Assembly (NCBI RefSeq): GCF_007747215.1
Contig: NZ_CP036273.1
Span: 372,001-436,000 of the forward strand
DNA length: 64,000 nt
Source of the DNA: Urbifossiella limnaea
GTDB taxonomy: Bacteria > Planctomycetota > Planctomycetia > Gemmatales > Gemmataceae
Direction: 5' to 3'
Part shown: positions 1 to 64,000 of the stretch, piece by piece
How positions within the stretch are numbered: the first letter of the stretch is position 1
Layout of the letters: each line of letters opens with the position of its first letter
The notes under the pieces: generated by a model
Seen by the model: only the letters and a program-made list of their open reading frames with translations
Told to the model about the DNA's origin: nothing
Database searches by the model: none
Made by a program: the position numbers and the translations under genes

Positions 1-2
1 GC

Positions 3-305
3 CCGACGCAGGCGGACATGGTGCGGGCGGCGCTCGCCGAGCTGGGGCCGAAGGCCAAGCCGAAGGCCATCTACGACTTCATCAAGGAGAAGTTCGGCCG
101 CGAGGTCACGAAGGGGATCATCTCCAACTACAAGTCCACGATGAAGAAGAAGGGGCTGCTCCCCGGCCGCCGCGGCCCGGGCCGCCCGCCGAAGGCCGCC
201 GCGACCGGCGAGACGGTGCGGATCGACGACCTGGAAGCCGTCCGCGCTCTGGTGACGCGCATCGGCGCCGACCAGGTGGCGCGGCTCGTGAAGGTGCTGG
301 GGTAG
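3..305 (+). CDS. Small basic DNA-binding-like protein, 5' end outside window
   Basis: The frame is open from the first bases of the window, so the true start probably lies upstream; an in-frame ATG at 18 is possible but has no visible ribosome site. The visible ~100 residues have a helical basic segment (VRAALAELG ... IYDFIKEKFG ... IISNYKSTMKKK) that reads like a winged-helix unit, a Gly/Arg/Pro linker (GRRGPGRPPK, AT-hook-like), and a C-terminal helix ending DQVARLVKVLG. The layout resembles the repeated units of the island protein at 23728-24495. DNA binding is inferred from composition only. A strong terminator follows. Confidence 0.6.
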   Translation, partial: PTQADMVRAALAELGPKAKPKAIYDFIKEKFGREVTKGIISNYKSTMKKKGLLPGRRGPGRPPKAAATGETVRIDDLEAVRALVTRIGADQVARLVKVLG

Positions 306-316
306 GATCAAATAGA

Positions 317-346
317 AAAGCCCACCCGATACGTCGGGTGGGCTTT
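317..346 (+). terminator. Rho-independent terminator
   Basis: A perfect 13-bp stem (317-329 with 334-346) with loop TACG, flanked by A and T runs, lies 11 bases after the stop of the first gene. Because the tracts are A-rich on one side and T-rich on the other it can serve both the plus-strand gene and the convergent desaturase gene. Confidence 0.85.
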
Positions 347-381
347 GTCGCGCTCACGTCTCCCGCCTCACGTCTCCCGGC

Positions 382-1302
382 TCACGCCACCGGCTGCGGC
401 TTCGCGATGAGCTTCGCCGCCAGCGCCTTCGGCGTCGGCTCGCGGACGTCCCAGATCAGCCCGACCGCGGCCAGCCCCCGCAGCACGTAGTAGCTGATGT
501 CGATCTCCCACCACACGAAGCCCTGCCGGGCGCAGCTCTGGTAGTGGTGGTGGTTGTTGTGCCACCCCTCGCCGAGCGTCAGGATCGCCGCCCACCACAG
601 GTTCTTGCTCTGGTCCGTCGTCTCGTACCGGCGGTAGCCCCACAGGTGGCACGCCGAGTTGATGAGGAACGTGCCGTGGTACAGGCACACGGTGGACACC
701 AGGAAGCCCCACACGAACCCCGGCAGGCCCATCCACAGGTAGCACCCGGCGGCCAGCAGGATGCCCGGCGTCCAGTACAGCTTGTTCATCACCCGCAGTT
801 CGGGGTACTTGGCGAAGTCCTTGATCTCGTCGTAGTTCGGGAAGCGGAACAGGCCCGACATCACCCACCCGGCGTGCGACCACCACACGCTCCGCTTGAT
901 CGGCGAGTGCGGGTCCTCGTCCTGGTCGGAATACTTGTGGTGGTGGCGGTGGTGGACGGCCCACCACAGCGGCCCCTTCTGCATCGCGGTGCAGCCGACC
1001 CAGGCCAGCACGAACTGGAACCACCGGCTCGTCTTGTACGCCCGGTGGGCGAAGTACCGGTGGTACACCCCGGTGATGCCGAACATGCGGACCACGTAGA
1101 GGGCCACGCCGAGGGCCGCGGCCTCCCACGTCGGCGTCACCAGGCACGCGCCGACCAGCGCGGCGACGTGGATCAGGATGAACGGCAGGCCGCGGAGTCG
1201 CCGCCACACCGCCTTGCGGGTGGACTCGGAGACGCTGGGCACCGACGGCATCGAAACCCGGGGGAGTGAGGCGGTCGAAATGGTGCGACTCCTGACGGCC
1301 AT
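382..1302 (-). CDS. Acyl-CoA/acyl-lipid desaturase (delta-9 type)
   Basis: This is a membrane di-iron desaturase introducing a double bond into fatty acyl chains. All three histidine boxes are visible: HRYFAHR, HHRHHH and HNNHHH. They are separated by hydrophobic membrane segments, and the C-terminus is the usual short WDVREPT region. The length of 306 residues is normal for the bacterial SCD-like family. The chosen start is the ATG at 1302; a GTG at 1329 would add nine residues and an ATG at 1251 would shorten it. None has a clear Shine-Dalgarno, and the AT-rich stretch just upstream (about 1313-1323) could hold the -10 of a short-leader transcript. The gene diverges from the SRPBCC gene. 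Confidence 0.93.
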   Translation of the reverse strand: MAVRSRTISTASLPRVSMPSVPSVSESTRKAVWRRLRGLPFILIHVAALVGACLVTPTWEAAALGVALYVVRMFGITGVYHRYFAHRAYKTSRWFQFVLAWVGCTAMQKGPLWWAVHHRHHHKYSDQDEDPHSPIKRSVWWSHAGWVMSGLFRFPNYDEIKDFAKYPELRVMNKLYWTPGILLAAGCYLWMGLPGFVWGFLVSTVCLYHGTFLINSACHLWGYRRYETTDQSKNLWWAAILTLGEGWHNNHHHYQSCARQGFVWWEIDISYYVLRGLAAVGLIWDVREPTPKALAAKLIAKPQPVA

Positions 1303-1332
1303 CGGTGGGGTACGGTTAAAATAGGACACCGG

Positions 1333-1359
1333 GGGCGGATTTCTCGCCGAAATCCGCCC
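1333..1359. other. 11-bp hairpin between divergent genes
   Basis: A perfect inverted repeat, GGGCGGATTTC at 1333-1343 and its complement at 1349-1359, lies between the divergent desaturase and SRPBCC genes. It has no T tract, so it may be an operator or an mRNA leader structure rather than a terminator. Its function is unknown. Confidence 0.5.
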
Positions 1360-1429
1360 GCCCCGGCCGACCGGGCTCCGCCGGCGGGCTACCTACAATG
1401 ATAGGACCCGCACCCGAAAGGATGCACCC

Positions 1430-1867
1430 GTGATCGCGTTTGCCGGCGACCGCCAGTTCCCGCAGCCGGTTTCGGCCGTCGCCGAGGCGCTGGCGGACGT
1501 GGCCTGGCTGGTCGCCACGCTCCCCGACGTGCAGGTGACGACCGCGGCCCCGGACCACGCCGCGTGGCGGATGAAGCCGAAGCTCGCCTTCATGGCCGGC
1601 CACCTCGACACGACGATGCACCGCACCGAGCACCGGCACGGCGAGGTGGTCGGCTTCCGGGTGGTCACGAAGGCCGTCGGCGCGACGAGCACGGTGACTA
1701 TCCGGCTGGCGTTCCACGACGCCGACGGCGGCACCCGGGTGGCGTGGACGGGCGAGCTGGCCGAGGTGACGGGCCTGCTGAAGATGGTGCCGAAGGGGCT
1801 GCTCCAGGCGACGGCCGAGAAGGTGATCGGCGACGTGTGGGTGGCGGTGGCGGCGCGGCTGGGGTGA
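1430..1867 (+). CDS. SRPBCC (START-like) family protein
   Basis: This 145-residue protein has the SRPBCC/Bet v1-like pattern: an N-terminal strand then helix (FPQPVSAVAEALADVAWLV), mid-protein strands (GEVVGFRVVTKAVG, STVTIRLAFHD, TRVAWTGELAEV) and a long C-terminal helix (GLLQATAEKVIGDVWVAVAARL). This order is typical of CoxG-like or polyketide cyclase-like proteins that bind hydrophobic ligands. The start is GTG at 1430, preceded by GAAAGGA at 1415-1421. No catalytic residues can be named. The protein looks cytoplasmic, with no signal peptide. Confidence 0.75.
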   Translation: MIAFAGDRQFPQPVSAVAEALADVAWLVATLPDVQVTTAAPDHAAWRMKPKLAFMAGHLDTTMHRTEHRHGEVVGFRVVTKAVGATSTVTIRLAFHDADGGTRVAWTGELAEVTGLLKMVPKGLLQATAEKVIGDVWVAVAARLG

Positions 1868-1889
1868 CCGCGCCGCCCGGCCGGCGACC

Positions 1890-2675
1890 TCAGTTCTTCT
1901 TGCCCCCCGCCGTCGGCGGCGCCACGGCCGTCAGCAGGTCGTCCCAGTACGTCGGCAGCCGGTCCCACGGGTTCGGCATCCGGGCGTCCGTCACGAACAC
2001 CATCCCGAAGCCGTGCCCCCGGGCGAGCGCCACCTCGGCGGCCGGGTTGGCGCCTTGAGGCGTCGTGTGGACCAGCCCCGCGGTGCGGCCCGGGGGGTAC
2101 GCCTTCGCCGGCCGGGCGTACTTCCGGAACGACCCCTCGTTCTCGTGGACGCAGACCACGTCCGGGCCGCCCGTCCCGAAGTAGCCGGCGTCGCACACCG
2201 TGCCGGGGTTGGAGAGGATCGTCAGCTTCGGGTTCAGCCTGCGGATCGACTCGCACAGCTCCAGGTACGCCGCCACCTCGGCCGCGCCCGACGGCTGCTC
2301 GTCGAGGAAGATTCCTTGCGTCGTCGGGTACAGCTTCAGCCACGTCTTCACGTCGGCCAGCACGTCCGCCGCGGGCCGCCTGGCGTAGCTGGTCGAGACG
2401 TAGCCGACGGTCGTGACGCCGGCCTTCTGCACGCCGTCGATCACGGCCGTGTAGTTCGGGTCGGTCACCTTCCCCGGCCCGCTCGCCGGGTTGACGATGA
2501 CCGTCAGCGGCACGCCATTCTTGGCCGCGTCGGCGAGCTGCTGCCAGCGAGCGTCCTTCGCCCCGCCTGCCGGGTAGAAGTACGCCGGCACGAGGAGCCC
2601 GGTCGGCCTGTTCTGAGCGACTCCGGGGGCGGCGACCCCGCACAGCAGCACGAGCGCGATTCCGCACAGTCGCAT
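1890..2675 (-). CDS. Secreted spherulation-specific family 4-like protein
   Basis: The 261-residue product has an N-terminal signal peptide (hydrophobic LCGIALVLLCGVAAPGVAQ) followed by a TIM-barrel-like domain. The opening LLVPAYFYPAGG, then VIVNPASGPG, VGYVSTSYARR, GIFLDEQ and ILSNPGT, matches the pattern of the spherulin-4 family (PF12138), which is related to glycoside hydrolase-like barrels. The conserved acidic DEQ position is the likely active-site region by analogy. Its substrate is unknown. It stands alone between the SRPBCC gene (convergent) and the DUF1559 gene (divergent). Confidence 0.85.
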   Translation of the reverse strand: MRLCGIALVLLCGVAAPGVAQNRPTGLLVPAYFYPAGGAKDARWQQLADAAKNGVPLTVIVNPASGPGKVTDPNYTAVIDGVQKAGVTTVGYVSTSYARRPAADVLADVKTWLKLYPTTQGIFLDEQPSGAAEVAAYLELCESIRRLNPKLTILSNPGTVCDAGYFGTGGPDVVCVHENEGSFRKYARPAKAYPPGRTAGLVHTTPQGANPAAEVALARGHGFGMVFVTDARMPNPWDRLPTYWDDLLTAVAPPTAGGKKN

Positions 2676-2785
2676 GGCGAACCTCCGGGCGGGCGGGGGC
2701 AGTGTATCCGCCGCGGCAACCCGGCCGTGAAATCGCCGCCGGCGGGGAACGTCGATCGGGCAGCCCCCGTCTCGGAGGACCGGCC

Positions 2786-3580
2786 GTGACTCGGACCACC
2801 CGCCGCGGCATGACGCTGGCCGAAGTCCTGACCGTGATCGCGGTCATCGCCATCCTGATCGGCCTGCTCCTGCCGGCCACCCGGCGCGTCCGCGAGCCGG
2901 CAGCGCGGGCGAAGTGCCAGAACAACCTCAAGCAGCTGATGCTCGGCCTGCACCTGTACCAGGATGTCGGCATACCCGATTCCCCCGATACGCCGCGCGG
3001 CCTGCCGCCGGGCTGCTACGGCCCCGGGGCAACGCCCGAGGAGCGGCTCGGCTGGACAGTGCCGGTGCTGCCGTACATCGAGCAGGGGAACCTGTTCAAC
3101 CGCTTCGACGCCGGCACAGGCTACGCCGGAAACGCCGGGCCGGCCGCAGTCGAAGTGAACCGGTTCGTCTGCCCGTCGGCGCTGCCCGGGAACGCGGCGA
3201 CGACGAACTACGTGGCCCTGGCCGGGGTCGGGCTCGACGCCGCGGCACGGCCGGCGGGCGCCGTCGGGATCGGCGCGATGGGCTACGACCGCACGATCAC
3301 GCTGGCGGAAATCGCGGACGGCGCCTCGAACACCATCGGCCTGGCGGAAACGGCGTCCGGCGTCGGCCCGTGGGCACGGGGGGGCACCGCGACGCTTCGC
3401 GGGTTCGACCCCGCCGACGCGCCGGTGAGCGGCCCCGGCCGGCCGTTCGGCGTCCACGAGCGCGGCTTCAACGTGGCGATGCTCGACGGCTCGGTGCGGT
3501 TCGTCCGCGACACGGTGGACCCGCGTGCCTTCGCGGCCGCGGTGACGGTCGGCGGCCGCGAACGGGTGGACCTGGAGTGA
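2786..3580 (+). CDS. DUF1559 pseudopilin-like protein
   Basis: This 264-residue planctomycete protein has a type IV pilin/pseudopilin-like N-terminus (RRGMTLAEVLTVIAVIAILIGLLLP) with the G-M-T-L-x-E processing signature and a hydrophobic helix. The DUF1559 domain follows, beginning AKCQNNLKQLMLGLHLY and ending with the characteristic C-terminal H-X9-DG motif (HERGFNVAMLDG). The start is GTG at 2786 with CGGAGG at 2773-2778; a longer frame upstream is unlikely to be coding. Planctomycetes encode many such proteins, possibly as minor pilins or cell-surface proteins. It overlaps the next gene by 4 bp. Confidence 0.9.
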   Translation: MTRTTRRGMTLAEVLTVIAVIAILIGLLLPATRRVREPAARAKCQNNLKQLMLGLHLYQDVGIPDSPDTPRGLPPGCYGPGATPEERLGWTVPVLPYIEQGNLFNRFDAGTGYAGNAGPAAVEVNRFVCPSALPGNAATTNYVALAGVGLDAAARPAGAVGIGAMGYDRTITLAEIADGASNTIGLAETASGVGPWARGGTATLRGFDPADAPVSGPGRPFGVHERGFNVAMLDGSVRFVRDTVDPRAFAAAVTVGGRERVDLE

Positions 3581-4230
3581 GGCACCGCCTCCTGCCGGCG
3601 GCGCTCCGGTGGCTCGCGGCGCTGCTCGTGCTGCGCGTGCTGGCCGCGACGCTGGCGAACTACCCCGACTACTTCCCGCCCGACTTCGACGCGCTGTTCC
3701 TCCAGGGCCGCGAGGCGACGTTCGCCGGCGCCTACCGCATCGCCTTCTACGCCCACGTCGTCACCGCCCCGGTCGTGCTCGTGACCGGCCTGCTGCTGAT
3801 GAGCCGGGCCGTACTACGGCGGCGCCGGCTGCACCGGGTGCTGGGCCGCGTCCACGTCGGCGTGCTGCTGGGGGTGGTGCTGCCGAGCGGCGCGGTGATG
3901 GCCCGGCACGCCTTCGGCGGCGCCGCGGCGGGAGTGAGCTTCCTCCTGCTGTCGGTGGTGACCGGAGCGTGTGCGGTGGTCGGCGTCGTCCACGCCCGCG
4001 GCGGCCGGTTCGACCGGCACCGCGCCTGGATGACGCGCTGCTACGTGCTGCTGTGCTCGGCGGTGGCGCTGCGGCTGATGTCCGGGGCGGCGGGGCTGAT
4101 TGGCGTGGCGAGCCCGGAGGCGGCGTATGTTGGGGCGGCGTGGGCCAGCTGGCTGCTGCCGCTGGCCGGGTTCGAGGTGATCGAGCGGTGGCGCCGGGCC
4201 GTGACCGGCTCACGCCCCGGTTCGCCGTAG
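3577..4230 (+). CDS. DUF2306-like membrane protein
   Basis: The 217-residue integral membrane protein has about five to six hydrophobic segments (ALLVLRVLAATLA, VVTAPVVLVTGLLL, VGVLLGVVLPSGAVM, LLLSVVTGACAVVGVV, YVLLCSAVALRL, WLLPLAGFEVI). Between them are a histidine-rich loop (RRRRLHRVLGRVHVG) and RFDRHRAWMTR, typical of the DUF2306 family. The GTG start at 3577 overlaps the stop of the DUF1559 gene (GTGA), implying translational coupling. Its 3' end overlaps the convergent gene by 21 bp. Function unknown. Confidence 0.8.
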   Translation: MRHRLLPAALRWLAALLVLRVLAATLANYPDYFPPDFDALFLQGREATFAGAYRIAFYAHVVTAPVVLVTGLLLMSRAVLRRRRLHRVLGRVHVGVLLGVVLPSGAVMARHAFGGAAAGVSFLLLSVVTGACAVVGVVHARGGRFDRHRAWMTRCYVLLCSAVALRLMSGAAGLIGVASPEAAYVGAAWASWLLPLAGFEVIERWRRAVTGSRPGSP

Positions 4231-4653
4231 GCGGGCGCCGAGCAGCACGCCCACGAACCCGACGAACGGGTTGGCCAGCGCCACCCACGCGGGCTGCTTC
4301 GCCTTCATCATCGCGTCCAGGTTCCCGGCGTCGCCCGTCCGCTCCTCCGCCGGCGTCGCCGCCGCCATGAGTACCGGCACCGCGGACAGCAGCCCGAGGA
4401 TCAACACGAAGCCGGCCAGCACCTTCGGCGGCTTCGCCGCCCGTGCGATCGACGCGCACACCACCCCGCCGAGGACCGCCGCGCCGATGCCGAGTGCGAA
4501 GCTGACGGCGTTCCACAGTAGCGACGGCTCGTAGCTCCCGGGCTGGAACGAGCGCTCCTGCCCGAGCAGCAGGTAGAGCGCGCTGAAGGTGAGGAAGATG
4601 GTGGCGAACATGACCACGTACCCGACCACGACGGCGGCGACGGCTCGCAACAT
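4210..4653 (-). CDS. Hypothetical four-helix membrane protein
   Basis: The 147-residue product has four predicted membrane helices: AVAAVVVGYVVMFATIFLTFSALYLLL, AVSFALGIGAAVLGGVVCASIARA, VLAGFVLILGLLSAVPVLMAAA and ALANPFVGFVGVLLGARLR. The start chosen is ATG at 4653, just before the first helix; a longer frame to 4815 would add a non-hydrophobic Pro/Ala/Arg-rich stretch that looks untranslated. It converges on, and overlaps, the DUF2306 gene at 4210-4230. No family was recognised. Confidence 0.7.
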   Translation of the reverse strand: MLRAVAAVVVGYVVMFATIFLTFSALYLLLGQERSFQPGSYEPSLLWNAVSFALGIGAAVLGGVVCASIARAAKPPKVLAGFVLILGLLSAVPVLMAAATPAEERTGDAGNLDAMMKAKQPAWVALANPFVGFVGVLLGARLRRTGA

Positions 4654-4841
4654 GACTGGCACCCGGAAGAAGGACGCACGGTTGGGTGAACGAAGGTGTG
4701 GAGGGTAGACCGCGGCCGGGCGGGCCGCAAGGTCGGTTCCCGGGCTGGCAGCCGCGGGCGCGAATTCCGCCGCAGACTTGTCGATTCCCGCCCCCGCCGT
4801 TCGACAACATTGCAAACCGTGTCCGCTTCCGGGAGTGCGCC

Positions 4842-5216
4842 ATGAAGTTCGTCTGCCTCGGGTACGCCGACATGAAGCTGTTCCAGCAGTTCAGCCCGGC
4901 GGAGATGGCCGCGAAGATGGAGGAGTGCATGGCCTACGACGACGAGCTCCGCCGCGGCGGTCACTTCCTCGGCGGCGAGGCGCTGCGGCCGCCGGAGGAG
5001 GCCAGGACCGTGCGGCCGAGCGGCGGCAAGGTGGTCGTCACGGAAGGCCCCTACGCCGAGACGAAGGAGCAGCTCGGCGGCATCCTGCTGCTGGAGGCGC
5101 GCGACCTGGCCCACGCCGTCGAGCTGATGTCGAAGCACCCCGGCGTGGCGTTCGGCCCGTTCGAGGTGCGGCCGGCGGACGCGGAGGTCAACGCCCTCAT
5201 CGCGGCCCGCGGCTGA
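4842..5216 (+). CDS. YCII/DGPF-domain protein
   Basis: The 124-residue protein is a standard-length YCII-related (DGPF) protein of ferredoxin-like fold: [12 protein letters not shown] at the start, a central [14 protein letters not shown] ... [17 protein letters not shown] core (the DGPF-like strand reads EGPYAETKE), and [20 protein letters not shown] near the end. Such genes often sit beside ECF sigma factors, but none is adjacent here. The ATG at 4842 gives exactly the family N-terminus. The biochemical role is not known. Confidence 0.88.
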
Positions 5217-5272
5217 GGCCGGCCCCCCGCCCGTCGTTGATCCGCCCCGGGCGCCGGGGTATCCTTGTTGTC

Positions 5273-7723
5273 ATGCCGTCTCTCCCCCGCCTCCTCGCGG
5301 TCGCCGTCGTCTGCGCGGCCGCGCTCGCCACCGGCCCCCACGGCCCGGCGCAGCCCGCCGCGGCGCCGGACGCGGACGCCGAGGCGCGCGCCGTCCTCAC
5401 CGCCACCTGCGTGAAGTGCCACGGCCCGACGCGGCAGAAGGGCGGCCTCCGCCTCGACTCCCTCGCCGCCGCCACCGCCAAGGCCGACTCCGGCTCGCCC
5501 GCCGTCGTGCCGGGCAAGGCCGCCGACAGCGAGTTGATCCGCCGCGTGACGGAAAAGGACGCCGCGCTGCGGATGCCGCCCGGTGACACCCCGCTGACAC
5601 CGGCACAGGTGGCGGCGCTGCGCCGCTGGATCGACGGCGGCGCGAAGTGGCCCGGCACCGTCGCCCCGGCCGCGACCGCGAAGGCGGAGCTCGTGGTCAC
5701 CGACGAGGACCGCAAGCACTGGGCGTACCGGCCGCTGGCGCAGATCACCCCGCCCGCCGGCGCCGGCAACCCGGTGGACCGCTTCGTCCGTGCCGCACTT
5801 GCCGCGAAGGGGCTGACGCCGTCGCCGGCGGCCGACCCGCGGGCGCTGATCCGCCGCGTCACGTTCGACCTCACCGGCCTGCCGCCGCCGCCCGCCGACG
5901 TGGAAGCGTTCGCCGCAGCCGCGGACCGCGACGCCGCTTATGCCGCGCTGGTCGATCGGCTGCTGGCGTCGCCGCAGTACGGCGAGCGCTGGGGCCGGCA
6001 CTGGCTCGACGTAGCGCGGTACGCCGACAGCGGGGGCTACGAGGGCGACGTCGACCGGCCGACGGCGTTCCACTACCGCGACTTCGTCATCCGGGCGCTC
6101 AACGACGACCTGCCGTTCGACGAGTTCGTCCGCCGCCAGCTCGCCGGCGACGAGTACGCCCCCGACGACCCCCGCGCCGTGGCCGCCACCGGCTTCCTGG
6201 CCGTCGGCCCGAGCCCGGAGCTGCCCGTGCGGCTGCTCGAAGAGGAGCGCACCCGCCAGCGCTACATCGACCTCGACGACATGGTTTCGACCACCGGCTC
6301 GGCGCTGCTCGGGCTGTCGCTCGGCTGCGCCCGCTGCCACGACCACAAGTTCGACCCCATCCCCACGCGCGACTACTACCGGCTGACGGCGGCGCTCCAC
6401 TCCGGCGACCGCGCCGAGGTGCCACTCGGCACCCGCGCCGAGGTCGAGGCGAACCGCCGGGTGCGGGCCGCGTGGGACGGGCAGAAGAAGGCGGCGGAGG
6501 CGGAGTTGAAGCAGTGGCTCGACGGCCGGAAGAAGGCGCTCGGGAAGGGCGACGCCGACCTCCGCGCGGCGCTGGACGACGCGGGGCGGGCGCGATGGGA
6601 CGCGCTCGCGGCCGAGGTCGCGGCCGTGAAGCGCCGCGAGCCGAAGGCGCTGCCGGCGGCGCTGGCGTACCGCGATTCCGGCGGCAAGGCGGCGCCGAGC
6701 TGGCTGTTCGGCCGCGGCGACTTCCACGACAGGAGCTCGCCGGTCGAGCTCGGCTTCGTCACCGTGCTGAGCCGCGGCAAGGACCCCGCCGACTACTGGA
6801 AGGCGGCCCGAGCCGCCGGCGATCGCACAGACACTACCTACCAGCGGCGGGCGCTCGCCGACTGGATCACCGACGCCGACCGCGGCGCCGGCCCGCTGCT
6901 GGCGCGGGTGATGGTCAACCGCGTGTGGCAGGGCCACTTCGGCGAGGGGCTGGTGCGCACGCCGAACGACTTCGGCGCCCGCGGCGACCGGCCTTCGCAC
7001 CCGGAGCTGTTCGAGTGGCTGGCCGCAGACCTCGTCGGCAACGGCTGGAAGCTGAAGCGCCTGCACCGCACCATCGTGTTGAGCGACACCTACCGCCAGG
7101 GCACGGCGTTCGACGCCGACAAGGCGAAGGTCGATCCCGACAACCGGCTGCTGTGGCGCGTCCGGCCGAAGCGGCTGGAGGCCGAGGCGCTGCGGGACGC
7201 GATGCTGGCGGTGAGCGGCAAGCTGAACCCGGAGATGTACGGCCCGGCGTTCAAGCCGCCGATCCCGGCCGACGCGATGGTGGCGCGGAACCTGAAGAAC
7301 CCGTACCCGAAGAACGTCGCCGACGGCCCCGCGGTGTGGCGGCGGAGCGTGTACCTGTTCCACAAGCGCGTCATCCCGTACCCGCTGTTCCAGGCGTTCG
7401 ACGCCCCGGACGCGCAGCAGTGCAGCGGGAAGCGGAACATCACCACGGTGGTGCCGCAGGCGCTGGCGGTGCTGAACGACCCGTTCGTCCGCGCCCGCGC
7501 CGCCGACTTCGCCGACCGCTTGATGCGCGACGCCGACCCCGTGGGGCGGGCGTACCGGCTGGCGTTCGCGCGGCCGCCGACCACCGCCGAACGCGAGGCG
7601 GGGGTGGCGTTCCTGGCGCGGCGGGAGCGCGACCGCGCCGGCCGCGGCGACCCGAAGCGCGACGCGCTGGCGGACTACTGCCAGGTGCTGTTCGGGCTGA
7701 ACGAGTTCATCTACGTCGACTGA
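5273..7723 (+). CDS. PSD1 domain cytochrome c protein (PSCyt1-DUF1549-DUF1553)
   Basis: This 816-residue exported protein has a signal peptide (LLAVAVVCAAALATGP), then a planctomycete cytochrome C (PSCyt1) domain with the haem motif CVKCH near residue 45 and RMPPG as the likely distal Met region. A DUF1549 domain follows (FDLTGLPPPPADVEAF, ERWGRHWLDVARYADS, with GCARCHDHKFDP inside it). The DUF1553 domain is C-terminal (RRALADWITD, ARVMVNRVWQGHFG, RRLYRTIV-like LHRTIVLSDTYRQ). It is the standard partner of the DUF1501 gene 12 bp downstream. These pairs are massively expanded in Planctomycetes and are thought to act in periplasmic or surface redox or polysaccharide processing. Confidence 0.95.
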   Translation: MPSLPRLLAVAVVCAAALATGPHGPAQPAAAPDADAEARAVLTATCVKCHGPTRQKGGLRLDSLAAATAKADSGSPAVVPGKAADSELIRRVTEKDAALRMPPGDTPLTPAQVAALRRWIDGGAKWPGTVAPAATAKAELVVTDEDRKHWAYRPLAQITPPAGAGNPVDRFVRAALAAKGLTPSPAADPRALIRRVTFDLTGLPPPPADVEAFAAAADRDAAYAALVDRLLASPQYGERWGRHWLDVARYADSGGYEGDVDRPTAFHYRDFVIRALNDDLPFDEFVRRQLAGDEYAPDDPRAVAATGFLAVGPSPELPVRLLEEERTRQRYIDLDDMVSTTGSALLGLSLGCARCHDHKFDPIPTRDYYRLTAALHSGDRAEVPLGTRAEVEANRRVRAAWDGQKKAAEAELKQWLDGRKKALGKGDADLRAALDDAGRARWDALAAEVAAVKRREPKALPAALAYRDSGGKAAPSWLFGRGDFHDRSSPVELGFVTVLSRGKDPADYWKAARAAGDRTDTTYQRRALADWITDADRGAGPLLARVMVNRVWQGHFGEGLVRTPNDFGARGDRPSHPELFEWLAADLVGNGWKLKRLHRTIVLSDTYRQGTAFDADKAKVDPDNRLLWRVRPKRLEAEALRDAMLAVSGKLNPEMYGPAFKPPIPADAMVARNLKNPYPKNVADGPAVWRRSVYLFHKRVIPYPLFQAFDAPDAQQCSGKRNITTVVPQALAVLNDPFVRARAADFADRLMRDADPVGRAYRLAFARPPTTAEREAGVAFLARRERDRAGRGDPKRDALADYCQVLFGLNEFIYVD

Positions 7724-7735
7724 CCCGAGGCCGCC

Positions 7736-9103
7736 GTGACCCCCATCGACCGCCGCCAACTCCTCCGCGCCGCCGGGGCCGGGTTCGGCCTCGTCGCCCT
7801 CGCCGACCTGCTCCGCGCGCAGGCGCCGCCCGCCGGCCCGCTGGCGCCGCGGCCGGCGCACTTCCCCGCGAAGGCGAAGGCCGTCATCTGGCTGTTCATG
7901 GAGGGCGCCCCGAGCGGCGTCGACCTGTTCGACCCCAAGCCCGCCCTCGACCGCAACGACGGCAAGCGCATCCCCATCGACGTGTTCAACGGCAGCCCCG
8001 GCCCGCTGATGAAGTCGCCGTTCACCTTCCGCCGGTACGGCCAGAGCGGGGCGTGGGTGTGCGACCGCTACCCGAACGTCGCCAAGCACGTGGACGAGTT
8101 CGCGTTCGTGAAGTCGCTGTACTCCGAGTCGAACGATCACGTCCCCGCGCTGTACCAGATCAACACCGGCATCGGTCGGCCGGGCTTCCCGTCGGCCGGG
8201 TCGTGGGTCACGTACGGCCTCGGCAGCGAGAACCAGAACCTCCCCGGGTTCGTGGTGCTCGGCAACAGCGCGGGCGTGAAGGGCGGGCCGATCAACTGGT
8301 CCGCGGGGTTCCTGCCGTCGGCGCACCAGGGGACGCTGTTCCGCCCCGAGGGGAACCCCGTGCTGAACCTGCGGCGCACGGCCGGCGTGACCGCCGCGGA
8401 CCAGCGGGCGCAGCTCGACCTGATGGCCCGGCTGAACGCCGACCACCTCCGCGCCCGGCCCGGCGAGCCGGACCTGACGGCGCGGATCGAGTCGTTCGAG
8501 CTGGCGTACCGGATGCAGGCCGAGGCCGCCGACCTGCTCGACCTGTCGAAGGAGCCCGCGGCGACGCGCACGATGTACGGCCTCGACGACCAGCGCAGCC
8601 GGTCGTTCGGCACGAAGTGTTTGCACGCCCGGCGCCTGATCGAGCGCGGCGTGCGGTTCGTGCAGGTGTACTCGGACGGCGAGTGGGACGCGCACTCGGA
8701 CCTGCGCGGCAACCACACGAACCACTGCGCCGCGACCGACGTGCCGATCGACGGCCTGCTGACGGACCTGAAGCGGCGCGGGCTGCTCGATTCGACGCTG
8801 GTGATCTGGGGCGGCGAGTTCGGGCGGATGCCGGTGTCGCAGGGGAACGGCGGCCGCGACCACAACCCGCACGGGTTCCTGTGCTGGATGGCCGGCGCCG
8901 GCATCAAGGGCGGCGCCAGCCACGGCGAGACGGACGAGTTCGGCCACCGGGCCGTGACCGACCGCACGACCGTTCACGACCTGCACGCGACGATGCTGCA
9001 CCTTTTGGGCGTGGACCACAAGCGGCTGACGTACTTCCACAACGGCCGCTCGTACCGCCTGACCGACGTGGCCGGCGAGGTGCTGACGCGCGTGCTGGCG
9101 TAG
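7736..9103 (+). CDS. DUF1501 family exported protein
   Basis: The 455-residue protein begins with a twin-arginine-like signal (DRRQLLRAAGAGFGLVALADLL), followed by the DUF1501 (sulfatase-like/alkaline-phosphatase-fold) domain. Family landmarks are VIWLFMEGAPSGVDLFDPKP, FTFRRYGQSG, LYQINTG, GFPSAGSWVTYGLGSEN, GTKCLHARRLIERGVRFVQVY, the C-terminal WGGEFGRMPVSQGNGGRDHNP, and DLHATMLHLLGVDHKRLTY. The metal-like D/H positions (GRDHNPHG) are present. The start is GTG at 7736. It forms the usual PSD1-DUF1501 two-gene operon with the gene before it and ends at a large inverted repeat. Confidence 0.95.
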   Translation: MTPIDRRQLLRAAGAGFGLVALADLLRAQAPPAGPLAPRPAHFPAKAKAVIWLFMEGAPSGVDLFDPKPALDRNDGKRIPIDVFNGSPGPLMKSPFTFRRYGQSGAWVCDRYPNVAKHVDEFAFVKSLYSESNDHVPALYQINTGIGRPGFPSAGSWVTYGLGSENQNLPGFVVLGNSAGVKGGPINWSAGFLPSAHQGTLFRPEGNPVLNLRRTAGVTAADQRAQLDLMARLNADHLRARPGEPDLTARIESFELAYRMQAEAADLLDLSKEPAATRTMYGLDDQRSRSFGTKCLHARRLIERGVRFVQVYSDGEWDAHSDLRGNHTNHCAATDVPIDGLLTDLKRRGLLDSTLVIWGGEFGRMPVSQGNGGRDHNPHGFLCWMAGAGIKGGASHGETDEFGHRAVTDRTTVHDLHATMLHLLGVDHKRLTYFHNGRSYRLTDVAGEVLTRVLA

Positions 9104-9109
9104 AGCCCT

Positions 9110-9173
9110 GTTAGGCCGGGGCGCAAGCCCCGTTGGCTTCTCAATCCCGACGGGGCTTGCGCCCCGGCCTAAC
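9110..9173. repeat. 24-bp perfect inverted repeat (GTTAGGCCGGGGCG type)
   Basis: Arms at 9110-9133 and 9150-9173 are exact complements, separated by 16 bases. The repeat starts 7 bases after the DUF1501 stop codon and probably terminates that operon as a stable hairpin. It looks like a dispersed palindrome class of the genome, but only this copy is in the window. Confidence 0.85.
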
Positions 9174-9218
9174 GGCCCACCGGCCGCCCCCCGCATCGCA
9201 CTCGGCGCACTTTCCTCC

Positions 9219-9248
9219 TTGACACAACTTGGCCTTGCAAAGTACACT
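9219..9248 (+). promoter_or_regulatory. Sigma-70-like promoter of the 9275 operon
   Basis: TTGACA at 9219-9224 and TACACT at 9243-9248 are separated by 18 bases, in an otherwise very GC-rich context. The site lies 26 bases before the ATG at 9275, and GGAGG (9262-9266) is the ribosome site. The 17-bp motif at 9226-9242 occupies the spacer, so a bound protein would block RNA polymerase. Confidence 0.75.
9226..9242 (-). promoter_or_regulatory. Putative operator, copy 1
   Basis: On the minus strand this reads CTTTGCAAGGCCAAGTT. It matches 14 of 17 bases of CTTTGCAATCCCAAGTT at 10310-10326 and sits precisely between the -35 and -10 boxes of the preceding promoter. It is probably the binding site of the winged-helix regulator at 9843-10202 (autoregulation); the binding itself is inference. 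Confidence 0.6.
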
Positions 9249-9274
9249 GCCTCCGCACCACGGAGGAAGCCCCG

Positions 9275-9850
9275 ATGCGGGCGCAGGACGCCATCGACCG
9301 GCTCGGCCTGATCCACGACCAGCTCGCCCGCGCCGAGGTGTACCCCGGCTTCCGGCCGCCCGCGGTCGCGCTCGTCGGCGCCCTCGGCCTCCTCGCCGCG
9401 GCCGCGCAGCCGCTCGCGCCCGTCGGGTTCGTCGCCTACTGGCTCGGCGTCGCCGGCGTCGGAGGCGTGATCGGCTTCGCGGCGGCGGCCCGCTCGTACG
9501 CCCACGAAGAAGACGACCTCGAACGCCGCCGCACCCGCCGCGTCATGGCGCAGTTCCTGCCGTGCCTGCTGGCCGGCGGTGCCGTCACCGTCGGCGTCGC
9601 CCGGGCCGACGCGGTGCAGCTGCTGCCGGGGCTGTGGGCGCTGTTGTTCGGCCTCGGGGTCGTCGCGGCCCGGCCGCACCTGCCGGCGGCGGTGTGGTTC
9701 GTCGGCGCCGGCTACGTCGCGGTCGGGGCGGCGCTGATGGCCACGGCCGACGCGGAGCCGTCCGGGTGGGCTGTCGGCGGCGTGTTCGGGGTGGGGCATC
9801 TGGCGACGGCAGTGGCGCTGCGCGGTCGGCGGGAGGAATGCCATGAGTGA
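9275..9850 (+). CDS. Hypothetical membrane protein paired with a winged-helix regulator
   Basis: The 191-residue protein has a short cytoplasmic N-terminus (AQDAIDRLGLIHDQLARAEVYPGFRP) followed by about six hydrophobic segments in three pairs (AVALVGALGLLAAAAQPL, VAYWLGVAGVGGVIGFAAAA, FLPCLLAGGAVTVGVA, LLPGLWALLFGLGVVAA, AAVWFVGAGYVAVGAALMA, GGVFGVGHLATAVAL). The start is ATG at 9275 with GGAGG at 9262-9266. Its last 8 bases overlap the regulator gene, a two-gene layout seen repeatedly for HTH_34-type regulators and their membrane partners. The role is unknown. Confidence 0.8.
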   Translation: MRAQDAIDRLGLIHDQLARAEVYPGFRPPAVALVGALGLLAAAAQPLAPVGFVAYWLGVAGVGGVIGFAAAARSYAHEEDDLERRRTRRVMAQFLPCLLAGGAVTVGVARADAVQLLPGLWALLFGLGVVAARPHLPAAVWFVGAGYVAVGAALMATADAEPSGWAVGGVFGVGHLATAVALRGRREECHE

Positions 9851-10202
9851 AGACGACGGCCGGTACGCCTACGACGGGCTCGACCGGGTGCTGCACGAGA
9901 AGGCCCGGCTCGGCATCCTGACGGCGCTGGTGCCGCGGCCCGGCGGCCTGTCGTTCGGCGACCTCGCCCGGCTGTGCGCGCTCACCGACGGGAACCTGAG
10001 CCGCCACCTGGACGTGCTCGCGGCCGACGGGCTGGTGAAGGTGACGAAGGCGTTCGCCGGCCGCCGCCCGCTGACGACGTGCGTGCTGACCGCGGCCGGG
10101 CGGAAGCGGTTCCGGGCGTACATCGCCGAGCTGGAGCAGGTGGTGCGCGACGCGGCCGCGGCGGCGGACCCGGCGGCGCGGCCGGGCCTGGCGGGGGCGT
10201 AG
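9843..10202 (+). CDS. Winged-helix transcriptional regulator (HTH_34/ArsR-MarR-like)
   Basis: The 119-residue protein has a single winged-helix domain: helix VLHEKARLGILTALV, the helix-turn-helix SFGDLARLCALTDGNLSRHLDVLAADGLVKV, the wing KAFAGRRPLTTCVLTAAGRKRFRAYI, and a C-terminal dimerisation helix. This is the pattern of PF13601 transcriptional regulators. It overlaps the upstream membrane-protein gene by 8 bp, so the two are translationally coupled. The shared 17-bp motif upstream of its own operon and upstream of the radical SAM gene is the best candidate for its operator. Confidence 0.88.
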   Translation: MSEDDGRYAYDGLDRVLHEKARLGILTALVPRPGGLSFGDLARLCALTDGNLSRHLDVLAADGLVKVTKAFAGRRPLTTCVLTAAGRKRFRAYIAELEQVVRDAAAAADPAARPGLAGA

Positions 10203-10207
10203 CGTCC

Positions 10208-10253
10208 GCCGCTCGCGGCGTAGCGGCGTGTGCGCCGCTACGCCGCGAGCGGC
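10208..10253. repeat. REP-like palindrome, copy 1 (CCGCTcGCGGCGTAGCGG type)
   Basis: This is a perfect 21-bp inverted repeat, 10208-10228 with 10233-10253, and loop TGTG. It matches the copies at 16283-16331 and 63245-63288 except for a T/C change in the arm. Each arm contains GTAG, the tetranucleotide that flanks REP hairpins recognised by REP-associated tyrosine transposases in enterobacteria. It follows the regulator stop codon and may also terminate transcription. Confidence 0.85.
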
Positions 10254-10309
10254 AAGACCAGGAGCCGCGAACGGGCGGGGACCACCCCGCCCTTCTTTCA
10301 GGTCTTTAA

Positions 10310-10326
10310 CTTTGCAATCCCAAGTT
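10310..10326 (+). promoter_or_regulatory. Putative operator, copy 2
   Basis: CTTTGCAATCCCAAGTT lies 26 bases before the GTG start of the radical SAM gene, within a short AT-rich leader that also contains a second TTTGCAAAT half-site (10328-10336 region). It matches the spacer motif at 9226-9242 at 14 of 17 positions. Co-regulation of the two units is inferred. Confidence 0.55.
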
Positions 10327-10352
10327 ATTTGCAAATTCAGGAGCGCCCCGCC

Positions 10353-11855
10353 GTGCCGACCGTCCCCCGCGCCCTCCGCGAGCCGCCGCCGCTCGACGCC
10401 CGCCGCCGCACCGCGCCGCCGAGCCCGCGCACGGCGCTGCTCGTCAACCCGTTCTACCCCAAGGACCCGCACGCCAGCTTCGGCAAGCATGTCCTCACGC
10501 CCACCCTCGCCCTCACCGCGATCGCCGGCGCCACGCCGGCCGGGTGGAGCGTCCGCTACTGGGACGAGAACCTCCTCCAGGGCCACCCGCCGAGCGACCC
10601 GTTCCCGCGGGTCGTCGGCATCACCGTCCACCTGACGTTCGCGCGGCGGGCGTTCGAGCTGGCGCGCTGGTACCGCGACCGCGGCGCGACGGTGGTCCTC
10701 GGCGGGCTGCACGTCCTCTCGTGCCCCGACGAGTGCGCCCCGCACGCCGACGCGCTGGCCTTCGGCGAGGGGGCGCAGCTGTGGCCCGTCATCCTCCGCG
10801 ACATCGAAGCGGGGCAGCTGCGGCCCCGCTACGACGGGTCGTACCAGCGGCCGTACACCGCCGACCCGCCGCCGCGGCGCGACCTGCTGGACCGCCGCGC
10901 GTTCCTGACCACGACCAGCGTCAACGCCACGCGCGGGTGCCACAACCGCTGCGGCTTCTGCTACCTCAGCACCGACGGTCTGAAGGTGCCGTACCAGTGC
11001 CGCGACCCCGAGCAGGTCGCCGCCGAGATCGCCGCCGACGGCCAGCCGTACTGCGTGTTCACCGACAACAACCTCGGCTCGCGGCCGGACTACCTGCGGG
11101 ACCTGTGCCTGGCGTTGCGGCCGCTCGGCATCATCTGGAGCGCCGCCGTCACCCTCGACGTGACCGACGACGCCTCCCTCGTGCGCGAGATGGCGCTGGC
11201 CGGGTGTACCGGCGTGTTCGTGGGGTTCGAGTCGCTGACGGACGAGAACCTGGCGGCCGCGAAGAAGAAGACGCCGCGGGCCGCGGAGTACGCCCGCCGC
11301 GTCGGCGTCTTCCACGACCACGGCATCCAGGTGAACGGCAGCTTCGTCCTCGGCTTCGACCAGGACCGCAGCGGCTGCTTCGAAGAACTCGTGGACTGGA
11401 TCGAGGGGGTGCGGATGGAGTCGGCGACGTACCACATCCTGACGCCATACCCGGGCACGCCGCTGTTCCGGCAGATGGAATCCGAGGGCCGGCTGCTGCA
11501 CCGCGACTGGACGCTCTACGACACGGCGCACGTGGTGTTCCGGCCGCGGCACCTGAGCGTGGAGGAGCTGGCGGCGGGGTACGAGTACTGCTACCGGCGG
11601 ACGTTCTCGCACCGCTGCATCTGGCGGCGGCGGCCTGGCGACTGGCGGGCGGTGCCGGCGTACCTGCTGATGGCGTACCTGTACAAGCGGTCGAACTGGC
11701 TGTGGCCGCTGCTCATCCGCCGCCGGCTGACGCACTGGGCGTGGCGGCCGCTGCTGGAGGCGTCGCGGTGGCGGCACCTCCGCTTCCGCCGGCGGCTCGA
11801 AGTGCGGGGCGAGTGTCGCGCCCGTCCGGGGGTGCCGGTCACCGCGGGGGTGTGA
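10353..11855 (+). CDS. B12-binding-domain radical SAM protein
   Basis: The 500-residue enzyme has an N-terminal cobalamin-binding-like Rossmann region (ALLVNPFYPKDP, VVGITVHLTFARRAF, VVLGGLHVLSCPDECAPHADALAFGEGA). The radical SAM core follows, with the cluster motif CHNRCGFC near residue 195, preceded by TTTSVNATRG. Later elements are VFTDNNLGSRPDYL, GVFVGFESLTDENL, IQVNGSFVLGFDQD and ILTPYPGTPLF. This is the arrangement of MiaB-unrelated, BchE/HpnJ-type class B enzymes that methylate or cyclise lipids or natural products. The start is GTG at 10353 with CAGGAG at 10338-10343. The substrate cannot be told; no hopanoid or tetrapyrrole genes adjoin. Confidence 0.9.
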   Translation: MPTVPRALREPPPLDARRRTAPPSPRTALLVNPFYPKDPHASFGKHVLTPTLALTAIAGATPAGWSVRYWDENLLQGHPPSDPFPRVVGITVHLTFARRAFELARWYRDRGATVVLGGLHVLSCPDECAPHADALAFGEGAQLWPVILRDIEAGQLRPRYDGSYQRPYTADPPPRRDLLDRRAFLTTTSVNATRGCHNRCGFCYLSTDGLKVPYQCRDPEQVAAEIAADGQPYCVFTDNNLGSRPDYLRDLCLALRPLGIIWSAAVTLDVTDDASLVREMALAGCTGVFVGFESLTDENLAAAKKKTPRAAEYARRVGVFHDHGIQVNGSFVLGFDQDRSGCFEELVDWIEGVRMESATYHILTPYPGTPLFRQMESEGRLLHRDWTLYDTAHVVFRPRHLSVEELAAGYEYCYRRTFSHRCIWRRRPGDWRAVPAYLLMAYLYKRSNWLWPLLIRRRLTHWAWRPLLEASRWRHLRFRRRLEVRGECRARPGVPVTAGV

Positions 11856-12024
11856 GGCCCGACACGTCTTGAAGCCGACCCGCGGGATTTCGTTGCGTGC
11901 CGGCCGGGCGCGGGTGTATATTCCGCGTAATCGCTTCACCCGGCCGCGGACGTTCTCCCCGTTCAGGTCGCACGTCCCGGTGCGGTTGTCGCCTCTCCCC
12001 GCGTGTCCGTTCAGGAGACGTGTC

Positions 12025-12405
12025 ATGGCCGCCCGCGCGCCCGCGCCCGCCGCTCCGAGCGTCCGCTCCGACCTCGACGCCCTGCAGGGGGCGTGGGAGT
12101 CCGTCGCCGGCACCCGCCAGGCCCGGCTCCTCGTCGCCGGCCGCAAGTTCTGCTTCGAGTTCAGCGGCGGCGACATCTACATCGGCACCTTCGACCTCGG
12201 CCCCGCCGGGCAGCTCGACATGCACGTCGAGGAAGGCCCGGCCGACCACCGCGGCACGTCGCCGTGCCTGTACCAGCTCGACGGCGGCGTGCTGCGGTGG
12301 TGCCCCGGCCGGCCGCGCTCCGGGAAGCGGCCGTCGCGGTTCCCCGACGTCGACGACTCCCGCTACCTGTCGCTCGTGTTCCGCCGCGCCGCCCGGCGCA
12401 AGTAA
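12025..12405 (+). CDS. TIGR03067-type planctomycete protein
   Basis: The 126-residue protein opens with SVRSDLDALQGAWESVAGTRQ, the signature start of the planctomycete TIGR03067 domain ("L-x-G-x-W"). It then carries lipocalin-like strands (ARLLVAGRKFCFEFSGGDIYIGTFDLGP, QLDMHVEEGPADHRG, CLYQLDGGVLRWCPG) and ends RYLSLVFRRAARRK. The start is ATG at 12025 behind CAGGAGA. There is no signal peptide. The family is common in Gemmataceae and functionally uncharacterised. Confidence 0.85.
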   Translation: MAARAPAPAAPSVRSDLDALQGAWESVAGTRQARLLVAGRKFCFEFSGGDIYIGTFDLGPAGQLDMHVEEGPADHRGTSPCLYQLDGGVLRWCPGRPRSGKRPSRFPDVDDSRYLSLVFRRAARRK

Positions 12406-12455
12406 CGTCGGTCATCTTTCGGGTCCACGTTCCGCCCCATGAAAGGGATTCCTCC

Positions 12456-14450
12456 ATGACCGCTGCCGTCGCCGACCGCCCCGCCCGCGCCCCGGACACG
12501 CTCCGGGAACCCGTGGACACCGCCTACGAGTACCCCGGCATCCCCACCACGTGCGACGGGGCCGAGGCCGTCGTCCACGTCGAGATTCGCATCAGCCAGG
12601 CCGCGGGGGCGTACCCGATCACCAGCTCCACCACGATGGGCGGCGGGTTCAACGCCAGCGTCATGAACGGCGGCACGAACCTGTGGGGCGACACCCTCGT
12701 GTTCTTCGAGCCGGAGAGCGAGCACAGCGCCGCCGCCGTGTGCGAGGGCTTCGCCGTCGCCGGCGGGCGCGTCACCAACTTCACCAGCGGGCAGGGGCTC
12801 GTGCTGATGAAGGAGGTGCTGTACACGATCAGCGGCAAGCGGCTCCCGGTGGTGATGAACATCGGCGCCCGCGCCCTCACGAGCCAGGGGCTCAACGTCC
12901 ACGCCGGGCACGACGACGTGATGAGCGTGGCCGACGTGGGCTGGGGGATGCTGTTCGCCCGCAACGCGCAGGAGGCCGGCGACTTCTGCCTCATCGCCCG
13001 CAAGGTGGCCGAGGCCACGCAGACGCCGTTCTTCAACGTGCAGGACGGGTTTCTCACCACCCACACCGTCGAGACGGTGCGGCTCATCGAGCCGGAGTTC
13101 ATGAAGGAGTTCGTCGGCGACCCGAAGGAGCGCCTGACGAACATGATGGACACCGCCAACCCGATGATGTCGGGGGTGGTGCAGAACCAGGACTCGTACA
13201 TGAAGGGGAAGATCGCCCAGCGCTGGTACTACGACCAGGTGCCGGACAAGCTGCAGGAGGCGTTCGACGAGTTCGCGCAGAAGACGGGCCGCCGCTACGG
13301 CATGGTCGAGGCGCACCGGTGCGAGGACGCCGAGTACGTGTTGGTGGGCATGGGCAGCTACATGGAGACGGCGAAGGTCACGATCGACTACCTGCGCGAC
13401 GTGAAGAACATCAAGGCCGGGTGCCTGAGCGTGTTCGCCTTCCGCCCGTTCCCCGCCGTGGAGGTCGTGAACGCCCTGAAGGGGTGCCAGGCGGTGACGG
13501 TGTTCGAGCGGATGGACGACCCGCTGTCCACGACCGGGAACCACCTCACCCGCGAGATCAAGGCGGCGTACTACGACGCGGTCGTCGGCCAGAACGGCCA
13601 CGAGCGGCTGACCGACCCGGCGCCGAAGGTGTACCACGGGGCGGCGGGGCTCGGCAGCCGCGACGTGCGGCCGGGCGACGTCATCGCCGCGTTCCACAAC
13701 ATGATGATGGACGGCCCGCACTTCTTCTCCGTGGGGATCGACCACAAGAGCGCCCTGGTCCGCAAGGAGGACCCGGACCTGCGGCCGCGCGGCGGGTTCT
13801 CGATGCGCGGGCACTCGGTCGGCGGGTTCGGCAGCGTGACGACGAACAAGATCATCGCCACCATCGCCGGCAACGTGTTCGGCAAGGACGTGCAGGCGTA
13901 CCCGAAGTACGGCTCCGAGAAGAAGGGGCTGCCGACGACGTACTACCTCACCGTCGCCGACTCCCACATCTACACGCACAGCGAGCTGGAGAAGGTGGAG
14001 TTGTTGTGCGTGAACGACCCCACGGCGATGCTGAGCCCGCTGACGCTGAAGGGGCTGGTGCCGGGCGGGGCCGTGTTCATGCAGTCGCCGTACGCCGACC
14101 CGGCGGACGTGTGGGCGCGCATCCCGCCGGCGAACAAGCACACCATCCGCGAGAAGAAGATTCGGGTGTACTACTGCGACATGGTGCGGATCGCCCGCGA
14201 GGAGGCGAACGAGGCCGACCTGCAGATGCGGATGCAGGGGATCGTGCTGCTGGGGGCGTTCCTGAAGCTGACGCCGTACGCCCGCGAGGGCGAGATGACG
14301 GACGCGCAGGTGGAGGCGGGGGTGGAGAAGGCGCTGCGCAAGTACTTCGGGAAGCGCGGCGAGCAGGTGATCCGCGACAACATGAAGTGCATCAACCGCG
14401 GCCGCGACGAGACGCGCGAGATTCCCGCGGAGGTCATGTTCGCTCAGTAA
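12456..14450 (+). CDS. Pyruvate:ferredoxin oxidoreductase, alpha-gamma fused subunit
   Basis: The 664-residue polypeptide carries the PFOR N-terminal pyrimidine-binding domain (ISQAAGAYPITSSTTMG, VCEGFAVAGGRVTNFTSGQGLVLM, MNIGARALTSQGLNVHAGHDDVMS), then domain II (AEYVLVGMGSYMETAKVTIDYLRD, VTVFERMDDPL). The gamma domain follows (GHSVGGFGSVTTNKIIATIAGNVFGKDVQAYPKYGSEKKG, ending YYCDMVRIAREEAN). With the next gene it makes a two-polypeptide PFOR that oxidatively decarboxylates pyruvate to acetyl-CoA and reduces ferredoxin. The start is ATG at 12456 with AAAGGG upstream. The single-chain NifJ order is split after gamma. Confidence 0.93.
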   Translation: MTAAVADRPARAPDTLREPVDTAYEYPGIPTTCDGAEAVVHVEIRISQAAGAYPITSSTTMGGGFNASVMNGGTNLWGDTLVFFEPESEHSAAAVCEGFAVAGGRVTNFTSGQGLVLMKEVLYTISGKRLPVVMNIGARALTSQGLNVHAGHDDVMSVADVGWGMLFARNAQEAGDFCLIARKVAEATQTPFFNVQDGFLTTHTVETVRLIEPEFMKEFVGDPKERLTNMMDTANPMMSGVVQNQDSYMKGKIAQRWYYDQVPDKLQEAFDEFAQKTGRRYGMVEAHRCEDAEYVLVGMGSYMETAKVTIDYLRDVKNIKAGCLSVFAFRPFPAVEVVNALKGCQAVTVFERMDDPLSTTGNHLTREIKAAYYDAVVGQNGHERLTDPAPKVYHGAAGLGSRDVRPGDVIAAFHNMMMDGPHFFSVGIDHKSALVRKEDPDLRPRGGFSMRGHSVGGFGSVTTNKIIATIAGNVFGKDVQAYPKYGSEKKGLPTTYYLTVADSHIYTHSELEKVELLCVNDPTAMLSPLTLKGLVPGGAVFMQSPYADPADVWARIPPANKHTIREKKIRVYYCDMVRIAREEANEADLQMRMQGIVLLGAFLKLTPYAREGEMTDAQVEAGVEKALRKYFGKRGEQVIRDNMKCINRGRDETREIPAEVMFAQ

Positions 14451-14471
14451 CGTCCACGCCCTACACACCCC

Positions 14472-14578
14472 GAATGACGAATGACGAATGACCCACCAAT
14501 GACGAAAGAAGACGGACAGCGGTGCCCCGGCTCGGGGCTTCCCTTCGTCATTGGTGGGTCATTCGTCATTCGTCATTC
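14472..14578. repeat. 35-bp perfect inverted repeat built of GAATGAC units
   Basis: Arms at 14472-14506 and 14544-14578 are exact complements. Each is made of three GAATGAC/GAATGACC units plus CCACCAATGACGAA. The 37-base loop contains a second small GC hairpin. The repeat lies between the two PFOR genes, where such a strong hairpin could set the ratio of the two subunits. Confidence 0.9.
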
Positions 14579-14597
14579 TTAACCAGGAACCCGAGTC

Positions 14598-16262
14598 ATG
14601 TCCGCAAGCACCGTCCCCGCGCCGTCGATGAACGCGGCGAGCGACAAGGACCCGTTCAACAACAACTGCTACGGCACCCTCACCGACCGCGACTACAAGC
14701 CGGTGAACCTCCGCTCGGCGCTGAACCTCACCGTGCTCGACGTGGCCGACTTCAACGACCGCATCATCCGCGGCTACGAGGAGGGGTACGGCGAGAAGGA
14801 ACTGCCCGCCGACCTCACGCTGGCGCGCTCGCTCATCCCCGCGGGGACGGCGTCGCTGCGCGACTTCAGCTACATCGCGCCGGAGATTCCCGAGTACATC
14901 CCGTCGAACTGCACCGGCTGCATGGACTGCGTGACCGAGTGCCCGGACACGGCGATCCTCGGCAAGGTGCTCGGCGAGGACGAGTGGGAGCAGAAGCTCC
15001 TGACCATCCCCGAGGGCGACCGCGAGATGTTCAAAGCCCAGTGGTCGCGCACCAAGAAGTACTACGACGGCGGCAAGAAGAAGCAGGGCGTCGGCGGGAT
15101 GTTCAACATCATCATCGACCCCTCCAAGTGCAAGGGGTGCGCCGAGTGCGTGACGGTGTGCGACGACGACGCGCTGAAGATGATGGCGAAGACCGACGAG
15201 GTGATGGTGAAGGCGCGCAAGAGCCACCGCTACTTCAAGAACATCGGCCCGAGCAACGAGAAGTTCATCAGCGGCAACCTCCTCATCGACATGATGCTGA
15301 AGGAGCAGACGCACATCTACACCGGCGGGGCCGGCTCGTGCGCCGGGTGCGGCGAGGGGACCGCGCTCCGCATGATGTGCGCCGCCACCGGCAGCAAGTA
15401 CGGCGAGGACTGGGGCATCGTCGCGGCCACGGGGTGCAACACGGTGTACACGTCCACGTACCCGTACAACCCGTACCTGGTGCCGTGGACGAACTCGCTG
15501 TTCGAGAACGCCCCGACCTACGCCATCGGCGTGAGGATGAAGTGGGACCAGATGGGCTGGGGCAAGAAGCCGCTGTGGGTGATCGGCGGCGACGGGGCCA
15601 TGTACGACATCGGCTTCCAGGCGCTGTCGCGCATGTTCGCCAGCGGCATGAACGTGAAGGTGTTCGTGCTCGACACGCAGGTGTACTCGAACACCGGCGG
15701 GCAGGCGAGCACGGCCACGTTCACCGGCCAGAACACGAAGATGAGCGTCCACGGCAGCGTGTTCGGCGGCAAGCAGGAGCGGCGGAAGGAGATGGCGCAG
15801 ATCGCCATGATGCACCCGCGCACCTACGTGGCGCAGACGACGTGCGCCCACGTCAACCACTTCTACAAGGCGGTGCTGGGCGCCCTGGAGTTCGACGGCC
15901 CGGCGATCGTGTGCTGCTACACGACGTGCCAGCCGGAGCACGGCGTGGCCGACAACATGGCCGGCGAGCAGGCCCGGCTGGCGGTGGACACGCGGGCGTT
16001 CCCGCTCATCATCTACGACCCCCGCGCCGGCGACACGATCAAGAGCCGCATGTCGCTGGCGGGGAACCCGAACATGAAGGGCGACTGGTACGTCCACCCG
16101 AAGACGAACCAGGAGGTGACGTTCGTGGACTTCGCCCGGAGCGAGGGGCGGTTCGTGAAGCACTTCGACAAGGACGGCAACCCCTCGCCGACGCTGCTGG
16201 CCGCGAAGCAGGACCGGCTCGAGAACTGGCACGTGCTACAAGATTTGGCGGGGCTCCGGTAG
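14598..16262 (+). CDS. Pyruvate:ferredoxin oxidoreductase, delta-beta fused subunit
   Basis: The 554-residue polypeptide has an N-terminal linker domain (the DUF/EKR-like ELPADLTLARSLIPAGTAS), two [4Fe-4S] ferredoxin motifs (CTGCMDCVTECP near residue 112 and CKGCAECVTVCD near 180), and a TPP-binding beta domain. The beta domain shows SCAGCGEGTALRMMCAATG, GGDGAMYDIGFQALSRM (GDG for Mg-TPP) and VYSNTGGQASTAT. Cys residues for a third cluster (CAGC, later C) fit PFOR. The start is ATG at 14598. It partners the preceding gene; electrons would pass to ferredoxin or flavodoxin. Confidence 0.93.
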   Translation: MSASTVPAPSMNAASDKDPFNNNCYGTLTDRDYKPVNLRSALNLTVLDVADFNDRIIRGYEEGYGEKELPADLTLARSLIPAGTASLRDFSYIAPEIPEYIPSNCTGCMDCVTECPDTAILGKVLGEDEWEQKLLTIPEGDREMFKAQWSRTKKYYDGGKKKQGVGGMFNIIIDPSKCKGCAECVTVCDDDALKMMAKTDEVMVKARKSHRYFKNIGPSNEKFISGNLLIDMMLKEQTHIYTGGAGSCAGCGEGTALRMMCAATGSKYGEDWGIVAATGCNTVYTSTYPYNPYLVPWTNSLFENAPTYAIGVRMKWDQMGWGKKPLWVIGGDGAMYDIGFQALSRMFASGMNVKVFVLDTQVYSNTGGQASTATFTGQNTKMSVHGSVFGGKQERRKEMAQIAMMHPRTYVAQTTCAHVNHFYKAVLGALEFDGPAIVCCYTTCQPEHGVADNMAGEQARLAVDTRAFPLIIYDPRAGDTIKSRMSLAGNPNMKGDWYVHPKTNQEVTFVDFARSEGRFVKHFDKDGNPSPTLLAAKQDRLENWHVLQDLAGLR

Positions 16263-16282
16263 CGCGCGGGTGTTTTCCGTCT

Positions 16283-16331
16283 TGCCGCTTGCGGCGTAGC
16301 GGGCCCAGGGTCCGCTACGCCGCAAGCGGCA
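16283..16331. repeat. REP-like palindrome, copy 2, beside the transposase
   Basis: This 20-bp perfect inverted repeat, 16283-16302 with 16312-16331, lies between the PFOR gene and the transposase start at 16355. The arm TGCCGCTTGCGGCGTAGCGG is shared with 63245-63288 and, with one change, with 10208-10253. A half copy (CCGCTTGCGGC) sits at 17009-17019 on the other side of the transposase gene. Confidence 0.88.
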
Positions 16332-16354
16332 GAACAAAGTCAAAAGCACATCCC

Positions 16355-17005
16355 ATGAGCCACCCGCTCGTCATCGCGTACCACCTCGTCTGGACCGTGT
16401 ACGGGTCGTGGCTCCCGAACGACCCACGCGGCAGCGGGTCGCGAACGGTCCGCTTCGACCCGCTCGCCGACCTCGGCGACATCCACCTCGGCCGCAAGCG
16501 GGTCCAGCCGCCGCGCCGCGAGGTGCGCGAGTTCTACGACCACGCCGCCGACCTGTTGAAGCACCCGGTCCTCGACCTCGACAAAGCCGCGAGGGCGATC
16601 GTCGGGGCGGCGCTTGGCGAAGTCGTTGCGGCCGAGCGGTACACCTGCTACGCCTGCGCCGTCATGCCCGACCACGTCCACCTGCTGGTCCGCAAGCACC
16701 GCCACACCGCCGAGGAGATGGTGACGACCCTGGCCGCGGCGAGCCGGGCGGGCCTCGTCGAAGCCGGCTGCCGCGACCCGGCACATCCGACGTGGACGGC
16801 GGGTGTCGGCTGGCGCGGGTTTCTGGAGCACCCCGAGGACGTGCGCCGCACCATCGGCTACATCGAACGAAACCCGTTGTCGCTCCGTCTCCCCGTGCAG
16901 CGCTGGCCGTTCGTCGTCCCCTACGACGACTGGCCGCTGCACGCGGGGCACAGCCCCAACTCGCCCTACGTCAAGCGGCTCCGCGCGGCGGGCCGCTACC
17001 CCTGA
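16355..17005 (+). CDS. REP-associated tyrosine transposase (Y1/HUH, RAYT)
   Basis: The 216-residue single-strand DNA transposase of the IS200-like Y1 superfamily starts IAYHLVWTVYGSWLPNDPRG. It contains the HUH motif in MPDHVHLLVRKH near residue 105 and the downstream Tyr region RRTIGYIERNPLSLRLP near residue 168. The length, single-copy setting and flanking REP-like palindromes (16283-16331 and the half copy at 17009-17019) point to a domesticated RAYT rather than a mobile insertion sequence. The start is ATG at 16355. It probably maintains or disperses the GTAG-containing palindromes of this genome. Confidence 0.87.
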   Translation: MSHPLVIAYHLVWTVYGSWLPNDPRGSGSRTVRFDPLADLGDIHLGRKRVQPPRREVREFYDHAADLLKHPVLDLDKAARAIVGAALGEVVAAERYTCYACAVMPDHVHLLVRKHRHTAEEMVTTLAAASRAGLVEAGCRDPAHPTWTAGVGWRGFLEHPEDVRRTIGYIERNPLSLRLPVQRWPFVVPYDDWPLHAGHSPNSPYVKRLRAAGRYP

Positions 17006-17027
17006 TCCGCCGCTTGCGGCTTCGCGC

Positions 17028-17342
17028 ATGACCCCACTCGCCACCCACGACTACACCCCCGGCGGCCTGGAGGCCGCCGACCACTTCCTCCGCCGCACGC
17101 GCTGGGAGCTGCGCGAGCTGTGGATGGTCCGCGCGTGGGCCGACCGGCTCCAGGTCATCGACGTGAACAAGGACGCCTTCGAGGTCCGCGGCCTCGGTTA
17201 CCCCGACGCCGACGTGGTGCCGCTGTTGCGCCTGGTCAACGCCGCCTTCGACCCCGCCACCGTCCACGAGCCGACCGCCGCCGAGTACAAGGAGTTCCTC
17301 GCCGGCCGCCGCTTCCCCTGGGCCGCCGACCGAGCCATGTAG
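17028..17342 (+). CDS. Hypothetical protein
   Basis: The 104-residue protein is acidic and soluble (DYTPGGLEAADHFLRRTRWELRELWMVRAWADRLQVIDVNKD ... PTAAEYKEFLAGRRFPW), with good coding character. No family was recognised and there is no signal peptide. The start is ATG at 17028, 22 bases after the transposase stop. It converges on the minus-strand pair that follows, leaving 3 bases between stops. Confidence 0.65.
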   Translation: MTPLATHDYTPGGLEAADHFLRRTRWELRELWMVRAWADRLQVIDVNKDAFEVRGLGYPDADVVPLLRLVNAAFDPATVHEPTAAEYKEFLAGRRFPWAADRAM

Positions 17343-17345
17343 CCG

Positions 17346-17672
17346 TCAACGCCCGCCGCCCGGCGCGTCGGGCCACTCGAACCGCACCCACGGGTGCGCC
17401 TCCAGTAGCGCCTCCACCTTCGCCAGCAGCGCCGCGTTCCGCGGCTCCAGGTTCAGTGACTCGGCGTACTTCCGCAGCGCCGTCGGGATGTCGGCGTCGC
17501 ACTCCGCCTGCCAGCCCGCCACCTCCAGGTCGTGCGCCGTCGTCCGCACCCACCCGGTCGTGTACAGCACCGGCCGCACCAGGAAGTTCCACACCAACGA
17601 CACCACCGTCGCCGCCACCACGAACACGCAGAACACCAGCACGAAGTGGACCACGACGCCGCCCCCGGCCAC
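17346..17672 (-). CDS. Small membrane protein with TPR-like tail, coupled to glycosyltransferase
   Basis: The 108-residue product has an N-terminal membrane helix (VVVHFVLVFCVFVVAATVVSLVW) and a cytoplasmic helical segment with TPR-like features (AECDADIPTALRKYAESLNLEPRNAALLAKVEALLEAHP). The GTG start at 17672 overlaps the stop of the glycosyltransferase by one base (TAGTG), a translational-coupling arrangement. It probably works with that enzyme at the membrane; this is inferred from linkage only. Confidence 0.65.
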   Translation of the reverse strand: MAGGGVVVHFVLVFCVFVVAATVVSLVWNFLVRPVLYTTGWVRTTAHDLEVAGWQAECDADIPTALRKYAESLNLEPRNAALLAKVEALLEAHPWVRFEWPDAPGGGR

Positions 17673-18541
17673 TACCGGCGGCGCTCCAGGCCGAAGAAGT
17701 TCCGCAGGCCCAGCAGCAGGATCATGCCGATCGACCGCATCGCCTCCTGGCGGTTCACCTTGCTCGACCCGGCCCGCCGGTTCTCGAACAGGATCGGGTA
17801 CTCGCCGATCTTGCACCCCGCCTTGTAACAGCGGAACAAGACCTCCTGCTGGAACGAGTACCCGCGCGACCGCACCGCCCCCAGGTCCACCTCGCGCAGC
17901 TTCGACACCCGGTAGCACCGGTACGCCCCGCTCGCGTCCTTCACCGGCATCCGGAACAGGAACCGCACCAGCGTGTTCACGCTCCGCGACATCACCTTCC
18001 GCGCCACCGGCCAGTTCTCCGTCGCGCCGCCGGCCACGTACCGCGAGCCGATCATCACGTCGTACTTGCTCATCCCCGCCAGAATGCCCGGCAGGTAGCG
18101 CGGCGGGTGGCTGAAGTCGGCGTCCATGTTCTGCAGCAGGTCGTAGTCGTGCTCCATCGCGTAGCGCATGGCGGCGAGCGTGGCGGTGCCGAGGCCGAGC
18201 TTGCCGGGGCGGTGGAGGGCGTGGATGCGGGGGTCGGTCGTCGCCAGCTCGTCCACGATGCGGCCGGTGCCGTCGGGGGAGTTGTCGTCGATCACGAGGA
18301 TGTGGGCCTGCGGGACGACCTTGTGGATGTCGGCGATGAGGGCGGCGACGTTGCCGGCTTCGTTGTAGGTGGCGAGCGACACCAGCAGGCGGGGTTCGGC
18401 GGCCGGGGAGGCGGTCTCGGCGGGCACGTCCGGCACCTTCTTGTACGCGGGGCGGGGAATCCGGTATTTTCTACTGTACCGATCCCGTCCTGTCCGCGTT
18501 ATGCCCGCGGGGCCGGCATTTTCGACTGCGGCGAGGCTCAC
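17672..18541 (-). CDS. GT2 glycosyltransferase, polyprenol-phosphate mannosyltransferase type
   Basis: The GT-A fold enzyme carries LLVSLATYNEAGN, ILVIDDNSPDGTGRIVDEL, KLGLGTATLAAMRYAMEHDYDLLQNMDADFSHPP (the DAD metal motif) and IGSRYVAGG, with the later KDASGAYRCYR and FENRRAGSSKVN. All are hallmarks of DPM1-like synthases that transfer a sugar to a polyprenol phosphate. The longest frame (289 residues) starts at ATG 18541, only 2 bases from the divergent gene; GTG at 18436 would give a more typical N-terminus and leave room for a promoter, so the start is uncertain. Confidence 0.88.
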   Translation of the reverse strand: MSLAAVENAGPAGITRTGRDRYSRKYRIPRPAYKKVPDVPAETASPAAEPRLLVSLATYNEAGNVAALIADIHKVVPQAHILVIDDNSPDGTGRIVDELATTDPRIHALHRPGKLGLGTATLAAMRYAMEHDYDLLQNMDADFSHPPRYLPGILAGMSKYDVMIGSRYVAGGATENWPVARKVMSRSVNTLVRFLFRMPVKDASGAYRCYRVSKLREVDLGAVRSRGYSFQQEVLFRCYKAGCKIGEYPILFENRRAGSSKVNRQEAMRSIGMILLLGLRNFFGLERRR

Positions 18542-18543
18542 TC

Positions 18544-19239
18544 ATGGCAGACACCCTGGACATCAAGTGCCCGACGTGCGGCAAGGCGCTGAAGGTGCCG
18601 GCCGCGCTCGCGGGCAAGAAGGTGAAGTGCAAGGGGTGCGACACCGCGTTCGCGGTCGCCGCCCCGAAGGCCGCGAAGCCGGCGCCGAAGGCGGCCGCCA
18701 AGCCCGCCGCGCACCAGGCGGCGGCCCCCGAGCCCGAGAAGCCGAAGAGCCCGTTCCTCGACGACGACGACGAGCTGGACGAGCAGGGCCGGGTGAAGGC
18801 GATGGGCGTGGTGAAGGAGTCGGACGTGCCGCGGTGCCCGCACTGCACCGTGGACCTGGACCCGCCGGACGCGGTGGTGTGCTACCGGTGCGGGTTCAAC
18901 AACGTCACCCGCATCAAGGCCGAGACGAAGAAGGTGATCGAGGCCACCGCCGGCGACTGGGCCGCGCACCTGGCCCCGGGCATCATCGCGCTGCTGATCT
19001 GCATCGGGCTGGTCGTGCTGGACGTGGTCTGCTGGATCAACATGAGCGACTGGCTGCAGGGGAGCTTCCTGGAGCAGGACGAGAAGGACATCCTCGGGAA
19101 CAAGAAGATGTGGGTGAAGCCGGGGGCGTTCGTGGCGATCGTGATCGCCTTCTCGCTGATGCTCATCCTGCCGCTGGGCGTGTTCGCGTTCCGCCGGCTG
19201 GTGAAGAACTACAAGCCGGAGGAGCGGGTGAAGAAGTAG
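18544..19239 (+). CDS. Zinc-ribbon membrane protein
   Basis: The 231-residue protein has an N-terminal CXXC zinc-ribbon ([30 protein letters not shown]) common in planctomycete "zinc-ribbon plus Ala/Pro linker" proteins. A low-complexity Ala/Lys/Pro linker follows, then a second ribbon ([25 protein letters not shown]). Two membrane helices end it ([22 protein letters not shown] and [22 protein letters not shown]). The ATG at 18544 abuts the divergent glycosyltransferase start. Function unknown. Confidence 0.8.
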
Positions 19240-19342
19240 GGGACGGGGGGCAGGAGACAGGAGGCAGGAGACGGGAGACAAGCTTCTTCTGTCCGGCCGC
19301 CGGCTCCTGTATCCTGTCTCCTGTTTCCTGCCCCCTGTCCCC
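19240..19342. repeat. Imperfect CAGGAGACAGGAG-type inverted repeat
   Basis: The left arm (about 19240-19279), made of CAGGAGACAGGAGG-like units, is complementary with a few mismatches to the right arm (about 19304-19342, CTCCTGTATCCTGTCTCC...). It fills the whole gap between the zinc-ribbon gene and comM. Confidence 0.75.
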
Positions 19343-19351
19343 CGGCGCCCC

Positions 19352-20539
19352 ATGCTCGCCAAGCTGCGGACGTTCGCCCTCGCCGGGATCGACGCGGTCC
19401 CGGTCGAGGTCGAGGTGGACGCCGCGGCCGGCACCCCCAAGACCGTCCTCGTCGGCCTCCCCGAGCTCGCCGTCCGCGAGAGCGTCCACCGCATCGAACG
19501 GGCGCTCGCCAACCTGGGGTACTTCCGCCCCACCGGCCGCACCATCATCAACCTGGCCCCCGCCGACCTGCGCAAGGACGCCGGCGCGTTCGACCTGCCG
19601 ATCGCGCTCGGCGTCCTCGTCGCCACCGGGCAGGTGAAGCCCGACCAGATCGCCGACCTGGCCGCCGTCGGCGAGCTGGCGCTCGACGGCGCCGTGCGGC
19701 CGGTGAAGGGCGCGCTGTCGGTGGCGATGGCGGCGCGCGACCAGGGGCTGAAGCGGTTGCTGGTCCCCGCCGAGAACGCCCGCGAAGCCGCCGTCGTGGA
19801 AGAACTCCAGGTCTTCGCCGTCACGTCGCTGGCCGAGGCCGTCGGGCTGGTGACTGGGCAGGTGGACGTGGACCCGGTAGCGTACCGGCCCGAGGAGGTG
19901 GCCGGGCACCTGAACCGCTACGACATCGACTTCGCCGAGGTGCGCGGGCAGGAGTCGGCCAAGCGGGCGATGGTGGTGGCCGCGGCCGGCGGGCACAACA
20001 TCCTCATGCTCGGCGCCCCGGGGTCGGGCAAGTCGATGCTCGCCAAGCGGCTGCCGACCATCCTGCCGCCGCTCACCGCCACCGAGAGCCTCGACACCAC
20101 GCGCATCTATTCGGCCGTCGGCCAGCTGCCGCCCGGCGAGGCGCTGCTGGCGACGCGGCCGTACCGCAACCCGCACCACACCATCTCGGACGCCGGCATG
20201 GTCGGCGGCGGGCACGTGCCGCAGCCGGGCGAGATCAGCATGGCGCACCACGGCGTCCTGTTCCTGGACGAGCTGCCGGAGTTCAACCGCAAGAGCCTCG
20301 AAGTGCTGCGGCAGCCCCTCGAAGAAGGCTGCGTCACGATCGCGCGGGCGACCGGCAGCACCACCTTTCCCGCGCGGTTCATCCTGGTGGCGGCGATGAA
20401 CCCGTGCCCGTGCGGCTACCTCGGCGACCCCCGACGCCCGTGCAAGTGCAACCCGATGGTCGTGGAAAAGTACCTCGGCCGCATCAGCGGGCCGCTGCTC
20501 GACCGGAACGGGACGAGTCTTCAGATGCCGATGCCCTGA
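19352..20539 (+). pseudogene. comM: comM/yifB 5' part (Mg-chelatase-like AAA+ ATPase), interrupted by island
   Basis: The first 383 codons are the N-terminal Lon-protease-like domain ([48 protein letters not shown]) and the Mg-chelatase ATPase with Walker [28 protein letters not shown], Walker [12 protein letters not shown], and the cysteine pair region [17 protein letters not shown]. After GPLLD (20503) the frame enters island DNA, adds [11 protein letters not shown] and stops. The missing C-terminal 128 residues lie at 49807-50193. ComM promotes branch migration during natural transformation; the split should inactivate it. Confidence 0.93.
20481..20522. other. attL junction
   Basis: Chromosomal comM sequence lies to the left of the GA at 20501-20502, and element sequence to the right. 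The element half-arm GGACGAGTCT (20511-20520) is complementary at 9 of 10 positions to AGACTGGTCC at attR (49789-49798). The recombinase stop codon (20484-20486) is chromosomal. Confidence 0.85.
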
Positions 20540-22121
20540 GATGGACCACCCCGCCCGACAGCGGATAGCGCGTCAGCTTTGCCTTCTTCACTGCCTCGAA
20601 ACGCAGGTCAATCCGCTCGATGGCCTCGCGCACCACAGTGCGGACGAGTGCCGGGTCGCCGGCCTTCATCACCTCCACCAGCTGCTCGACCTTGCCGACG
20701 ACGTGAGCGACCGACCCCGCCGGTGACTGGCGAGTGGCTCGGTCGAGTTCCTCCTGGGCAGTTGCCCGCTCCTGCTTCCACTGCCGAATCTTCGCCTGCA
20801 TGGTGGGGATGAGGTCGGCGTCCATTAGCAGGAGGTTGTCCGTCGCCTTGGCGATGTTCGCGTCCAGCTTGGCCTGCTTCATCCGCAGCCCCTTCACCGT
20901 TTGCTCGTCTGGCCCAGAGCGCTGCTCGGCCTGCCGCCGAACTTCCGCCTCAAGGCGCTCACGTTCGGCCGGGACGAGCAAGCGCGACTGGAGCACTTGC
21001 GCAATTTGCTCGATGACGACCCGCTCGTTGACGGTCCGCGGGCCGCACCTCCCCTGGGTGAAGTAGCTGCCGCAGCGGTAGATGGCCTGCTTGACTCCCC
21101 CGCTCATCTGCTTGGTGCCGTACATGGGCACGCCACAGTGTGCGCAGCGGAGCAGCTGGGAGAGCGGGTAGCTGGCCTTCTTCCGGCTCGGGGACGTGCG
21201 GGAGCGGTTGGAGGCGAGCTTCTGCTGCACCAGGTCGAAGAGCTCGGGTAGGACCAGAGGCTCATGCTGGCCGGGGATGACAAGCCAGGACTCGGACGAG
21301 GTGCGCTCTGACTTGTTGGCCTTCTTTTGTGTCGGCCGAATCTCCCCGCCGTCCGACCTGAAGAACTTCCCCTGCTTCACCTTCCCCCAAACGTAGGAGC
21401 CCGCGTAGACGTGGTTGGTCAGGATGTTGTGGACGGTGTTCTTACCCCACTGCTGGCGACCGTGCGGGGATGGCACGCCGAACGCGTTCAGCTCGGCGAC
21501 GACCGCCATGAGGCTGAGGTCGCGGTTAGCGTAGCCGTCGAAGATGCGACGGACGACCTCAACCTTCCCAGGTGCGTCCGCGTCGGGCTCAAGGCCGACC
21601 CGATTTCCACCAGCATCGAGCTTGTACCTGTACCCGTAGGCGGCGCGGCCGACGAACAGTTTGCCCTCGCACGCCTTTCGTGCCATGCCGGTGGCCGTCC
21701 GCCGCCCCAAGGTGTGGGACTCGTCCGCCGCCTTGTACTGGCCGAGGAACGCAAGGAGCTGGCCCCCGAGGTCATCACGGTCCCAGGTCAGACGCCGCCC
21801 GGTGTCCACTACCTCGACGAACACCCCGACCTTCCGGAGGGGGTGGACGACGGTCGCCATGTACTCGACCGTGTCGTCCCGGGAGAGCCGAGATTGTTCG
21901 TCCACGACGATGAGGTCGAACTTCCCCTTCTGGGCATCCTGCAATAGCCGCTGGAACTGAGGGCGGGACGAGTCCGAGCCCCGCATCCCCAGGTCTTGGT
22001 AGACCTCGACGACCTCGTACCCCTTCCGCTGACAGTAAGGCAGAACCTGTGAGCGCTGGCGTTCCGGCGACCCGGTCTGGTCGTCGGTGCTCATGCGGAT
22101 GTAGACGGCGGCTCGTGGCAC
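20484..22121 (-). CDS. Large serine recombinase, 3'-truncated by its own integration
   Basis: The 545-residue large serine integrase has a resolvase catalytic domain with YIRMSTDDQ (catalytic Ser near residue 11), [14 protein letters not shown] and the arginine-rich active-site set. A recombinase domain follows ([26 protein letters not shown]), then a zinc ribbon ([13 protein letters not shown] ... [17 protein letters not shown]) and a coiled coil ([14 protein letters not shown] to [13 protein letters not shown]). The GTG start is at 22121. The attP core is inside the gene: after SSRSG the last five residues (RAAAR) and stop are antisense comM. Its natural continuation in the same frame is at 49460-49806. 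Confidence 0.93.
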
Positions 22122-22297
22122 GCGAGGTCTCCGACGGGGGCGAAGTAGGGGGCCAAGTAACTGGGGTGTGCGGCCTGGCTGGGCAACTCGGTCATCAGCA
22201 GGAGGCGGGCCAAGGCGGTAATGGCTGCGTCGGTCAGACGACCCTCGGTGGAAACGACCAACTCACCCCTACCGCGGTGCATGGGGCTCGCTTGCAC
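22091..22297 (-). CDS. Small hypothetical ORF overlapping the recombinase start
   Basis: This 68-codon frame (HRGRGELVVSTEGRLTDAAITALARLLLMTELP ...) overlaps the recombinase start by 31 bases on the same strand. The middle looks like a short amphipathic helix with plausible codon bias; the C-terminus is less convincing. It might be a leader or coupling peptide for the recombinase. No homologue was recognised. Confidence 0.4.
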   Translation of the reverse strand: MQASPMHRGRGELVVSTEGRLTDAAITALARLLLMTELPSQAAHPSYLAPYFAPVGDLACHEPPSTSA

Positions 22298-22440
22298 GGA
22301 GTTCAGCCAGCTCTACGAACAGGGTGCCGTGCTCGGCAGTCAAGTGGTAGCATCTCGCGGCGGCAGCTATCGTCCCGCCGCCAGTGCCCGTGCCATCAGC
22401 CGGCACGAAATCAGCAATCACTAAAGTGCTCTCCAGTAAA

Positions 22441-23145
22441 GAGTTGTGAACATGTACCGAGGGCGACGCCTCAGTCCGCGAACGATGCTGTATGGTCGGG
22501 AGGGAGGCGCATGAGGTGATGGGTGCGCCGCGGTAAGAGGGATTACCGACTTGGAGGCAGCGTTAAGTAATTGTCACGCCAGTAGTTAGTGAGGAACCGG
22601 AGGGATAGAGGACCGAAAACGTGGGAGTGGGATTCAATCCCATTAACCCGATTTTACCATGCCGGGAGGAAAACTGTCAATGGGGTGCCTGCGAAAAGAA
22701 TCGCTTGGTCCAGCAGAGAGGCGATGCACGGGCCGGACCTCACACCCCACAAGCGGGAGTGTCGGGTACAGCCATAGCCCCCCCAGGGGGGCACTGAGCC
22801 GAGGTGTGGCCTGTGCTTGTTGCGCAGCTCGTACGAGGGAGGCGTTTGGCCCTCCAGTGAAAATCTCTGGAATCACTTGACAGGCTGCCGACGACTGCAT
22901 AGTCTATGAATCGACCGGCACGAAAATGTGTTGGGGACTATGAATTCGGAATTGGCAAGCACCGGAAGGTGCGGCCCCGATATTCATGAGGCACCGCAGC
23001 GGTGGTGAACCTCTTGTCTTCCCCCCGGACTGGCGGGGGGCGGGCGTCGGAATCAGCCGATGCGAGTGCGCTCGGCCCGCCGCCTATGGCTCATCCGGGC
23101 CAAATGGTGCCTTAGGGTTCCGTTACCGGTGGGCAGTCTCTCTTC
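22441..23145 (+). ncRNA. Candidate large structured RNA, class unidentified
   Basis: No convincing reading frame covers this stretch. The plus strand forms many clean stems: 22506-22511/22524-22529, 22531-22536/22543-22548, 22628-22633/22637-22642, 22898-22904/22936-22942, 22959-22963/22968-22972 closed by a GGAA (GNRA) tetraloop, and 23021-23026/23035-23040. There is also a perfect three-way junction (23041-23045 with 23075-23079 enclosing 23047-23050/23057-23060 and 23063-23066/23071-23074). A-rich unpaired joints (GGAAAAC, CGAAAAG, GTGAAAATC) all lie on the plus strand. The ends are approximate. Confidence 0.5.
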
Positions 23146-23727
23146 GTCGACATTTACACAATCCACTTTTCTCACACAAACTGATTTACAGCGAGTAATA
23201 TCTCGGCTGTGGTCAACTCTATTAGCTCCGTTCCCAATTGAATGATGGAGCTATCCGTCGGCCCGAATCCACCGACGAGGGGCTGCGACCTTCCAGTAAG
23301 CGAGTAGCACGAGACTTAGCTTCTAGCCCTTCGAGCTGGCACCTCCTGTTCCAGCAGGGAGGGGACAGAGCACCTACTGGAGCTACAGGGGTGTGCCACG
23401 GGTAGAACCATCATCCCCTGAAGAACCCAGGTGGAGGGGGAGAGACAAGGGTCGGCGGCCTGGGATGTTTACTTCCCTGCTAGTGTTCCTCCCCGCCTGC
23501 TGACCTGCCTTAACGCTCGACGTCTCTAGCACGATGCGTCGGCGGATGCAGTAGCCCAGAAGTTCGCCACGACTGGGTCAAGCGCCGCCCAGGTGGCCGC
23601 CCAGGACGAGGGCCTGACGGTGCGAGCGTCCCGCGAGGCGACGAGCCGCCGGTTCCAGGTGGACGTGGAGGTCGAGCAGGAAGGGGTGGGCGCCGTTCGG
23701 GGACGGCTGACCGCACCCCCTTCGGAG
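23146..23727. other. Non-coding or decayed stretch
   Basis: An unusually AT-rich patch (about 23146-23245) is followed by a hairpin CGTCGG...CCGACG (about 23257-23278) and one copy of the island word CCAGCAGGGA at 23351-23360. From about 23530 a plus-strand frame (DAVAQKFATTGSSAAQVAAQDEG) reads like protein but has no start and a stop just upstream; it may be a gene remnant. Confidence 0.5.
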
Positions 23728-24495
23728 TCACTTCGCGGCCGGCGCGTCAGTCCGGATGCCGGCCACCAGGTCGAGGTACTGAGCGAAGGCTTCTGGCCCG
23801 CCACAGGCACGGACCGCTTCCGCCACTTGCCGGGCAGCCTCAACACCGCCGGCGGCGGCCACGGCGGCGTTCACCTGCGCCACGTTCGACAGGACCTGGG
23901 TCAGGCCGGCTGGGGCTGCGGCAACCGGCGTCGGCGCCACCGGGGCAGGAGCCGGCGCCGGTGCGGCCGTCTTCTGCGCGGCGGACGCGACGACCCGGGG
24001 GACCTTCGCCGTGGCCCGCTTCAGCTCGCCCCGGATGTTGTAGACGAGTGCCCGGATGGACGACTCGGCGGCCTTCAGGCCCCGGGCCCTCGCCTTGGCG
24101 ACGACCTGGTCTGCCGACAGCTTCAGGTCGCCCGACAGGATGGACCGCACGACGGACGAGGTGGTCGGGACGGCCGTCTTTCGGGGCGCGACCGGGGCCG
24201 GTTGCGGGCTCAACTTCAGCTTTTGCGCCACCGTCGCCTTCGGGGGTTGCGCCACCTTCTGGGCGGGGGTCGGCGTAGGTGCGGGCTTCGCGGCCGGGGC
24301 GGTCGCCGCCAGCCGGGCGGCCTTCTTCTTAAGCTCCTTGCGGACGTCGTAGGCCGTCCGGCGAATTACCTCGTCCGGGGCCTTCACCCCCTTGGCCTTG
24401 GCCTTGGCGAGGACATCGTCGGTGGTGAGATTCATGTTGGCGGACAGGATTTCGCGGACGACGGTCCAGACGGTGGGGGCTGGCGCGGTGGCCAT
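23728..24495 (-). CDS. Protein with two tandem DNA-binding-like repeats
   Basis: The 255-residue protein has two related ~50-residue helical units: WTVVREILSANMNLTTDDV and onward to TAYDVRKELKKKA (residues about 10-60), and SSVVRSILSGDLKLSADQV and onward to LVYNIRGELKRA (about 115-160). They are joined by Ala/Pro/Lys-rich linkers and followed by a helical tail (VNAAVAAAGGVEAARQVAEAVRACGG). Each unit looks like a small winged-helix or H-NS/Rok-like module. The start is ATG at 24495 behind CCGGAG. Its layout resembles the partial gene at the window's left edge. DNA binding is inferred. Confidence 0.72.
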   Translation of the reverse strand: MATAPAPTVWTVVREILSANMNLTTDDVLAKAKAKGVKAPDEVIRRTAYDVRKELKKKAARLAATAPAAKPAPTPTPAQKVAQPPKATVAQKLKLSPQPAPVAPRKTAVPTTSSVVRSILSGDLKLSADQVVAKARARGLKAAESSIRALVYNIRGELKRATAKVPRVVASAAQKTAAPAPAPAPVAPTPVAAAPAGLTQVLSNVAQVNAAVAAAGGVEAARQVAEAVRACGGPEAFAQYLDLVAGIRTDAPAAK

Positions 24496-24671
24496 GTGCG
24501 TGTAGACTCCGGGGCGAGGAGGTGGCGGGGCGTAGGTGCCGAGCGGCGTATCCGTAAGACCATTGTCCACCCATCCCCGTGCCGCGACAATCCGTCCAGG
24601 TGGTACAGCTTCCGGATTCTCGGGGGCCGGGGCGGTTCGTGCCGGATGCGCCGGTCGGGCAGGAGGTGGGT

Positions 24672-25376
24672 ATGACGTCGGCAGACTGGGCCGCCTCGAC
24701 CGACCCGCAGGAGATGCTGTCGTTCCTGCGGGAGCGGGGGCCGTTGAGCGAGCGGAAGCTCACCCTCCTGTCCGCCGCCTGCTGCCGCCGGGCCTGGGAC
24801 CGGCTAGTGGACCCCCGCAGCCGGCAGGCCGTCGTGGTCGTGGAGCGGGTCGCCGACGGGGATGCGGGCAGGGACGACCTCTGGGCCGCCCGGGAGGGCG
24901 CCATCCTGGCGGAGGTCCACCTGATGAACGACCACTCGGTCCCCTCGGCGGTGCGACTCGACCGGTGGCTGGCGGCCCGGGCCGTGTCCTTCCTGTGCGC
25001 CGCCCTGTCCCAGAACCCCCCGGCCGAGGACCACCTCGCCAACGCCTTCGGGGCCGTCGCCGGGTGGACGGCCTATCCCCGGTCGGGGGCCGAGGACGAG
25101 GTAGCCGCCGGCTTCGCCGCAGTGGCCGCCCTCCTGCGTGACATCTTCGGCGACCCCTTCGCACCCATCACCTGCTTGCCCGAGTAGCGCACCAAGGCGG
25201 TGGTGTCGCTGACGCGGGGCATCTACGAGGAGGGGGCCTGGGACCGGATGAGCGTCCTGGCGGACGCGCTGGAGGACAGCGAGTGCGACTCGGCCGAGCT
25301 GTTGAAGCACTGCCGAGAGCCGGGGGACCACGTGAAGGGCTGTCACGTCATCGACGCAGTCTTGGGCAAGGTGTAG
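24672..25376 (+). pseudogene. Gemmata-type repeat-family protein with internal stop
   Basis: The frame starts at ATG 24672 (AGGAGG at 24661) with DWAASTDPQEMLSFLRERG and ERKLTLLSAACCRRAWDRL, the opening of a protein family very abundant in Gemmata relatives. At 25185-25187 a TAG interrupts it. The same frame then continues for 62 codons (RTKAVVSLTRGIYEEGAWDRMSVLADALED ... GCHVIDAVLGKV) with the family's normal C-terminus. Related proteins usually have Trp at the stop position, so a single TGG-to-TAG change is likely. The function of the family is unknown. Confidence 0.75.
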
Positions 25377-25482
25377 TCGGCCGTCGGGTGCCCCAACCCG
25401 GCCAGTCGGGTTGGTATGAATCTTCTAGCCCGCCAGGCGAATAGCCTGTAACGGATTGGGTACGTCTCCCTGGAGTCGCCGC

Positions 25483-27228
25483 ATGGTTGACCCGCTCGAC
25501 GCCCTCGCGTTCTCGATGAGCACGTCCAAGGGAGTCTACGCCCTGCTACTGGGGTCCGGGGTGTCTCGGTCGGCCAGTATCCCGACGGGCTGGGACATCA
25601 TCCTCGACCTGGTCCGCAAGCTGGCCAAGCTCCAAGGGGCCGACCCTGAGCCCGACCCCGAGAAGTGGTTCGTGACGACCTTCGGGGAGGCGCCGAGCTA
25701 CAGCGTCCTTCTCGACAAACTCGGGAAGACCGGCGCCGAACGCCAGGCGGTCCTGAAGGGGTACATTGAGCCGACCGAGGAGGACCGAGAGGCCGGCCGG
25801 AAGGCGCCGACGCGGGCCCACCGCGGCATCGCCGAGTTGGCCGCCGGCGGGCACGTCAAGGTCATCCTGACCACCAACTTTGACCGGCTGATGGAGTCGG
25901 CCCTTGAGGGGGCCGGCGTCACACCGCAGGTCATCGCCTCGCCGGACGCTGTCGCCGGCATGACCCCGCTGCCGCATGGTCCGGTGACCGTCATCAAGCT
26001 GCACGGCGATTACCTGGACGCCCGCATCAAGAACACCATCGAGGAGTTGGAGACGTACGACACCCACACGAACCGCCTACTCGACCGTGTGCTGGACGAG
26101 TACGGCATGGTAGTGAGCGGGTGGTCGGGGGAGTGGGACACGGCCCTGCGTGCGGCCATCGAGCGGTGCCCGAACCGGCGGTACGCGACCTACTGGAATG
26201 CCTTCCGGGAGCCGACTGGGAGGGGAGCGGAACTCGTCAGGCTGCGTGCCGCGCAGGTCGTCCCGAACCTCGACGCCGACACGTTCTTCACCCGGCTGGC
26301 CGAGAAGGTGAAGGCGCTTGAGGACTATTCGCGTCCGCACCCCCTCAGCACAGCAGCGGCCGTGTCCGCTCTCAAGCGGTACATCCCAGAGCCTGTCCAC
26401 CGCATCCGTCTTGCCGAGTTGGTAGCCACGGAGGCAAACAGCGTCACACAATACATGCGAGAGACGCATGTCCCTCCGCAGGACCGTCTGACGTTCCCTG
26501 CGGCAGCGGCTCGGGCGGAGGTTGTCGGCTCACGGTCGGAGACCGTCGTGCACCTTCTGGCAGCGGGTGGCTATTGGGGTGCCCCCGAGCAGGTGGGGTT
26601 GTGGGTCGATGCCATCGAACGGCTCTCCGGGGCCGTGGTGCCGACGCCGGGCTTCTCGTACCCATCGTGGGAAGGTCTGAGACTTCTCCCAGCCTTACTC
26701 GGCTGGTACGCGTGCGGCCTCGGGGCTCTCGCAGCGAAGAAGTACACGGTGCTTCGCGCACTGCTTTACGATGTCAGGCTGGACCTAGCCGGCCGGGAGG
26801 TGCTACCCGTTACCCTGGCCCTCGACCCGTACAAGGTGGTCCACAAGGATGTGGGCGATGCCTACTGGATGCCGGAACGAAAGCACACGCCTGTTAACGA
26901 GTGGCTGCATCGCGTGCTCAAACCCGCCGTGAGACCCTATATGGCGACTGACGGCGCTTACGACCAACTGTTCGACCGGTATGAGTTACTGCGGACCTTG
27001 GTGGAGTCGGAGGGGAGCAAGATTTTTTCGCCTAGCCGGTTTTGGTATCAGCACAACCAGGGCATGCCGAAAAACGCGGTCAACGACCTCTTGGCTGAGG
27101 TCGAGCAGCAGGGGAAGCACTGGGGAGGCTTCCTGGGCGGCCTTTTCTCATCCAAGAGAGAGAACTTTGACAAGGCGTGGAGAGCCGTCATGGAGCAGAT
27201 GCAGAATAGCGGGGTGGGCTACAGATAG
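25483..27228 (+). CDS. SIR2-domain protein, probable antiviral NADase
   Basis: The 581-residue protein has an N-terminal SIR2-like Rossmann domain: LLLGSGVSRSASIPTGWDI (residues 21-39, NAD-binding Gly loop), ILTTNFDRLME (about 128-138, Asn132 as likely catalytic), KLHGDY (about 172-177, His174) and VSGWSGEWDTALR (about 211-223). The C-terminal ~330 residues are helical and unassigned and could be the sensor. Stand-alone SIR2 proteins of this layout act in abortive infection by depleting NAD+ (DSR, Thoeris ThsA and related systems). The start is ATG at 25483. No obvious partner gene adjoins. Confidence 0.82.
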   Translation: MVDPLDALAFSMSTSKGVYALLLGSGVSRSASIPTGWDIILDLVRKLAKLQGADPEPDPEKWFVTTFGEAPSYSVLLDKLGKTGAERQAVLKGYIEPTEEDREAGRKAPTRAHRGIAELAAGGHVKVILTTNFDRLMESALEGAGVTPQVIASPDAVAGMTPLPHGPVTVIKLHGDYLDARIKNTIEELETYDTHTNRLLDRVLDEYGMVVSGWSGEWDTALRAAIERCPNRRYATYWNAFREPTGRGAELVRLRAAQVVPNLDADTFFTRLAEKVKALEDYSRPHPLSTAAAVSALKRYIPEPVHRIRLAELVATEANSVTQYMRETHVPPQDRLTFPAAAARAEVVGSRSETVVHLLAAGGYWGAPEQVGLWVDAIERLSGAVVPTPGFSYPSWEGLRLLPALLGWYACGLGALAAKKYTVLRALLYDVRLDLAGREVLPVTLALDPYKVVHKDVGDAYWMPERKHTPVNEWLHRVLKPAVRPYMATDGAYDQLFDRYELLRTLVESEGSKIFSPSRFWYQHNQGMPKNAVNDLLAEVEQQGKHWGGFLGGLFSSKRENFDKAWRAVMEQMQNSGVGYR

Positions 27229-27469
27229 TCCGGTCGGTGGCCGCTCTGCCCTTACAGGCCCGGACAAAACTCCTGGACACCCCCGGTTTTCAAGGCGTTT
27301 CGGGGGTATTGTCCGTGCTTCTTTGAGTTGCAGGTCACCTGCCACCCTCAACACTGTAGCACGTAAACTCATCCGGTCGAACGCCAGCGGAAGTTGCAAC
27401 AAGGCCACTTGGCGGCGAAAAAGTCGACAAAGTAGTGGTCCGCAAGCACCCCCAACCCCCTCGACGCCC
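27229..27469. other. Intergenic, no gene seen
   Basis: No supported frame lies between the SIR2 gene and the zinc-ribbon remnant. A possible terminator after the SIR2 gene is the imperfect CCCCCGGTTTTC...GGGGG hairpin at about 27280-27307. Confidence 0.4.
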
Positions 27470-27639
27470 TCACAACTCGAATCCGTCGCTCCACTCCGTC
27501 GGGTCGCGGTTCCAGGGCGTCTCGAAGCGCAGCCGCATGCCGCGCAGAGCCAGTGGTCGCGGCGGTGCCGAGTGCCGACGGGGCGGCTGAGGGAGTCGCA
27601 GAAGGGGCAGGTGGGCGGGAGGTCGGTGAAGGAGGACAT
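27470..27639 (-). pseudogene. Frameshifted small zinc-ribbon protein
   Basis: From ATG 27639 the frame reads SSFTDLPPTCPFCDSL ... RDHWLCAACG, a two-CXXC zinc ribbon. It then loses protein-like character while the neighbouring frame continues as MRLRFETPWNRDPTEWSDGFEL and stops at 27470. The switch lies in a GCATGCGG-rich spot near 27543-27550, where loss of one 7-base CATGCGG repeat would produce it. Translation of either half alone seems unlikely to be useful. Confidence 0.45.
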
Positions 27640-27780
27640 CGTGTACTCCGGTAGGTGCGTCCGCGAGGAGCCCGCCTCCCTTGCAAGAGGGGTGGGCGGG
27701 CCGGACCAGCGGGCGTGGTGAAGGTGAAGCAGAGGAAGCGGCCGGCAGACGTGTAATGCCGACCGCGTTGGCCATCACGT

Positions 27781-28863
27781 TCAGACCGCGAGCGCGACGG
27801 CGTACCCGACGAGATTGTCCAGGACCCGGTTCTTCATGCGCCCGAGCTCGCCGTCGAGCAAGGACGCCGTCCTCCACGACCCCGCCCTCGTGGGCCACAG
27901 GCTCCGGTTGTGGTCCAGGGCCTCCGCGGCTCCGTTGTAGGCGTACCAGGCGGTCGGCTCGCCATCATGCCCCTTGCCCTCCAGCCAGAGCCGCCGGACT
28001 TCGGCCCTCTTGCGCATGGCCCGCTCGACCACGACCTCGGCCAACTTCGCCTCGGGGTTGAACCGCGGGTCGAACCGGGGGTCGGGTGCGACCACGTCGA
28101 GCACCAGCCGGTCGAACGCCTCGTCGGTCAGGCGGGCGCCCATCAGCAGCCGGTACTGGCGGGCGATGACCTCGAACCTCTCGACTACCCCGGCGAACAT
28201 CGTCTCGGCCGCCTCCACCAGCTTCGACCTTGCGTCGGCCTTGTGCGAGACCGTCACCCACTGGGCCGACCCGGCGCCAGCGGCTTCCGTCTCGGCGGCA
28301 CCGAGCGTGTTCGCGCAGACGACGCGGATGGCGGTGTGGCCGAGCATCACCCCGCGCCGCCCCGAGTGGTTGGCCATCACCGTCGCGTACGGGAGGAGCC
28401 CGCCATCCCGGGCGAAGACGTCCCGCGCGTGCGGCCCGAACCGCTCCAGGTTCCACCGCACCAGCAGCCACGCGTCGGCCCCGTCCCGCAGGACGCCGCC
28501 CGTCTCCAGCGCCGCCACCCGCTCCTCCACCAGCGGCTTGAGCACCTCGAACGCCTGCCGGTTGGTGACAATCTCGTATGCGGAGCCGACGGGCCCGAGC
28601 ACCCTCTTCGTGTCCGGCCGCCAGACGTAGTAGGCGCCCTGGCCCTGGACGTAGACGCGGCGGTCGGGCTCGGCGTCGGGGTCCTCCGGGACGAAGTAGT
28701 GGCGTTTCTCCAACGGGTAGTCGAGCCGGTCGAGGGCCCCGTCGAAGTCGAACTGCTGGGCGGCGGTGAGGGGGATGCCCTCGCGGTGCCACGGGGTGCC
28801 GCCGGAGGCGGCGAAAAACAGGTTGGCGGTGCCGTCGGCGCGGTACTCCAGCTCTGCGGCCAT
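27781..28863 (-). CDS. DUF932 (phage/plasmid-like TIGR03299) protein
   Basis: The 360-residue protein matches the DUF932 pattern: NLFFAASGGTPWHREGIPL near the N-terminus ("G-x-PWH-x-G"), YYVWRPDTKRVLGPVGSAYEIVTNRQAFEVLKPLVEE, then GADAWLLVRWNLERFG, ATVMANHSGRRGVMLGHTAIRVVCANTLGAAE and a C-terminal AWYAYNGAAEALDHN. DUF932 proteins are hallmarks of phages and plasmids and often neighbour DNA-repair or replication genes. The start is ATG at 28863. It probably forms a unit with the GP88 gene upstream. Confidence 0.88.
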   Translation of the reverse strand: MAAELEYRADGTANLFFAASGGTPWHREGIPLTAAQQFDFDGALDRLDYPLEKRHYFVPEDPDAEPDRRVYVQGQGAYYVWRPDTKRVLGPVGSAYEIVTNRQAFEVLKPLVEERVAALETGGVLRDGADAWLLVRWNLERFGPHARDVFARDGGLLPYATVMANHSGRRGVMLGHTAIRVVCANTLGAAETEAAGAGSAQWVTVSHKADARSKLVEAAETMFAGVVERFEVIARQYRLLMGARLTDEAFDRLVLDVVAPDPRFDPRFNPEAKLAEVVVERAMRKRAEVRRLWLEGKGHDGEPTAWYAYNGAAEALDHNRSLWPTRAGSWRTASLLDGELGRMKNRVLDNLVGYAVALAV

Positions 28864-28931
28864 GATGAACTCCAGCAGGAACAGGGGAAGGAGCCCGCCC
28901 CACAGTAGGACGGGCGAAAGGGAGCCGGCGG

Positions 28932-29708
28932 TCAGCCGGCGACCAGTCGGAGGGGCAGGCGGGTTGAGGGGCCGTACCCGTAGAACCCGCTGCGGCGGAG
29001 TGCGGCGACGGCCCGGGCGGCCGGCGTTCCGGGCGGCTGGGTGCCATGCAGCAGGAGGGCGAAGTCCGGCCCGTGGGCCATCGCGTGAGAATCGTCGTGG
29101 TCGACGTCGAGGCCGAGGTCGTCGGCTTCCTGCTCGGAGAACACGACCCGCGCCGACCGCAGTCCGTACTCGTCGATGAGGTCGTCGTGGGTGCCGCCAC
29201 GCGAGGCGGTCAGCACGAGGTTCGGGACGGGGCCGGGCGTGTGCCCGTTCCCGACCTGGTCGAGTCGGGCGACCCACAGGGGAGCCGCTTTGGTATAGGC
29301 GTACAGGGTCGATTGCGGACGCGCCCGGGCGACGGCCAGCCAAGCGTCGAAATAGTCCTGGGAGAAGAAATCTCCGCTGTCGTGGACGCGAACCAGCCGC
29401 GCGAAGGGCGAGAGGGAGTCCAGCAGGAGGCTGGTCATCTGCTCGGCCGTCCGACAGGCTCGAAGAGCCTGGAGGTTGTGCCACCGGGCGCGTCGTACGC
29501 TCGGGCGGCGGGCCTCCATCGACGCGGCGTAGCACCGGAACTGCGTGTGCCGGCCGTCGCGGATTCGGCCGGTGCGCCGGTTCGCGCGGCTCAGGCAGGC
29601 GGACGCGAACGGGCAGCTCCAGCCGGCCGCGAGGCTGAACGTGGTCACCGTCGGGGGGAGCTTGCCGTTCCCCTGGCCGAACTTGAGCGGGTGGCGGGCC
29701 ACGGTCAT
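28932..29708 (-). CDS. GP88-domain phage-type protein
   Basis: The 258-residue product resembles the gene-88 family of actinophages: FGQGNGKLPPTVTTFSLAAGWSCPFASACLSRANRRTG (paired Cys), TQFRCYAASMEARRPSVRRARWHNLQ, LVRVHDSGDFFSQDYFDAWLAVAR and YAYTKAAPLWVAR. These are the conserved blocks of that family in order. The ATG start at 29708 is preceded by a strong AGGAGG (complement of 29711-29716). The function of GP88 is unknown. With DUF932 it marks the element as phage- or plasmid-derived. Confidence 0.85.
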   Translation of the reverse strand: MTVARHPLKFGQGNGKLPPTVTTFSLAAGWSCPFASACLSRANRRTGRIRDGRHTQFRCYAASMEARRPSVRRARWHNLQALRACRTAEQMTSLLLDSLSPFARLVRVHDSGDFFSQDYFDAWLAVARARPQSTLYAYTKAAPLWVARLDQVGNGHTPGPVPNLVLTASRGGTHDDLIDEYGLRSARVVFSEQEADDLGLDVDHDDSHAMAHGPDFALLLHGTQPPGTPAARAVAALRRSGFYGYGPSTRLPLRLVAG

Positions 29709-29722
29709 TCCTCCTGAATGGG

Positions 29723-30568
29723 ATGAGGGCACGAAAAAGCCCCCGGGGTGGCCGGGGGCGGGGCGGGCGACCAGCAGGGATGGGCACAATCAGCGGGCCC
29801 CGTCGGGCCGCCGGCGTGAAGCTCTCTCCGCCGGACCGGCACCCCTCACCTTCCTGCTGGGCGGAAGCGGGCGCGCCGGTCGGCGACCGGGCGACGCGAA
29901 CGGGATGAAGCGGTGCGGGCGGGCGGAAGCGCTCGGCCAACACGCCGGGCGGTCGGAGCGAGAGGAGCACGCTCACCCCCTGACCGGGTCAGTACCGGCC
30001 GGGGGTAGGTCTGGAGGAAAACGGCCGACCCCGCGGCGCCGACGCCGGGTTTCGGCGGCCGGCGGGGTAGTACTTGGTGAGCCGTCGTTCGGTCACCCGA
30101 AAAACGCCGACCATAAATATCAAGGGGCAAGTGGGCCCCACGGTTTGCCGAAGTCGGCTTTCCGCCGGGGTGACCGCGAGCCAGCCCCTACCGGCTGGCC
30201 GGGAGCGCATCGGGGACCTACCCCGTCGAGGAAACCGCCCTCCCCAGGGGGCGGGCGCGAGCGGTCGACGCGAGGCCAGAAAATTCGGGCTCTGACCAAA
30301 CCCCGTCATCCCGACCTCACGCCCACACCACGGGCCGAGCGTCGACAACCCACACCGGAGTTCAGCCCAGGCGAGCGCTGCTCGTGAGCTGACGGGCCGG
30401 TACGACGAACGACGGCGGACGGACTGTAATCGCAATGCCCTCGGACCTGCTCTTCTAGTGGGTGTGAGGACAAAGGGGCTGGGTGCGCGCACGGGCGAGC
30501 GGACCCGCTCGAATCGGGACGACGGGCGTCATCAGGACTCCCCTGCTGGTCTCGCCCCCGCCGCCCCT
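29723..30568. other. Long stretch without a convincing gene
   Basis: Frames here are Arg/Pro-rich shadows. It holds two copies of the CCAGCAGGGA word (29771-29780; complement at 29851-29860), a short AT-rich knot (about 30105-30122) inside GC-rich DNA, and several hairpins such as that around 30180-30210. A replication or regulatory region is possible but nothing proves it. Confidence 0.4.
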
Positions 30569-30781
30569 TCACTCCCGGAGCAGCGGCGACGGTCCGGTCG
30601 ACGGATTCACCTCGACGACCGTGAACGTGGTGTGGTGCCGCGGGGACCAATACACAGCGTGACACGCTCCGCCACCCAGGGCCCGCGCCCCCGGGTCGGT
30701 GAGGGCGGTGATGCTCGCGACGGCGGCCGCCATGTCCGGGTAGAGCCCCAGGGCGACGTTCCGGGCGGTGACGACGAACAT
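30569..30781 (-). CDS. Small hypothetical protein
   Basis: The 70-residue frame (FVVTARNVALGLYPDMAAAVASITALTD ... AVYWSPRHHTTFTVVEVNP) has a sensible strand-helix-strand layout and starts with ATG at 30781, with a GGGGAGG ribosome site embedded in the recurring CCAGCAGGGGA word. It lies in a run of minus-strand small genes. No family was recognised. Confidence 0.55.
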   Translation of the reverse strand: MFVVTARNVALGLYPDMAAAVASITALTDPGARALGGGACHAVYWSPRHHTTFTVVEVNPSTGPSPLLRE

Positions 30782-31075
30782 GAAGACTGCCTCCCCTGCT
30801 GGTCACGCACGAAGTGCGTAGGGACACCCGGCGGGCGGGCGCCCGCTCGAAGGCGAACTCACAAAAGGCACTGTTGCGGAACCCCCGTGCACCCGGGGGA
30901 GGAATCGAATCCCAATGGCCCCGGCGCTCGCGGTCCAAGGGGCTTCGTCCCGTACCGAATGGGGCGGCACAGGTGCGCGCGAACGGGAACGCACGTCATG
31001 CGTGCGCGGCGCGCAACGATGCCGAACCCGGACGGGGTTGCCCCCGCCGGGTTGGTGTGTCGGGTTGGTGTTCGG

Positions 31076-31924
31076 CTAATCGCGGGGCGCCCGTGCCATC
31101 CCGAACGCCCGGAGCGTTTCCGCTTCCGTCGCGGGGGGCGAGAGGCGGGCCAGTTCGTCCGCCCGGCGCCGCTCGGCAGCGGCTTGCGCCGTCCCGTCGG
31201 TCACGGGTTCAAGCGGAACCCTCACGGTGATACGCTGCGCCGTATCCGAGAGGCGAAGCGTAACGGCCAACTCGGCCCCGTCCTGCTTGGCGCCGACGAC
31301 CCGCCACCCGTCCGCGACGGCGGAAGCGGGAACGAGCTCGGATGCGTCCGGGATGCGGAAGGCGGCGCCCGCGGGCGCGGCCGGTGCGGCCGCATTCTCG
31401 CGGATGCCCCCGCGGACGATTTCGCCCGCCCGGTAACCGCGCTCGTGACGTTCCGCGCGCAGGATGCGCCGCGTCCGGTCGGTCAACTCACCCGCCCCCG
31501 ACCCGTTCCCCAACCGGGAGAGCTTGATGAGCGGGTGGGTGCGGGTCACGACCGACAACCCTCGGATGCGGGCGAGCGCGTCGCCGGTTGCGCTCACCTC
31601 GTACGCCACCGGGTAGCCGTCGGCGCGCAGCGGCGCCCCCGTCCCCCGATGGAACGAGCCATCCGGCTGCGCGAGAACGACGGCGCCGGATTCGTCCCGA
31701 ACGGGTTCGGCGGGCGCGCCCGCCTTGCGGCATTCGTAGGCGAAACGGTCGTGCGCCTTCCGGTTGGGTAGGACGTACACGACCCACACCGGCGCCCGGA
31801 CAACCAGGTTGTCGAACGAGCCGATTCTCAGGTTGGCCGGCCGGGCGACCGGGTTCCCCCGGGGTGCGACGGCCGGCGCCCGGGCTTCCGCCCGCGGGGC
31901 GCCCCCGCGAAATGCAAGCGGCAT
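31076..31924 (-). CDS. Hypothetical island protein
   Basis: The 282-residue protein starts with a disordered Arg/Pro/Ala stretch, then a folded segment (NLVVRAPVWVVYVLPNRKAHDRFAYECRKAG, GYPVAYEVSATGDALARIRGLSVVTRTHPLI). Later come an Ala/Arg region and a strand-rich part (GWRVVGAKQDGAELAVTLRLSDTAQRITVRVPLEP). No signal peptide or membrane segment is visible. The ATG at 31924 has CGGAGT upstream. I recognise no family; coding is supported by composition and length. Confidence 0.6.
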   Translation of the reverse strand: MPLAFRGGAPRAEARAPAVAPRGNPVARPANLRIGSFDNLVVRAPVWVVYVLPNRKAHDRFAYECRKAGAPAEPVRDESGAVVLAQPDGSFHRGTGAPLRADGYPVAYEVSATGDALARIRGLSVVTRTHPLIKLSRLGNGSGAGELTDRTRRILRAERHERGYRAGEIVRGGIRENAAAPAAPAGAAFRIPDASELVPASAVADGWRVVGAKQDGAELAVTLRLSDTAQRITVRVPLEPVTDGTAQAAAERRRADELARLSPPATEAETLRAFGMARAPRD

Positions 31925-32037
31925 GACGGGTACTCCGAAAGGACGACCCGCCCGGCGCGCCTTGGGACGCGCCCGGGCATTAGACGGCCGGCGGCCGCCT
32001 ACCGGCGACCGCTAGCCGTCCCCTCTGCGGGGGCGGG

Positions 32038-32400
32038 TTACAAGCTCACGAGTTCGTCGAACCGGGCGAGCGCGTCCGCGCCCGTGGCCTTGACGGGGGT
32101 GCTCTTGCCGCCCGCGTCGAAGCCGTCCGGGGCGGCGCCGTCCTTCGGGGCCGAGACGGTGAACGTCGCTTCCCCCTTTTCCGCGATGGCGGAGCGGATG
32201 CCCCCGACCGTCAGCTCGGACGGCGCCAGCGGGATGCGGGTGAGGATGGGGAACCCGTCGACCGTCTTCGGGATGCTCCACCCGGCCCGCAGCTTGCGGG
32301 CGAAGGCGAGCGCGCGGTTCGGGACGGTGGCGCGAACCGGGGCGGGCGCGGGGTCGGTGATGCGGGCGGACGTGTCGCCGTTGCGGGTAGCGGTCGCCAT
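32038..32400 (-). CDS. Hypothetical protein
   Basis: The 120-residue frame starts at ATG 32400 (ATATRNGDTSARITD) and contains a convincing central block (ALAFARKLRAGWSIPKTVDGFPILTRIPLAPSELTVGGIRSAIAEKGEATFTVSAPKDG). It is 113 bases downstream of the stop-to-start gap of its minus-strand neighbour at 31076-31924 and probably precedes it in transcription. Function unknown. Confidence 0.6.
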   Translation of the reverse strand: MATATRNGDTSARITDPAPAPVRATVPNRALAFARKLRAGWSIPKTVDGFPILTRIPLAPSELTVGGIRSAIAEKGEATFTVSAPKDGAAPDGFDAGGKSTPVKATGADALARFDELVSL

Positions 32401-32996
32401 GCGCGTGTCCTCATCGTGGGGGGATTGCCCCCCGTTCGTCCGCCACGCCCGACGGGGGGCGAAGTGCCCCCGGCCCGCGGGTCGGACAAGCCCCCCGGAG
32501 GCGCAACCCTTGGGAAGCGCCCGGCCCGGTGAGCGGATGTGGCCCCCGACAACCGTCGGGTTCACCCAAGAACACAAAAACTCCGCCCGCCCCCACCCCG
32601 TGGGTGAACCGCCCGCCCCCCCGGGGGGTTTTCTGTTCAGCCGGGGTGAGCCCAAAACACGCGGCGGCGGGCGACGGCGTTCACGCGCAACGGGGGGCTC
32701 GAAGTCGAGGGGTTGCACACCCGAACCTCTCGGCTGGCCGCGCCGGGCGGGTAGCCGTCAAGGAGCCTCGTTGGGAAACGTGTGGTGAGGAGGGTCGACG
32801 TGCAGAGGTGAGGGGCCGACCTGGTTCGACCGGCCAGGCATCCCCAGCAGGGAATCGCAGTGAGGCCCCCCTGCTGGGCTGCCTCCCAGTCTCTTGATGA
32901 GATTATTTGAGCTGGAGGGGGTCCGCGCAGACCAGTTAGAACGAGCCCTCTCGCTCGTCTACTCTCTTGGTGGGTCAGTCCGCGCCCACGCAAGGC
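32401..32996. other. Stretch without a convincing gene
   Basis: Only shadow frames occur. It contains an inverted repeat of the island word, CCCAGCAG at 32843-32850 with CTGCTGGG at 32871-32878, a likely regulatory or termination hairpin. Confidence 0.45.
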
Positions 32997-33191
32997 TCAG
33001 CCGCCTAACATTTCCATCGCTTCTCGGACCTCCCCGACGTTGGCCAGCAGGAAGGTGGTGATGAGCGGGCGGACGAGGTCCGGGACGGTCACCCGTTCCC
33101 CGCTTCGGATGGACCTCAGCAGGGCCAGTTGCCGCAGTTCGGTCAATTCGGCGGCGGGGAGCTTCAGCCCGCTCGACACCAGGTCGTCCAT
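32997..33191 (-). CDS. Small helical protein, possibly ribbon-helix-helix-like
   Basis: The 64-residue protein (DDLVSSGLKLPAAELTELRQLALLRSIRSGERVTVPDLVRPLITTFLLANVGEVREAMEMLGG) is compact and helical with a good start: ATG at 33191 behind GGAGGA. The size and composition would suit a small regulator of the ParG/CopG kind, but no diagnostic motif is seen. Confidence 0.65.
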   Translation of the reverse strand: MDDLVSSGLKLPAAELTELRQLALLRSIRSGERVTVPDLVRPLITTFLLANVGEVREAMEMLGG

Positions 33192-33561
33192 CGCGATTTC
33201 CTCCCCCAGGATTTACCCCGTCCTGCGGGTGAGCGGGTTCCGCGGCGACATCCGCGTGTGTTCTCGCGCCCCCCGAGGTCGGGTGCAACCCGCCCAGACA
33301 CTTGTGCTGACAACGGAGGCCGATTCGGCACACCGTGACCGGCGCCGCGCCGGCTGAAGGTGCAACAGGGGCTGTGTGAAGGGCTATTCGGACGCGCCTG
33401 CGCGGGCGGCGTCCATCCGGTCTTCGCGGGGAAACGTGTCCGCGCTGAGCATCACCCGGCAGGAAGCAGGCCATCCCCGTCCCTGCTGGATGCCCTCACG
33501 CCTCAAGAAAGTGCCTCCCCGACGACGCCCGGTGTAAATCCCGGAAGAGGGAGGTACGCAG
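33192..33561. other. Divergent regulatory gap
   Basis: This is the intergenic gap between the small helical gene (minus) and the helix-turn-helix gene (plus). It includes one TCCCTGCTGG word at 33480-33489 and the word CCGGTGTAAATCC at 33529-33541, repeated exactly at 42515-42527 ahead of the HNH gene. Confidence 0.45.
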
Positions 33562-33741
33562 ATGACGAACGCAGACGACCAGCTCGTGACCCGGAAACAA
33601 GCTGCTGACAAGTTCAAGGTGACGGTCCGCACGATAGACCGGTGGCGGAAGCGCGGCCTGCTCAAGGGGGCGGCCATCGGCGGCGTGGTCCGGTTCCGCC
33701 TCGACGACCTGGCGGCGGTCGTCCGCCGGGCGCTGGGCTAA
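33562..33741 (+). CDS. Excisionase/MerR-type helix-turn-helix protein
   Basis: The 59-residue frame starts at ATG 33562 with AGGGAGG upstream and reads TNADDQLVTRKQAADKFKV, then TVRTIDRWRKRGLLKGAAIGG and VVRFRLDDLAAVVRRALG. This is the typical HTH_17/excisionase layout: "L-T-x-x-x-A-A", "S/T-x-R-T-I-x-R-W-x-K-x-G", "G-x-x-R-F-x-x-x-D". It could be the recombination directionality factor of the element, or a regulator. Position alone does not decide. Confidence 0.82.
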   Translation: MTNADDQLVTRKQAADKFKVTVRTIDRWRKRGLLKGAAIGGVVRFRLDDLAAVVRRALG

Positions 33742-33835
33742 ACGCCGACGGGACGGTTCCCCCGCCGCCAAGCGAGAGGGCCGCCCCGCCGGGTAGCCGT
33801 TCGAGACTCGGGGTTGCCGCCCCGATTTCCCATTT

Positions 33836-35152
33836 ATGGAGTCGCCACACAGGATGATACCCCGCTCCGATGGCGCAAGAGTCGGCCACGACTGCCCCGT
33901 ACACACCTACCTGCCCGAGAACCTCGACCTCTCGTTCATCGCGGCCGGCCGACGCGACGCGGCGGCCTACTTCGTCGGCCGGCTGTACCTCGGCCAGCAC
34001 GTCGCCGGCAGGGACCCGGACGAGTTCCAGGCGATGTACTCGCCCCTGCTCAAGGCTCAACTCGGCTCCGACTACCGCCGGGAGGTCATCGACCCCCTGC
34101 TCGAACACGGCGTCATCGAGGAGGACTCGTCGTACTCCACCGGCTGGAAGGGTCAGTGCGGGTACAGCAGGTCGTACCGGCTCGCCCCGGCGTACCGCCA
34201 GGCCCAGTTCCGGGTAGTCCCCTTCACCCACCACGAGTTCGTCAAGCGGCTCGCGTCCCCCCCGGCGGGCGGGACTACCCATGCCCACCTGTCCGCCCCC
34301 GTCCACCGCCACCTGGCGAGGTGGTTCGACCGGTTGAGTGTCGCCCCGAGCTACCCGGCCGACGTGCTCCCGCTACGGGCGTGGGCGGAAGGCCACCGGC
34401 GGTTCTGGCCGTGCCGCTACGGGCGGGTTCACTCCAACCTCACCAACCTCCGCCGGGAGTACCGCTACCACCTGACGCTGGACAGCGTGGGCGAGCCCCT
34501 CGTCGGGGTCGACGTCAAGACCTCCCAGCCACTCCTCCTCGGGCTCGCCGTGCTGAACTGGGTGAAGGTCTTGAGGAATGAGGACTTGAGGGACTACTCC
34601 AGGCAGATGGAGAGGGAATGGGCGGAGAGGGTGGGCGGAGAGGGAGGAATGGCGGTCGCAGACCGTATACCGTATCTTGCAGACTGTTCATCCGAATGTC
34701 TTAGCGACACCCGATGCTTCGTCGACGTCTGCCTGAAGGGTGACCTGTACTCCCGATTCGTCTCCCGGACCGGGCTGAGTCGGGACCAGGTGAAGAAGCG
34801 GTTCCTGGCCACCCTCTACGACCGGCCGCCCGGCGCCGGGGGCGTGGAGTCGGACGTGGTCACGGCGTTCCGTCAGGAATTCCCCGGGCTGTGGGTGGTG
34901 CTGGACGCCCTGAAGCGCGGCAACCACGCCCCGCTGCCGTGCTACATGCAGACGGTCGAGTCCTGGCTGGTCATCTGGCGGACGTGTGGGCGGCTCGCGG
35001 AGGAGCTGCCCGACGCCCCGCTGCTGACCATCCACGACTGTTTGGTGACGACCGAGCGGTACGTCGAGCCCGTCCGCCGCGCGCTTCTGGACGAGTTCGA
35101 CGCGGTCTGGGGGGTGCGTCCGCAGGCCGACCCGAAGGCCCTGGCCGCGTGA
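33836..35152 (+). CDS. Family-A-polymerase-like protein of mobile elements
   Basis: The 438-residue protein has an N-terminal winged-helix-like part (residues about 60-125) and a C-terminal region with three polymerase-like motifs: A, PLVGVDVKTSQPLLLGL (Asp226); B-like, LSRDQVKKRFLATLYD (Lys320-321); and C, LLTIHDCLVTT (His400-Asp401). GRVHSNLTNLRREYR precedes motif A. The same motif set occurs in uncharacterised proteins of Bacteroidetes mobile elements and resembles PolA palm motifs (D...; K..YG; HDE). A role in replicating the excised element is inferred. The start is ATG at 33836; ATG 33854 is possible. Confidence 0.6.
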   Translation: MESPHRMIPRSDGARVGHDCPVHTYLPENLDLSFIAAGRRDAAAYFVGRLYLGQHVAGRDPDEFQAMYSPLLKAQLGSDYRREVIDPLLEHGVIEEDSSYSTGWKGQCGYSRSYRLAPAYRQAQFRVVPFTHHEFVKRLASPPAGGTTHAHLSAPVHRHLARWFDRLSVAPSYPADVLPLRAWAEGHRRFWPCRYGRVHSNLTNLRREYRYHLTLDSVGEPLVGVDVKTSQPLLLGLAVLNWVKVLRNEDLRDYSRQMEREWAERVGGEGGMAVADRIPYLADCSSECLSDTRCFVDVCLKGDLYSRFVSRTGLSRDQVKKRFLATLYDRPPGAGGVESDVVTAFRQEFPGLWVVLDALKRGNHAPLPCYMQTVESWLVIWRTCGRLAEELPDAPLLTIHDCLVTTERYVEPVRRALLDEFDAVWGVRPQADPKALAA

Positions 35153-35293
35153 CGCCGCCTCGCCCGGCCCGCCGAAGCCCCGAGGCTCGGGGCGGCGGCT
35201 GGAGCGGAGGGGCGGACGAGGTGGGGAGGGCGCCACTGCACGCCCTCTCTTGCCTGACCTCGCCTTGCACGGCGTTCGAGACGCCTTTGCCGT

Positions 35294-36457
35294 CTAGGCC
35301 GCCTGCCTGTCGGTGTGGGTGAGCCACCGCCGCACCCGCTCCAGCTCGCCGGCCCAGTCGGCCGACAGCCGGACCGCCAGGAACCGGCCGTACATCAGGT
35401 CGAGCGTCTCCACCAGCTCCCGCAACTGGGACGCGCGCTCGTCCAGCTTCGCCCGGGCGTTGGTCACGTCCTCCGGCAGGTCCGGCATCTTGCACGACCC
35501 CACCGCCAGGGTCTCGGCGTGCAGGGTCAGTTCGTACTGCTGGTCGTGGCGGACCAGGGTCAGCCCCATCTTCCGGGGCAGCTTCCCGGCCTGGGCCGCC
35601 CGCCGGGCCTCGGGCAGACGGGTCGGGCCGTCGCTGGCAAGGGTCCCGGTCCCGGTCACCCCCCGCGGGCACTGGAGGGTGAGCGTCCGGGCCGGCATCA
35701 GCGTCACCTCGCTCCCGTCGGCCAATTGGACCGAGTCCGCGTCCCGGTCCGTGAGGAACCACAGCCACAGGAGGAACTCGTTGCCGAGGAAGTCGGGCGG
35801 CCCGCCCCCGGGCACCCAGGCGACCTCGTCCCCGGCCCCGGCCACGAACCCGGACGGGGCGTCGGCCGACCCCGTGAGCCCTAGCTGGGCCGCGAGCAGC
35901 TCGGCCCGGCGGCCGGCGGTGACCAATTCCAGCCCGGCCCCGAACGTCGAGCCGAACAGGTGGCTCAGGCGGTCCGCCAGGGACGACGAGGTGGCCCCGA
36001 ACAACACCTCATTCGAGAACCGGTCCCAGAGCACCTGGGAGCACTTCCGCTTCTTGTACCGCCCATCCCGGGCCTCGTGCTCCAGCCGCTCGCGGGCACT
36101 CTCCTTCGCCTCCTTCTTCTGCTTGGCCGAGGCGAGCCCGCTCGGGTTCTCGCGGGCGAGGGCGGCCAGGTCTGCCTCGTAGTACGCCTTGAGCAGGTCG
36201 CCGGGGAGCTTCTCCGAGTCCACCCGGAGGTCGAACGTCAGGCAGTCGTTGACGACGTTCTTTTCGAGGTCGAAGGCGACGTCGAGGACGGACTTCCCGG
36301 CCGCCCACCCGGCCTCTACCCCGTCCGCCGCGGCCACCGCCTGCTTGCCGGCGGCGTGCTCCCGGAGCTTATCCAGGTGCTCGTCGCCGAACGCCCGCGG
36401 GGCGTCGCCCTGGACGGCGAACCGGAGGAACGAGACCCGGCCGGTGAAGAACCCCAT
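35294..36457 (-). CDS. RdgC-like recombination-associated protein
   Basis: The 387-residue protein follows the RdgC pattern. The N-terminal GFFTGRVSFLRFAVQG is followed by HLDKLREHAAG. A charged helix (AYYEADLAALARENPSGLASAKQKKEAKESARERLEHEA) leads into a Lys-rich strand segment (YKKRKCSQVLWDRFSNEVLFGATSSSLADRLSHLFGSTFG), corresponding to the E. coli block around LLPRAFSRFSQT...LLRKSLG. RdgC forms a DNA-encircling ring that restrains RecA. The start is ATG at 36457. Carriage on an integrating element may protect it from recombination. The assignment rests on pattern, not alignment. Confidence 0.62.
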   Translation of the reverse strand: MGFFTGRVSFLRFAVQGDAPRAFGDEHLDKLREHAAGKQAVAAADGVEAGWAAGKSVLDVAFDLEKNVVNDCLTFDLRVDSEKLPGDLLKAYYEADLAALARENPSGLASAKQKKEAKESARERLEHEARDGRYKKRKCSQVLWDRFSNEVLFGATSSSLADRLSHLFGSTFGAGLELVTAGRRAELLAAQLGLTGSADAPSGFVAGAGDEVAWVPGGGPPDFLGNEFLLWLWFLTDRDADSVQLADGSEVTLMPARTLTLQCPRGVTGTGTLASDGPTRLPEARRAAQAGKLPRKMGLTLVRHDQQYELTLHAETLAVGSCKMPDLPEDVTNARAKLDERASQLRELVETLDLMYGRFLAVRLSADWAGELERVRRWLTHTDRQAA

Positions 36458-36912
36458 GCCCGCTGTCCTCGTGGTGGAACGCGCCGCCGTGCGGCCGTCC
36501 TCCATCGGCCGGGGGTGGTGGACGACTGTACCCTGCGGTTGTGCCGTGAAGGGGTCACTCGCCGGCCGCGCCGTCCCGACCGACACGACCGGTCGTCCTA
36601 GTTCCACCGGCACGGCCGGTTGAGACCGAGCGGGCCGGCCAACTCGTCAAGGGGGTTTGGGGAGTGACGAGGATGCCGGCCGCGGACGTCGCGGCGTGGC
36701 TCGCGGACCTAATGACGGCTGGGGAGGGCGCTTCTGCTACGGCCGCCCTAGCCTCGCCTGCGTGACACTGCCTCCTGGCTCGCCGCAGCACGCGAAGCGA
36801 GGCGCGAGGCTTGGAGTGAGCGAACCCCTGCCTGTACAGTAGTATCCATCAACCTGGGTGCGGGACTGGGGCGTCCCTGCACGAAGTCCGCGCAGTACTA
36901 CTTGAGGGCCCG
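36458..36912. other. Divergent intergenic region, no gene seen
   Basis: This gap separates the RdgC-like gene (minus) from the 36913 gene (plus) and should hold both promoters. A 78-codon Arg/Ala-rich minus frame at 36555-36791 is judged non-coding. Confidence 0.45.
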
Positions 36913-38112
36913 ATGGTGGACCTGAACGACCCACTGCGCCGGGCGATGGAGCTGGAGGGGCTGCATAAGAAGATGTTCAACCCCGCGCTCGCCTTGGAGG
37001 GCGGCATCCTCGCCCAGCTACGCGCCCAACCGAGCCTCATGGCGATGGTTGGGTCCCAGCTCGCCCTTCAGAAGGCCATCTTCCCTGACTTGAAGACGCT
37101 GCTGGTCCCGCTCCCGGGCGTGTCGCTCAGCGCGACCAGCACCATCGCCTCGATGCTTGATTCTGTGCGAGTTAACGCTACGGTTCGAGCATTACTTAGC
37201 GACGAAACCCAGAGGATGAGCTCCGCGTTCGACGCCGCGAGGCTCAGCGCCCTCGCTGATTGGAAGGCCATTTTCAGAGGCATCTCCGCGGTGGAGGCTG
37301 GCTTCGCCCTGCCGCTCCAGGCGCACTTGTCGGTGCTGTTCGAGCGCTCTGCTCTCGCGGACGGGGCCTTCTCACGGGTGAAGGAGGGCTCGCTCGGCTC
37401 CAGGCTGGGCCTTGCCGAACACGACCGTGCGGGGCTCACAGAGTCTCAGGGCGAGTTACAGGCGGGCTTTCGCTCCTACTTCGATGAGGTTGCCGCTTCT
37501 GACCTCGGGGTTCTGGAGCTTCCCGCCCAGCTCACCGAGCTCCCCGCCGCCGAGCTCGTGAACCAGGCCGCCCTGGTGGTCTCGACCTCCGAGACGGAGG
37601 AGGATGCTGAGGCTGTCCTGGTCGAACGGGCGGTGGCGGACGAACTGGCGGCGGAGACCACCGACTTGCTCACCGGTCTGGTGGCCGAACTAGACCCCGA
37701 ACTCGTGCAACTCCTGAAGGGCGCGCGGGAAGCGTTCGCGTCCCGCCACACCGACTACATTCGCCACTTCGTGACTTCCTACCGCGAGCTGTTCACCCAT
37801 CTTCTTCACGCGCTTGCGCCGGACGACGAGTTGAAAAAATGGACGAAGGACCCGAAGCACTACGACAGGAACAAGCCGACGCGGCGGGCGCGAGTGCAGT
37901 TCCTCACCCGCGACCTCAAGGACTCGTTCGGCGGGTTCTTGAACGCCGATGTCGACGCGGTCTTAGAGTTCATCGGGGTGTTTCAGAAGGGCACGCACGG
38001 CGTCAATCCGCAGTTCTCGGATGAGCAACTGCGGGACATGAAGAACCGGACCGAGGGGCTGTTCCGCTTCATGCTCGTCACGCACCGTGTCGCGGTGACG
38101 GGCAGGCTTTAA
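36913..38112 (+). CDS. Uncharacterised protein, possible pPIWI-associating-nuclease-like C-terminus
   Basis: The 399-residue protein has a helical N-terminal half without known motifs (QLRAQPSLMAMVGSQLALQKAIFPDLK). Its C-terminal ~150 residues read REAFASRHTDYIRHFVTSYRELFTHLLHALAPDDELKKW, then TRRARVQFLTRDLKDSFGGFLNADVDAVLEFIGVFQKGTHGVNPQFSDEQLRDMKNRTEGLFRFML. This resembles the predicted pPIWI-associating nuclease/AbiJ-related domains often found in defence loci. No catalytic set can be assigned with confidence. Codon use is less GC-biased than in the chromosome. The start is ATG at 36913. Confidence 0.5.
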   Translation: MVDLNDPLRRAMELEGLHKKMFNPALALEGGILAQLRAQPSLMAMVGSQLALQKAIFPDLKTLLVPLPGVSLSATSTIASMLDSVRVNATVRALLSDETQRMSSAFDAARLSALADWKAIFRGISAVEAGFALPLQAHLSVLFERSALADGAFSRVKEGSLGSRLGLAEHDRAGLTESQGELQAGFRSYFDEVAASDLGVLELPAQLTELPAAELVNQAALVVSTSETEEDAEAVLVERAVADELAAETTDLLTGLVAELDPELVQLLKGAREAFASRHTDYIRHFVTSYRELFTHLLHALAPDDELKKWTKDPKHYDRNKPTRRARVQFLTRDLKDSFGGFLNADVDAVLEFIGVFQKGTHGVNPQFSDEQLRDMKNRTEGLFRFMLVTHRVAVTGRL

Positions 38113-38210
38113 ACGGCAGGCCGCCCCGAGCCGTCTCGGCCGCGTCGCCGCCGCCGAGACTCGCACGGCTGGTCGTGCAGGTGATTGCCTGTCCTGCGGA
38201 AGGCGCTTCG

Positions 38211-38651
38211 TCAGTACGACTCGTGCGCGAGCTGCCAGCCGGCGTCGCCCTTCACCCAGACTCGGGTGTAGCCCACGTCGTTGAAGATGTGGGCGGACGG
38301 GCCGCCCCGCTGCCCTATGGTGACCGTCAACGAACCGGTCTCGACCGCGGTCGCCCCGTACAGCCTGACCCTCGCGGTCGTGAACGACAGGCCCGCGTGC
38401 TTCTGCCCCAGGCCGGTCCACAGGGCGACGGCCTCGGCGCGCGTCAGCTCGCGCTTGCCCTCGACTTCCCCGACCGGCACCCGGGCCCCGTGGTAATCCG
38501 GGCGGAGCAGGCGTTCCAGCCCGGCCCGGTCTTTGTCCTTGGCGGCCTTGGCGTAGAGCGCGGCCAGGTCGCGAACGTCCTTCCCGTCGTCGGCCCTGGC
38601 GGCGCCGGCAACCACCACGACGGCCACGGCGGCAAGCACGCAGGTCCGCAT
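38211..38651 (-). CDS. Secreted NTF2/SnoaL-like (DUF4440-type) protein
   Basis: The 146-residue protein has a cleavable signal peptide (RTCVLAAVAVVVVAGAARA) and an NTF2-like domain (DVRDLAALYAKAAKDKDRAGLERLLRPDYHG, LTRAEAVALWTGLG, RVRLYGATAVETGSLTV, GYTRVWVKGDAGWQLAHESY). Such proteins are cone-shaped binding or enzymatic scaffolds of unknown specificity. The ATG at 38651 with GAGGAG upstream is clear. It is an ordinary planctomycete exported protein and a passenger in the island. Confidence 0.78.
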   Translation of the reverse strand: MRTCVLAAVAVVVVAGAARADDGKDVRDLAALYAKAAKDKDRAGLERLLRPDYHGARVPVGEVEGKRELTRAEAVALWTGLGQKHAGLSFTTARVRLYGATAVETGSLTVTIGQRGGPSAHIFNDVGYTRVWVKGDAGWQLAHESY

Positions 38652-38788
38652 CTCGCACTCCTCGCCTCGGTGACGGCCCGGATGGTAACCATCCTCACAA
38701 CCCGAGGACAAGCCCGGCATCACCCTCGCCGCGTCGCCGCTGGACTCGTCGCGGCGGCGGTTCGGCGGGGACCTCGCCTGCGTCGTGT

Positions 38789-39325
38789 TCAGCACGACCG
38801 CAACCGTGCCACGATGCGCTCAAACTGCTCCTGAGTTAGCTCAAAGAGAGCGAAGATACGCTCGTTGATGGGCACTTCGTTCACCACGTTTACCACGACA
38901 CCATCCGGCTCGTAGTTCTGCCATGCGTCCACGTCAATCCGCACCGGGTAACTCGTCCCCTCCGGCGCTCGCCACGGACTCGTGTGATTCTCGTAGGCGA
39001 TGGCGTCGTCGAAGTACACAACTCCGCTCTCGTAGGCTTGGTACTGAGTGACGTAATCCTTGATTTTGTCAAGGACGCCAGGAGTGGTTGCCCGAAGCCT
39101 GGGGGCGATTACCTCGCCGTACGCGAAGAACGTGTTCGTCGGAAGATAGGCCACCAGCATGTGCCCTTCTCGGACCTCCCGGAGCCGCGAATAGTTCACA
39201 GCAATCCGGTTTCGCCTATTGCCAGTATCCCCTTCCGCGTACTGGTAGTGCATGAGCCAGAACATCCCGGCTATACCATGCCGGAGGCAATCTTCTTGCC
39301 CGAAGTTGGCGCACCAGTACTTCAT
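38789..39325 (-). CDS. PUA/EVE-like domain protein
   Basis: The 178-residue protein begins KYWCANFGQEDCLRHGI. It contains VREGHMLVAYLPTNTFFAYGEVIAPRL, then YPVRIDVDAWQNYEPDG and a C-terminal helix (FELTQEQFERIVARLRS). The order (aromatic YW start, "G-D/H-x-x-x-x-Y" strand, a "G-x-V" strand with Pro, and a "V-D-V" strand) is that of EVE/PUA-like folds which read modified bases. It is the last gene of a four-gene minus-strand cassette, 15 bases after the Nmad2-like gene. The assignment is structural intuition, not alignment. Confidence 0.5.
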   Translation of the reverse strand: MKYWCANFGQEDCLRHGIAGMFWLMHYQYAEGDTGNRRNRIAVNYSRLREVREGHMLVAYLPTNTFFAYGEVIAPRLRATTPGVLDKIKDYVTQYQAYESGVVYFDDAIAYENHTSPWRAPEGTSYPVRIDVDAWQNYEPDGVVVNVVNEVPINERIFALFELTQEQFERIVARLRSC

Positions 39326-39340
39326 GCTTGGACCTCGGTC

Positions 39341-40165
39341 TCAATGGACTGCAATCAGCCGCTGTAACAACACGTCCACGCTCTCCCAGCCCTGGTTCCT
39401 CGCGTGGTGCTCCAGGAACAGCGCCGGCGTCTGCCACAGGAAGGTGAACGCCGGGTCGGCGACGAGGTACGCAGCGTGTCGGCCGAACTGCGCGTTGCTG
39501 AACTCGATGTCCTTCTTCCAGTCGTCGGTCGCGGCCGTCCTGCGGTGGCTGTGTCCGACCATCGGCGGGTAGTAGGACGTGGACTTGCACGGGTTCGAGA
39601 AGGACGAAGTGAGCCTCGGCTCAAACATATCCCCTAGCCGATGCTGTCGAGTGGACTTCGCCCCCTGGAGAGCGGGAAGGGCAGTCCACATGCCGGCCGC
39701 CGTTGGGTAGCCTGCGCCGACCTGAGCCAGGTAGAACAACCAGGTCCGGTCGCACAGCCGGGGGCTGGTGAAACCGGCCAGCCAGCAGCCCTCCCAGTCG
39801 GCGGCGTGCTTCTCCGTGCGGATTTGGTGGGCGCAGGTGCAGAGCGTCAGGCAGCCGCCCTGGAAATTGGGTCCCGACCCGTAGTGCTCAAGACGCCCCT
39901 GGTCGTCCACGTAGACCGAAATCATCTTGTAGGACCGGACCTTCCCCGGCCGCCCCCCGATGCGGCTTTGCAACTCGGGCATGCGGAGGTCCATGTTGTC
40001 GAACAACACGCCTTCGGTCGGAAACGGCTGGACGGGCTCGGCGTCGTCAGGGCCGCACGCCCGGCGCTCCCCACAGACGACAGGTTCGGGCATCTTGGCC
40101 GGGGGGCAGCCCCGCTTGAATGGCTTAACCTTGACTGCCGTTCCGCCCATCAGGTGCCCCTTCAT
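39341..40165 (-). CDS. Nucleotide-modification-associated (Nmad2-like) protein
   Basis: The 274-residue protein has the core YKMISVYVDDQGRLEH, GSGPNFQGGCLTLCTCAHQIRTEK, GCWLAGFTSPRLCDRTWLFYLAQVGAG. This parallels the Nmad2-type pattern "G-x-A-P-N-x-x-x-G-x-L-T-L-A-x-C-x-x-x-I-R ... G-D-W-x-x-G ... Y-x-M-x-V". Two CXC/CXXC pairs occur near it (TLCTCAH). Nmad domains cluster with phage DNA-modification genes. The later part is SYYPPMVGHSHRRTAA, then ATDDWKKDIEFSNAQFGRHAAYLVADPAF. The start is ATG at 40165. It is third in the cassette. Confidence 0.55.
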   Translation of the reverse strand: MKGHLMGGTAVKVKPFKRGCPPAKMPEPVVCGERRACGPDDAEPVQPFPTEGVLFDNMDLRMPELQSRIGGRPGKVRSYKMISVYVDDQGRLEHYGSGPNFQGGCLTLCTCAHQIRTEKHAADWEGCWLAGFTSPRLCDRTWLFYLAQVGAGYPTAAGMWTALPALQGAKSTRQHRLGDMFEPRLTSSFSNPCKSTSYYPPMVGHSHRRTAATDDWKKDIEFSNAQFGRHAAYLVADPAFTFLWQTPALFLEHHARNQGWESVDVLLQRLIAVH

Positions 40166-40318
40166 GTGGGTGTTCCGACGATTGCTCTCCAAATTGAATC
40201 GTACCACACTCGCCCTCTTGCACAAAGCACTCGCCCACCCCGCCGAAGTGGAGGCGCTGCGGGGCTATGGGTCGGCGTGGCCGGGTTGCGGGCGCCGCAT
40301 CTATCGCAGGGGGGGCAA

Positions 40319-41152
40319 TCAGTTCTTGCAGAGCCCCATCTCCTTGGTCCGCAACTTCGCTTTCCAGAGGGCCTCCATCTTCAGCACATCGTCTGGCGTC
40401 GCGGCCGTCCCTGCCACCTCAAGGATGGCCACCTGGTAGTCGCTCGGGTCACGGCTTTTCAGGCCCACGTTGCCGCCGTGACCATTTTGGACGTAGTCCT
40501 GCCACCGGCCCCAGAACCCGTCTGCGCCGGACGCCGACCCGACGTACTGCTCCTGCGTCTTGGGGCACGTCAGCACGTAGACCCCCTTCACCGCACGGAG
40601 GGCCGCCACCCACCCGGTGTGGAGGCTGTCCAGCCCGGATAGGGGCCGGATGAAGTTCAGGTAACCGGGGAACGCGGGCTCGGTGAACGCCGCCCGGAGT
40701 TCGAGGACCACCTTGTCCTGGGTGTCCGCCCGCTGAATCCAGCTCAGGTAGCCGCCTCCCCAGGCTACGACAAGCCGGCCTGCGAGGTCCTTCAGGTGGT
40801 CGGTCAGAGTGAGGTCGTACCAGTGGCACGACCCGGCCTGGTCCACACCGTCCTTGTGGGGCATCGGCAGGTCCTGGTCCAGCACCTTCTTCCCAGCAAC
40901 ACTGTAGAGGCCGGCGAACAGGGTCTCGTCGGTCGGGGAGACGACGAACGCCGCCCAGTACGCCCCGGTCAGCCGCGGTTCGTTGTCGAGTGACTGGCTC
41001 GACTGGTAGCTGTGGAACTTTTCGGGGTGGTCCCGCCACAGCTCGTAGGGCGAACGCCCCTTGGCCGCGCTGCGGTCCTTGTGCCGGAGCAGTCGGACCT
41101 CGGCCAGGGACAGGCCCTCCTGCTTGAGGAGGGTGTTGAACATCAACGGCAT
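40319..41152 (-). CDS. GIY-YIG nuclease family protein
   Basis: The 277-residue protein's C-terminal domain shows the GIY-YIG order: GVYVLTCPKTQEQYVGSASGADGFWGRWQDYVQNGHGGNVGL, with the paired Tyr strands (VYVL / QYVGSA), the Arg helix (FWGRWQDY), DYQVAILEVAG, and the catalytic Glu helix (DDVLKMEALWKAKL). The N-terminal ~170 residues form a separate domain (LTGAYWAAFVVSPTDETLFAGLYSVAGKK, WYDLTLTDHLKDLAGRLVVAWGGGYLSWIQ) that looks EVE/PUA-like and may recognise DNA. The start is ATG at 41152. This is a plausible restriction effector. Confidence 0.72.
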   Translation of the reverse strand: MPLMFNTLLKQEGLSLAEVRLLRHKDRSAAKGRSPYELWRDHPEKFHSYQSSQSLDNEPRLTGAYWAAFVVSPTDETLFAGLYSVAGKKVLDQDLPMPHKDGVDQAGSCHWYDLTLTDHLKDLAGRLVVAWGGGYLSWIQRADTQDKVVLELRAAFTEPAFPGYLNFIRPLSGLDSLHTGWVAALRAVKGVYVLTCPKTQEQYVGSASGADGFWGRWQDYVQNGHGGNVGLKSRDPSDYQVAILEVAGTAATPDDVLKMEALWKAKLRTKEMGLCKN

Positions 41153-41207
41153 CCGAGAAGCCCTCGGGGCCAACGCGACAGGGTCTGCACGCCGTGTCGC
41201 CAGGTTA

Positions 41208-42338
41208 CTACGCTTCCAGCTCGTCGGCCGGGTCGTAGAACTCGGCGACGTCTTCCAAGAACTCCGGCTTTACGTGCTTGACCATGTCCTTGAGCAGGTC
41301 GAGCCGGGCGCACAGCTTCGAGTACGGCAGGAACCCGCAGATGCGGTGGAGCGGGGTCTTCCGGTACGCGAACGTCGGCCGCGGAATCTCCTTCTTGAAC
41401 TTCGTGTATCGCTCGTCCGGCCCGACCAGGTACAGCCGAATGTTGATGTTCGGCTGCATCGTGATGAGGTCCGACATCCGCAGCAGCCCCGAGTAGACGG
41501 CCGTCGTGTGCTCCACCTCGAACGCCGCCACGATGGCGTTCTCCTCGCTGAACCAGATGACGTCGATGTTCTCGACGATGCTGTTGGTCACGTCGTCGAA
41601 GTTCGTCGGGAGCGACCCCAGCAATCGAGGTACCGACCCGACCGCCGCCCCGTTCCATGTTTTTCCACGGTCGGACTTCGGCGCCCAGACCTTCAAGCCC
41701 ATCTGGGACCCAAGGTCGAGAAGCCGGTACTGAATCTCGGTGTGGGTCGGGCCGCCGGTCTGGAGCGGCGCGTCCGGCTCGGCATCGACCTCGGCGACCG
41801 GGACGCCGACGACCGCGTCGATTTCCTCGCCGCCCTGGCGGAGCTTGGTCTTGTACAGATTCGCGGACCGCAACAGCTTCTTTTTGTCGACCGGCCGGGA
41901 CACCGGCTTGGCCTTCGTGTCCTGGAGGACCTGGAGGATGCCGTCGCCGTCCGCGGGCTTGTACCGGGTGGGCGAGCTGCGGAGGAACCCCGACCACTGC
42001 TTGGCTGTCCCCCCGGCCGGGAAGAACGAGAGCTTCCCCTCGAACTGCTCCATCGGCACCCCGTGCTCGGGCGGCAGCATGACGAGCGGTTCGACGTCGA
42101 ACCGGACCGGGAACGACTCTTCCTTCCAAATCTTCTCGTCGCTCTTGTACCGCTTGCTGGTCGCCTTGAGGGCCCCGACCCACCGCTTCACCCCGACCAG
42201 GTAGCACAGGAAGACGTCGCCCGGCTCGATGGCCTGGGCGCGGGCCCACTGGTGCTCCCGGAACCCGGTCACCTTCGCCCCCGCCTTCCGGAACTCCTCC
42301 CAGGTCGTGCCGGTGAACAGGTCGAGCCAGTAGGTCAT
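41208..42338 (-). CDS. EVE-domain fused PD-(D/E)XK endonuclease
   Basis: The 376-residue protein has an N-terminal EVE domain: TYWLDLFTGTTWEEFRKAG, HQWARAQAIEPGDVFLCYLVGVKRWVGALKATS, then FPVRFDVEPLV. The C-terminal nuclease-like domain shows THTEIQYRLLDLGSQMGLKVW (Glu201), NSIVENIDVIWF (Asp259), AAFEVEHTTAVYSGLLRMSDL (Glu274-x-Glu276) and INIRLYLVGPDERY. This is the pattern of modification-dependent (type IV-like) restriction enzymes in which EVE recognises a modified base. The start is ATG at 42338; it is first gene of the cassette. Confidence 0.72.
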   Translation of the reverse strand: MTYWLDLFTGTTWEEFRKAGAKVTGFREHQWARAQAIEPGDVFLCYLVGVKRWVGALKATSKRYKSDEKIWKEESFPVRFDVEPLVMLPPEHGVPMEQFEGKLSFFPAGGTAKQWSGFLRSSPTRYKPADGDGILQVLQDTKAKPVSRPVDKKKLLRSANLYKTKLRQGGEEIDAVVGVPVAEVDAEPDAPLQTGGPTHTEIQYRLLDLGSQMGLKVWAPKSDRGKTWNGAAVGSVPRLLGSLPTNFDDVTNSIVENIDVIWFSEENAIVAAFEVEHTTAVYSGLLRMSDLITMQPNINIRLYLVGPDERYTKFKKEIPRPTFAYRKTPLHRICGFLPYSKLCARLDLLKDMVKHVKPEFLEDVAEFYDPADELEA

Positions 42339-42564
42339 GGGCGAGCCGCCGCGGCGTGAAGCAGAGGGTGTGTCAGAAGCGTATCAGGTGCGACGCGACC
42401 GACCGAGCAAAAAGTCGCCTGCTTGTTGAGGTACATAGCGACCGCCGATGGCGGACTCTCCACTGCCGCTGTCCTGCGCGATGTCCAAGAATCTGGAACG
42501 GGTCGGTGGGCTTGCCGGTGTAAATCCTGATAGACCGGAAGCCCACCCGCACCCCTACCGACCC

Positions 42565-43095
42565 ATGCCCACCGAACTCCGCCGCATCCCCTCTCTGCCC
42601 GAGCCCGCGCACTACGCCGACGACGAAGGCCACATCTGGGCCGAGCGAGACGGCGTCGTCCAGCTGTTGAAGGAGCGGGTCCTAAAGAACGGTTACCTGG
42701 CGGTGTCCGTACGAGTCTGCGTGAAGGACTCGATTCGGAACGTCCACGTCCTCGTGGCCGAGGCATTTCTGGGCCCGCGCCCGCCTGGCCAGGTCGTCCG
42801 GCACGTTGACGGCGACAAGCTCGTCAACCGGCCTTCTTCATTGGAGTACGGGACTCACCAGGCGAACGCCGCCGACGCCCGGCGCCACGGAACCGCCCGC
42901 TACGGCGAGAATCATCCGAACGCGAAACTGACCGCTGAAAATGTTGTCGGGGTGCGGTTCGCGCTTCAGATGGGCGTGGCGCGTAAGGCCATCGCGCAGG
43001 AGCTCGGGGTGAGCCTCTCGGCCATCCATGACATCGCGCAAAAGCGGCGGTGGCGCGCCGAGCCGACGGCGGCGGTCGCGGCGGTGGCCCCGTGA
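42565..43095 (+). CDS. HNH homing-type endonuclease with C-terminal HTH
   Basis: The 176-residue protein has an N-terminal NUMOD4-like strand segment (HYADDEGHIWAERDG), an HNH_3-type core (NVHVLVAEAFLGPRPPGQVVRHVDGDKLVNRPSSLEYGTHQANAADARRHG; His-Val-Asp-Gly, Asn and His metal residues) and a helix-turn-helix tail (LTAENVVGVRFALQMGVARKAIAQELGVSLSAIHDI). These are the typical parts of free-standing phage homing endonucleases. The ATG at 42565 is chosen; a longer frame from 42448 is possible. It interrupts two minus-strand defence units. Confidence 0.82.
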   Translation: MPTELRRIPSLPEPAHYADDEGHIWAERDGVVQLLKERVLKNGYLAVSVRVCVKDSIRNVHVLVAEAFLGPRPPGQVVRHVDGDKLVNRPSSLEYGTHQANAADARRHGTARYGENHPNAKLTAENVVGVRFALQMGVARKAIAQELGVSLSAIHDIAQKRRWRAEPTAAVAAVAP

Positions 43096-43196
43096 CCTAC
43101 TTCCTCTGGTTCGACGGTGGCGCCGTCCCCGCCGGGGTCAGCCGCTCCGCCCACCTTACGTGTCGGTCAGCGGCCGTAGGGCGAGGAGCAGAAGAG

Positions 43197-46100
43197 CTAC
43201 GGGGCAGAAGTACTCGCCATCGGTTGGCGCTGCCTTCCCCCCCGCTGAGCTGCGCTCACGTATCTGCCCTCCGAAATCTCGATGGCCTGCCCGAGGGAGG
43301 CAAGCGTCTCAAGCAACTCGGCCACCTTGTCGACGCGAGCCCTCAGGAAGGTCTTCGCAAGCCGCTCCGCCGTTATGGGACCGGATTGGGCCGTGAGCGC
43401 GACGCGGACCGCCTGAGCCTGAGCCGCTAGTGCTTTCGGCCACGGGGTGCGGGCCGCGACCGTCTTCGCAGTGGAGACCGTCTCTTCCTCTTCCGTTAGG
43501 GGGAGCGGCGATTGAGTACCCGCGTCCCCTGCGGGCTTCTGGAAATCGGGCCGGAGCCATCGGACTTCATCCCGGTTTTCTTCGGAGACACGAACGGCGT
43601 TAAGTGCGACTACCCGTTCAAGAATCTGCTGCTCGCCGAGCGATGTCGGCCAGTCGTAGGCCTCAAAAACGGCCCGGTCGAGCTCGTCGTGCAAGTCCTT
43701 CAGGAGGGAAACTAGGCCCTTGTCGTGCGTGCCTTTCTCGTCCGTGCTCAGTGCCTCTCCGGCTCGCAGCTTTGCAAACACGTTGTAGGCATCCGTGAGC
43801 GTGAGACTCGCGTGCATCGCCTGCTGCCGCTTGCGGTGAGCGTCGAGCCGTTCGGCCACGTTACGAATCTTCGCCTTCTGCTCGTCCGAGCAGACAGGGA
43901 ACGGAAATCGTGAGAAGCAGGGCCCGTTTTGGTACCGCGGGTCATTGCCGAACCCCATCCGACCACCAGCAGCCAGGGCCCACGTTACGTGAATCCGACT
44001 GGATAGAACACCCAACACGAAGGCATCCTCGTGAGCTATCGCGACGATGGAGCCGTCGGCCAGCGTGCCAGGGAGGGGAACAAAAACGAAGACGCGGTGT
44101 TTGGCAACCTCGGTCGTGGCGATGAAGCGAGTCAGCCCCTGACACGCGCGGCGGAGCTTCGGGGCGTTCTCTCCGAACAGCCACCAGTTCCGCTTCCGCG
44201 ATTCGCGGCGGTTCTGGTCGCGAGCCGGCTTGACCCGGTCGTAGAGGAGTTGAAGAGCTTCCGGAAACTGTTCGCGGGCCTGCTCCTGGCTGAGGCCGAA
44301 GAAGTCGATGGCGTACACCTCCCGGGGTTGCTTGACGATGTGATTCCCGACGACGTAGCGGGGGAGGAACCGCGAGAGTTCAGCCCGACCGACCAGAAGT
44401 CCCTGCCGTTCGCTCGGCTGGACGAAGAACCCCCCGCCGTCGAGTTTGCGGTCGCCCACGAGCTTGCAGCCCTGGAGGCCCAGATTCTCGTTACTCCGCA
44501 ACGGCTTTGCGGCGCGGACGTCCACCCCGACCGTCAGGTCCGAATTGATTCGCCCCTTGCAGTAGCCGAGGGTAACGGTGTCCGATTCGTTTTCGACCAC
44601 GCCGAGAACCCCGGGCAGTGCCCCGCGCAAACCGACGGTCATTCCGATGCGGACGGCAGCGCCGTCGCTGGCGTCGGTCCACGGGTGGTCGGCGATGGCA
44701 AACGCAAGAGAGAAGTTCTCCTCGTCGGCAAGGTGGGTCTGCACGACCTGGCCGTTGAAGGTCTGGGTGATGCTGTTCGTGGTGATGAGCCCGAAGCGGC
44801 GGGCCTTACCCTCACGAACCAGCTTCGCCGCTTTGTGCCACCAGTACATCACGTAGTCGGCCGTTCTCGGCATGTCGGGGTATGCCTTCCAGAGCGCGTC
44901 GACGTAGCCGTCCCCGAGGGCGAGCCGAACGTCACGGACCCCGATGAACGGCGGATTTCCGATAACGAAGTCGGCCGCCGGCCAAACGGCCTCTTTCGGG
45001 TCCTCGTACCGAGAGCATGGCTCGCGCGCGGTGTCGTCCGGCACTTGCTCCCCGGTGACGGGGTGGGTCTTCATCGTCTTCCCGTCCCATCGAGTGACGG
45101 GGTTGCCGCTGTCGTCGCGCAGGACGTCCTTCCGCTCGAAGCTCAGGACCCCGTCGCGGCACTCGATGTTCCGGAATGCCTTGATGACCGGCTCGGCGGG
45201 TTGGGTATTACCGAACGTCCGGAAGTGCCATTGCAGGTATCCAATCCAGAGGACTAGTTCCGCGATAGCGGCCGCCCGGGGATTGACCTCGATTCCGAGC
45301 AACTGGTGCGGGTCGACGGTGAAGCCGACGGCCTCGAACGAGAGAACTCCGCCGAGGCTCGAAAGCATGTCCCGGGCTTCGCCCTCGATGCGTTTCAGGT
45401 GCTCAAGGGTCACGTACAGGAAGTTCCCGCTTCCGCATGCGGGGTCCAGAACGGTCACCTTCTGAAGGCGGTTAATGAATTCCTGGACCTCGCCCCGAGC
45501 GTCATCGAGTTTACCGGCCTTGGCGCGCGTGACGGCCGCCGCCTTCGCCGCCTCCCACTCCTCTCGCAGCGGCTCGACGATTGTCGGGATGACGAGGCGC
45601 TCGACGTATTCACGTGGCGTATAGTGCGCTCCCAGCTTGTGTCGCTCGCCCGGGTCAAGCGCTCGCTCAAGCAACGTGCCGAAGATGGCCGGCTCGACTT
45701 CGCGCCAATCCGAGCTTGCCGCGGTGATGAGCAGTTCGAGCTGTGCGTCGGTGAGGGGGAGCGCCTCGGCGTTGTGGAAGAGCTGGCCGTTGAACCGGAG
45801 GAGCTTTTTCTCCAGAATCGGCGAAAAGTCACCCCGGTCCATCGCCTCCCACAGCGAGCGGGTCATGGCCGGGAACGAGTCGACCTTTCCCCGCCGACTC
45901 TTCAGGAAGGTTTTGAAGCTCTCCTTCGGGAGCAAGCCCACATCTTCCGCGAACATCGTGAAGAGACATCGCATCAGGAAGCTGGCAACGAGCTCCGGCG
46001 GATGCTTGGAACGTTCGAGCGATTTTGCAAGCTCTGCGAGCTGGACCGCTACTTCTCGGGTTACTTTCGCGCTGTACCGGCTTGGGTCGAGTGACAGCGG

Positions 46101-46745
46101 GTCGGTCCAAAGCTTCTTGAGCCTCTCCTTGATTTCGGACTTGGTCAGGTTACGGAGCGGAATCCGGTGGGAACGCGAGTCCGGGAACGCCACGTAAGTC
46201 TTGCCCGTGCGGGCGAAGTCTGCGTAGAGCTCAATGCTGTGTCCGACGTCGACGACGACAAGAAAGGGAGGCCATCCGTCCGAGGCCGGGAGCGCCTTGG
46301 CGTACAACTCTGCCTGCCCCTTGGCTGCGAGCATGGCATCATCCCAGCCGTGCGTTCCCCGCACGGCAGTTCCCTTCCGCCCCTTTTTTGGGGGGCTGGT
46401 GGCGTCAGCCTTCGCTGCCTCGGCCTTGTCACTTCCCTGTTTCGCTTCGAGAACGAAGCAGTCTCGCTTGTACAGGTCGATGAACTTTGTGGTCGTGTTG
46501 CCCAGCCCGTCGTCGAAGAGAACGGGATGCTCGAACACGTAACTGTTCTGGGTACTGTCCGCTTGGGCAGGTTCGGGGCGGGTTACTTCGAGGAGGTCGC
46601 ACAACTCGCTCAAGAACAGGGCGTAGTTCGCTCGCTCGGCCGCACCCGATTTCTCCCACCGGGAGATGAACGAATCGGCTGTGAGCGTTTGGGCGGCCAT
46701 CGCGTCACTCGACGGGTTGCTTGCACAGTCGTGCGATTCGGTCAT
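43197..46745 (-). CDS. MmeI-like (type IIL) fused restriction-modification enzyme
   Basis: The 1182-residue single-chain enzyme has an N-terminal nuclease with FIDLYKRDCFVLEAKQ, i.e. Asp90-X9-Glu100-x-Lys102, the same spacing as in MmeI. It also has a helical spacer, an N6-adenine methyltransferase with motif I DPACGSGNF (about 434-442), GIEVNPRAA, and motif IV GNPPFIG (about 596-602). A target-recognition and C-terminal helical region follows (FFVQPSERQGLLVGRAELSRFLPRYVVG, NRRESRKRNWWLFGENAPKLR). It should methylate one strand of its site and cut about 20 bases away. The start is ATG 46745; ATG 46700 is an alternative. Confidence 0.9.
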   Translation of the reverse strand: MTESHDCASNPSSDAMAAQTLTADSFISRWEKSGAAERANYALFLSELCDLLEVTRPEPAQADSTQNSYVFEHPVLFDDGLGNTTTKFIDLYKRDCFVLEAKQGSDKAEAAKADATSPPKKGRKGTAVRGTHGWDDAMLAAKGQAELYAKALPASDGWPPFLVVVDVGHSIELYADFARTGKTYVAFPDSRSHRIPLRNLTKSEIKERLKKLWTDPLSLDPSRYSAKVTREVAVQLAELAKSLERSKHPPELVASFLMRCLFTMFAEDVGLLPKESFKTFLKSRRGKVDSFPAMTRSLWEAMDRGDFSPILEKKLLRFNGQLFHNAEALPLTDAQLELLITAASSDWREVEPAIFGTLLERALDPGERHKLGAHYTPREYVERLVIPTIVEPLREEWEAAKAAAVTRAKAGKLDDARGEVQEFINRLQKVTVLDPACGSGNFLYVTLEHLKRIEGEARDMLSSLGGVLSFEAVGFTVDPHQLLGIEVNPRAAAIAELVLWIGYLQWHFRTFGNTQPAEPVIKAFRNIECRDGVLSFERKDVLRDDSGNPVTRWDGKTMKTHPVTGEQVPDDTAREPCSRYEDPKEAVWPAADFVIGNPPFIGVRDVRLALGDGYVDALWKAYPDMPRTADYVMYWWHKAAKLVREGKARRFGLITTNSITQTFNGQVVQTHLADEENFSLAFAIADHPWTDASDGAAVRIGMTVGLRGALPGVLGVVENESDTVTLGYCKGRINSDLTVGVDVRAAKPLRSNENLGLQGCKLVGDRKLDGGGFFVQPSERQGLLVGRAELSRFLPRYVVGNHIVKQPREVYAIDFFGLSQEQAREQFPEALQLLYDRVKPARDQNRRESRKRNWWLFGENAPKLRRACQGLTRFIATTEVAKHRVFVFVPLPGTLADGSIVAIAHEDAFVLGVLSSRIHVTWALAAGGRMGFGNDPRYQNGPCFSRFPFPVCSDEQKAKIRNVAERLDAHRKRQQAMHASLTLTDAYNVFAKLRAGEALSTDEKGTHDKGLVSLLKDLHDELDRAVFEAYDWPTSLGEQQILERVVALNAVRVSEENRDEVRWLRPDFQKPAGDAGTQSPLPLTEEEETVSTAKTVAARTPWPKALAAQAQAVRVALTAQSGPITAERLAKTFLRARVDKVAELLETLASLGQAIEISEGRYVSAAQRGGRQRQPMASTSAP

Positions 46746-46786
46746 CCTGAATCTACCGCCCTCAGTCCGGCAGGGCGTTCCTTGGT

Positions 46787-46831
46787 CAGATGGTAATCCG
46801 CTCGACCTCGCCGAGCGAGAGCATATCGTCT
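46787..46831 (-). promoter_or_regulatory. 45-bp upstream element, copy 1
   Basis: It matches 47609-47653 at 38 of 45 positions and lies 42 bases before the start of the MmeI-like gene on the same strand. It includes CTCGC-TCG-GCGAG, a small dyad. It is probably a shared promoter/operator; see copy 2. Confidence 0.65.
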
Positions 46832-46858
46832 GGGCGGCTGAAGTGCTTGACTGTCCCC

Positions 46859-47587
46859 CTAGCCCTCATCAGGGCCGGGCCACCATTCGGGCACCGTCAC
46901 CCGTAGGCCGTCTGAGCCGGCACGGGCGACGTGCACCCGAACGGCCCATGTATCGTTACCCCACCACGGGAATCCCGCGAAAAGCCACACCTCGCCGGGG
47001 GTGTACCCGCTGAGCGTCCTGAGCACGTACTCGAAGCGAGCTCGGACGCTCTCGGCATTCCCCCGCTCGCTATCCAGAAAGCAGCCGTAAACGACGACTT
47101 TCACCGGGGCCTGGACATCAAGGAGTTTCAGGAAGTCATCGAGTACCATTCGGAAGGTGGTCTCGGGGCTGTTGTACTTCCCCCATTCTGATTCGGCGGC
47201 GAGAGCGATGCCGTAGGGTTTTGGTACCGCCAGCGGCTCGAAATCGAGTCGTTCGATGGCTGGTTCCCAGCTCCGCATCGTGAAATCGAGAAGCCGTTCC
47301 GCGAGACCCCCGGCTTCTTCATTCGGCTCCTTGTGGTGGGGTACGAGTGAGCCAGAGGGGAGGCCGAACATCTCCTCGAAGAACGGACGGCAGTCCCCGA
47401 GCCCTGCGAAGACGGCTGGGGTCATTCGCTTGACGTAGTGGAATAGCGGCGTGTAGCCGGAGTCGCTGGGGGGGCCATCGAACGCCCACAGCGGCCGAAG
47501 CCGCTGTTCAAGGCAGCCCCACACGTGCCGCTCAACCTCGGCGACTCGTTCCGCCACCACGGCGAGAAAGGGCGGACGGGTCGGCAC
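46859..47587 (-). CDS. Hypothetical partner of the MmeI-like enzyme
   Basis: The 242-residue soluble protein has good coding character (LAVVAERVAEVERHVWGCLEQRLRPLWAFDG, FHYVKRMTPAVFAGLGDCRPFFEEMFGLPS, ETTFRMVLDDFLKLLDVQAPVKVVVYG, GEVWLFAGFPWWGNDTWAVRVHVA). No family was recognised. The start is GTG at 47587. Its upstream element (47609-47653) is a near copy of the one before the restriction-modification gene, so the two are probably co-regulated; it might be a regulator, inhibitor or specificity partner. Confidence 0.65.
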   Translation of the reverse strand: MPTRPPFLAVVAERVAEVERHVWGCLEQRLRPLWAFDGPPSDSGYTPLFHYVKRMTPAVFAGLGDCRPFFEEMFGLPSGSLVPHHKEPNEEAGGLAERLLDFTMRSWEPAIERLDFEPLAVPKPYGIALAAESEWGKYNSPETTFRMVLDDFLKLLDVQAPVKVVVYGCFLDSERGNAESVRARFEYVLRTLSGYTPGEVWLFAGFPWWGNDTWAVRVHVARAGSDGLRVTVPEWWPGPDEG

Positions 47588-47608
47588 GGCGGCACCCGCG
47601 AGCTGGGC

Positions 47609-47653
47609 CAGATGGAAATCTTCTCGACCTCATTGAGCGAGAGCTTATCGTCT
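47609..47653 (-). promoter_or_regulatory. 45-bp upstream element, copy 2
   Basis: It begins 22 bases before the GTG at 47587. Seven differences separate it from copy 1, five of them clustered in two short blocks, with GAGCGAGAGC, TATCGTCT, CTCGACCT and CAGATGG all conserved. This is what a pair of protein-binding or promoter elements would look like. Confidence 0.65.
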
Positions 47654-48036
47654 CGACGGTCGTAAGTCCATGTAGTGCGGGCCGACTCGAGGTTCGCGAG
47701 CTGCTGGGCCTTCTACTGCGTCCCGCCGTTCTGGATGTGGTTCGCGATGCCGGTCGCCCGTAAGGTGTGGCATCCGACATCGGCAGAGCGCTCTACCGGC
47801 TCGCGCCCTGGCCGTCACCGGGCTCCCCGCCCAAATTTTGTCGGGGATTTCGGTTGCCCGCCGTCATCCCACCGGAGCAGCCCTCCAGCGGAGGGCTTCG
47901 AGACGACCCAGCAGGAACTCCTGGCCGAACTACGGCCACTCCCTGCTGGGCTGTTGGAAGTCGTCCGTGTCGGCCCCGCCGTGAACAAGGTCCAGAACGA
48001 CTCCCCTGCGTGCATAGCCCCTGCCGCGTGACCCCC
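47654..48036. other. Intergenic, no gene seen; island inverted repeat
   Basis: Only Arg/Pro-rich shadow frames occur. CCCAGCAGG at 47907-47915 and CCTGCTGGG at 47942-47950 form a 9-bp perfect inverted repeat of the word found in other island gaps. Confidence 0.5.
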
Positions 48037-48714
48037 ATGCCAGACGACCCGCCACGCCTCCTCGGCACCTACTCTACCCCGGCCTTCAAGTACGGCGACG
48101 CCGTCATGTGCGAGGTACGAGGGGAAGTGCTCATCACGGGCCTCACGTGCGCCCGCATCCCCTGGCCGGTGGGGAAGCGGCCGGCGAGCCAGGGGCGGGC
48201 GCTGGTGGTGTACGCCGGGCTGGCCGCGGCCGTCCGGCGGGAGTCGTCCGCGGCCGTCTGTTTCTACTGGGGCGTCACCGCTCAGACGGTGTCGAAGTGG
48301 CGGAAGGCGCTCGGCGTCGGCCAGATGACCCAGGGCACCGCCCTGCTGAAGTCCGAGGCGCTGCGCGAGTCGGAGGCGATGGCGGCCGCGCGGGAGCGGG
48401 GGTGGGCGAAGGCCCGTGACCCCGAGCGGGTCCGCAAGATTCGGGAGGCGAAGCTCGGGAAGCCGCGTCCTGACCACGTCATCGACGCGATGCGGCAGGC
48501 GCGACTCGGCGCAACGGCGTCGGACGAGACGCGGCGGAAGCTGTCGGAGGCCAAGAAGGGGAAGCCGCGGGCGCCACGCAAGGAGTGGGCCGAGTGGGAG
48601 CTCGCGCTGCTGGGTGAACTGCCAGACGCCGAGGTGGCGAAACGGACGGGTAGGAGCTACGCCTCGGTGGCGTCAATGCGGCGGAAGGTGGGAAGGGAGC
48701 CGTCGGACCGTTGA
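48037..48714 (+). CDS. Gemmata-type NUMOD3/HTH protein
   Basis: The 225-residue protein belongs to a family expanded in Gemmata relatives: PRLLGTYSTPAFKYGDAVMCEVRGE, GLTCARIPWPVGKR, RALVVYAGLAAAVRRESSAAVCFYWGVTAQTVSKWRKALGVG (helix-turn-helix), then NUMOD3-like Lys/Gly units (VRKIREAKLGKPRPDHV, RRKLSEAKKGKPRAP). A Myb/SANT-like tail ends it (WAEWELALLGELPDAEVAKRTGRSYASV). NUMOD3 units usually accompany homing nucleases, but no nuclease domain is present. The ATG at 48037 is chosen over a longer frame. A DNA-binding role is likely; its function is unknown. Confidence 0.75.
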   Translation: MPDDPPRLLGTYSTPAFKYGDAVMCEVRGEVLITGLTCARIPWPVGKRPASQGRALVVYAGLAAAVRRESSAAVCFYWGVTAQTVSKWRKALGVGQMTQGTALLKSEALRESEAMAAARERGWAKARDPERVRKIREAKLGKPRPDHVIDAMRQARLGATASDETRRKLSEAKKGKPRAPRKEWAEWELALLGELPDAEVAKRTGRSYASVASMRRKVGREPSDR

Positions 48715-48771
48715 CAGGGGCCCCAGGCCCACAACCGGATGCAGCCGACATACACCAGACAGAGGACGGGC

Positions 48772-49215
48772 GTGTCGGACGACGAGTGGCGCACCTGTGA
48801 GGACCCGGCGGCGCTGATTGCCGCCCTCCCAGCCGACACGCCCGAGCGGCCCCTCCGCTTGTTCGCTGCGGCCTGCTGCCGCCGCGTCTGGGGCCTGATG
48901 CCCGAGGACGACTGCCGCCGGGCCGTGGAGGCCGTCGAGTGCGCCGCCGAGGACCCCGCCGCCGCACCGGAGGCGGACGCGGCGCTGGAGGCCCTCCAGG
49001 CCGGCTACCACCGGGTCCAGGGTGCGGAACCCGGGCCGCGGGGGGCGTACCTCGCGGCGACGGTGGCGTGGTTCCACGACCCGGTCGAGGCGGCGCAGCT
49101 GACGGCCCGGTCGGCGGCGATTGCTGCGGCGGGGGACACCGACGGGCCGCGGTGGGAGAAGGAGCGGCGGGCGCAAGCCGAGCTCCTGCGGCGCCTCGTC
49201 GAGCGGCCGGCATGA
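48772..49215 (+). CDS. Gemmata-type repeat-family protein, short form
   Basis: The 147-residue protein (SDDEWRTCEDPAALIAAL, RPLRLFAAACCRRVWGLMPEDDCRRAVEAVECAAED, AAQLTARSAAIAAAGDTDG) is related to the interrupted gene at 24672-25376: both open with an acidic "D-x-E-W-x-x-x-x-D-P" and the "L-x-L-x-A-A-x-C-C-R-R-x-W" block. The start is GTG at 48772 behind GAGGAC; ATG 48739 is possible. It overlaps the next gene by 4 bases (ATGA). Confidence 0.7.
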   Translation: MSDDEWRTCEDPAALIAALPADTPERPLRLFAAACCRRVWGLMPEDDCRRAVEAVECAAEDPAAAPEADAALEALQAGYHRVQGAEPGPRGAYLAATVAWFHDPVEAAQLTARSAAIAAAGDTDGPRWEKERRAQAELLRRLVERPA

Positions 49216-49571
49216 CCGTGGTAGACGATGCCGACTTCAACATCCTCTGGAACGCCGCCGGGTCGCTGGCCGCGGTCGTCGCGGCCGTGTCGGAGGGGTC
49301 GCCGCGGCCGGTTCCTCGGTGGGCGGTGCTCGCTCTGGCGACTGCTCTTCGGCAGGCCGGCGTCTCGCTGCGCGAGCACGTCGATGAGCGCCCGCCTGCC
49401 TCCCTGCTCACCCAGGCCAAGGCCCTCGGGACCACGAGCCTGACCGGCGGAAACCTCAACTACTTCGACCTCCTGCGACGTAGCGCACGGCCGACTGCGC
49501 CTTTAGAGAAGCCCACCCTCGCACTGATTTCGCCGATGGGCAGTCCCTGCTCACGGAGTTCGAGAATCTGA
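49212..49571 (+). CDS. Small hypothetical protein
   Basis: The 119-codon frame starts at ATG 49212, overlapping the previous stop. The first ~90 residues (TVVDDADFNILWNAAGSLAAVVAAVSEG, RWAVLALATALRQAGVSLREHVDERPPASLLTQAKALG) look coded. The last ~30 overlap, antisense, the recombinase C-terminal fragment and look like read-on into another gene. The natural stop may have been lost. Confidence 0.5.
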   Translation: MTVVDDADFNILWNAAGSLAAVVAAVSEGSPRPVPRWAVLALATALRQAGVSLREHVDERPPASLLTQAKALGTTSLTGGNLNYFDLLRRSARPTAPLEKPTLALISPMGSPCSRSSRI

Positions 49572-49806
49572 GACAGTACCGATGTGGCTGAAGCGTATGG
49601 CAGTCTGTGAATGCCCTCGGCTGCGAGCACGCGGGCGACCTGCTTGCGGTTGAGGCCGGTCTGGTGGCCTATCTGGCGTGGCAGCAACCCCTGTTGGTGC
49701 AAGGCGATGACTCTCGCCCGCACTTCGGGGCAGATGTGCTTGTTGAGCTGGGGGACGACATGGACGGTGAAGGGGATGGGCAATGTGCAGACTGGTCCAC
49801 GTCCTG
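49460..49806 (-). pseudogene. Detached C-terminal part of the serine recombinase (two HTH motifs)
   Basis: The open minus frame carries CPEVRARVIALHQQGLLPRQIGHQTGLNRKQVARVLAAEG and LELREQGLPIGEISARVGFSKGAVGRALRRRRSK, two resolvase-like helix-turn-helix units. It has no in-frame ATG or GTG (only TTG at 49783), and the frame runs open through attR. Joined at the core to the recombinase codons at 20502-20507 it is in phase, adding PGRGPVCT plus 107 residues. So it is the 3' end of the intact circular-form gene, expressed here only if TTG is used. Confidence 0.8.
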
Positions 49807-49830
49807 GACCGCATCGACCTGCACGTCGAG
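49785..49830. other. attR junction
   Basis: Element sequence (half-arm AGACTGGTCC at 49789-49798) meets comM at the GA of 49807-49808. The chromosomal half (49809-49822) pairs at 9 of 14 positions with the attL chromosomal half (20487-20500) about the same GA, as expected of an attB dyad. Confidence 0.85.
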
Positions 49831-50193
49831 GTGCCCGCGGTGCCGTTCGCGGAGCTGACGGCGAAGGCGGACGGCACGCCCAGCGCCGGGATGCGCGAGC
49901 AGGTGCTGGCGGCGCGCGACCGGCAGCGGGCGCGGTTCGGCGGCGACGGCTCGGCGGTGAACGGCCGCATGACGGGCCGGCTGATCCGCAAGCACTGCGC
50001 GCTGGACGCGGACGGCGAGGCGATGCTGAAGGCGGCGATGGACGACCTGGGGCTGTCGGCCCGCGCCCACGACCGCATCCTGCGGGTGGCGCGGACGGTC
50101 GCCGACCTGGCCGGCAGCGCCGCGGTGACGCCGGACCACCTGGCCGAGGCGATCGGCTACCGCACCCTCGACCGCAAGCTGTGGGCGGGGTGA
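49807..50193 (+). pseudogene. comM: comM/yifB 3' part
   Basis: The 128-residue C-terminal domain of the Mg-chelatase-like ATPase: DRIDLHVEVPAVPFAELTAKADG, AARDRQRARFGG, LDADGEAMLKAAMDDLGLSARAHDRILRVARTVADLAG (sensor-2 type Arg), and HLAEAIGYRTLDRKLWAG. It continues exactly where the 5' part at 19352-20503 stops. An upstream island ATG at 49783 (CRLVHVL then DRID) is in frame, so a fragment might be made, but it lacks the ATPase core. Confidence 0.93.
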
Positions 50194-50209
50194 CGGCCGG
50201 GCCGCCGGG

Positions 50210-50683
50210 TCACGCCGGCTTCACCCCGCCGCCCTTGCGGCGGCCGGCGAGCTTCTCGGCGTGGTCCTGCTCGGCGTCCTCGATCGAGTGCGACACCGTC
50301 AGCTTCGTGTCCCGCTTGGCCAGCTCCACCAGCTTGCCGTAGTGCTCGTGCAGCACCCGCACCTCCTCCTCCGTCAGGTCCTCGACGTTGATGAGGCGGT
50401 TGCTCGCCCCCTTCACCGCGGCCACCAGCTCGTTCAGCTTCAGCTGGATGGCCTGGTTGTCCTTGTTCTGCCCGCGCTGGATCAGGAACACCATCAGGAA
50501 CGTGACGATCGTGGTGCCGGTGTTGATGACCAGCTGCCAGGTGTCGGTGAAGCCGAACAGGGGGCCGGTGAGCCCCCACACCACGATGATGCCGACGGCC
50601 AGCGCGAAGGCGTAGGAACTCCCGGTCCACTTGGTGGCCCAGCCCGACATCCGCTCCAGCACGCCCGCCCGCTTGCCGCTCAT
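50210..50683 (-). CDS. Low-affinity iron permease-like membrane protein
   Basis: The 157-residue protein has two membrane helices (SSYAFALAVGIIVVWGLTGPLFGF, TWQLVINTGTTIVTFLMVFLIQ) followed by RGQNKDNQAIQLKLNELVAAVKGASNRLINVEDLTEEEV, the conserved block of the low-affinity Fe(II) permease family (PF04120). A charged C-terminal tail ends it. The family's transport role rests on yeast Fet4-like relatives and is uncertain in bacteria. It converges on the comM 3' part with 16 bases between. Confidence 0.9.
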   Translation of the reverse strand: MSGKRAGVLERMSGWATKWTGSSYAFALAVGIIVVWGLTGPLFGFTDTWQLVINTGTTIVTFLMVFLIQRGQNKDNQAIQLKLNELVAAVKGASNRLINVEDLTEEEVRVLHEHYGKLVELAKRDTKLTVSHSIEDAEQDHAEKLAGRRKGGGVKPA

Positions 50684-50754
50684 CGCCCGCCCCCTGGTTC
50701 GCCCCTACACTTCCGATGCACCGGTGCCGACCAACGATTCGTGGGGGGTAGCCG

Positions 50755-51402
50755 ATGGCCGCCGTCGCCCGCGCCGTCGCGTTCGCCGCGGTCGTCGGCG
50801 GGGTCGTGTTCGCCGCCGCGGGGCGGCTCGACCTGCCGTTCGTGTGGGGGCTCCTCGCCACCCTCGTCGGCTTCTACGTGATCCTGGTGTGGACCGCCGA
50901 CCCCGGCCTGGTGCGCGAGCGGGTGGCCCCCGGCGGGCCGAACCGCGACCGCCTCACGCGGCCGCTGGCGGCGGTGTTCCTCGGCTCGCACTGGCTGCTG
51001 GCCGGCCTCGACGCCCGGCTCGGGTGGAGCCCCGTCCCGTGGGAACTGCGGGCCGCCGGGCTCGCGGGGTACGCGGCGGCCCTGTGCGTGAACCTGTGGG
51101 CGGTGCGCGTCAACCGGTTCTACTCGTCGGCGGTGCGGGTGCAGGCCGACCGCGGGCAGCAGGTCGCCGACGCCGGCCCGTACCGGGTGGTGCGCCACCC
51201 CGGGTACACGGCGACCATCCTCGCCGCGCTCGCCGGCGGGCTGGCGCTCGGGTCGTGGGTGGCGCTGCTACCGGCGCTGGGGTTCGTGGCGCTGTTCGTG
51301 CGGCGGGCGGTGCTCGAAGACCGGATGCTGGTCGCGGAGCTGCCGGGCTACGCCGACTACGCCCGCCGCGTCCGGCGGCGGCTGGTGCCGGGCGTGTTCT
51401 GA
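50755..51402 (+). CDS. ICMT/NnrU-like isoprenylcysteine carboxyl methyltransferase family protein
   Basis: The 215-residue membrane protein has about five helices and a C-terminal catalytic block YRVVRHPGYTATILAALAGGLALGSW, then RRAVLEDRMLVAELPGYADYARRVRRRLVPGVF. This is the "R-H-P-x-Y ... E-D-x-x-L ... Y-x-x-Y" signature of bacterial ICMT-like and phospholipid-methyltransferase-like proteins that bind SAM at the membrane face. The start is ATG at 50755. The substrate is unknown. Confidence 0.88.
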   Translation: MAAVARAVAFAAVVGGVVFAAAGRLDLPFVWGLLATLVGFYVILVWTADPGLVRERVAPGGPNRDRLTRPLAAVFLGSHWLLAGLDARLGWSPVPWELRAAGLAGYAAALCVNLWAVRVNRFYSSAVRVQADRGQQVADAGPYRVVRHPGYTATILAALAGGLALGSWVALLPALGFVALFVRRAVLEDRMLVAELPGYADYARRVRRRLVPGVF

Positions 51403-51403
51403 C

Positions 51404-52666
51404 CTACGCCGCGCGCCGCTCGGCCGGCACCACGCTCAGCGCCGGCGCCTTCGGCTTCGGGTCGAGCTTGGCCCGCAGCCACTCCCGCGCCGGCACCTCC
51501 CAGTAGCGGTACACCCCCAGGCACAGGAAGTGGAGCACCACCACCATGCCGAGGTTGTTGTACGCCACCACGTGCAGCGCCTGGAGCGGCCCCTCGCCGA
51601 AGGTCCGCGGGTGGTACAGGCTCTGCGCCAGCGGGTGGAGCAGGTACAGGCAGTAGCTCATCTCGCCGAGCACGACCATCGGCCGGCACCCGAGCGCCCG
51701 CTGGGCCAGCGACGGCAGCGCCGCCAGCTGGTAGATGATGACGGCGCACAGCGGCGCGTACAGCACGTTCTGCGACGGGAAGAACAGCCACTTCGGGGTC
51801 GGGCCGGCGCCGAACTCCTGCGGCAGGAGCAGGCGGAAGTTCCCGCCGACGAGCGCCACGGCCGCGGCCGTCAGCAGCGCGGCCCCGGCCCACCACCGCG
51901 CCCCGGTCGCCGGCGGCCGGCCGGCGCGGAGGAGGAAGTATTGCCCGGCCAGGGCGCCGATGAGGAACTCGCCGAACCGCATGTACGGGCACAGGTACAG
52001 CTTCCACCACGCCCGGCTCATGTTGAAGTCGGCGTACCCGAACGCCTCGGGCGGGACGCGGCGGTAGACGAGGTACCCGGCGACGAGGTACGCCGCGTAC
52101 ACCGCCGCGACGCCGGCCAGCATCCGCCCCCGGCCGGTGACGAACTTCGCCAGGGGCAGCGCGAATAGCGGGAACACGAGGTAGAAGAACGCCTCCGTGC
52201 TGACGCTCCACGACACCCCGAGGTACCCCTGGCACACCGTCCGCGGGTTGCCGGTCGGGAAGACGGGGACGTGGACCCAGCTGTGCGTCAGCGTCCCCTG
52301 GTAGGCCAGGGTGGTGAGCGTGTCCGCCGGGAAGAGCAGCAGCTCGTTGAAGAACGTGCCGCAGAACGAGAAGCTGACGAGGAGGCAGACGATGTAGACC
52401 GGGTAGATGCGGGCGAACCGGGCGACGGCGTAGCCCCACAGCGTGCGGCCGAACCGCTCCCGGAACGGGGCCGAGTAGTTGTACGCCATCAGGAAGCCGC
52501 TGAGCGTGAAGAACAGCGGCATGCCGACGGCGGACAGGACGCTCAGCTGCGGCCCCCCCAGCGCGGCCGGCAGGTTGTGCCCCATGTGGGCCAACAGCAC
52601 GGTCAGCGCCGCGACGTACCGGAGCCCGGTGAGCGCCTCCAGCCGCGGGCGGGACGACGGGACCAT
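51404..52666 (-). CDS. Acyltransferase 3 (OafA/YrhL-like), copy A
   Basis: The 420-residue membrane O-acyltransferase has about ten hydrophobic segments. The N-terminal block RPRLEALTGLRYVAALTVLLAHMGHNLP (R-x-x-A-x-x-V-x-x-x-H), then GMPLFFTLSGFLMAYNYS and RRFARIYPVY-like ARFARIYPVYIVCLL, are family hallmarks. Such enzymes O-acetylate surface sugars. It is a tandem paralogue of 52682-53947 with long near-identical DNA stretches, including the last ~35 codons. The start is ATG at 52666 with GGAGG upstream. Confidence 0.92.
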   Translation of the reverse strand: MVPSSRPRLEALTGLRYVAALTVLLAHMGHNLPAALGGPQLSVLSAVGMPLFFTLSGFLMAYNYSAPFRERFGRTLWGYAVARFARIYPVYIVCLLVSFSFCGTFFNELLLFPADTLTTLAYQGTLTHSWVHVPVFPTGNPRTVCQGYLGVSWSVSTEAFFYLVFPLFALPLAKFVTGRGRMLAGVAAVYAAYLVAGYLVYRRVPPEAFGYADFNMSRAWWKLYLCPYMRFGEFLIGALAGQYFLLRAGRPPATGARWWAGAALLTAAAVALVGGNFRLLLPQEFGAGPTPKWLFFPSQNVLYAPLCAVIIYQLAALPSLAQRALGCRPMVVLGEMSYCLYLLHPLAQSLYHPRTFGEGPLQALHVVAYNNLGMVVVLHFLCLGVYRYWEVPAREWLRAKLDPKPKAPALSVVPAERRAA

Positions 52667-52681
52667 GCGACGCACCTCCGG

Positions 52682-53947
52682 TTACGCGGCGCGCCGCTCG
52701 GCCGGCACCACGGTCAGCGCCGGCGCCTTCGGCTTCGGGTCGAGCTTGGCCCGCAGCCACTCCCGCGCCGGCACCTCCCAGTAGCGGTACATGCCGAGGC
52801 ACATCAGGTGGAGGCCCACCACCATCGCCAGGTTGTTGTAAAGCACCACGTACTTGTCGGTCATCGGCCCCTCGCCGGCGGCGCGCGGGTAGAACAGGCT
52901 CTGCCCGAGCGGGTGGAGCAGGTACAGGCAGTAGCTCATCTCGCCGAGCACCACCATCGGCCGGCACCCGAGCGCCCGCTGGGCCAGCGACGGCAGCGCC
53001 GCCAACTGGTAGATGATGACCGTACACAGGGGCGCGAACAGCACGCTGTACGCCATCAGCTCCAGCAGCCGCGGCCGCGTCGTCCACCCGAACTTGTCGG
53101 GCCGGTGGACGACGAAGTTCAGCACCAGCAGCAGCGCCGCCGCCCCGGCCAGCAGGCCGGCGCCGGCCCACCACCGCGAGCCGGTCGCCGGCCGCTCCCC
53201 GGCGCGGAGGAGGAAGTACTGCCCGGCGAGCGCGCCGATGAGGAACTCGCCGAACCGCATGTACGGGCTCAGGTACAGCTTCCACCACGCCCGGCTCATG
53301 TTGAAGTTGCCGGCGCCGAACGCCTCGGGCGCAACACGGCGGTACACGAGGTACACGGCGAGGAGGTAGACGGCGTAGACGACCGCGGTGCCGGCGAGCA
53401 TCCGCCCGCGGCCGCTCACGAACTTCGCCAGCGGCAGCGCGAACAGCGGGAACACGAGGTAGAAGAACGCCTCCGTGCTGACGCTCCACGCGACGCCGAG
53501 GTAGCCCTGGCAGACGGTCCGCGGCTTGTGGTCGTCCTGGAACACCGGCACGTGGACCCAGCTGTGGGTGAGCGTCCCCTGGTAGGCCAGGGTCTTGAGC
53601 GTGTCCTCCCGGTGGTCCCGCAGGTCGTGGAAGAAGTTGCCCATGAACGAGAAGCTGAGGAGCAGGCAGGCGACGTACACCGGGTAGATGCGGGCGAACC
53701 GGGCGACGTAGTACGTCCAGAGCGTGCGGCCGAACTTCTGGCGGAACGGGAGCGAGTAGTTGTACGCCATCAGGAAGCCGCTGAGGCAGAAGAACAGCGG
53801 CATGCCGATGCTGGACAGCGCGCCGAGCCACGACTTCCCGAACCCGGCCGGGAGGTTGTGGCTCATGTGGGCCAGCAGCACGCACACGGCGGCGATGTAC
53901 CGCAGGCCGGTGAGCGCTTCCAGCCGCGGCCGCGTCGTCGGGACCAT
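52682..53947 (-). CDS. Acyltransferase 3 (OafA/YrhL-like), copy B
   Basis: The 421-residue paralogue of the neighbouring gene keeps the same landmarks (RPRLEALTGLRYIAAVCVLLAHMSHNLP, GMPLFFCLSGFLMAYNYS, ARFARIYPVYVACLLL, AWSVSTEAFFYLVFPLFALPLAKFV). It differs mainly in a periplasmic loop (FQDDHKPRT against FPTGNPRT) and around residues 270-300. Only 15 bases separate it from copy A, so the two are likely co-transcribed and recently duplicated. The start is ATG at 53947. Confidence 0.92.
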   Translation of the reverse strand: MVPTTRPRLEALTGLRYIAAVCVLLAHMSHNLPAGFGKSWLGALSSIGMPLFFCLSGFLMAYNYSLPFRQKFGRTLWTYYVARFARIYPVYVACLLLSFSFMGNFFHDLRDHREDTLKTLAYQGTLTHSWVHVPVFQDDHKPRTVCQGYLGVAWSVSTEAFFYLVFPLFALPLAKFVSGRGRMLAGTAVVYAVYLLAVYLVYRRVAPEAFGAGNFNMSRAWWKLYLSPYMRFGEFLIGALAGQYFLLRAGERPATGSRWWAGAGLLAGAAALLLVLNFVVHRPDKFGWTTRPRLLELMAYSVLFAPLCTVIIYQLAALPSLAQRALGCRPMVVLGEMSYCLYLLHPLGQSLFYPRAAGEGPMTDKYVVLYNNLAMVVGLHLMCLGMYRYWEVPAREWLRAKLDPKPKAPALTVVPAERRAA

Positions 53948-54085
53948 GCACCACACCTCAAGGCGCCGGGGGCCGTGCTTATCGGCCGCCGCCGCCGCGC
54001 CGTCAACCCCACTCGGCCGGGGTTGACACGGCCGCGCCCGCGGGGGTAAACGGCGCCGTCCCCCCACCCCCCCGAGGACGCGGCG

Positions 54086-54844
54086 ATGAGCTTCTGGACC
54101 GAGGTCAACGACGGCCGCGGGTACGCCCTGGACGCCCTCACCCCGGCCGAGCTGGCCGAGGTCCGCGGCGTCATCACCGACCAGTACCTCGGCCACATCC
54201 GCGGCGCCGCCCCGGAGCTGGCCGAGCAGGCCGCCGCCGTCGGCATCCAGAACTACCACACGCTGCCGATCCCGTTCGACCACGGCTCGTTCTGGGCGAA
54301 GGAGAAGCGCGTGCCGCCCGCCAGCGCCGTGCCGGTGTTCGAGCGGCTCGGCTTCTTCCGCCGCATCCGGGCCGTGCTGCCGTCCGCGGCCGTGTACGCC
54401 GACGACCTGATGTGGCGCGTCGTGCGGCCGAACGCGGCGTCGGACGTCGGGCCGGTTCACGCCGACAAGTGGTTCTGGGACGCCGGCAACGGCAGCATCG
54501 CCGCCGACCAGGAGCGGCTGAAGGTGTGGATCGCGGTGTTCACCGAGCCGGGCAAGAACGGGCTGACGGTGAAGGGCCACTCGCACACGTCGGACCGGTG
54601 GAAGCACCACTTCGAGTTCAAGCACGGGAAGATGAAGCCGGTGCTGGACGAGTCGCCGGAGGAGATCGGCATGGAGCTGCTGCCGCTGGCCCCCGGCGAG
54701 CTGGTGATGTTCCACGACGCGCTGCTGCACGGCGGGGCGCTGAACGTGGGGACGACGTGCCGGGTGAGCATCGAGGTGACGATCACGTACCGGGCCGACG
54801 AGGGCGCCCGGCGGCTGTCCGAGCTGCGCCGCGCCGCGGCGTGA
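54086..54844 (+). CDS. Phytanoyl-CoA dioxygenase (PhyH)-like protein
   Basis: The 252-residue protein has the Fe(II)/2-oxoglutarate facial triad: VGPVHADKWFWD (HxD near residue 125), the distal His in MFHDALLHGGALNVG near residue 215, and Arg for 2-oxoglutarate in CRVSIEVT. The intervening LKVWIAVFTEPGKNGLTVKGHSH matches PhyH-like hydroxylases. It lies beside glycosyl- and methyltransferases, so a hydroxylation step in surface-molecule or natural-product assembly is likely. The start is ATG at 54086. Confidence 0.8.
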   Translation: MSFWTEVNDGRGYALDALTPAELAEVRGVITDQYLGHIRGAAPELAEQAAAVGIQNYHTLPIPFDHGSFWAKEKRVPPASAVPVFERLGFFRRIRAVLPSAAVYADDLMWRVVRPNAASDVGPVHADKWFWDAGNGSIAADQERLKVWIAVFTEPGKNGLTVKGHSHTSDRWKHHFEFKHGKMKPVLDESPEEIGMELLPLAPGELVMFHDALLHGGALNVGTTCRVSIEVTITYRADEGARRLSELRRAAA

Positions 54845-54949
54845 CGCGCAGCCCGCCCAGCTTTCCCCGTTGGGGTTGTCCCGCCCCGGCGGGGTGTGGT
54901 ATCACCCCCCGGCCGCCGGTCCCCCGGCCGCACCTCTACCGGGTACGAC

Positions 54950-56236
54950 ATGCCGGCGCCGAAGCTGTCGGTCATCCTGCCGAACTACAACCACGCGGCC
55001 TACCTGCCGCGGTGCGTCGAGGCCATCCTCGGCCAGTCGTTCCGCGACCTGGAGCTCGTCGTGATCGACGACGCCTCCACCGACAACAGCCGCGACATCC
55101 TCGCCGACTACGCCCGCCGCGACCCCCGCGTCCGCTTCTACCAGAACCCCGAGAACCGCGGCGTCATCGCCACCCTCAACCGCGCGCTCGACCTGAGCCG
55201 CGCCGACTACGTGTTCGGCGCCGCGTCCGACGACTACGTGCTGCCGGGCTACTTCGAGAAGGCGATGGGCCTGTTCGCGGCGAAGCCCGACGCCGGCGTC
55301 GTCGTCGGCCTCGCCGAGTGCCTCGACGACGACGACCGCCTCCGCGTCATCTCCCCCGGCGTCTGGGCCGACGAGACGTGCGTCATGACGCCGCAGGAGG
55401 TCGCCCCGCGGATGACCGCGTGCGGCGTGCCCGGCCCGGTGGTGTGGCGCAAGGCCGCGTTCCTCGAGGCCGGCGGCTACCACGCCGACCTCCGCTGGCA
55501 CGGCGACTGGTTCCCGCTGCAGGTCATCGCCTTCCGCTACGGCGTCGGGTTCATCCCCGAGCGCTGCTCGGTGGTCCGCGAGGTGCCCGAGTCGTACTCG
55601 CAGAACTCGAAGCGGAAGAAGACCCAGCGCGAGGTGCTGCACACGCTGCTGGCCCGCGTCGCGTCGGCCGAGTACCGCGACGTGCTGTGGGGCTTCACCG
55701 CCAGCGGCATCTTCCGCCAGTTCGGCCCCGAGCTGGTCCGCGCCGCGGCGACCTACCCGGACCTGCCCGACGAGCTGCTGCCGCCGCTCCGCGTGACGAC
55801 GCTGGCGCACGCCTCCAACGTGCTGCGCGAGCCCGAGGCCGACGTGCGGGCCGGCCTCGCGGCGATGCTGGCGCGGTACGCCGGCGACGCCTTCCGCCAC
55901 TACGACCAGCTCGGCGGCGTGAAGCGACACGACCCCGAGCCCGTGGTCCGCGCGGCCGCGGCCAAGGCGCGGGTGGCGATCCGCAAGGCGACGCCGGCGC
56001 TGCCGTTCTGGAAGTCGCGGGCGCGGCGGGCGGCGGCGAAGGTCATGCGCACCCTGGACCGCTTCTCGCGGCCGCTGCACCACGCCCGGCTGGAGCGGAT
56101 CGAGCACCACCTGGCGGACCTGATCGACGTGCAGCGGCAACTGCTGGCGCAGAACGACCTGCTGCTACGGATGAAGGTGCGGGAGGAGAAGGCGGCCGCC
56201 GCGCGGCCGGCCGACCGCCCGCGGGCGGCGGCGTAG
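54950..56236 (+). CDS. GT2 family glycosyltransferase
   Basis: The 428-residue enzyme has a GT-A domain: LSVILPNYNHAAYLPRCVEAILGQSFRDLELVVIDDASTDNS, FYQNPENRGVIATLNRALDLSRADYVFGAASDDYVLPGYFEKA (DDY as the DxD-like site), GPVVWRKAAFLEAGGYHADLRWHGDWFPL. A C-terminal helical region follows with coiled-coil tail (RIEHHLADLIDVQRQLLAQNDLLLRMKVREEKAAA). The start is ATG at 54950; the open frame extends upstream to 54896 without a good start. The acceptor is unknown. Confidence 0.9.
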   Translation: MPAPKLSVILPNYNHAAYLPRCVEAILGQSFRDLELVVIDDASTDNSRDILADYARRDPRVRFYQNPENRGVIATLNRALDLSRADYVFGAASDDYVLPGYFEKAMGLFAAKPDAGVVVGLAECLDDDDRLRVISPGVWADETCVMTPQEVAPRMTACGVPGPVVWRKAAFLEAGGYHADLRWHGDWFPLQVIAFRYGVGFIPERCSVVREVPESYSQNSKRKKTQREVLHTLLARVASAEYRDVLWGFTASGIFRQFGPELVRAAATYPDLPDELLPPLRVTTLAHASNVLREPEADVRAGLAAMLARYAGDAFRHYDQLGGVKRHDPEPVVRAAAAKARVAIRKATPALPFWKSRARRAAAKVMRTLDRFSRPLHHARLERIEHHLADLIDVQRQLLAQNDLLLRMKVREEKAAAARPADRPRAAA

Positions 56237-56322
56237 GCCCGGCGCTTCCGCCGGGGTTCCGGCACGCCGATAGACTCGCCGTCAGGTCTCGAAGACTCGA
56301 CCCGATCTACGGAAACACTCGC

Positions 56323-58086
56323 TCACCCCGCCTGCCAGCAGTGGACCGCCGACACCGCCACCTGCCGCGGCCCCGGCGCCGTCGTGAACCGCAGCCGGCA
56401 CCGGCCGCCCGTCCGCACCGCCGCCGCCGCGGGAATCCGCCACTGGGCGTAGTGGTAGTCGCCGCTCTTGCCGATCTCGCGGCCCGCCGCCCGCATCCCG
56501 TTTACCTCCAGCCGGGCCGCGTCGAACCCGGCCTGCGTCTCGACGTGGTGGAAGTAGAAGCGGCACAGGTGGTCCTTCGTCGGGTCGAGCGTCAGGTACA
56601 CGCCCGCCTCGCCGTCCGGCCCCACCCACCGCCACGTCTGCGTGCGGCTCTGACACGCCACGCCCCAGCCCGTCCCCAGGAAGCGCTCGCGCCCGACCTC
56701 GATCTCCACCGTCGGCGTCGGCTGGCCGATGTCGCTCCGCGCGAACGCCGCGTCCAGCGCCGCCTCCGCGGCGCGCGGCTCGCCCGGCATCAACTTCTCG
56801 CACGTGGCCGCGCGTAGCGCCTCGTCGAACCCCCCGGAGCGGTCCGGCGGCGCGGCCGGCAGCCGCTCCTCGGGGATGCCGTACAGCAGGCACTCGAACC
56901 GCGTGTAGCTGTAGTGCCGCACGTAGAACCGGTAGTTCGGCAGCAGGTCCATCAGCAGCCGGGGCATGAGCCACATGTGGTCCGGCGAGTGGTAGATGCA
57001 CACGGCGATCTGGGGGCGGAGCCGCGTCAGCGTGGCGCGCATCCCCGACAGGGCACGCAGGTCGGCGCCCTCGATGTCCATCTTCAGCAGGTCGAGCCGG
57101 TCCAGCTTCCACTCGCCGGCCAGGTCGTCGAGCCGCCGCAGCTGGGCCCGGTGGACCGGCGCGCCGGCGGGGAGCGTGTTGGTCCCGGTGTGCAGCATGC
57201 CGTACTCGTCGGCCTGGAAGGTCAGCTCGTCGGTCTGGTCCCACAACCCGCAGCCGACGTATTCGAGGCCGAGCCGCTTCACGAGCCGCCCGCACGGGCC
57301 GTCCTCGGCGGTCAGCGCCGGGAGCGGGTCGAGGAGGATGTGCCGGCCGACGCCGCGGGTGCCGGCCACCAGGTACGGCACGTCCCACCCGGTGGCGATG
57401 CCGGCGTTGACGATCACGTCGCCGGGCTTCAGGCTCGGCACCTCGACGTACTGCTGCTCGTGGAACACGCGGCCGAGGAAGTGCGTGAGCAGCTCCTCGG
57501 GCCGGCCGTACAGCACCGTCTGGTACGCCTCGCGGCTGGCGGGGTCGGCCAGCGCGGCGGTGACGTCGTGGACGGCGGCCGCGTTGTCGCGCACGAGCTG
57601 CTGGTACGGCAAGAAGTAGTGCTCGGGGTCCCACACGACGGCGTCGCCGTCGAACCGCCTGGCCGCGCCGAAGCGGAGCAGGTGCGGCCGCAGGAGGGCG
57701 ATCTTCCGCGCCACGGGCACGGCCGGGTCCACCAGCTCGGCGACGTGGTCGGGGCAGGTGCGGGCGATTTCGAGGTAACCGACCTCGTCGTTGAACGGGT
57801 TCAGCAGCACCGTGATGCGGCCGGGCGGCACGCCGCGGGCGAGCAGGTCGGTGACGGCGTCGTACCAGTGGTCCGACGACACGACCAGGTCCGCGGCGGC
57901 GGGGACGGTCTGGAGCGGCGCGTCGGCCGGGACGGTGCCGTGGTAGGGGACGTCGGGGGCGAACGGGCGGATGAAGCCGAGCGACTCGGGGACGAAGCCG
58001 GCGTCCCGGACGAGGGCGAACGGCCGGCGCGGGAAGCGGCCGGGGGCGGTGACGAAGGTGACGCCGGAGAGGTCGGTTGGGGTCAT
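56323..58086 (-). CDS. FkbM-family methyltransferase, large form
   Basis: The 587-residue protein has an N-terminal ~200-residue domain of unknown type (VTAPGRFPRRPFALVRDAGFVPESLGFIRP). A central FkbM methyltransferase follows (KPGDVIVNAGIATGWDVPYLVAG, ILLDPLPALTAEDG, KLDRLDLLKMDIEGADLRALSG with the DIEG motif, RPQIAVCIYHSPDHMW), and then a C-terminal beta-sandwich-like domain (GEAGVYLTLDPTKDHLCRFYFHHVETQAGFDAARLEVNG). It probably O-methylates a glycan. The start is ATG at 58086. Confidence 0.88.
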   Translation of the reverse strand: MTPTDLSGVTFVTAPGRFPRRPFALVRDAGFVPESLGFIRPFAPDVPYHGTVPADAPLQTVPAAADLVVSSDHWYDAVTDLLARGVPPGRITVLLNPFNDEVGYLEIARTCPDHVAELVDPAVPVARKIALLRPHLLRFGAARRFDGDAVVWDPEHYFLPYQQLVRDNAAAVHDVTAALADPASREAYQTVLYGRPEELLTHFLGRVFHEQQYVEVPSLKPGDVIVNAGIATGWDVPYLVAGTRGVGRHILLDPLPALTAEDGPCGRLVKRLGLEYVGCGLWDQTDELTFQADEYGMLHTGTNTLPAGAPVHRAQLRRLDDLAGEWKLDRLDLLKMDIEGADLRALSGMRATLTRLRPQIAVCIYHSPDHMWLMPRLLMDLLPNYRFYVRHYSYTRFECLLYGIPEERLPAAPPDRSGGFDEALRAATCEKLMPGEPRAAEAALDAAFARSDIGQPTPTVEIEVGRERFLGTGWGVACQSRTQTWRWVGPDGEAGVYLTLDPTKDHLCRFYFHHVETQAGFDAARLEVNGMRAAGREIGKSGDYHYAQWRIPAAAAVRTGGRCRLRFTTAPGPRQVAVSAVHCWQAG

Positions 58087-58177
58087 GGGCGCGTCCGCAG
58101 TGCGTGGGCGCCCGGTATAGCCGAATCGGGTGCGAGCCGCCAGTCGAGCCGCGGCCCGAACGGCCGGCGACCCGCCC

Positions 58178-59242
58178 TCACGCCCGCCGCGCCGCGAACA
58201 CCTCCACCGTCGTCGCGCGCCACGCCCCGGTCGGCGGCGCGGCCGGTCCGTCCCATTCGTCCACCGCCGTCGCCGCCGGCAGCGCCGCGGCGCCGGGCAC
58301 CGTCTTCCCCGCGTGCCGCAGCACGTTCTCGCCGGCGGCCGGCTCCCGCGCCAGCACCGGGCCGGCGAACACCACCTCGAAGCCGCCGGCGAACGTGCGC
58401 GTCAGCCGGTCGCGGAGGTGCGCCCGCAGCGACAGCCCGCGCAGCGGCCAGTCGCGGCCGAGCTGGCGGGCCGTCAGCGTCAGCCCGAGCAGGGCGCGGT
58501 ACAGCACGCGGAGGCGGTCCGGGTTGTTGCGGAAGTGCATGAACCGCTGCGCCAGCGCGTCCGGGTCGAGGGCCGCGGCGTCGGCCGGGTCGGCGTACGC
58601 CAGCACGTCGGCCGCGAGCGGGTGCCGCGCCGCCGCCCACATCCCCGCGAACCGCGAGTACGCCGCCCACGGCACCGCCAGCACCTCGTCGAAGTCGTCG
58701 GCCGCCGGCAGCAGCGCGCGTTGCGCGTCGGTGAGGGCTTCGAGCACGCCGGGGTCGCGGGCGAAGTTCGGCAGCGGGAACTCGCCGCGGGCGATCAGCT
58801 CGGCGAACGCGCCGCCGGGGCTCGTCGCCAGGTCGAGGACGTGGAGCACGACGCCGCCGGGCCGCAGCACGCGGCGGAACTCGTCGCGCGCCGCGGCCGC
58901 GTCCGGCAGCGCGTCGAGGACGCACAGCCCGAGCACGCCGGCGAGCGCGCCGTCGGCAAACGGCAGCGCCGTGACGGGGGCGAGCGCCACGGCGGCGTCG
59001 GGGTAGTCGGCCCGCAGCACGTCGAGGAACGGGGCGGACGTGTCGGTGTGGGTGGTGTCGGCGGCGCGGTCGGGCGGCAGCCACGCGCGCAGCTGGCCGC
59101 CGCCGGCGCCGACTTCGACGAGCAGCCCCGGGGGAACGAAGCGCGCCACGGCGGCGCGGACGACGCGGGCGGTGAGGGCGTCCCACGGGGCGCGGACGCG
59201 GGCCAGGCGGGCGAGCAGCGCGGGGTCGTGCCAGGGGGTCAT
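58178..59242 (-). CDS. Class I SAM-dependent methyltransferase
   Basis: The 354-residue protein has a Methyltransf_11-type core: LLVEVGAGGGQLRAWLP (motif I), ALAPVTALPFADGALAGVLGLCVLDALPDAAAARDEFRRVLRPGGVVLHVLDLA (motifs II-III). A C-terminal ~170-residue extension (DFDEVLAVPWAAYSRFAGMWAAARHPL, RFMHFRNNPDRLRVLYRALLGLTL) is not recognised. The start is ATG at 59242. It belongs with the neighbouring FkbM and GT2 genes. Confidence 0.88.
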   Translation of the reverse strand: MTPWHDPALLARLARVRAPWDALTARVVRAAVARFVPPGLLVEVGAGGGQLRAWLPPDRAADTTHTDTSAPFLDVLRADYPDAAVALAPVTALPFADGALAGVLGLCVLDALPDAAAARDEFRRVLRPGGVVLHVLDLATSPGGAFAELIARGEFPLPNFARDPGVLEALTDAQRALLPAADDFDEVLAVPWAAYSRFAGMWAAARHPLAADVLAYADPADAAALDPDALAQRFMHFRNNPDRLRVLYRALLGLTLTARQLGRDWPLRGLSLRAHLRDRLTRTFAGGFEVVFAGPVLAREPAAGENVLRHAGKTVPGAAALPAATAVDEWDGPAAPPTGAWRATTVEVFAARRA

Positions 59243-59251
59243 GGGGGCATC

Positions 59252-59430
59252 TTACCGCCGCTCGCGGCGCCGCGGGCGGCACACGGCGAGGACCATCGCC
59301 CGTGCCGGCGGACGAGGGCGGCGAACGCGGCCGGGTCGCGGCGGCCGGCGAACTGGGCCAGCAGCGGCGCGTCGTCCGGGTCGGCCGGGTGCAGCTGCCG
59401 GAGGATCGCCCCCGGCCGGGTCGCGGACAT
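59252..59430 (-). pseudogene. ECF sigma-factor N-terminal remnant
   Basis: From ATG 59430 the frame reads DAPLLAQFAGRRDPAAFAALVRRHGR, the characteristic start of planctomycete ECF sigma-70 factors. It is then frameshifted near 59299: a one-base loss would turn the expected "GPMVLAVCR" into WSSPC, and MVLAVCR indeed continues in the next frame, ending RRRERR. Only about 55 codons remain, next to the methyltransferase start, so it is a decayed gene. Confidence 0.7.
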
Positions 59431-59494
59431 CGTCGCCCCCTCCGCCGTGGTAGTGCCCGGTGGGCGTGTGGCGCGTCACGACGAAAAGACGATT

Positions 59495-59579
59495 CTCACG
59501 CAGAGGCGCAGAGAAGACCGGCGAGATTCAAACCGAACTCTGTTCTTGTTTTCTCTGCGTCTCTGCGCCTCTGCGTGAG
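59495..59579. repeat. 20-bp perfect inverted repeat (CTCTGCGCCTCTGCGTGAG type)
   Basis: Arms are at 59495-59514 and 59560-59579; imperfect pairing continues a few bases inward. It sits between the sigma remnant and the SWIM gene. This simple CTCTGCG-built word is of a type that recurs in many environmental bacterial genomes. Confidence 0.85.
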
Positions 59580-59662
59580 CTTTCTTCATTTCCGAACTAC
59601 GCCGTTTGCGTGCGGCCGCACGCGCCGTTATATTCCCACCCACACCCTCCCCGGGCGACACG

Positions 59663-61126
59663 ATGATCACCCTCGACGAAGCCGCCGTCGACTCCCTCGC
59701 CACCAACACCGACGCCGCCAAGAACGGCAAGGCGCTCGTCGCCAAGAAGAAGTTCAACAAGCTCCACACGGCCGACGACGACCTGCTCTTCGGCGAGTGC
59801 CAGGGGAGCGGCAAAGACCCGTACCAGTGCTCGGTCGACTTCGTGCGGCCCGAGCAGCCGACGTTCCGCTGCTCGTGCCCAAGCCGGCAGACGCCGTGCA
59901 AGCACTGCCTCGGCCTGCTCTACGCCTACGCCCAGAAGAAGCCGTTCACGACGGCGGTGGTCCCCGCCGACCTGCAAGCCAAGCGCGAGAAGCTGACCGC
60001 CCGCAAGGAGAAGCAGGCCGAGGTGGCCGCGACCCCGGCGAAGCCGAAGAAGGTGGACACGGCCGCGCTCGCCAAGAAGGTGAAGGCCCAGCTCGACGGC
60101 ATCGGCGTGCTGGAGAAGCTGGTCCACGACGCGGTCCGCCTCGGCGTCGGCAACATGACCGCGAAACTCGCCAAGCAGATGGAGGAGCAGGCGAAGAAGC
60201 TCGGCGACGCGTACCTGCCCGGCGCCCGGATGGCGCTCCACGGCTACACGAACCTGTTCGCCGACGACGGGGGCAAGTTCTCGTCCAAGAAGCCGAGCGC
60301 CGCGGCGACCGAGCGGACGCACACCGAGGCACTCGACCAGCTGGCCCGGCTCCACGCCGTCATCAAGCAGGGGCGGGCGTACCTGACGAAGCGCCTCGAC
60401 GACCCCGACCTCGCGGTGCCGACCGACAGCGCCATCGCCGCCTGGCTCGGCCACGCCTGGCAGCTCGCCGAGCTGAAGGCCCGCGGCCTCGTCGAGGCGG
60501 ACGCCGAACTGGTGCAACTGGCGTTTAACTCGCACGACGACCCGGCGCGGCAGGAGCTGGTCGATACCGGCGTGTGGATGACGCTCGGCAACGGGGCCGT
60601 CCGCGTGACGAACACGCTGCGGCCGTACAAGGCGCTGAAGTTCATCAAGGCCGAGGACAGCGTGTACGGCGTCGTGCGGGTGAAGGAACTGTGCGTGTAC
60701 CCCGGCAGCGTGAACCCGCGCGTCCGCTGGGACGCCGCGACGACGCGGCCGCTGGAGGCCGCCGACCTGCTGAAGGTCCGCGGCCACGGCCGCTCCGACT
60801 TCGCCGCGGCGGTGAAGGACGTGAAGACGGCGCTGAAGGCGCCGCTGGCCGACCGCACGCCGATCCTGGCGCTGAACTACAAGACGCTCGGCAAGGTGGG
60901 CGGCGAGTACGTGATCGAGGACGCCGCGGGGAACCGGCTGGTGCTGACCGACGTGGGCATGTCGGAGGAGCCGCCGAGCCTGGGGATGCTGCCGCTGCTG
61001 CCGCGGGCGGTGTTCGCCGGGCAGACGATGATCGCCCGCTTCCGGCACGACCTGGACACGCGGCAGTTGCGCGTGAAGCCGCTGAGCCTGGTGACGGAGC
61101 ACGAGGTAATTCGGCTGACGCTGTAA
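59663..61126 (+). CDS. SWIM zinc-finger protein
   Basis: The 487-residue protein has an N-terminal SWIM zinc finger, CQGSGKDPYQCSVDFV through FRCSCPSRQTPCKHCLGLL (CxC...CxH). Charged helices and a C-terminal region of strands follow (RVTNTLRPYKALKFIKAEDSVYGVVRVKELCVYPG, LTDVGMSEEPPSLGMLPLLPR). The start is ATG at 59663. Together with the next two genes (HEAT-like, MoxR AAA+) it matches the SWIM-MoxR-VWA operons known across bacteria (for example E. coli yehLMPQ), whose role is still undefined. Confidence 0.88.
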   Translation: MITLDEAAVDSLATNTDAAKNGKALVAKKKFNKLHTADDDLLFGECQGSGKDPYQCSVDFVRPEQPTFRCSCPSRQTPCKHCLGLLYAYAQKKPFTTAVVPADLQAKREKLTARKEKQAEVAATPAKPKKVDTAALAKKVKAQLDGIGVLEKLVHDAVRLGVGNMTAKLAKQMEEQAKKLGDAYLPGARMALHGYTNLFADDGGKFSSKKPSAAATERTHTEALDQLARLHAVIKQGRAYLTKRLDDPDLAVPTDSAIAAWLGHAWQLAELKARGLVEADAELVQLAFNSHDDPARQELVDTGVWMTLGNGAVRVTNTLRPYKALKFIKAEDSVYGVVRVKELCVYPGSVNPRVRWDAATTRPLEAADLLKVRGHGRSDFAAAVKDVKTALKAPLADRTPILALNYKTLGKVGGEYVIEDAAGNRLVLTDVGMSEEPPSLGMLPLLPRAVFAGQTMIARFRHDLDTRQLRVKPLSLVTEHEVIRLTL

Positions 61127-61141
61127 GTGTTGGGTCGGGTC

Positions 61142-61354
61142 GATTTCAGGCCGAAGGCCTGACAGCCCTCAGCCCAGGGCAAGGTGCGCAGCACCGCCGC
61201 CCTGGGTACGGGGTGGGAAGGGTCGTGCAGGCTGAAGGCCTGCGAGCCGGCTCCCAGGCCTTCAGCCTGGACGTTGGTTGGATGTGCGTACCCAGGGCGG
61301 CGGGCCTTCGGCCTTTGCCCTGGGCTGAGGGCTCTCAGCCCTTCGGGCTGAAAT
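61142..61354. repeat. Nested 213-bp inverted repeat
   Basis: The outer arms (61142-61210 with 61286-61354) are imperfectly complementary. Inside, CAGGCTGAAGGCCTG at 61228-61242 pairs perfectly with 61255-61269. Multiple GGCCGAAGGCCT/CAGCCCTTCGGGCTG minor hairpins occur in the arms. It fills the gap between the SWIM and HEAT genes and resembles a composite REP cluster or a non-autonomous MITE-like unit. Confidence 0.85.
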
Positions 61355-61381
61355 CCGAAACCCTGTCCCCCAGTCCCAAAA

Positions 61382-63238
61382 ATGAGCATCGCCGTCCTCT
61401 CCCAGGTGTACGCCGAGGCCCGCCGGCTCGCGGTCGCGGGCAGCGTGGTCGCCAAGGGCGACTTCCGCCTCCGCAAGCTCCTGCCGCCGCTGGAGCAGGC
61501 CGGGGCGCAGGCTCCCGTGTTCGCCAAGGTCGCGGAAGCCGCCCGCGCCGTCGTCGACGGCCCCGAGGCGAACTCCGCCGAGGCGCTGCTCGAACTCGCG
61601 GCGCTCGCCAGCGCCGTCCTCTACACCCAGGGCGAGACCGGCATCGCCGGCCCGCTCGAACCGGTCGAGAGCAGCAGCCTCGGCGGGAGCACGCTGCAAA
61701 TCCCCGCCCGCGAGTTGAAGCCGCTCCTCGAAGCGCTCACGGGCAAGGGCGGCGGCCGCTTCGCCCCCATCAAGGAGGCGGTGGACAAGGGCCACTTCCG
61801 CGACCTGCGCCTGATCCGCCCCGCCCTCGCCGCCATCGACGACGGCTACGCCGACGTGGCCGACCTGATCGCCGACAAGGTGCTACCGCAGTACGGGACC
61901 GCGGTGCTGGAGGAACTGCGGGCGAAGTACGACCCGAAGGGGACGAAGGGGCACCCGCGCCGCCTCAAGCTGATGCACCAGATCGACGCCGCCGGCGCCC
62001 GCGAGCTGGTGAAGGAGGCGCTGGACAAGGGCTCGAAGGAGGTGAAGGTCGCGGCGATCTCGTGCCTCGGGGCCGAGCCCGAGGACCGCGACTACCTCAT
62101 CGACCAGGCCGCGTCCAAGACGCAGGACGTGCGCGGAGCGGCGTACCAGGCGCTCGCCAAGCTCGACCACCCGGCCGCGGTCGCCGTGCTGGCGAAGGCC
62201 GTCCAGGGGAAGGACCTGCACCTCGCCGCCCACGCCATCGTCGACAGCAAGAACCCGAAGCTGGCTGCGGTGCTGGCCGCGGAGATCCGCACGTCGGTGG
62301 ACGCGTTCCTGAAGCTGAAGGACAAGAAGAAGGCGTCCGAGGCCGCCGACCGCATCACCGACCTGCTCAACGCCCTGCCCGACGCCAAGTCCGCCGAGCT
62401 CGACGCACTGCTGCTCGACCTGTTCGCCCGCCGGGCCGAGCTGGCGAAGGTGAAAGGTTCGACCTACTCCGGCACCGACGTGGTGGAGTCGGTCGTCTCG
62501 CAGATGGCCGACGGCTCCGAGGCGGTGCGGCGGGCGCTGGTGGCGGCGCACGCCGAGCTGGAGCCCGACCAACTCCAGCAGGCGTTCGAGGCCGGCCGGC
62601 CGTACCTCACGCCGGCCGAGCTGTACGACAGCTTCGCCCCCTACATCGCGGCCACGGCCGGCCGGGGGAAGAAGCGGGGGAAGGACCCCGAGTGGGAACG
62701 GCGGGAGGCGGTCCTGGACGCGATCGACAGCGACTTCTACCCGTACCAGTGGCTCAACCCCGACGACGATGACGACGACGATTCGGAGCTGGACGAGCCG
62801 GAGCGCGAGCGGCCGGAGCCGCAGCCGTACGACCCGCGGTGGCTCGACCTGGCGGTGGCGGCGAAGCACACCGGGGCGATTCAGGCCCTCGCCCGGCCGG
62901 GTCACGCGGGGGCGCTGGCGTTCGCCAAGAGCGAGTTCGACGCGGCCCTGAAGAAGGCCAAGCACCCGTCCGACGTGCAGAACGAGATGACCACCCTGCT
63001 CCGGGTCGCGCACCCGGACGCGGCCGACGCCTTCTTCGCGGGGCTGGCGCGGCGGCCGAAGAAGGTGCACTTCTACCAGTTCTACTGGTACGCGAACATG
63101 ATCCCGCGGCTGCCGCTGTCGGCGGTGCCGCGGCTGGAGGAGGCGCTGGCCGGCTTCCCGAAGGACGTCGCCGAGCACGTCGGCGAGGACTGGCAGAAGG
63201 CGATCGACAAGCTGAAGGCGAAGGGCGCGGCGCCCTGA
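61382..63238 (+). CDS. HEAT-like repeat protein
   Basis: The 618-residue all-helical protein has HEAT-like units in its middle: AISCLGAEPEDRDYLIDQAASKTQDVRGAAYQALAKLDHPAAVAVLAKAVQGKDLHLAAHAIVDS. It also has an N-terminal helical region, an acidic linker (PDDDDDDDSELDEPERERPEP) and a C-terminal helical part (EFDAALKKAKHPSDVQNEMTTLLRVAHPDAADAFFAGLARRPKK). The start is ATG at 61382. It lies between the SWIM and AAA+ genes and probably scaffolds that complex. Confidence 0.82.
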   Translation: MSIAVLSQVYAEARRLAVAGSVVAKGDFRLRKLLPPLEQAGAQAPVFAKVAEAARAVVDGPEANSAEALLELAALASAVLYTQGETGIAGPLEPVESSSLGGSTLQIPARELKPLLEALTGKGGGRFAPIKEAVDKGHFRDLRLIRPALAAIDDGYADVADLIADKVLPQYGTAVLEELRAKYDPKGTKGHPRRLKLMHQIDAAGARELVKEALDKGSKEVKVAAISCLGAEPEDRDYLIDQAASKTQDVRGAAYQALAKLDHPAAVAVLAKAVQGKDLHLAAHAIVDSKNPKLAAVLAAEIRTSVDAFLKLKDKKKASEAADRITDLLNALPDAKSAELDALLLDLFARRAELAKVKGSTYSGTDVVESVVSQMADGSEAVRRALVAAHAELEPDQLQQAFEAGRPYLTPAELYDSFAPYIAATAGRGKKRGKDPEWERREAVLDAIDSDFYPYQWLNPDDDDDDDSELDEPERERPEPQPYDPRWLDLAVAAKHTGAIQALARPGHAGALAFAKSEFDAALKKAKHPSDVQNEMTTLLRVAHPDAADAFFAGLARRPKKVHFYQFYWYANMIPRLPLSAVPRLEEALAGFPKDVAEHVGEDWQKAIDKLKAKGAAP

Positions 63239-63244
63239 TTCCCT

Positions 63245-63288
63245 CCGCTTGCGGCGTAGCGGCGTCAACGCCGCTACGCCGCAAGCGG
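63245..63288. repeat. REP-like palindrome, copy 3
   Basis: This is a 21-bp perfect inverted repeat (63245-63265 with 63268-63288) with a two-base loop, the same family as 16283-16331. It lies 7 bases after the HEAT gene's stop. Confidence 0.88.
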
Positions 63289-63322
63289 CAAACCCAATAC
63301 ACCTCACCCCCGAGCCCCGGTC

Positions 63323-64000
63323 ATGGCCAAGAAGAAACCCGACGACGCCCCCGCCGCCGCGAACGGCACCGCGTCCACCGTCCTCCGCGCCCCCGCCGAA
63401 GAGATGTTCGCCGCCGAGCTGGAACAGCTCATCAAGACCGACACGCACCCGAAGCCGCCCGGCTGGCGGATGTCGCCGCGGGCCGTCGCCACGTACATCT
63501 GCGGCGGCAAGGCCGGCACCCTCGCCGTCACGCCCAAATACATCGGCCACCGCCGCCTCGTCGAGATCGCCATCTCGACGCTCGTCACCGACCGCGCGCT
63601 GCTGCTGATCGGTGAGCCCGGCACGGCGAAGTCGTGGCTCAGCGAACACCTCGCGGCGGCGATCAACGGCGACAGCACGAAGGTGGTGCAGGGCACCGCC
63701 GGCACCACGGAGGAGCAGATCCGCTACACGTGGAACTACGCCATGCTGATCGCCCGCGGGCCGAGCCCGGAGGCGCTCATCAAGTCGCCGGTGTTCCGCG
63801 CCATGGAATCCGGCACCCTCGCCCGCTTCGAGGAAATCACCCGCTGCGCCGCCGAGGTGCAGGACGCGCTCATCTCGCTCCTGTCCGAGAAGCGGCTCGC
63901 GGTGCCGGAACTGGCGACCGAGATTCCCGCGGCGAAGGGCTTCTCCATCATCGCCACCGCGAACACCCGCGACCGCGGCGTCAACGACATGTCCGCGGCG
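63323..64000 (+). CDS. MoxR-type AAA+ ATPase, truncated by window end
   Basis: The visible 226 residues include LLLIGEPGTAKSWLSEHLAAAI (Walker A, GEPGTAKS), RGPSPEALIKSPVFRAMESGTLARFEEITRCAAEVQDALISLLSEKRLAVPE (Walker B with FEEI) and KGFSIIATANTRDRGVND (sensor 1 Asn). This is the MoxR/AAA_5 order. The start is ATG at 63323. It partners the SWIM and HEAT genes; a VWA protein gene is expected just beyond the window. Confidence 0.9.
   Translation, partial: MAKKKPDDAPAAANGTASTVLRAPAEEMFAAELEQLIKTDTHPKPPGWRMSPRAVATYICGGKAGTLAVTPKYIGHRRLVEIAISTLVTDRALLLIGEPGTAKSWLSEHLAAAINGDSTKVVQGTAGTTEEQIRYTWNYAMLIARGPSPEALIKSPVFRAMESGTLARFEEITRCAAEVQDALISLLSEKRLAVPELATEIPAAKGFSIIATANTRDRGVNDMSAA

Follow-up and report, generated by a model that had tools for sequence, protein, structure and literature searches.

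Introduction

ROOL and GOLLD are RNAs of large size and ornate structure that occur in phages and prophages (PMC12286853), and a non-coding RNA is required for the replication of some extrachromosomal (cluster A) mycobacteriophage prophages (PMC7157519). Here we compare to these systems a locus in a window of 64,000 nucleotides (64 kb, the whole stretch analysed) of the Urbifossiella limnaea genome, for which a preliminary description had suggested a large structured RNA of about 700 bases at 22441-23145. Like ROOL and GOLLD, the candidate RNA is large, non-coding, placed on a mobile element and of unassigned function, and it is predicted here to be highly structured. In contrast, it measures 362-490 nt where they measure about 600-800, it is without an Rfam match, a family of homologues or a nearby tRNA array, and its host element is without phage genes among those scanned. 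The known large phage RNAs are similar to the candidate in kind only.

A second comparison is to the RNA origins of cluster A mycobacteriophages and to RNA I/RNA II of ColE1, with which the locus shares a structured non-coding region, a predicted opposing promoter, an adjacent AT-rich stretch and a position on a mobile element. Here, however, par genes were not found, and it is a serine recombinase that integrates the element.

Based on predicted folds and composition, we propose, at close to an even chance, that the locus encodes a stand-alone untranslated RNA on the plus strand, about 360-490 nt long (22655 to 23016-23145), in the control region of the element. Summed over the different readings, a real plus-strand structured RNA, at slightly better than even odds, is favoured over coincidental structure in control DNA. 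Such an RNA would be transcribed, and its fold would be under selection. If real, it would represent a large structured RNA carried by a mobile defence island, in a phylum for which RNAs of this kind have hardly been mapped, and the simple layout of recombinase promoter, RNA and AT-rich site makes a role in control or maintenance testable. At present, the candidate is a single orphan sequence.

Host element and cargo

The host genome (7.8 Mb, a single contig) clusters with 95 genomes that belong to one family. In the window, a comM/Mg-chelatase-like gene is split into an N-terminal part (19352-20539) and a C-terminal part (49783-50193), which carry the ChlI N- and C-terminal domains, respectively. 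Both flanks align to the intact comM of genus relatives with a short overlap, i.e. a 5-bp GACCG core present at 20501-20505 and 49807-49811, which therefore delimits an integrated element of 29.3 kb at 20506-49811. Since the element ends at 20501-20505, the candidate RNA lies about 2 kb inside it, in agreement with the island's left end to which it had been assigned. In the genus relatives the comM-like gene runs unbroken across the junction, and this includes G001, where a related element is found elsewhere in the genome.

The left end of the element is occupied by a large serine recombinase on the minus strand (20484-22121; Pfam Resolvase, Recombinase and Zn_ribbon_recom; phrog_95 integrase). 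Upstream of the recombinase, and overlapping it, a small minus-strand ORF (22091-22297, 68 aa as called) is conserved in a related element, L002, and a second one, L040, contains similar DNA; as a guess, it is possibly a recombination directionality factor or a regulator. The defence cargo, at 25456-27228 and 36913-46745, includes a SIR2 protein (PDC-S65), a type IIG restriction-methyltransferase, a restriction enzyme-like protein, a predicted pPIWI-associated nuclease, and HNH and GIY-YIG-like proteins, and phage structural proteins were not detected among the element proteins scanned. The element as a whole is a defence island, with a serine recombinase as the agent of its mobility.

Coding status of the region

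From the start of the small ORF at 22297 to the convergent gene at 23728, an intergenic stretch of 1.43 kb separates the leftward recombinase operon from the cargo, and it is in this gap that the candidate RNA is positioned. The longest open frame in 22441-23145 amounts to 86 codons, with a longer one in 92% of shuffles. The period-3 signal of the region lies at 0.9-1.5, as compared to 9-25 for nearby genes, and none of the 10 ORFs from the intergenic stretch matches Pfam at E<=1. The region is non-coding, and the earlier statement that it holds no credible frame is borne out. A conserved protein in any of the six frames, which the preliminary description had named as an outcome that would speak against an RNA, did not appear.

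A decayed protein gene is a reading to which we give next to no probability. In its favour is a covariance-model match to a cysW gene (L059), in which 60 of 121 ungapped positions are common with 22835-22955. However, tblastn with the corresponding CysW protein is insignificant (E 0.48), the match arose from a scan of about 300 genomes, and both the period-3 signal and Pfam matches are absent, so that a decayed gene is refuted as far as testable.

Fold of the plus strand

Compared to shuffles, the full region (22441-23145, 705 nt) folds with z=-3.9 on the plus strand and z=-2.3 on the minus strand. Dissection with 100 shuffles per segment places the plus-strand excess in a core of 362 nt at 22655-23016 (MFE -164.7, z=-4.8), for which none of 100 dinucleotide shuffles is equally stable, whereas the minus strand of the same segment is weaker (z=-1.5). 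Stability beyond shuffles on one strand is what is generally expected of a structured non-coding RNA, and a reading as DNA structure only is disfavoured because the fold is asymmetric between the strands. The purine-rich 5' part of the region first described (22441-22650) does not, in contrast, exceed the stability of shuffles on the plus strand (z=+0.5; minus strand, z=-1.1). Structure beyond chance on the plus strand holds for the region and its core, and the boundaries first described, which span some 700 bases, are incorrect. Thermodynamics and composition together support a plus-strand structured RNA, of a smaller size of about 360-490 nt, and the earlier interpretation is upheld in part.

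In the predicted fold of the plus strand, the core forms 124 pairs and is closed by long helices joining 22666-22690 to 22989-23013. These enclose, in order, a branched hairpin with a near-perfect 16-bp stem and two internal arms (22726-22816; stem pair probability 1.00), a second long helix with apical hairpins (22819-22892; P 0.95), and two further hairpins (22915-22986; P 0.85-1.00), the second of which (22941-22986) is capped by a GGAA tetraloop at 22959-22972. Folded on their own, the segments around these parts reach z=-4.5 (22720-22820), z=-2.7 (22817-22895) and z=-4.6 (22905-22990). The GNRA hairpin singled out earlier is thus present as GCACC-GGAA-GGTGC with a pair probability of 1.00, and the three-way junction at 23041-23079 is found in the MFE structure exactly as written, with moderately certain arms (P about 0.6 for one arm). 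This junction belongs to a probable 3' extension at 23017-23145 (plus strand; z=-2.2, 3/100 shuffles), from which 23103-23112 pairs as the 3' partner of a long-range helix with 22555-22564, and the core probably extends in the 3' direction to ~23112-23145. As for composition, A accounts for 45% of the unpaired bases of the plus-strand core, and the minus-strand fold has C/T-rich loops, which agrees with the A-rich unpaired joints described for the plus strand only.

Across the 64 kb, the core shows the largest excess stability among 82 windows of 362 nt, a ranking that flatters it because its limits were set post hoc on the basis of the fold; a coding window among the 82 likewise reaches z=-4.5. 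Control segments of 705-755 nt give z +0.7 to +1.0, with one at -2.0, and local fold scans of 20-30 kb yield consistently negative values mainly at the candidate RNA region. The coding window in question, at 61501-61862, folds with unusual stability on both strands (z -4.5 minus, -3.5 plus).

With a smaller but still considerable probability, there is no RNA gene, and the region is ordinary intergenic control DNA, composed of the recombinase promoter and a 345-nt leader along with old insertions and degenerate sequence, whose stable fold results incidentally from GC-rich inverted repeats and from the choice of the best window. The coding window at z=-4.5 counts in favour of such an origin. The clear strand asymmetry, a number of sub-hairpins that independently reach z about -4.5, the A-rich unpaired joints on one strand and the range of the control segments (z +1.0 to -2.0) nevertheless argue against this reading.

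Relatives and known RNA classes

Scanned against the 4227 families of Rfam, the whole window gave no match at the gathering score, and in 22100-23600 permissive filters (E<=10) returned only one short chance snoRNA match. This covers GOLLD, ROOL, OLE and HEARO at both settings, and neither group II intron models (RF00029 domain V/VI and the D1-D4 models) nor the group I model (RF00028) matched at E<=10, in line with the earlier failure to assign the RNA to a known class or to find a convincing group II domain V. That the RNA belongs, as a divergent and so far unrecognised member, to one of the known classes of large RNAs or ribozymes (GOLLD, ROOL, OLE, HEARO, group I/II intron, RNase P or tmRNA) is accordingly disfavoured, and we regard it as very unlikely: size and mobile-element setting do resemble those of GOLLD and ROOL (PMC12286853), but in addition to the Rfam result, the island ORFs scanned contain no protein recognised as a reverse transcriptase, as IscB/TnpB or as an intron protein. 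Elsewhere in the window, at 4122-4218, ARAGORN calls a tRNA-Gly(gcc) of 97 nt, which is unusually long and may be a false call or carry an insert.

Searches by blastn of the own genome, 98 relatives, 95 genomes of the family, 398 of the class and 392 of the phylum (Planctomycetota) returned only chance matches. No homologue was detected in plasmids and phages, five exact-pattern scans of viral contigs gave isolated loci with chance similarity only, and a comparable RNA of Gemmata did not turn up in the literature. From two single-sequence covariance models, run over sets of 298, 41, 35 and 28 genomes, no match survives inspection; the reach of such models is limited, so that this failure does not prove relatives to be absent in nature. 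Across the searches, the rejected matches include L004, which falls inside a called ORF, L059, which lies within the cysW gene with its pairs broken, L237, which is partial, lacks most of the second long helix and overlaps an ORF end, and L050 and others, with single short matches and no collinear second piece.

The related elements are informative with regard to the placement of the RNA. In L002 the recombinase is 76% identical, and DNA similarity ends at the same terminal position. Both L002 and L040 have kept the small ORF along with the recombinase, yet they are without the candidate RNA, the 755-nt gap of L040 being unstructured (z=+1.0), and no counterpart was found in the regions upstream of recombinase relatives. 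The candidate RNA therefore falls outside the conserved recombinase module and is cargo or a replaceable control module. This absence, together with the lack of homologues anywhere searched, is also what would be expected of ordinary control DNA.

Flanking elements and proposed function

A sigma70-type promoter, TTGACA-N18-TAAAAT with TG before the -10 element, is located on the minus strand at 22680-22651 and is oriented towards the recombinase and the small ORF that precedes it. The promoter has 0 mismatches to the search pattern and agrees with the consensus at 11/12 positions, in a window of 70% GC whose 64 kb would be expected to contain 0.17 matches even if up to 2 mismatches are allowed. 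A perfect minus-strand promoter inside the region, in conjunction with the lack of a recognised plus-strand promoter or terminator for the candidate RNA, again conforms to control DNA without an RNA gene. The promoter leaves a predicted leader of 345 nt before the small ORF and the recombinase, as in long structured leaders of integrase operons. However, the strong fold lies on the opposite strand and mostly upstream of the promoter, and the leader itself is weakly structured (z=-1.8).

The promoter overlaps the 5' boundary of the plus-strand core, and directly 3' of the candidate RNA follows an AT-rich stretch at 23150-23249, the lowest-GC 100 bp of the window (GC 0.40 vs 0.70). In weighing the plus-strand RNA, we counted in its favour the asymmetry in z, the top rank among 82 windows, the lack of a coding signal, the A-rich loops on the plus strand only, the 1.43-kb gap, the minus promoter at the edge and the AT minimum at the 3' end. 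Counted against it were the lack of a homologue, the lack of a plus promoter or terminator, the post hoc core, the coding window at z=-4.5 and the absence of the RNA from related elements.

As the core overlaps the recombinase promoter, a coupling to recombinase expression or element maintenance is suggested. Transcription of the RNA would be coupled to the overlapping opposite promoter, and the RNA would control recombinase expression or the maintenance of the excised element, either in cis or as an antisense regulator, a mechanism that we consider rather unlikely in this specific form. More generally, the candidate is best read as an orphan structured non-coding RNA in the control region, perhaps acting in the regulation or maintenance of the element. 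That it stands for an undescribed class of large structured RNAs of Planctomycetota serine-recombinase defence islands, with transcription overlapping the recombinase promoter, and forms with the AT-rich site an RNA-based regulation or replication module, appears improbable.

Similarly low is the probability that the locus is an RNA-based module for replication or copy control of the element in its excised, circular form. Here, the plus RNA would be a structured primer or activator, like RNA II of ColE1 or the RNA origins of cluster A mycobacteriophages, the AT-rich stretch an unwinding or priming site, and the opposing promoter the source of an antisense RNA. An RNA-based origin would fit the order of the parts, i.e. 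an opposing promoter at the 5' edge, a 362-nt structured RNA and the lowest-GC 100 bp immediately 3' of it. The perfect minus sigma70 match at 22680-22651 could be such an opposing promoter, as expected of ColE1-like and phage RNA origins, or it may simply serve the recombinase. There is a precedent in the non-coding RNA needed for prophage replication (PMC7157519), and no replication initiator was recognised among the island ORFs scanned. However, the window holds no DnaA box, neither iterons nor partition genes were found, and the related elements are without the candidate RNA. Integrative elements with a serine recombinase can, moreover, do without replication.

On the far side of the gap, the convergent gene at 23728-24570 (minus strand) encodes a protein with two similar domains and no Pfam family. 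It is multi-copy in Gemmataceae genomes, with 13 matches in G001, and several copies carry in-frame stops.

Follow-up and report, generated by a model that had tools for sequence, protein, structure and literature searches.

A C-terminal helical module shared by SIR2, TIR, caspase-like, kinase, AlbA_2 and DUF4062 proteins may regulate a candidate one-protein immune system

The SIR2 protein encoded in a stretch of the Urbifossiella limnaea genome (the window: 64,000 nucleotides, positions 372,001 to 436,000 of NZ_CP036273.1) ends in a helical module (C-module) that we also found behind a non-SIR2 N-terminus in 17 other proteins. This distribution, read from sequence comparison, marks the C-terminus as a mobile unit joined to several killing or signalling enzymes and suggests that it is a reusable part for alarm or control. 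Taking sequence and structural models together, we consider it likely that the window protein is a single-chain immune protein made of an effector and a regulator, in which the C-module would serve as an exchangeable regulator of a SIR2 NADase acting through abortive infection. The features discussed are collected in Table 1.

The gene is real and not a chance frame, because its product matches SIR2_2 and the PADLOC candidate family PDC-S65 and has 85 near-full-length relatives. The putative ribosome-binding site lies 7 bases upstream of the ATG at 25483, and we preferred this start to an upstream TTG because of that spacing and because the relatives align from residue 1. A base-composition gene scan selected this reading frame too (0.66, 0.47 and 0.82 GC at the three codon positions). 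SIR2_2 was the sole Pfam family found in the protein (residues 127-217, 1.1e-9); a HAD match (0.012, residues 87-153) within that domain falls below the cut-off and was set aside as chance. NCBIfam gave no match above its cut-offs. The PADLOC profile of PDC-S65 (PDLC05061) aligned residues 2-575 with profile positions 16-588 of 592 (662.7 bits, 2.1e-199), and matches to the PADLOC pAgo-linked, ThsA and SIR2 families were confined to residues 60-242. The term PDC-S65 was absent from the full-text literature searched; this SIR2 form is already catalogued but undescribed there. An earlier note had described a stand-alone SIR2 protein, as the complete frame and its SIR2_2 and PDC-S65 matches confirm. 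It had also called the C-terminus unassigned and 330 residues long. Indeed, no family or fold of its own was found for that part, but the whole protein is the PADLOC candidate, and the model puts the end of the SIR2 domain at about residue 284, leaving about 297 residues.

An AlphaFold2 model of the protein, built with 67 sequences, had a mean pLDDT of 91.1. The closest fold to residues 3-284 in VIA was the SIR2 domain of SPARSA (8y80_E; Z 27.3, 2.9 A over 270 residues), and the next matches were ThsA (Z 22.7), KomC (21.8) and DSR2 (20.9). In the 67 rows of alignment A1, residues G24, G26, N132, D134, D176, S215 and D219 are invariant; the Gly loop and the NADase residues, read as intact from the single sequence, are thus retained across the family (counts in Table 1). 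Alignments A1 and A2 omit L070 (which starts at residue 75), L081 (the window itself), L082, the second L025 copy and relatives more than 75% identical to one already retained. We take N132 and H174 to be catalytic, following established SIR2 enzymology and mutants of a related system, Nezha, and from fold and residues we infer that the modelled domain is an NAD+ hydrolase. H174 is replaced by Asn in L021, L044 and L063, and some SIR2 forms with Asn at this position may be inactive or different. Passages of PMC11559045 state that N168A and H227A abolish defence by Nezha of V. cholerae.

Modelled alone (298 aa), the C-part reached a pLDDT of 90.6 and a pTM of 0.92 and was helical except for two 3-residue strands. 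A Foldseek search of this part against the PDB, the check proposed in the earlier note, returned nothing at E<=0.001, the best match being a designed armadillo protein at 0.12. The best VIA match was also a designed protein, with a Z of 7.1 that is under the tool's meaningful level for helical folds. The BFVD viral library gave no match at E<=0.001, sequence profiles of the C-part found no PDB relative, and across Pfam, NCBIfam and PADLOC no family except PDC-S65 covered it. The predicted module has no clear fold match despite its confident model, and an absent match is no proof of a new fold. A resemblance to HEAT/ARM repeats was weak, with Foldseek and VIA below their thresholds, so we do not claim it; matches of the C-profile to NS1, adenylate kinase and an esterase (E>0.1) were regarded as chance. 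Between the window protein and 66 relatives, identity averaged 53% for the SIR2 part against 23% for the C-part, which was the lower of the two in 66/66 comparisons. Faster divergence of the C-module is as expected for a part that faces changing ligands; weak constraint could be an alternative cause.

The module appeared outside SIR2 proteins when a search of the window's taxonomic family with the whole protein recovered L088 (genome G014, of that family), which aligns only over residues 273-578. Its N-terminus is a TIR-like domain without a Pfam name, and its plasmid relatives are partly annotated as TIR-domain proteins. The C-part of L088 scored 216.8 bits with profile A2, which was built solely from the C-parts of SIR2-type proteins. 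Further fusions were sought by tblastn on plasmids and by profile searches of sampled genomes, and all 17 non-SIR2 proteins score between 63 and 222 bits with A2 (Table 1, where L115, L119 and L121 are classed from their annotation or because they closely resemble Pfam-scanned proteins). As a control, 1,234 neighbour proteins gave 0 matches at E<=10 when reversed and only the 87 known members when read forward. In whole-genome searches, A2 recovered caspase forms at 1.7e-66 and 1.7e-64 per genome. Homology of the C-module is strong over its full length in the caspase, TIR-like and kinase forms, and partial or with insertions in the Rhodococcus TIR, AlbA_2 and DUF4062 forms. The effectors keep their motifs: the caspase His and Cys in 4/4 proteins, HRDxKPxxN and DFG in the kinase, and the DUF4062 Glu. 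Outside the 17 stand L102 (a SIR2 form cut short close to a copy of IS256), L113 and L120 (ORF without an effector) and L128 (a 71-residue frame with a stop).

Genome samples of 95, 392, 274, 308, 247, 292 and 198 genomes (about 1,800) contained 15 matching genomes besides the window's own and five seed genomes. These carried 4 SIR2, 3 caspase-like, 3 DUF4062, 1 TIR, 1 TIR-like and 1 kinase form and 2 effectorless frames, ratios that are indicative only, as the samples centred on SIR2-bearing genomes and the queries were two profiles and one single protein. A tree of 67 of the 88 C-modules (21 similar SIR2 rows were removed by a similarity filter) required 7 effector changes for 7 states, the minimum possible being 6; its inner nodes are moderately supported and long branches group together, and we claim no order of swaps. 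Adjoining two DUF4062 fusions is a gene of about 293 aa (L134 7230-8114; L135 7303-8181), a possible partner. No viral relative of the TIR-like form L088 was found. A C-module domain common to SIR2, TIR, caspase, kinase, AlbA_2 and DUF4062 proteins was not found in the literature searched, with most subscription papers outside that search.

Table 1. Features of the window and proteins that carry the C-module.
Feature	Position or carrier	Strand	Basis
SIR2 gene	25483..27228	+	Codes for 581 aa; assigned to PADLOC candidate family PDC-S65
GGAG, likely ribosome-binding site	25472..25475	+	Read directly in sequence
SIR2 NADase-type domain (predicted), residues 1-284	25483..26334	+	AlphaFold2 model, VIA structural alignment, Pfam SIR2_2
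Gly loop codons G24-S25-G26	25552..25560	+	Invariant in 67/67 rows
N132 codon, predicted catalytic Asn	25876..25878	+	Invariant in 67/67 rows
H174 codon, predicted catalytic His	26002..26004	+	H in 64/67 rows, N in 3
All-helical C-terminal module (predicted), residues 285-581	26335..27225	+	Separate model; homology to 17 non-SIR2 proteins
Large serine recombinase, left end of island	20484..22121	-	Pfam Resolvase, Recombinase, Zn_ribbon_recom
Left junction core GACCG	20501..20505	.	Alignment to the unbroken comM in 5 congeners
Right junction core GACCG	49807..49811	.	Congener comparison; Mg_chelatase_C fragment at 49783-50193
TIR + C-module	L098, L099, L100, L121 (Rhodococcus plasmids), L112		TIR_2 by Pfam in L112, L098, L099, L100
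TIR-like + C-module	L088		
Caspase-like Peptidase_C14 + C-module	L090, L091, L101, L108		Pfam
Ser/Thr kinase + C-module	L110		Pfam Pkinase
Schlafen AlbA_2 + C-module	L117, L118, L119 (Mycobacterium, Mycolicibacterium plasmids)		SLFN_AlbA_2 by Pfam in L117, L118
DUF4062 + C-module	L114, L115, L116		Pfam; L116 above cut-off, L114 below (21.6 vs 24.7 bits)
Abi_C protein	L013 9781-10524		Pfam 7.9e-18

Scanning genome contigs for the SIR2 form gave 152 relatives in 169 pattern matches, of which 80 were retained, and the 85 relatives retrieved are of similar length and 34-44% identical. Nearly all are a single frame of about 570-600 aa once trimmed to the aligned start. By their record titles they span Pseudomonadota, Acidobacteriota, Cyanobacteriota, Planctomycetota, Chloroflexota, Bdellovibrionota and one archaeon. 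Relatives occur at five loci on viral contigs, and 44 plasmid records matched; among phage records there were 4 matches, all weak and partial, and none covered more than 80% of the query. At least one of the viral-contig loci, L084, is apparently a copy of a bacterial locus (L035), with identical match statistics. The window's genome holds one full copy of the gene, and 2/95 genomes of its taxonomic family match, its own included. The distribution of the SIR2 form is patchy and mobile.

At 16/86 loci, the SIR2 gene belongs to a type I restriction operon, with hsdS or hsdR as its immediate neighbour in the same orientation; in these loci the start of the SIR2 gene commonly overlaps the stop of hsdS by 3 bases. 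HsdM, HsdS and HsdR were identified by Pfam in L005, and HsdS made up 14/144 scanned neighbour proteins. The 86 loci are counted without removal of duplicates (L052 resembles L053, and L035 resembles L084), and the neighbour scan excluded proteins that were below 130 aa, above 1,400 aa, at a distance of more than 4 kb or interrupted by a contig end, as well as neighbours of L081, L053 and L084, after which 144 of 147 proteins were scanned. No neighbour cluster other than type I restriction genes occurred in more than 5 of the 86 loci. An Abi_C protein adjoins the SIR2 gene within type I restriction operons at L013, L014, L024 and L083 (cluster G, 4 loci). The titles and opening lines of abstracts searched held no description of a SIR2 gene within a type I restriction operon; passages of PMC11514479 report SIR2-HerA pairs beside R/M systems. 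The statement that the protein has no obvious partner holds for the adjacent ORFs scanned in the window, which have no Pfam family (24579-25187) or match DUF932 (27781-29976), but not for the loci in restriction operons.

In the window, the gene is carried by an island of about 29.3 kb that splits comM/YifB (Mg-chelatase-like) into an N-part at 19352-20505 and a C-part at 49807-50193. In 5/5 congeners comM is unbroken, with 72-92% identity on either side. The serine recombinase at the left end lies 3.4 kb from the SIR2 gene, and other island genes match GP88, DUF932, an MmeI-like type IIG enzyme, type II restriction, UzuA and an HNH homing-endonuclease; the UzuA, type II restriction and HNH matches and the MmeI-like enzyme stand consecutively at 40319-46745. 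These observations fit a mobile element with defence cargo. A predicted pPIWI-associating nuclease (pP_pnuc_1, 1.2e-27) lies at 36913-38112, and no Argonaute was found among the island ORFs scanned with Pfam. The ORFs at 24579-25187 and 48739-49215, near opposite ends of the island, share a similar '..AACCRR.W' stretch and have no Pfam family. Rfam gave no family in 19000-51000.

We compared the protein with described systems. It matches the PDC-S65 profile in full length, whereas the PADLOC profiles describe the whole SIR2 form and L088 was reached only through its C-terminal half; seeing the C-terminus as a module takes in more than that entry does. The SIR2 domain is of the SPARSA type by sequence and fold, but there is no detectable homology past residue 284, and the two adjacent ORFs have no Piwi family by Pfam, leaving no adjacent short pAgo. 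SPARSA, ThsA and DSR2 are absent among the C-module structural matches listed, an absence that excludes nothing. The C-terminal SLOG domain of Thoeris ThsA is alpha/beta, whereas the window protein has no SLOG family (Pfam, E<=1) and its C-module is helical in the model, in agreement with the earlier note, which had set the two apart. DSR1 and DSR2 are likewise stand-alone SIR2 proteins with a long C-terminal part, but their chains have about 1,000-1,260 residues against 581 and align only in the SIR2 part; the Dsr1 model scored 11 bits on the window protein (cut-off 1400). According to the abstract of PMC11087589, DSR2 is triggered by the tail tube protein. Unlike in SIR2-HerA (Nezha), Pfam found no HerA ATPase in the window's adjacent ORFs.

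Another parallel in architecture is Swarozyc, which passages of PMC13174449 describe as a single chain of a DUF4062 NADase and a C-terminal auxiliary domain that binds the phage portal, KpSwz having 326 aa and an HTH/winged auxiliary domain. As far as those passages go, it resembles the window protein in joining an NADase and a C-terminal part in one chain, and some C-modules found here also follow DUF4062; the window protein differs in that its effector is SIR2. A DUF4062 fusion found here matches KpSwz over DUF4062 only, and the KpSwz auxiliary domain, compared by sequence profile, gave no match to C-module profile A3 at E<=1. Swarozyc is a precedent for an effector and a phage-sensing C-terminal part in one chain. 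In EAD systems, one regulatory part occurs with many effectors, including SIR2, TIR and peptidases, and passages of PMC8195603 present EADs as small adaptors in multi-component systems, whereas the domain described here has about 290 residues and shares its chain with the effector. Modular effector exchange is also known from SPARTA/SPARSA (passages of PMC10952713). Stand-alone SIR2 defence proteins, and modular effector exchange as a principle, are already known.

Our best reading is that the window protein is a one-protein abortive-infection system that would deplete NAD+, probably breaking down the supply of its own cell when a virus attacks. In our model, the C-module (285-581) would hold the SIR2 effector off by autoinhibition and would sense infection, directly or via a cellular change, switching the effector on. 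Other SIR2 effectors activate by assembly, and assembly may activate this one too. Once released, SIR2 would hydrolyse NAD+, and the infected cell would stall or die ahead of phage release. The same module may govern TIR, TIR-like, DUF4062, caspase-like, kinase and AlbA_2 effectors in other bacteria. Some SIR2 forms appear to be co-transcribed with a type I restriction system, given the overlapping stop and start codons, and would probably form a second line behind restriction. We assign a regulatory or sensing role to the C-module chiefly because one module stands in single chains with effectors of differing fold that share a role in death or signalling. This sharing, judged by homology, is better evidence for a sensor or regulator than the lack of any SLOG, HerA or pAgo. 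The kinase fusion, which is one protein, and the AlbA_2 fusions are a misfit with NAD+ depletion and fit only a general effector role. The broadest form of this proposal, for which we see an even chance, is that the C-module is an undescribed, effector-agnostic immune receptor without an NTPase that answers one class of infection signal, serves at least seven kinds of effector and in one branch backs up restriction.

The restriction operons raise a different possibility, in which the C-module guards restriction-modification: it would bind or monitor an R-M enzyme and free the SIR2 NADase when a phage blocks restriction, behaviour for which PrrC-type anticodon nucleases are a model. The 16 type I loci with their frequent overlap with hsdS speak for such a guard, as does the MmeI-like enzyme 16 kb from the SIR2 gene in the window's island, but 70/86 loci, the window's included, are not beside type I genes. 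Moreover, in the 9 flanking regions examined around non-SIR2 forms there were no type I restriction genes, so the restriction link is not general; we hold a guard to be unlikely. The same association with restriction genes counts against a stress or plasmid-maintenance device, in which the module would sense a cellular signal and the effectors would be toxin-like or serve competition between mobile elements instead of acting against phage. In favour of this alternative, many non-SIR2 forms found here are on plasmids, though partly since plasmids were searched, and relaxase genes occur close to three of the TIR forms. However, PADLOC lists the family as a defence candidate and the effector kinds are those used in anti-phage immunity, and we consider it a little less probable still than the restriction guard.

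Finally, the protein might be a degenerate SPARSA, with a SIR2 domain, a diverged APAZ-like C-terminus and a short Argonaute that was lost or is distant. Its SIR2 part is nearest to SPARSA, the PADLOC SIR2-pAgo families match residues 106-238 and the lengths are similar (581 against 584-587). Against this, homology ends near residue 284 both by sequence (chain 122-298) and by structural alignment (3-284), and the modelled C-module is all-helical save one pair of 3-residue strands. The same module is, in addition, fused to caspase and kinase domains. No SPARSA chain occurs in the best 50 Foldseek matches of the C-module, which alone excludes nothing. Taken together, we regard this origin as very improbable.

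If the C-module is an exchangeable regulator, as we favour, one domain on NADases, a caspase-like protease, a kinase and a Schlafen-type protein would offer a test bench for separating sensing from killing. Should the trigger be common, a single ligand should activate all forms; should it differ between lineages, the module's rapid divergence would point to where recognition takes place. Such a module would supply a mechanism for PDC-S65, a catalogued and unexplained candidate, and would mark out many TIR, caspase and Schlafen proteins as likely to act in immunity.
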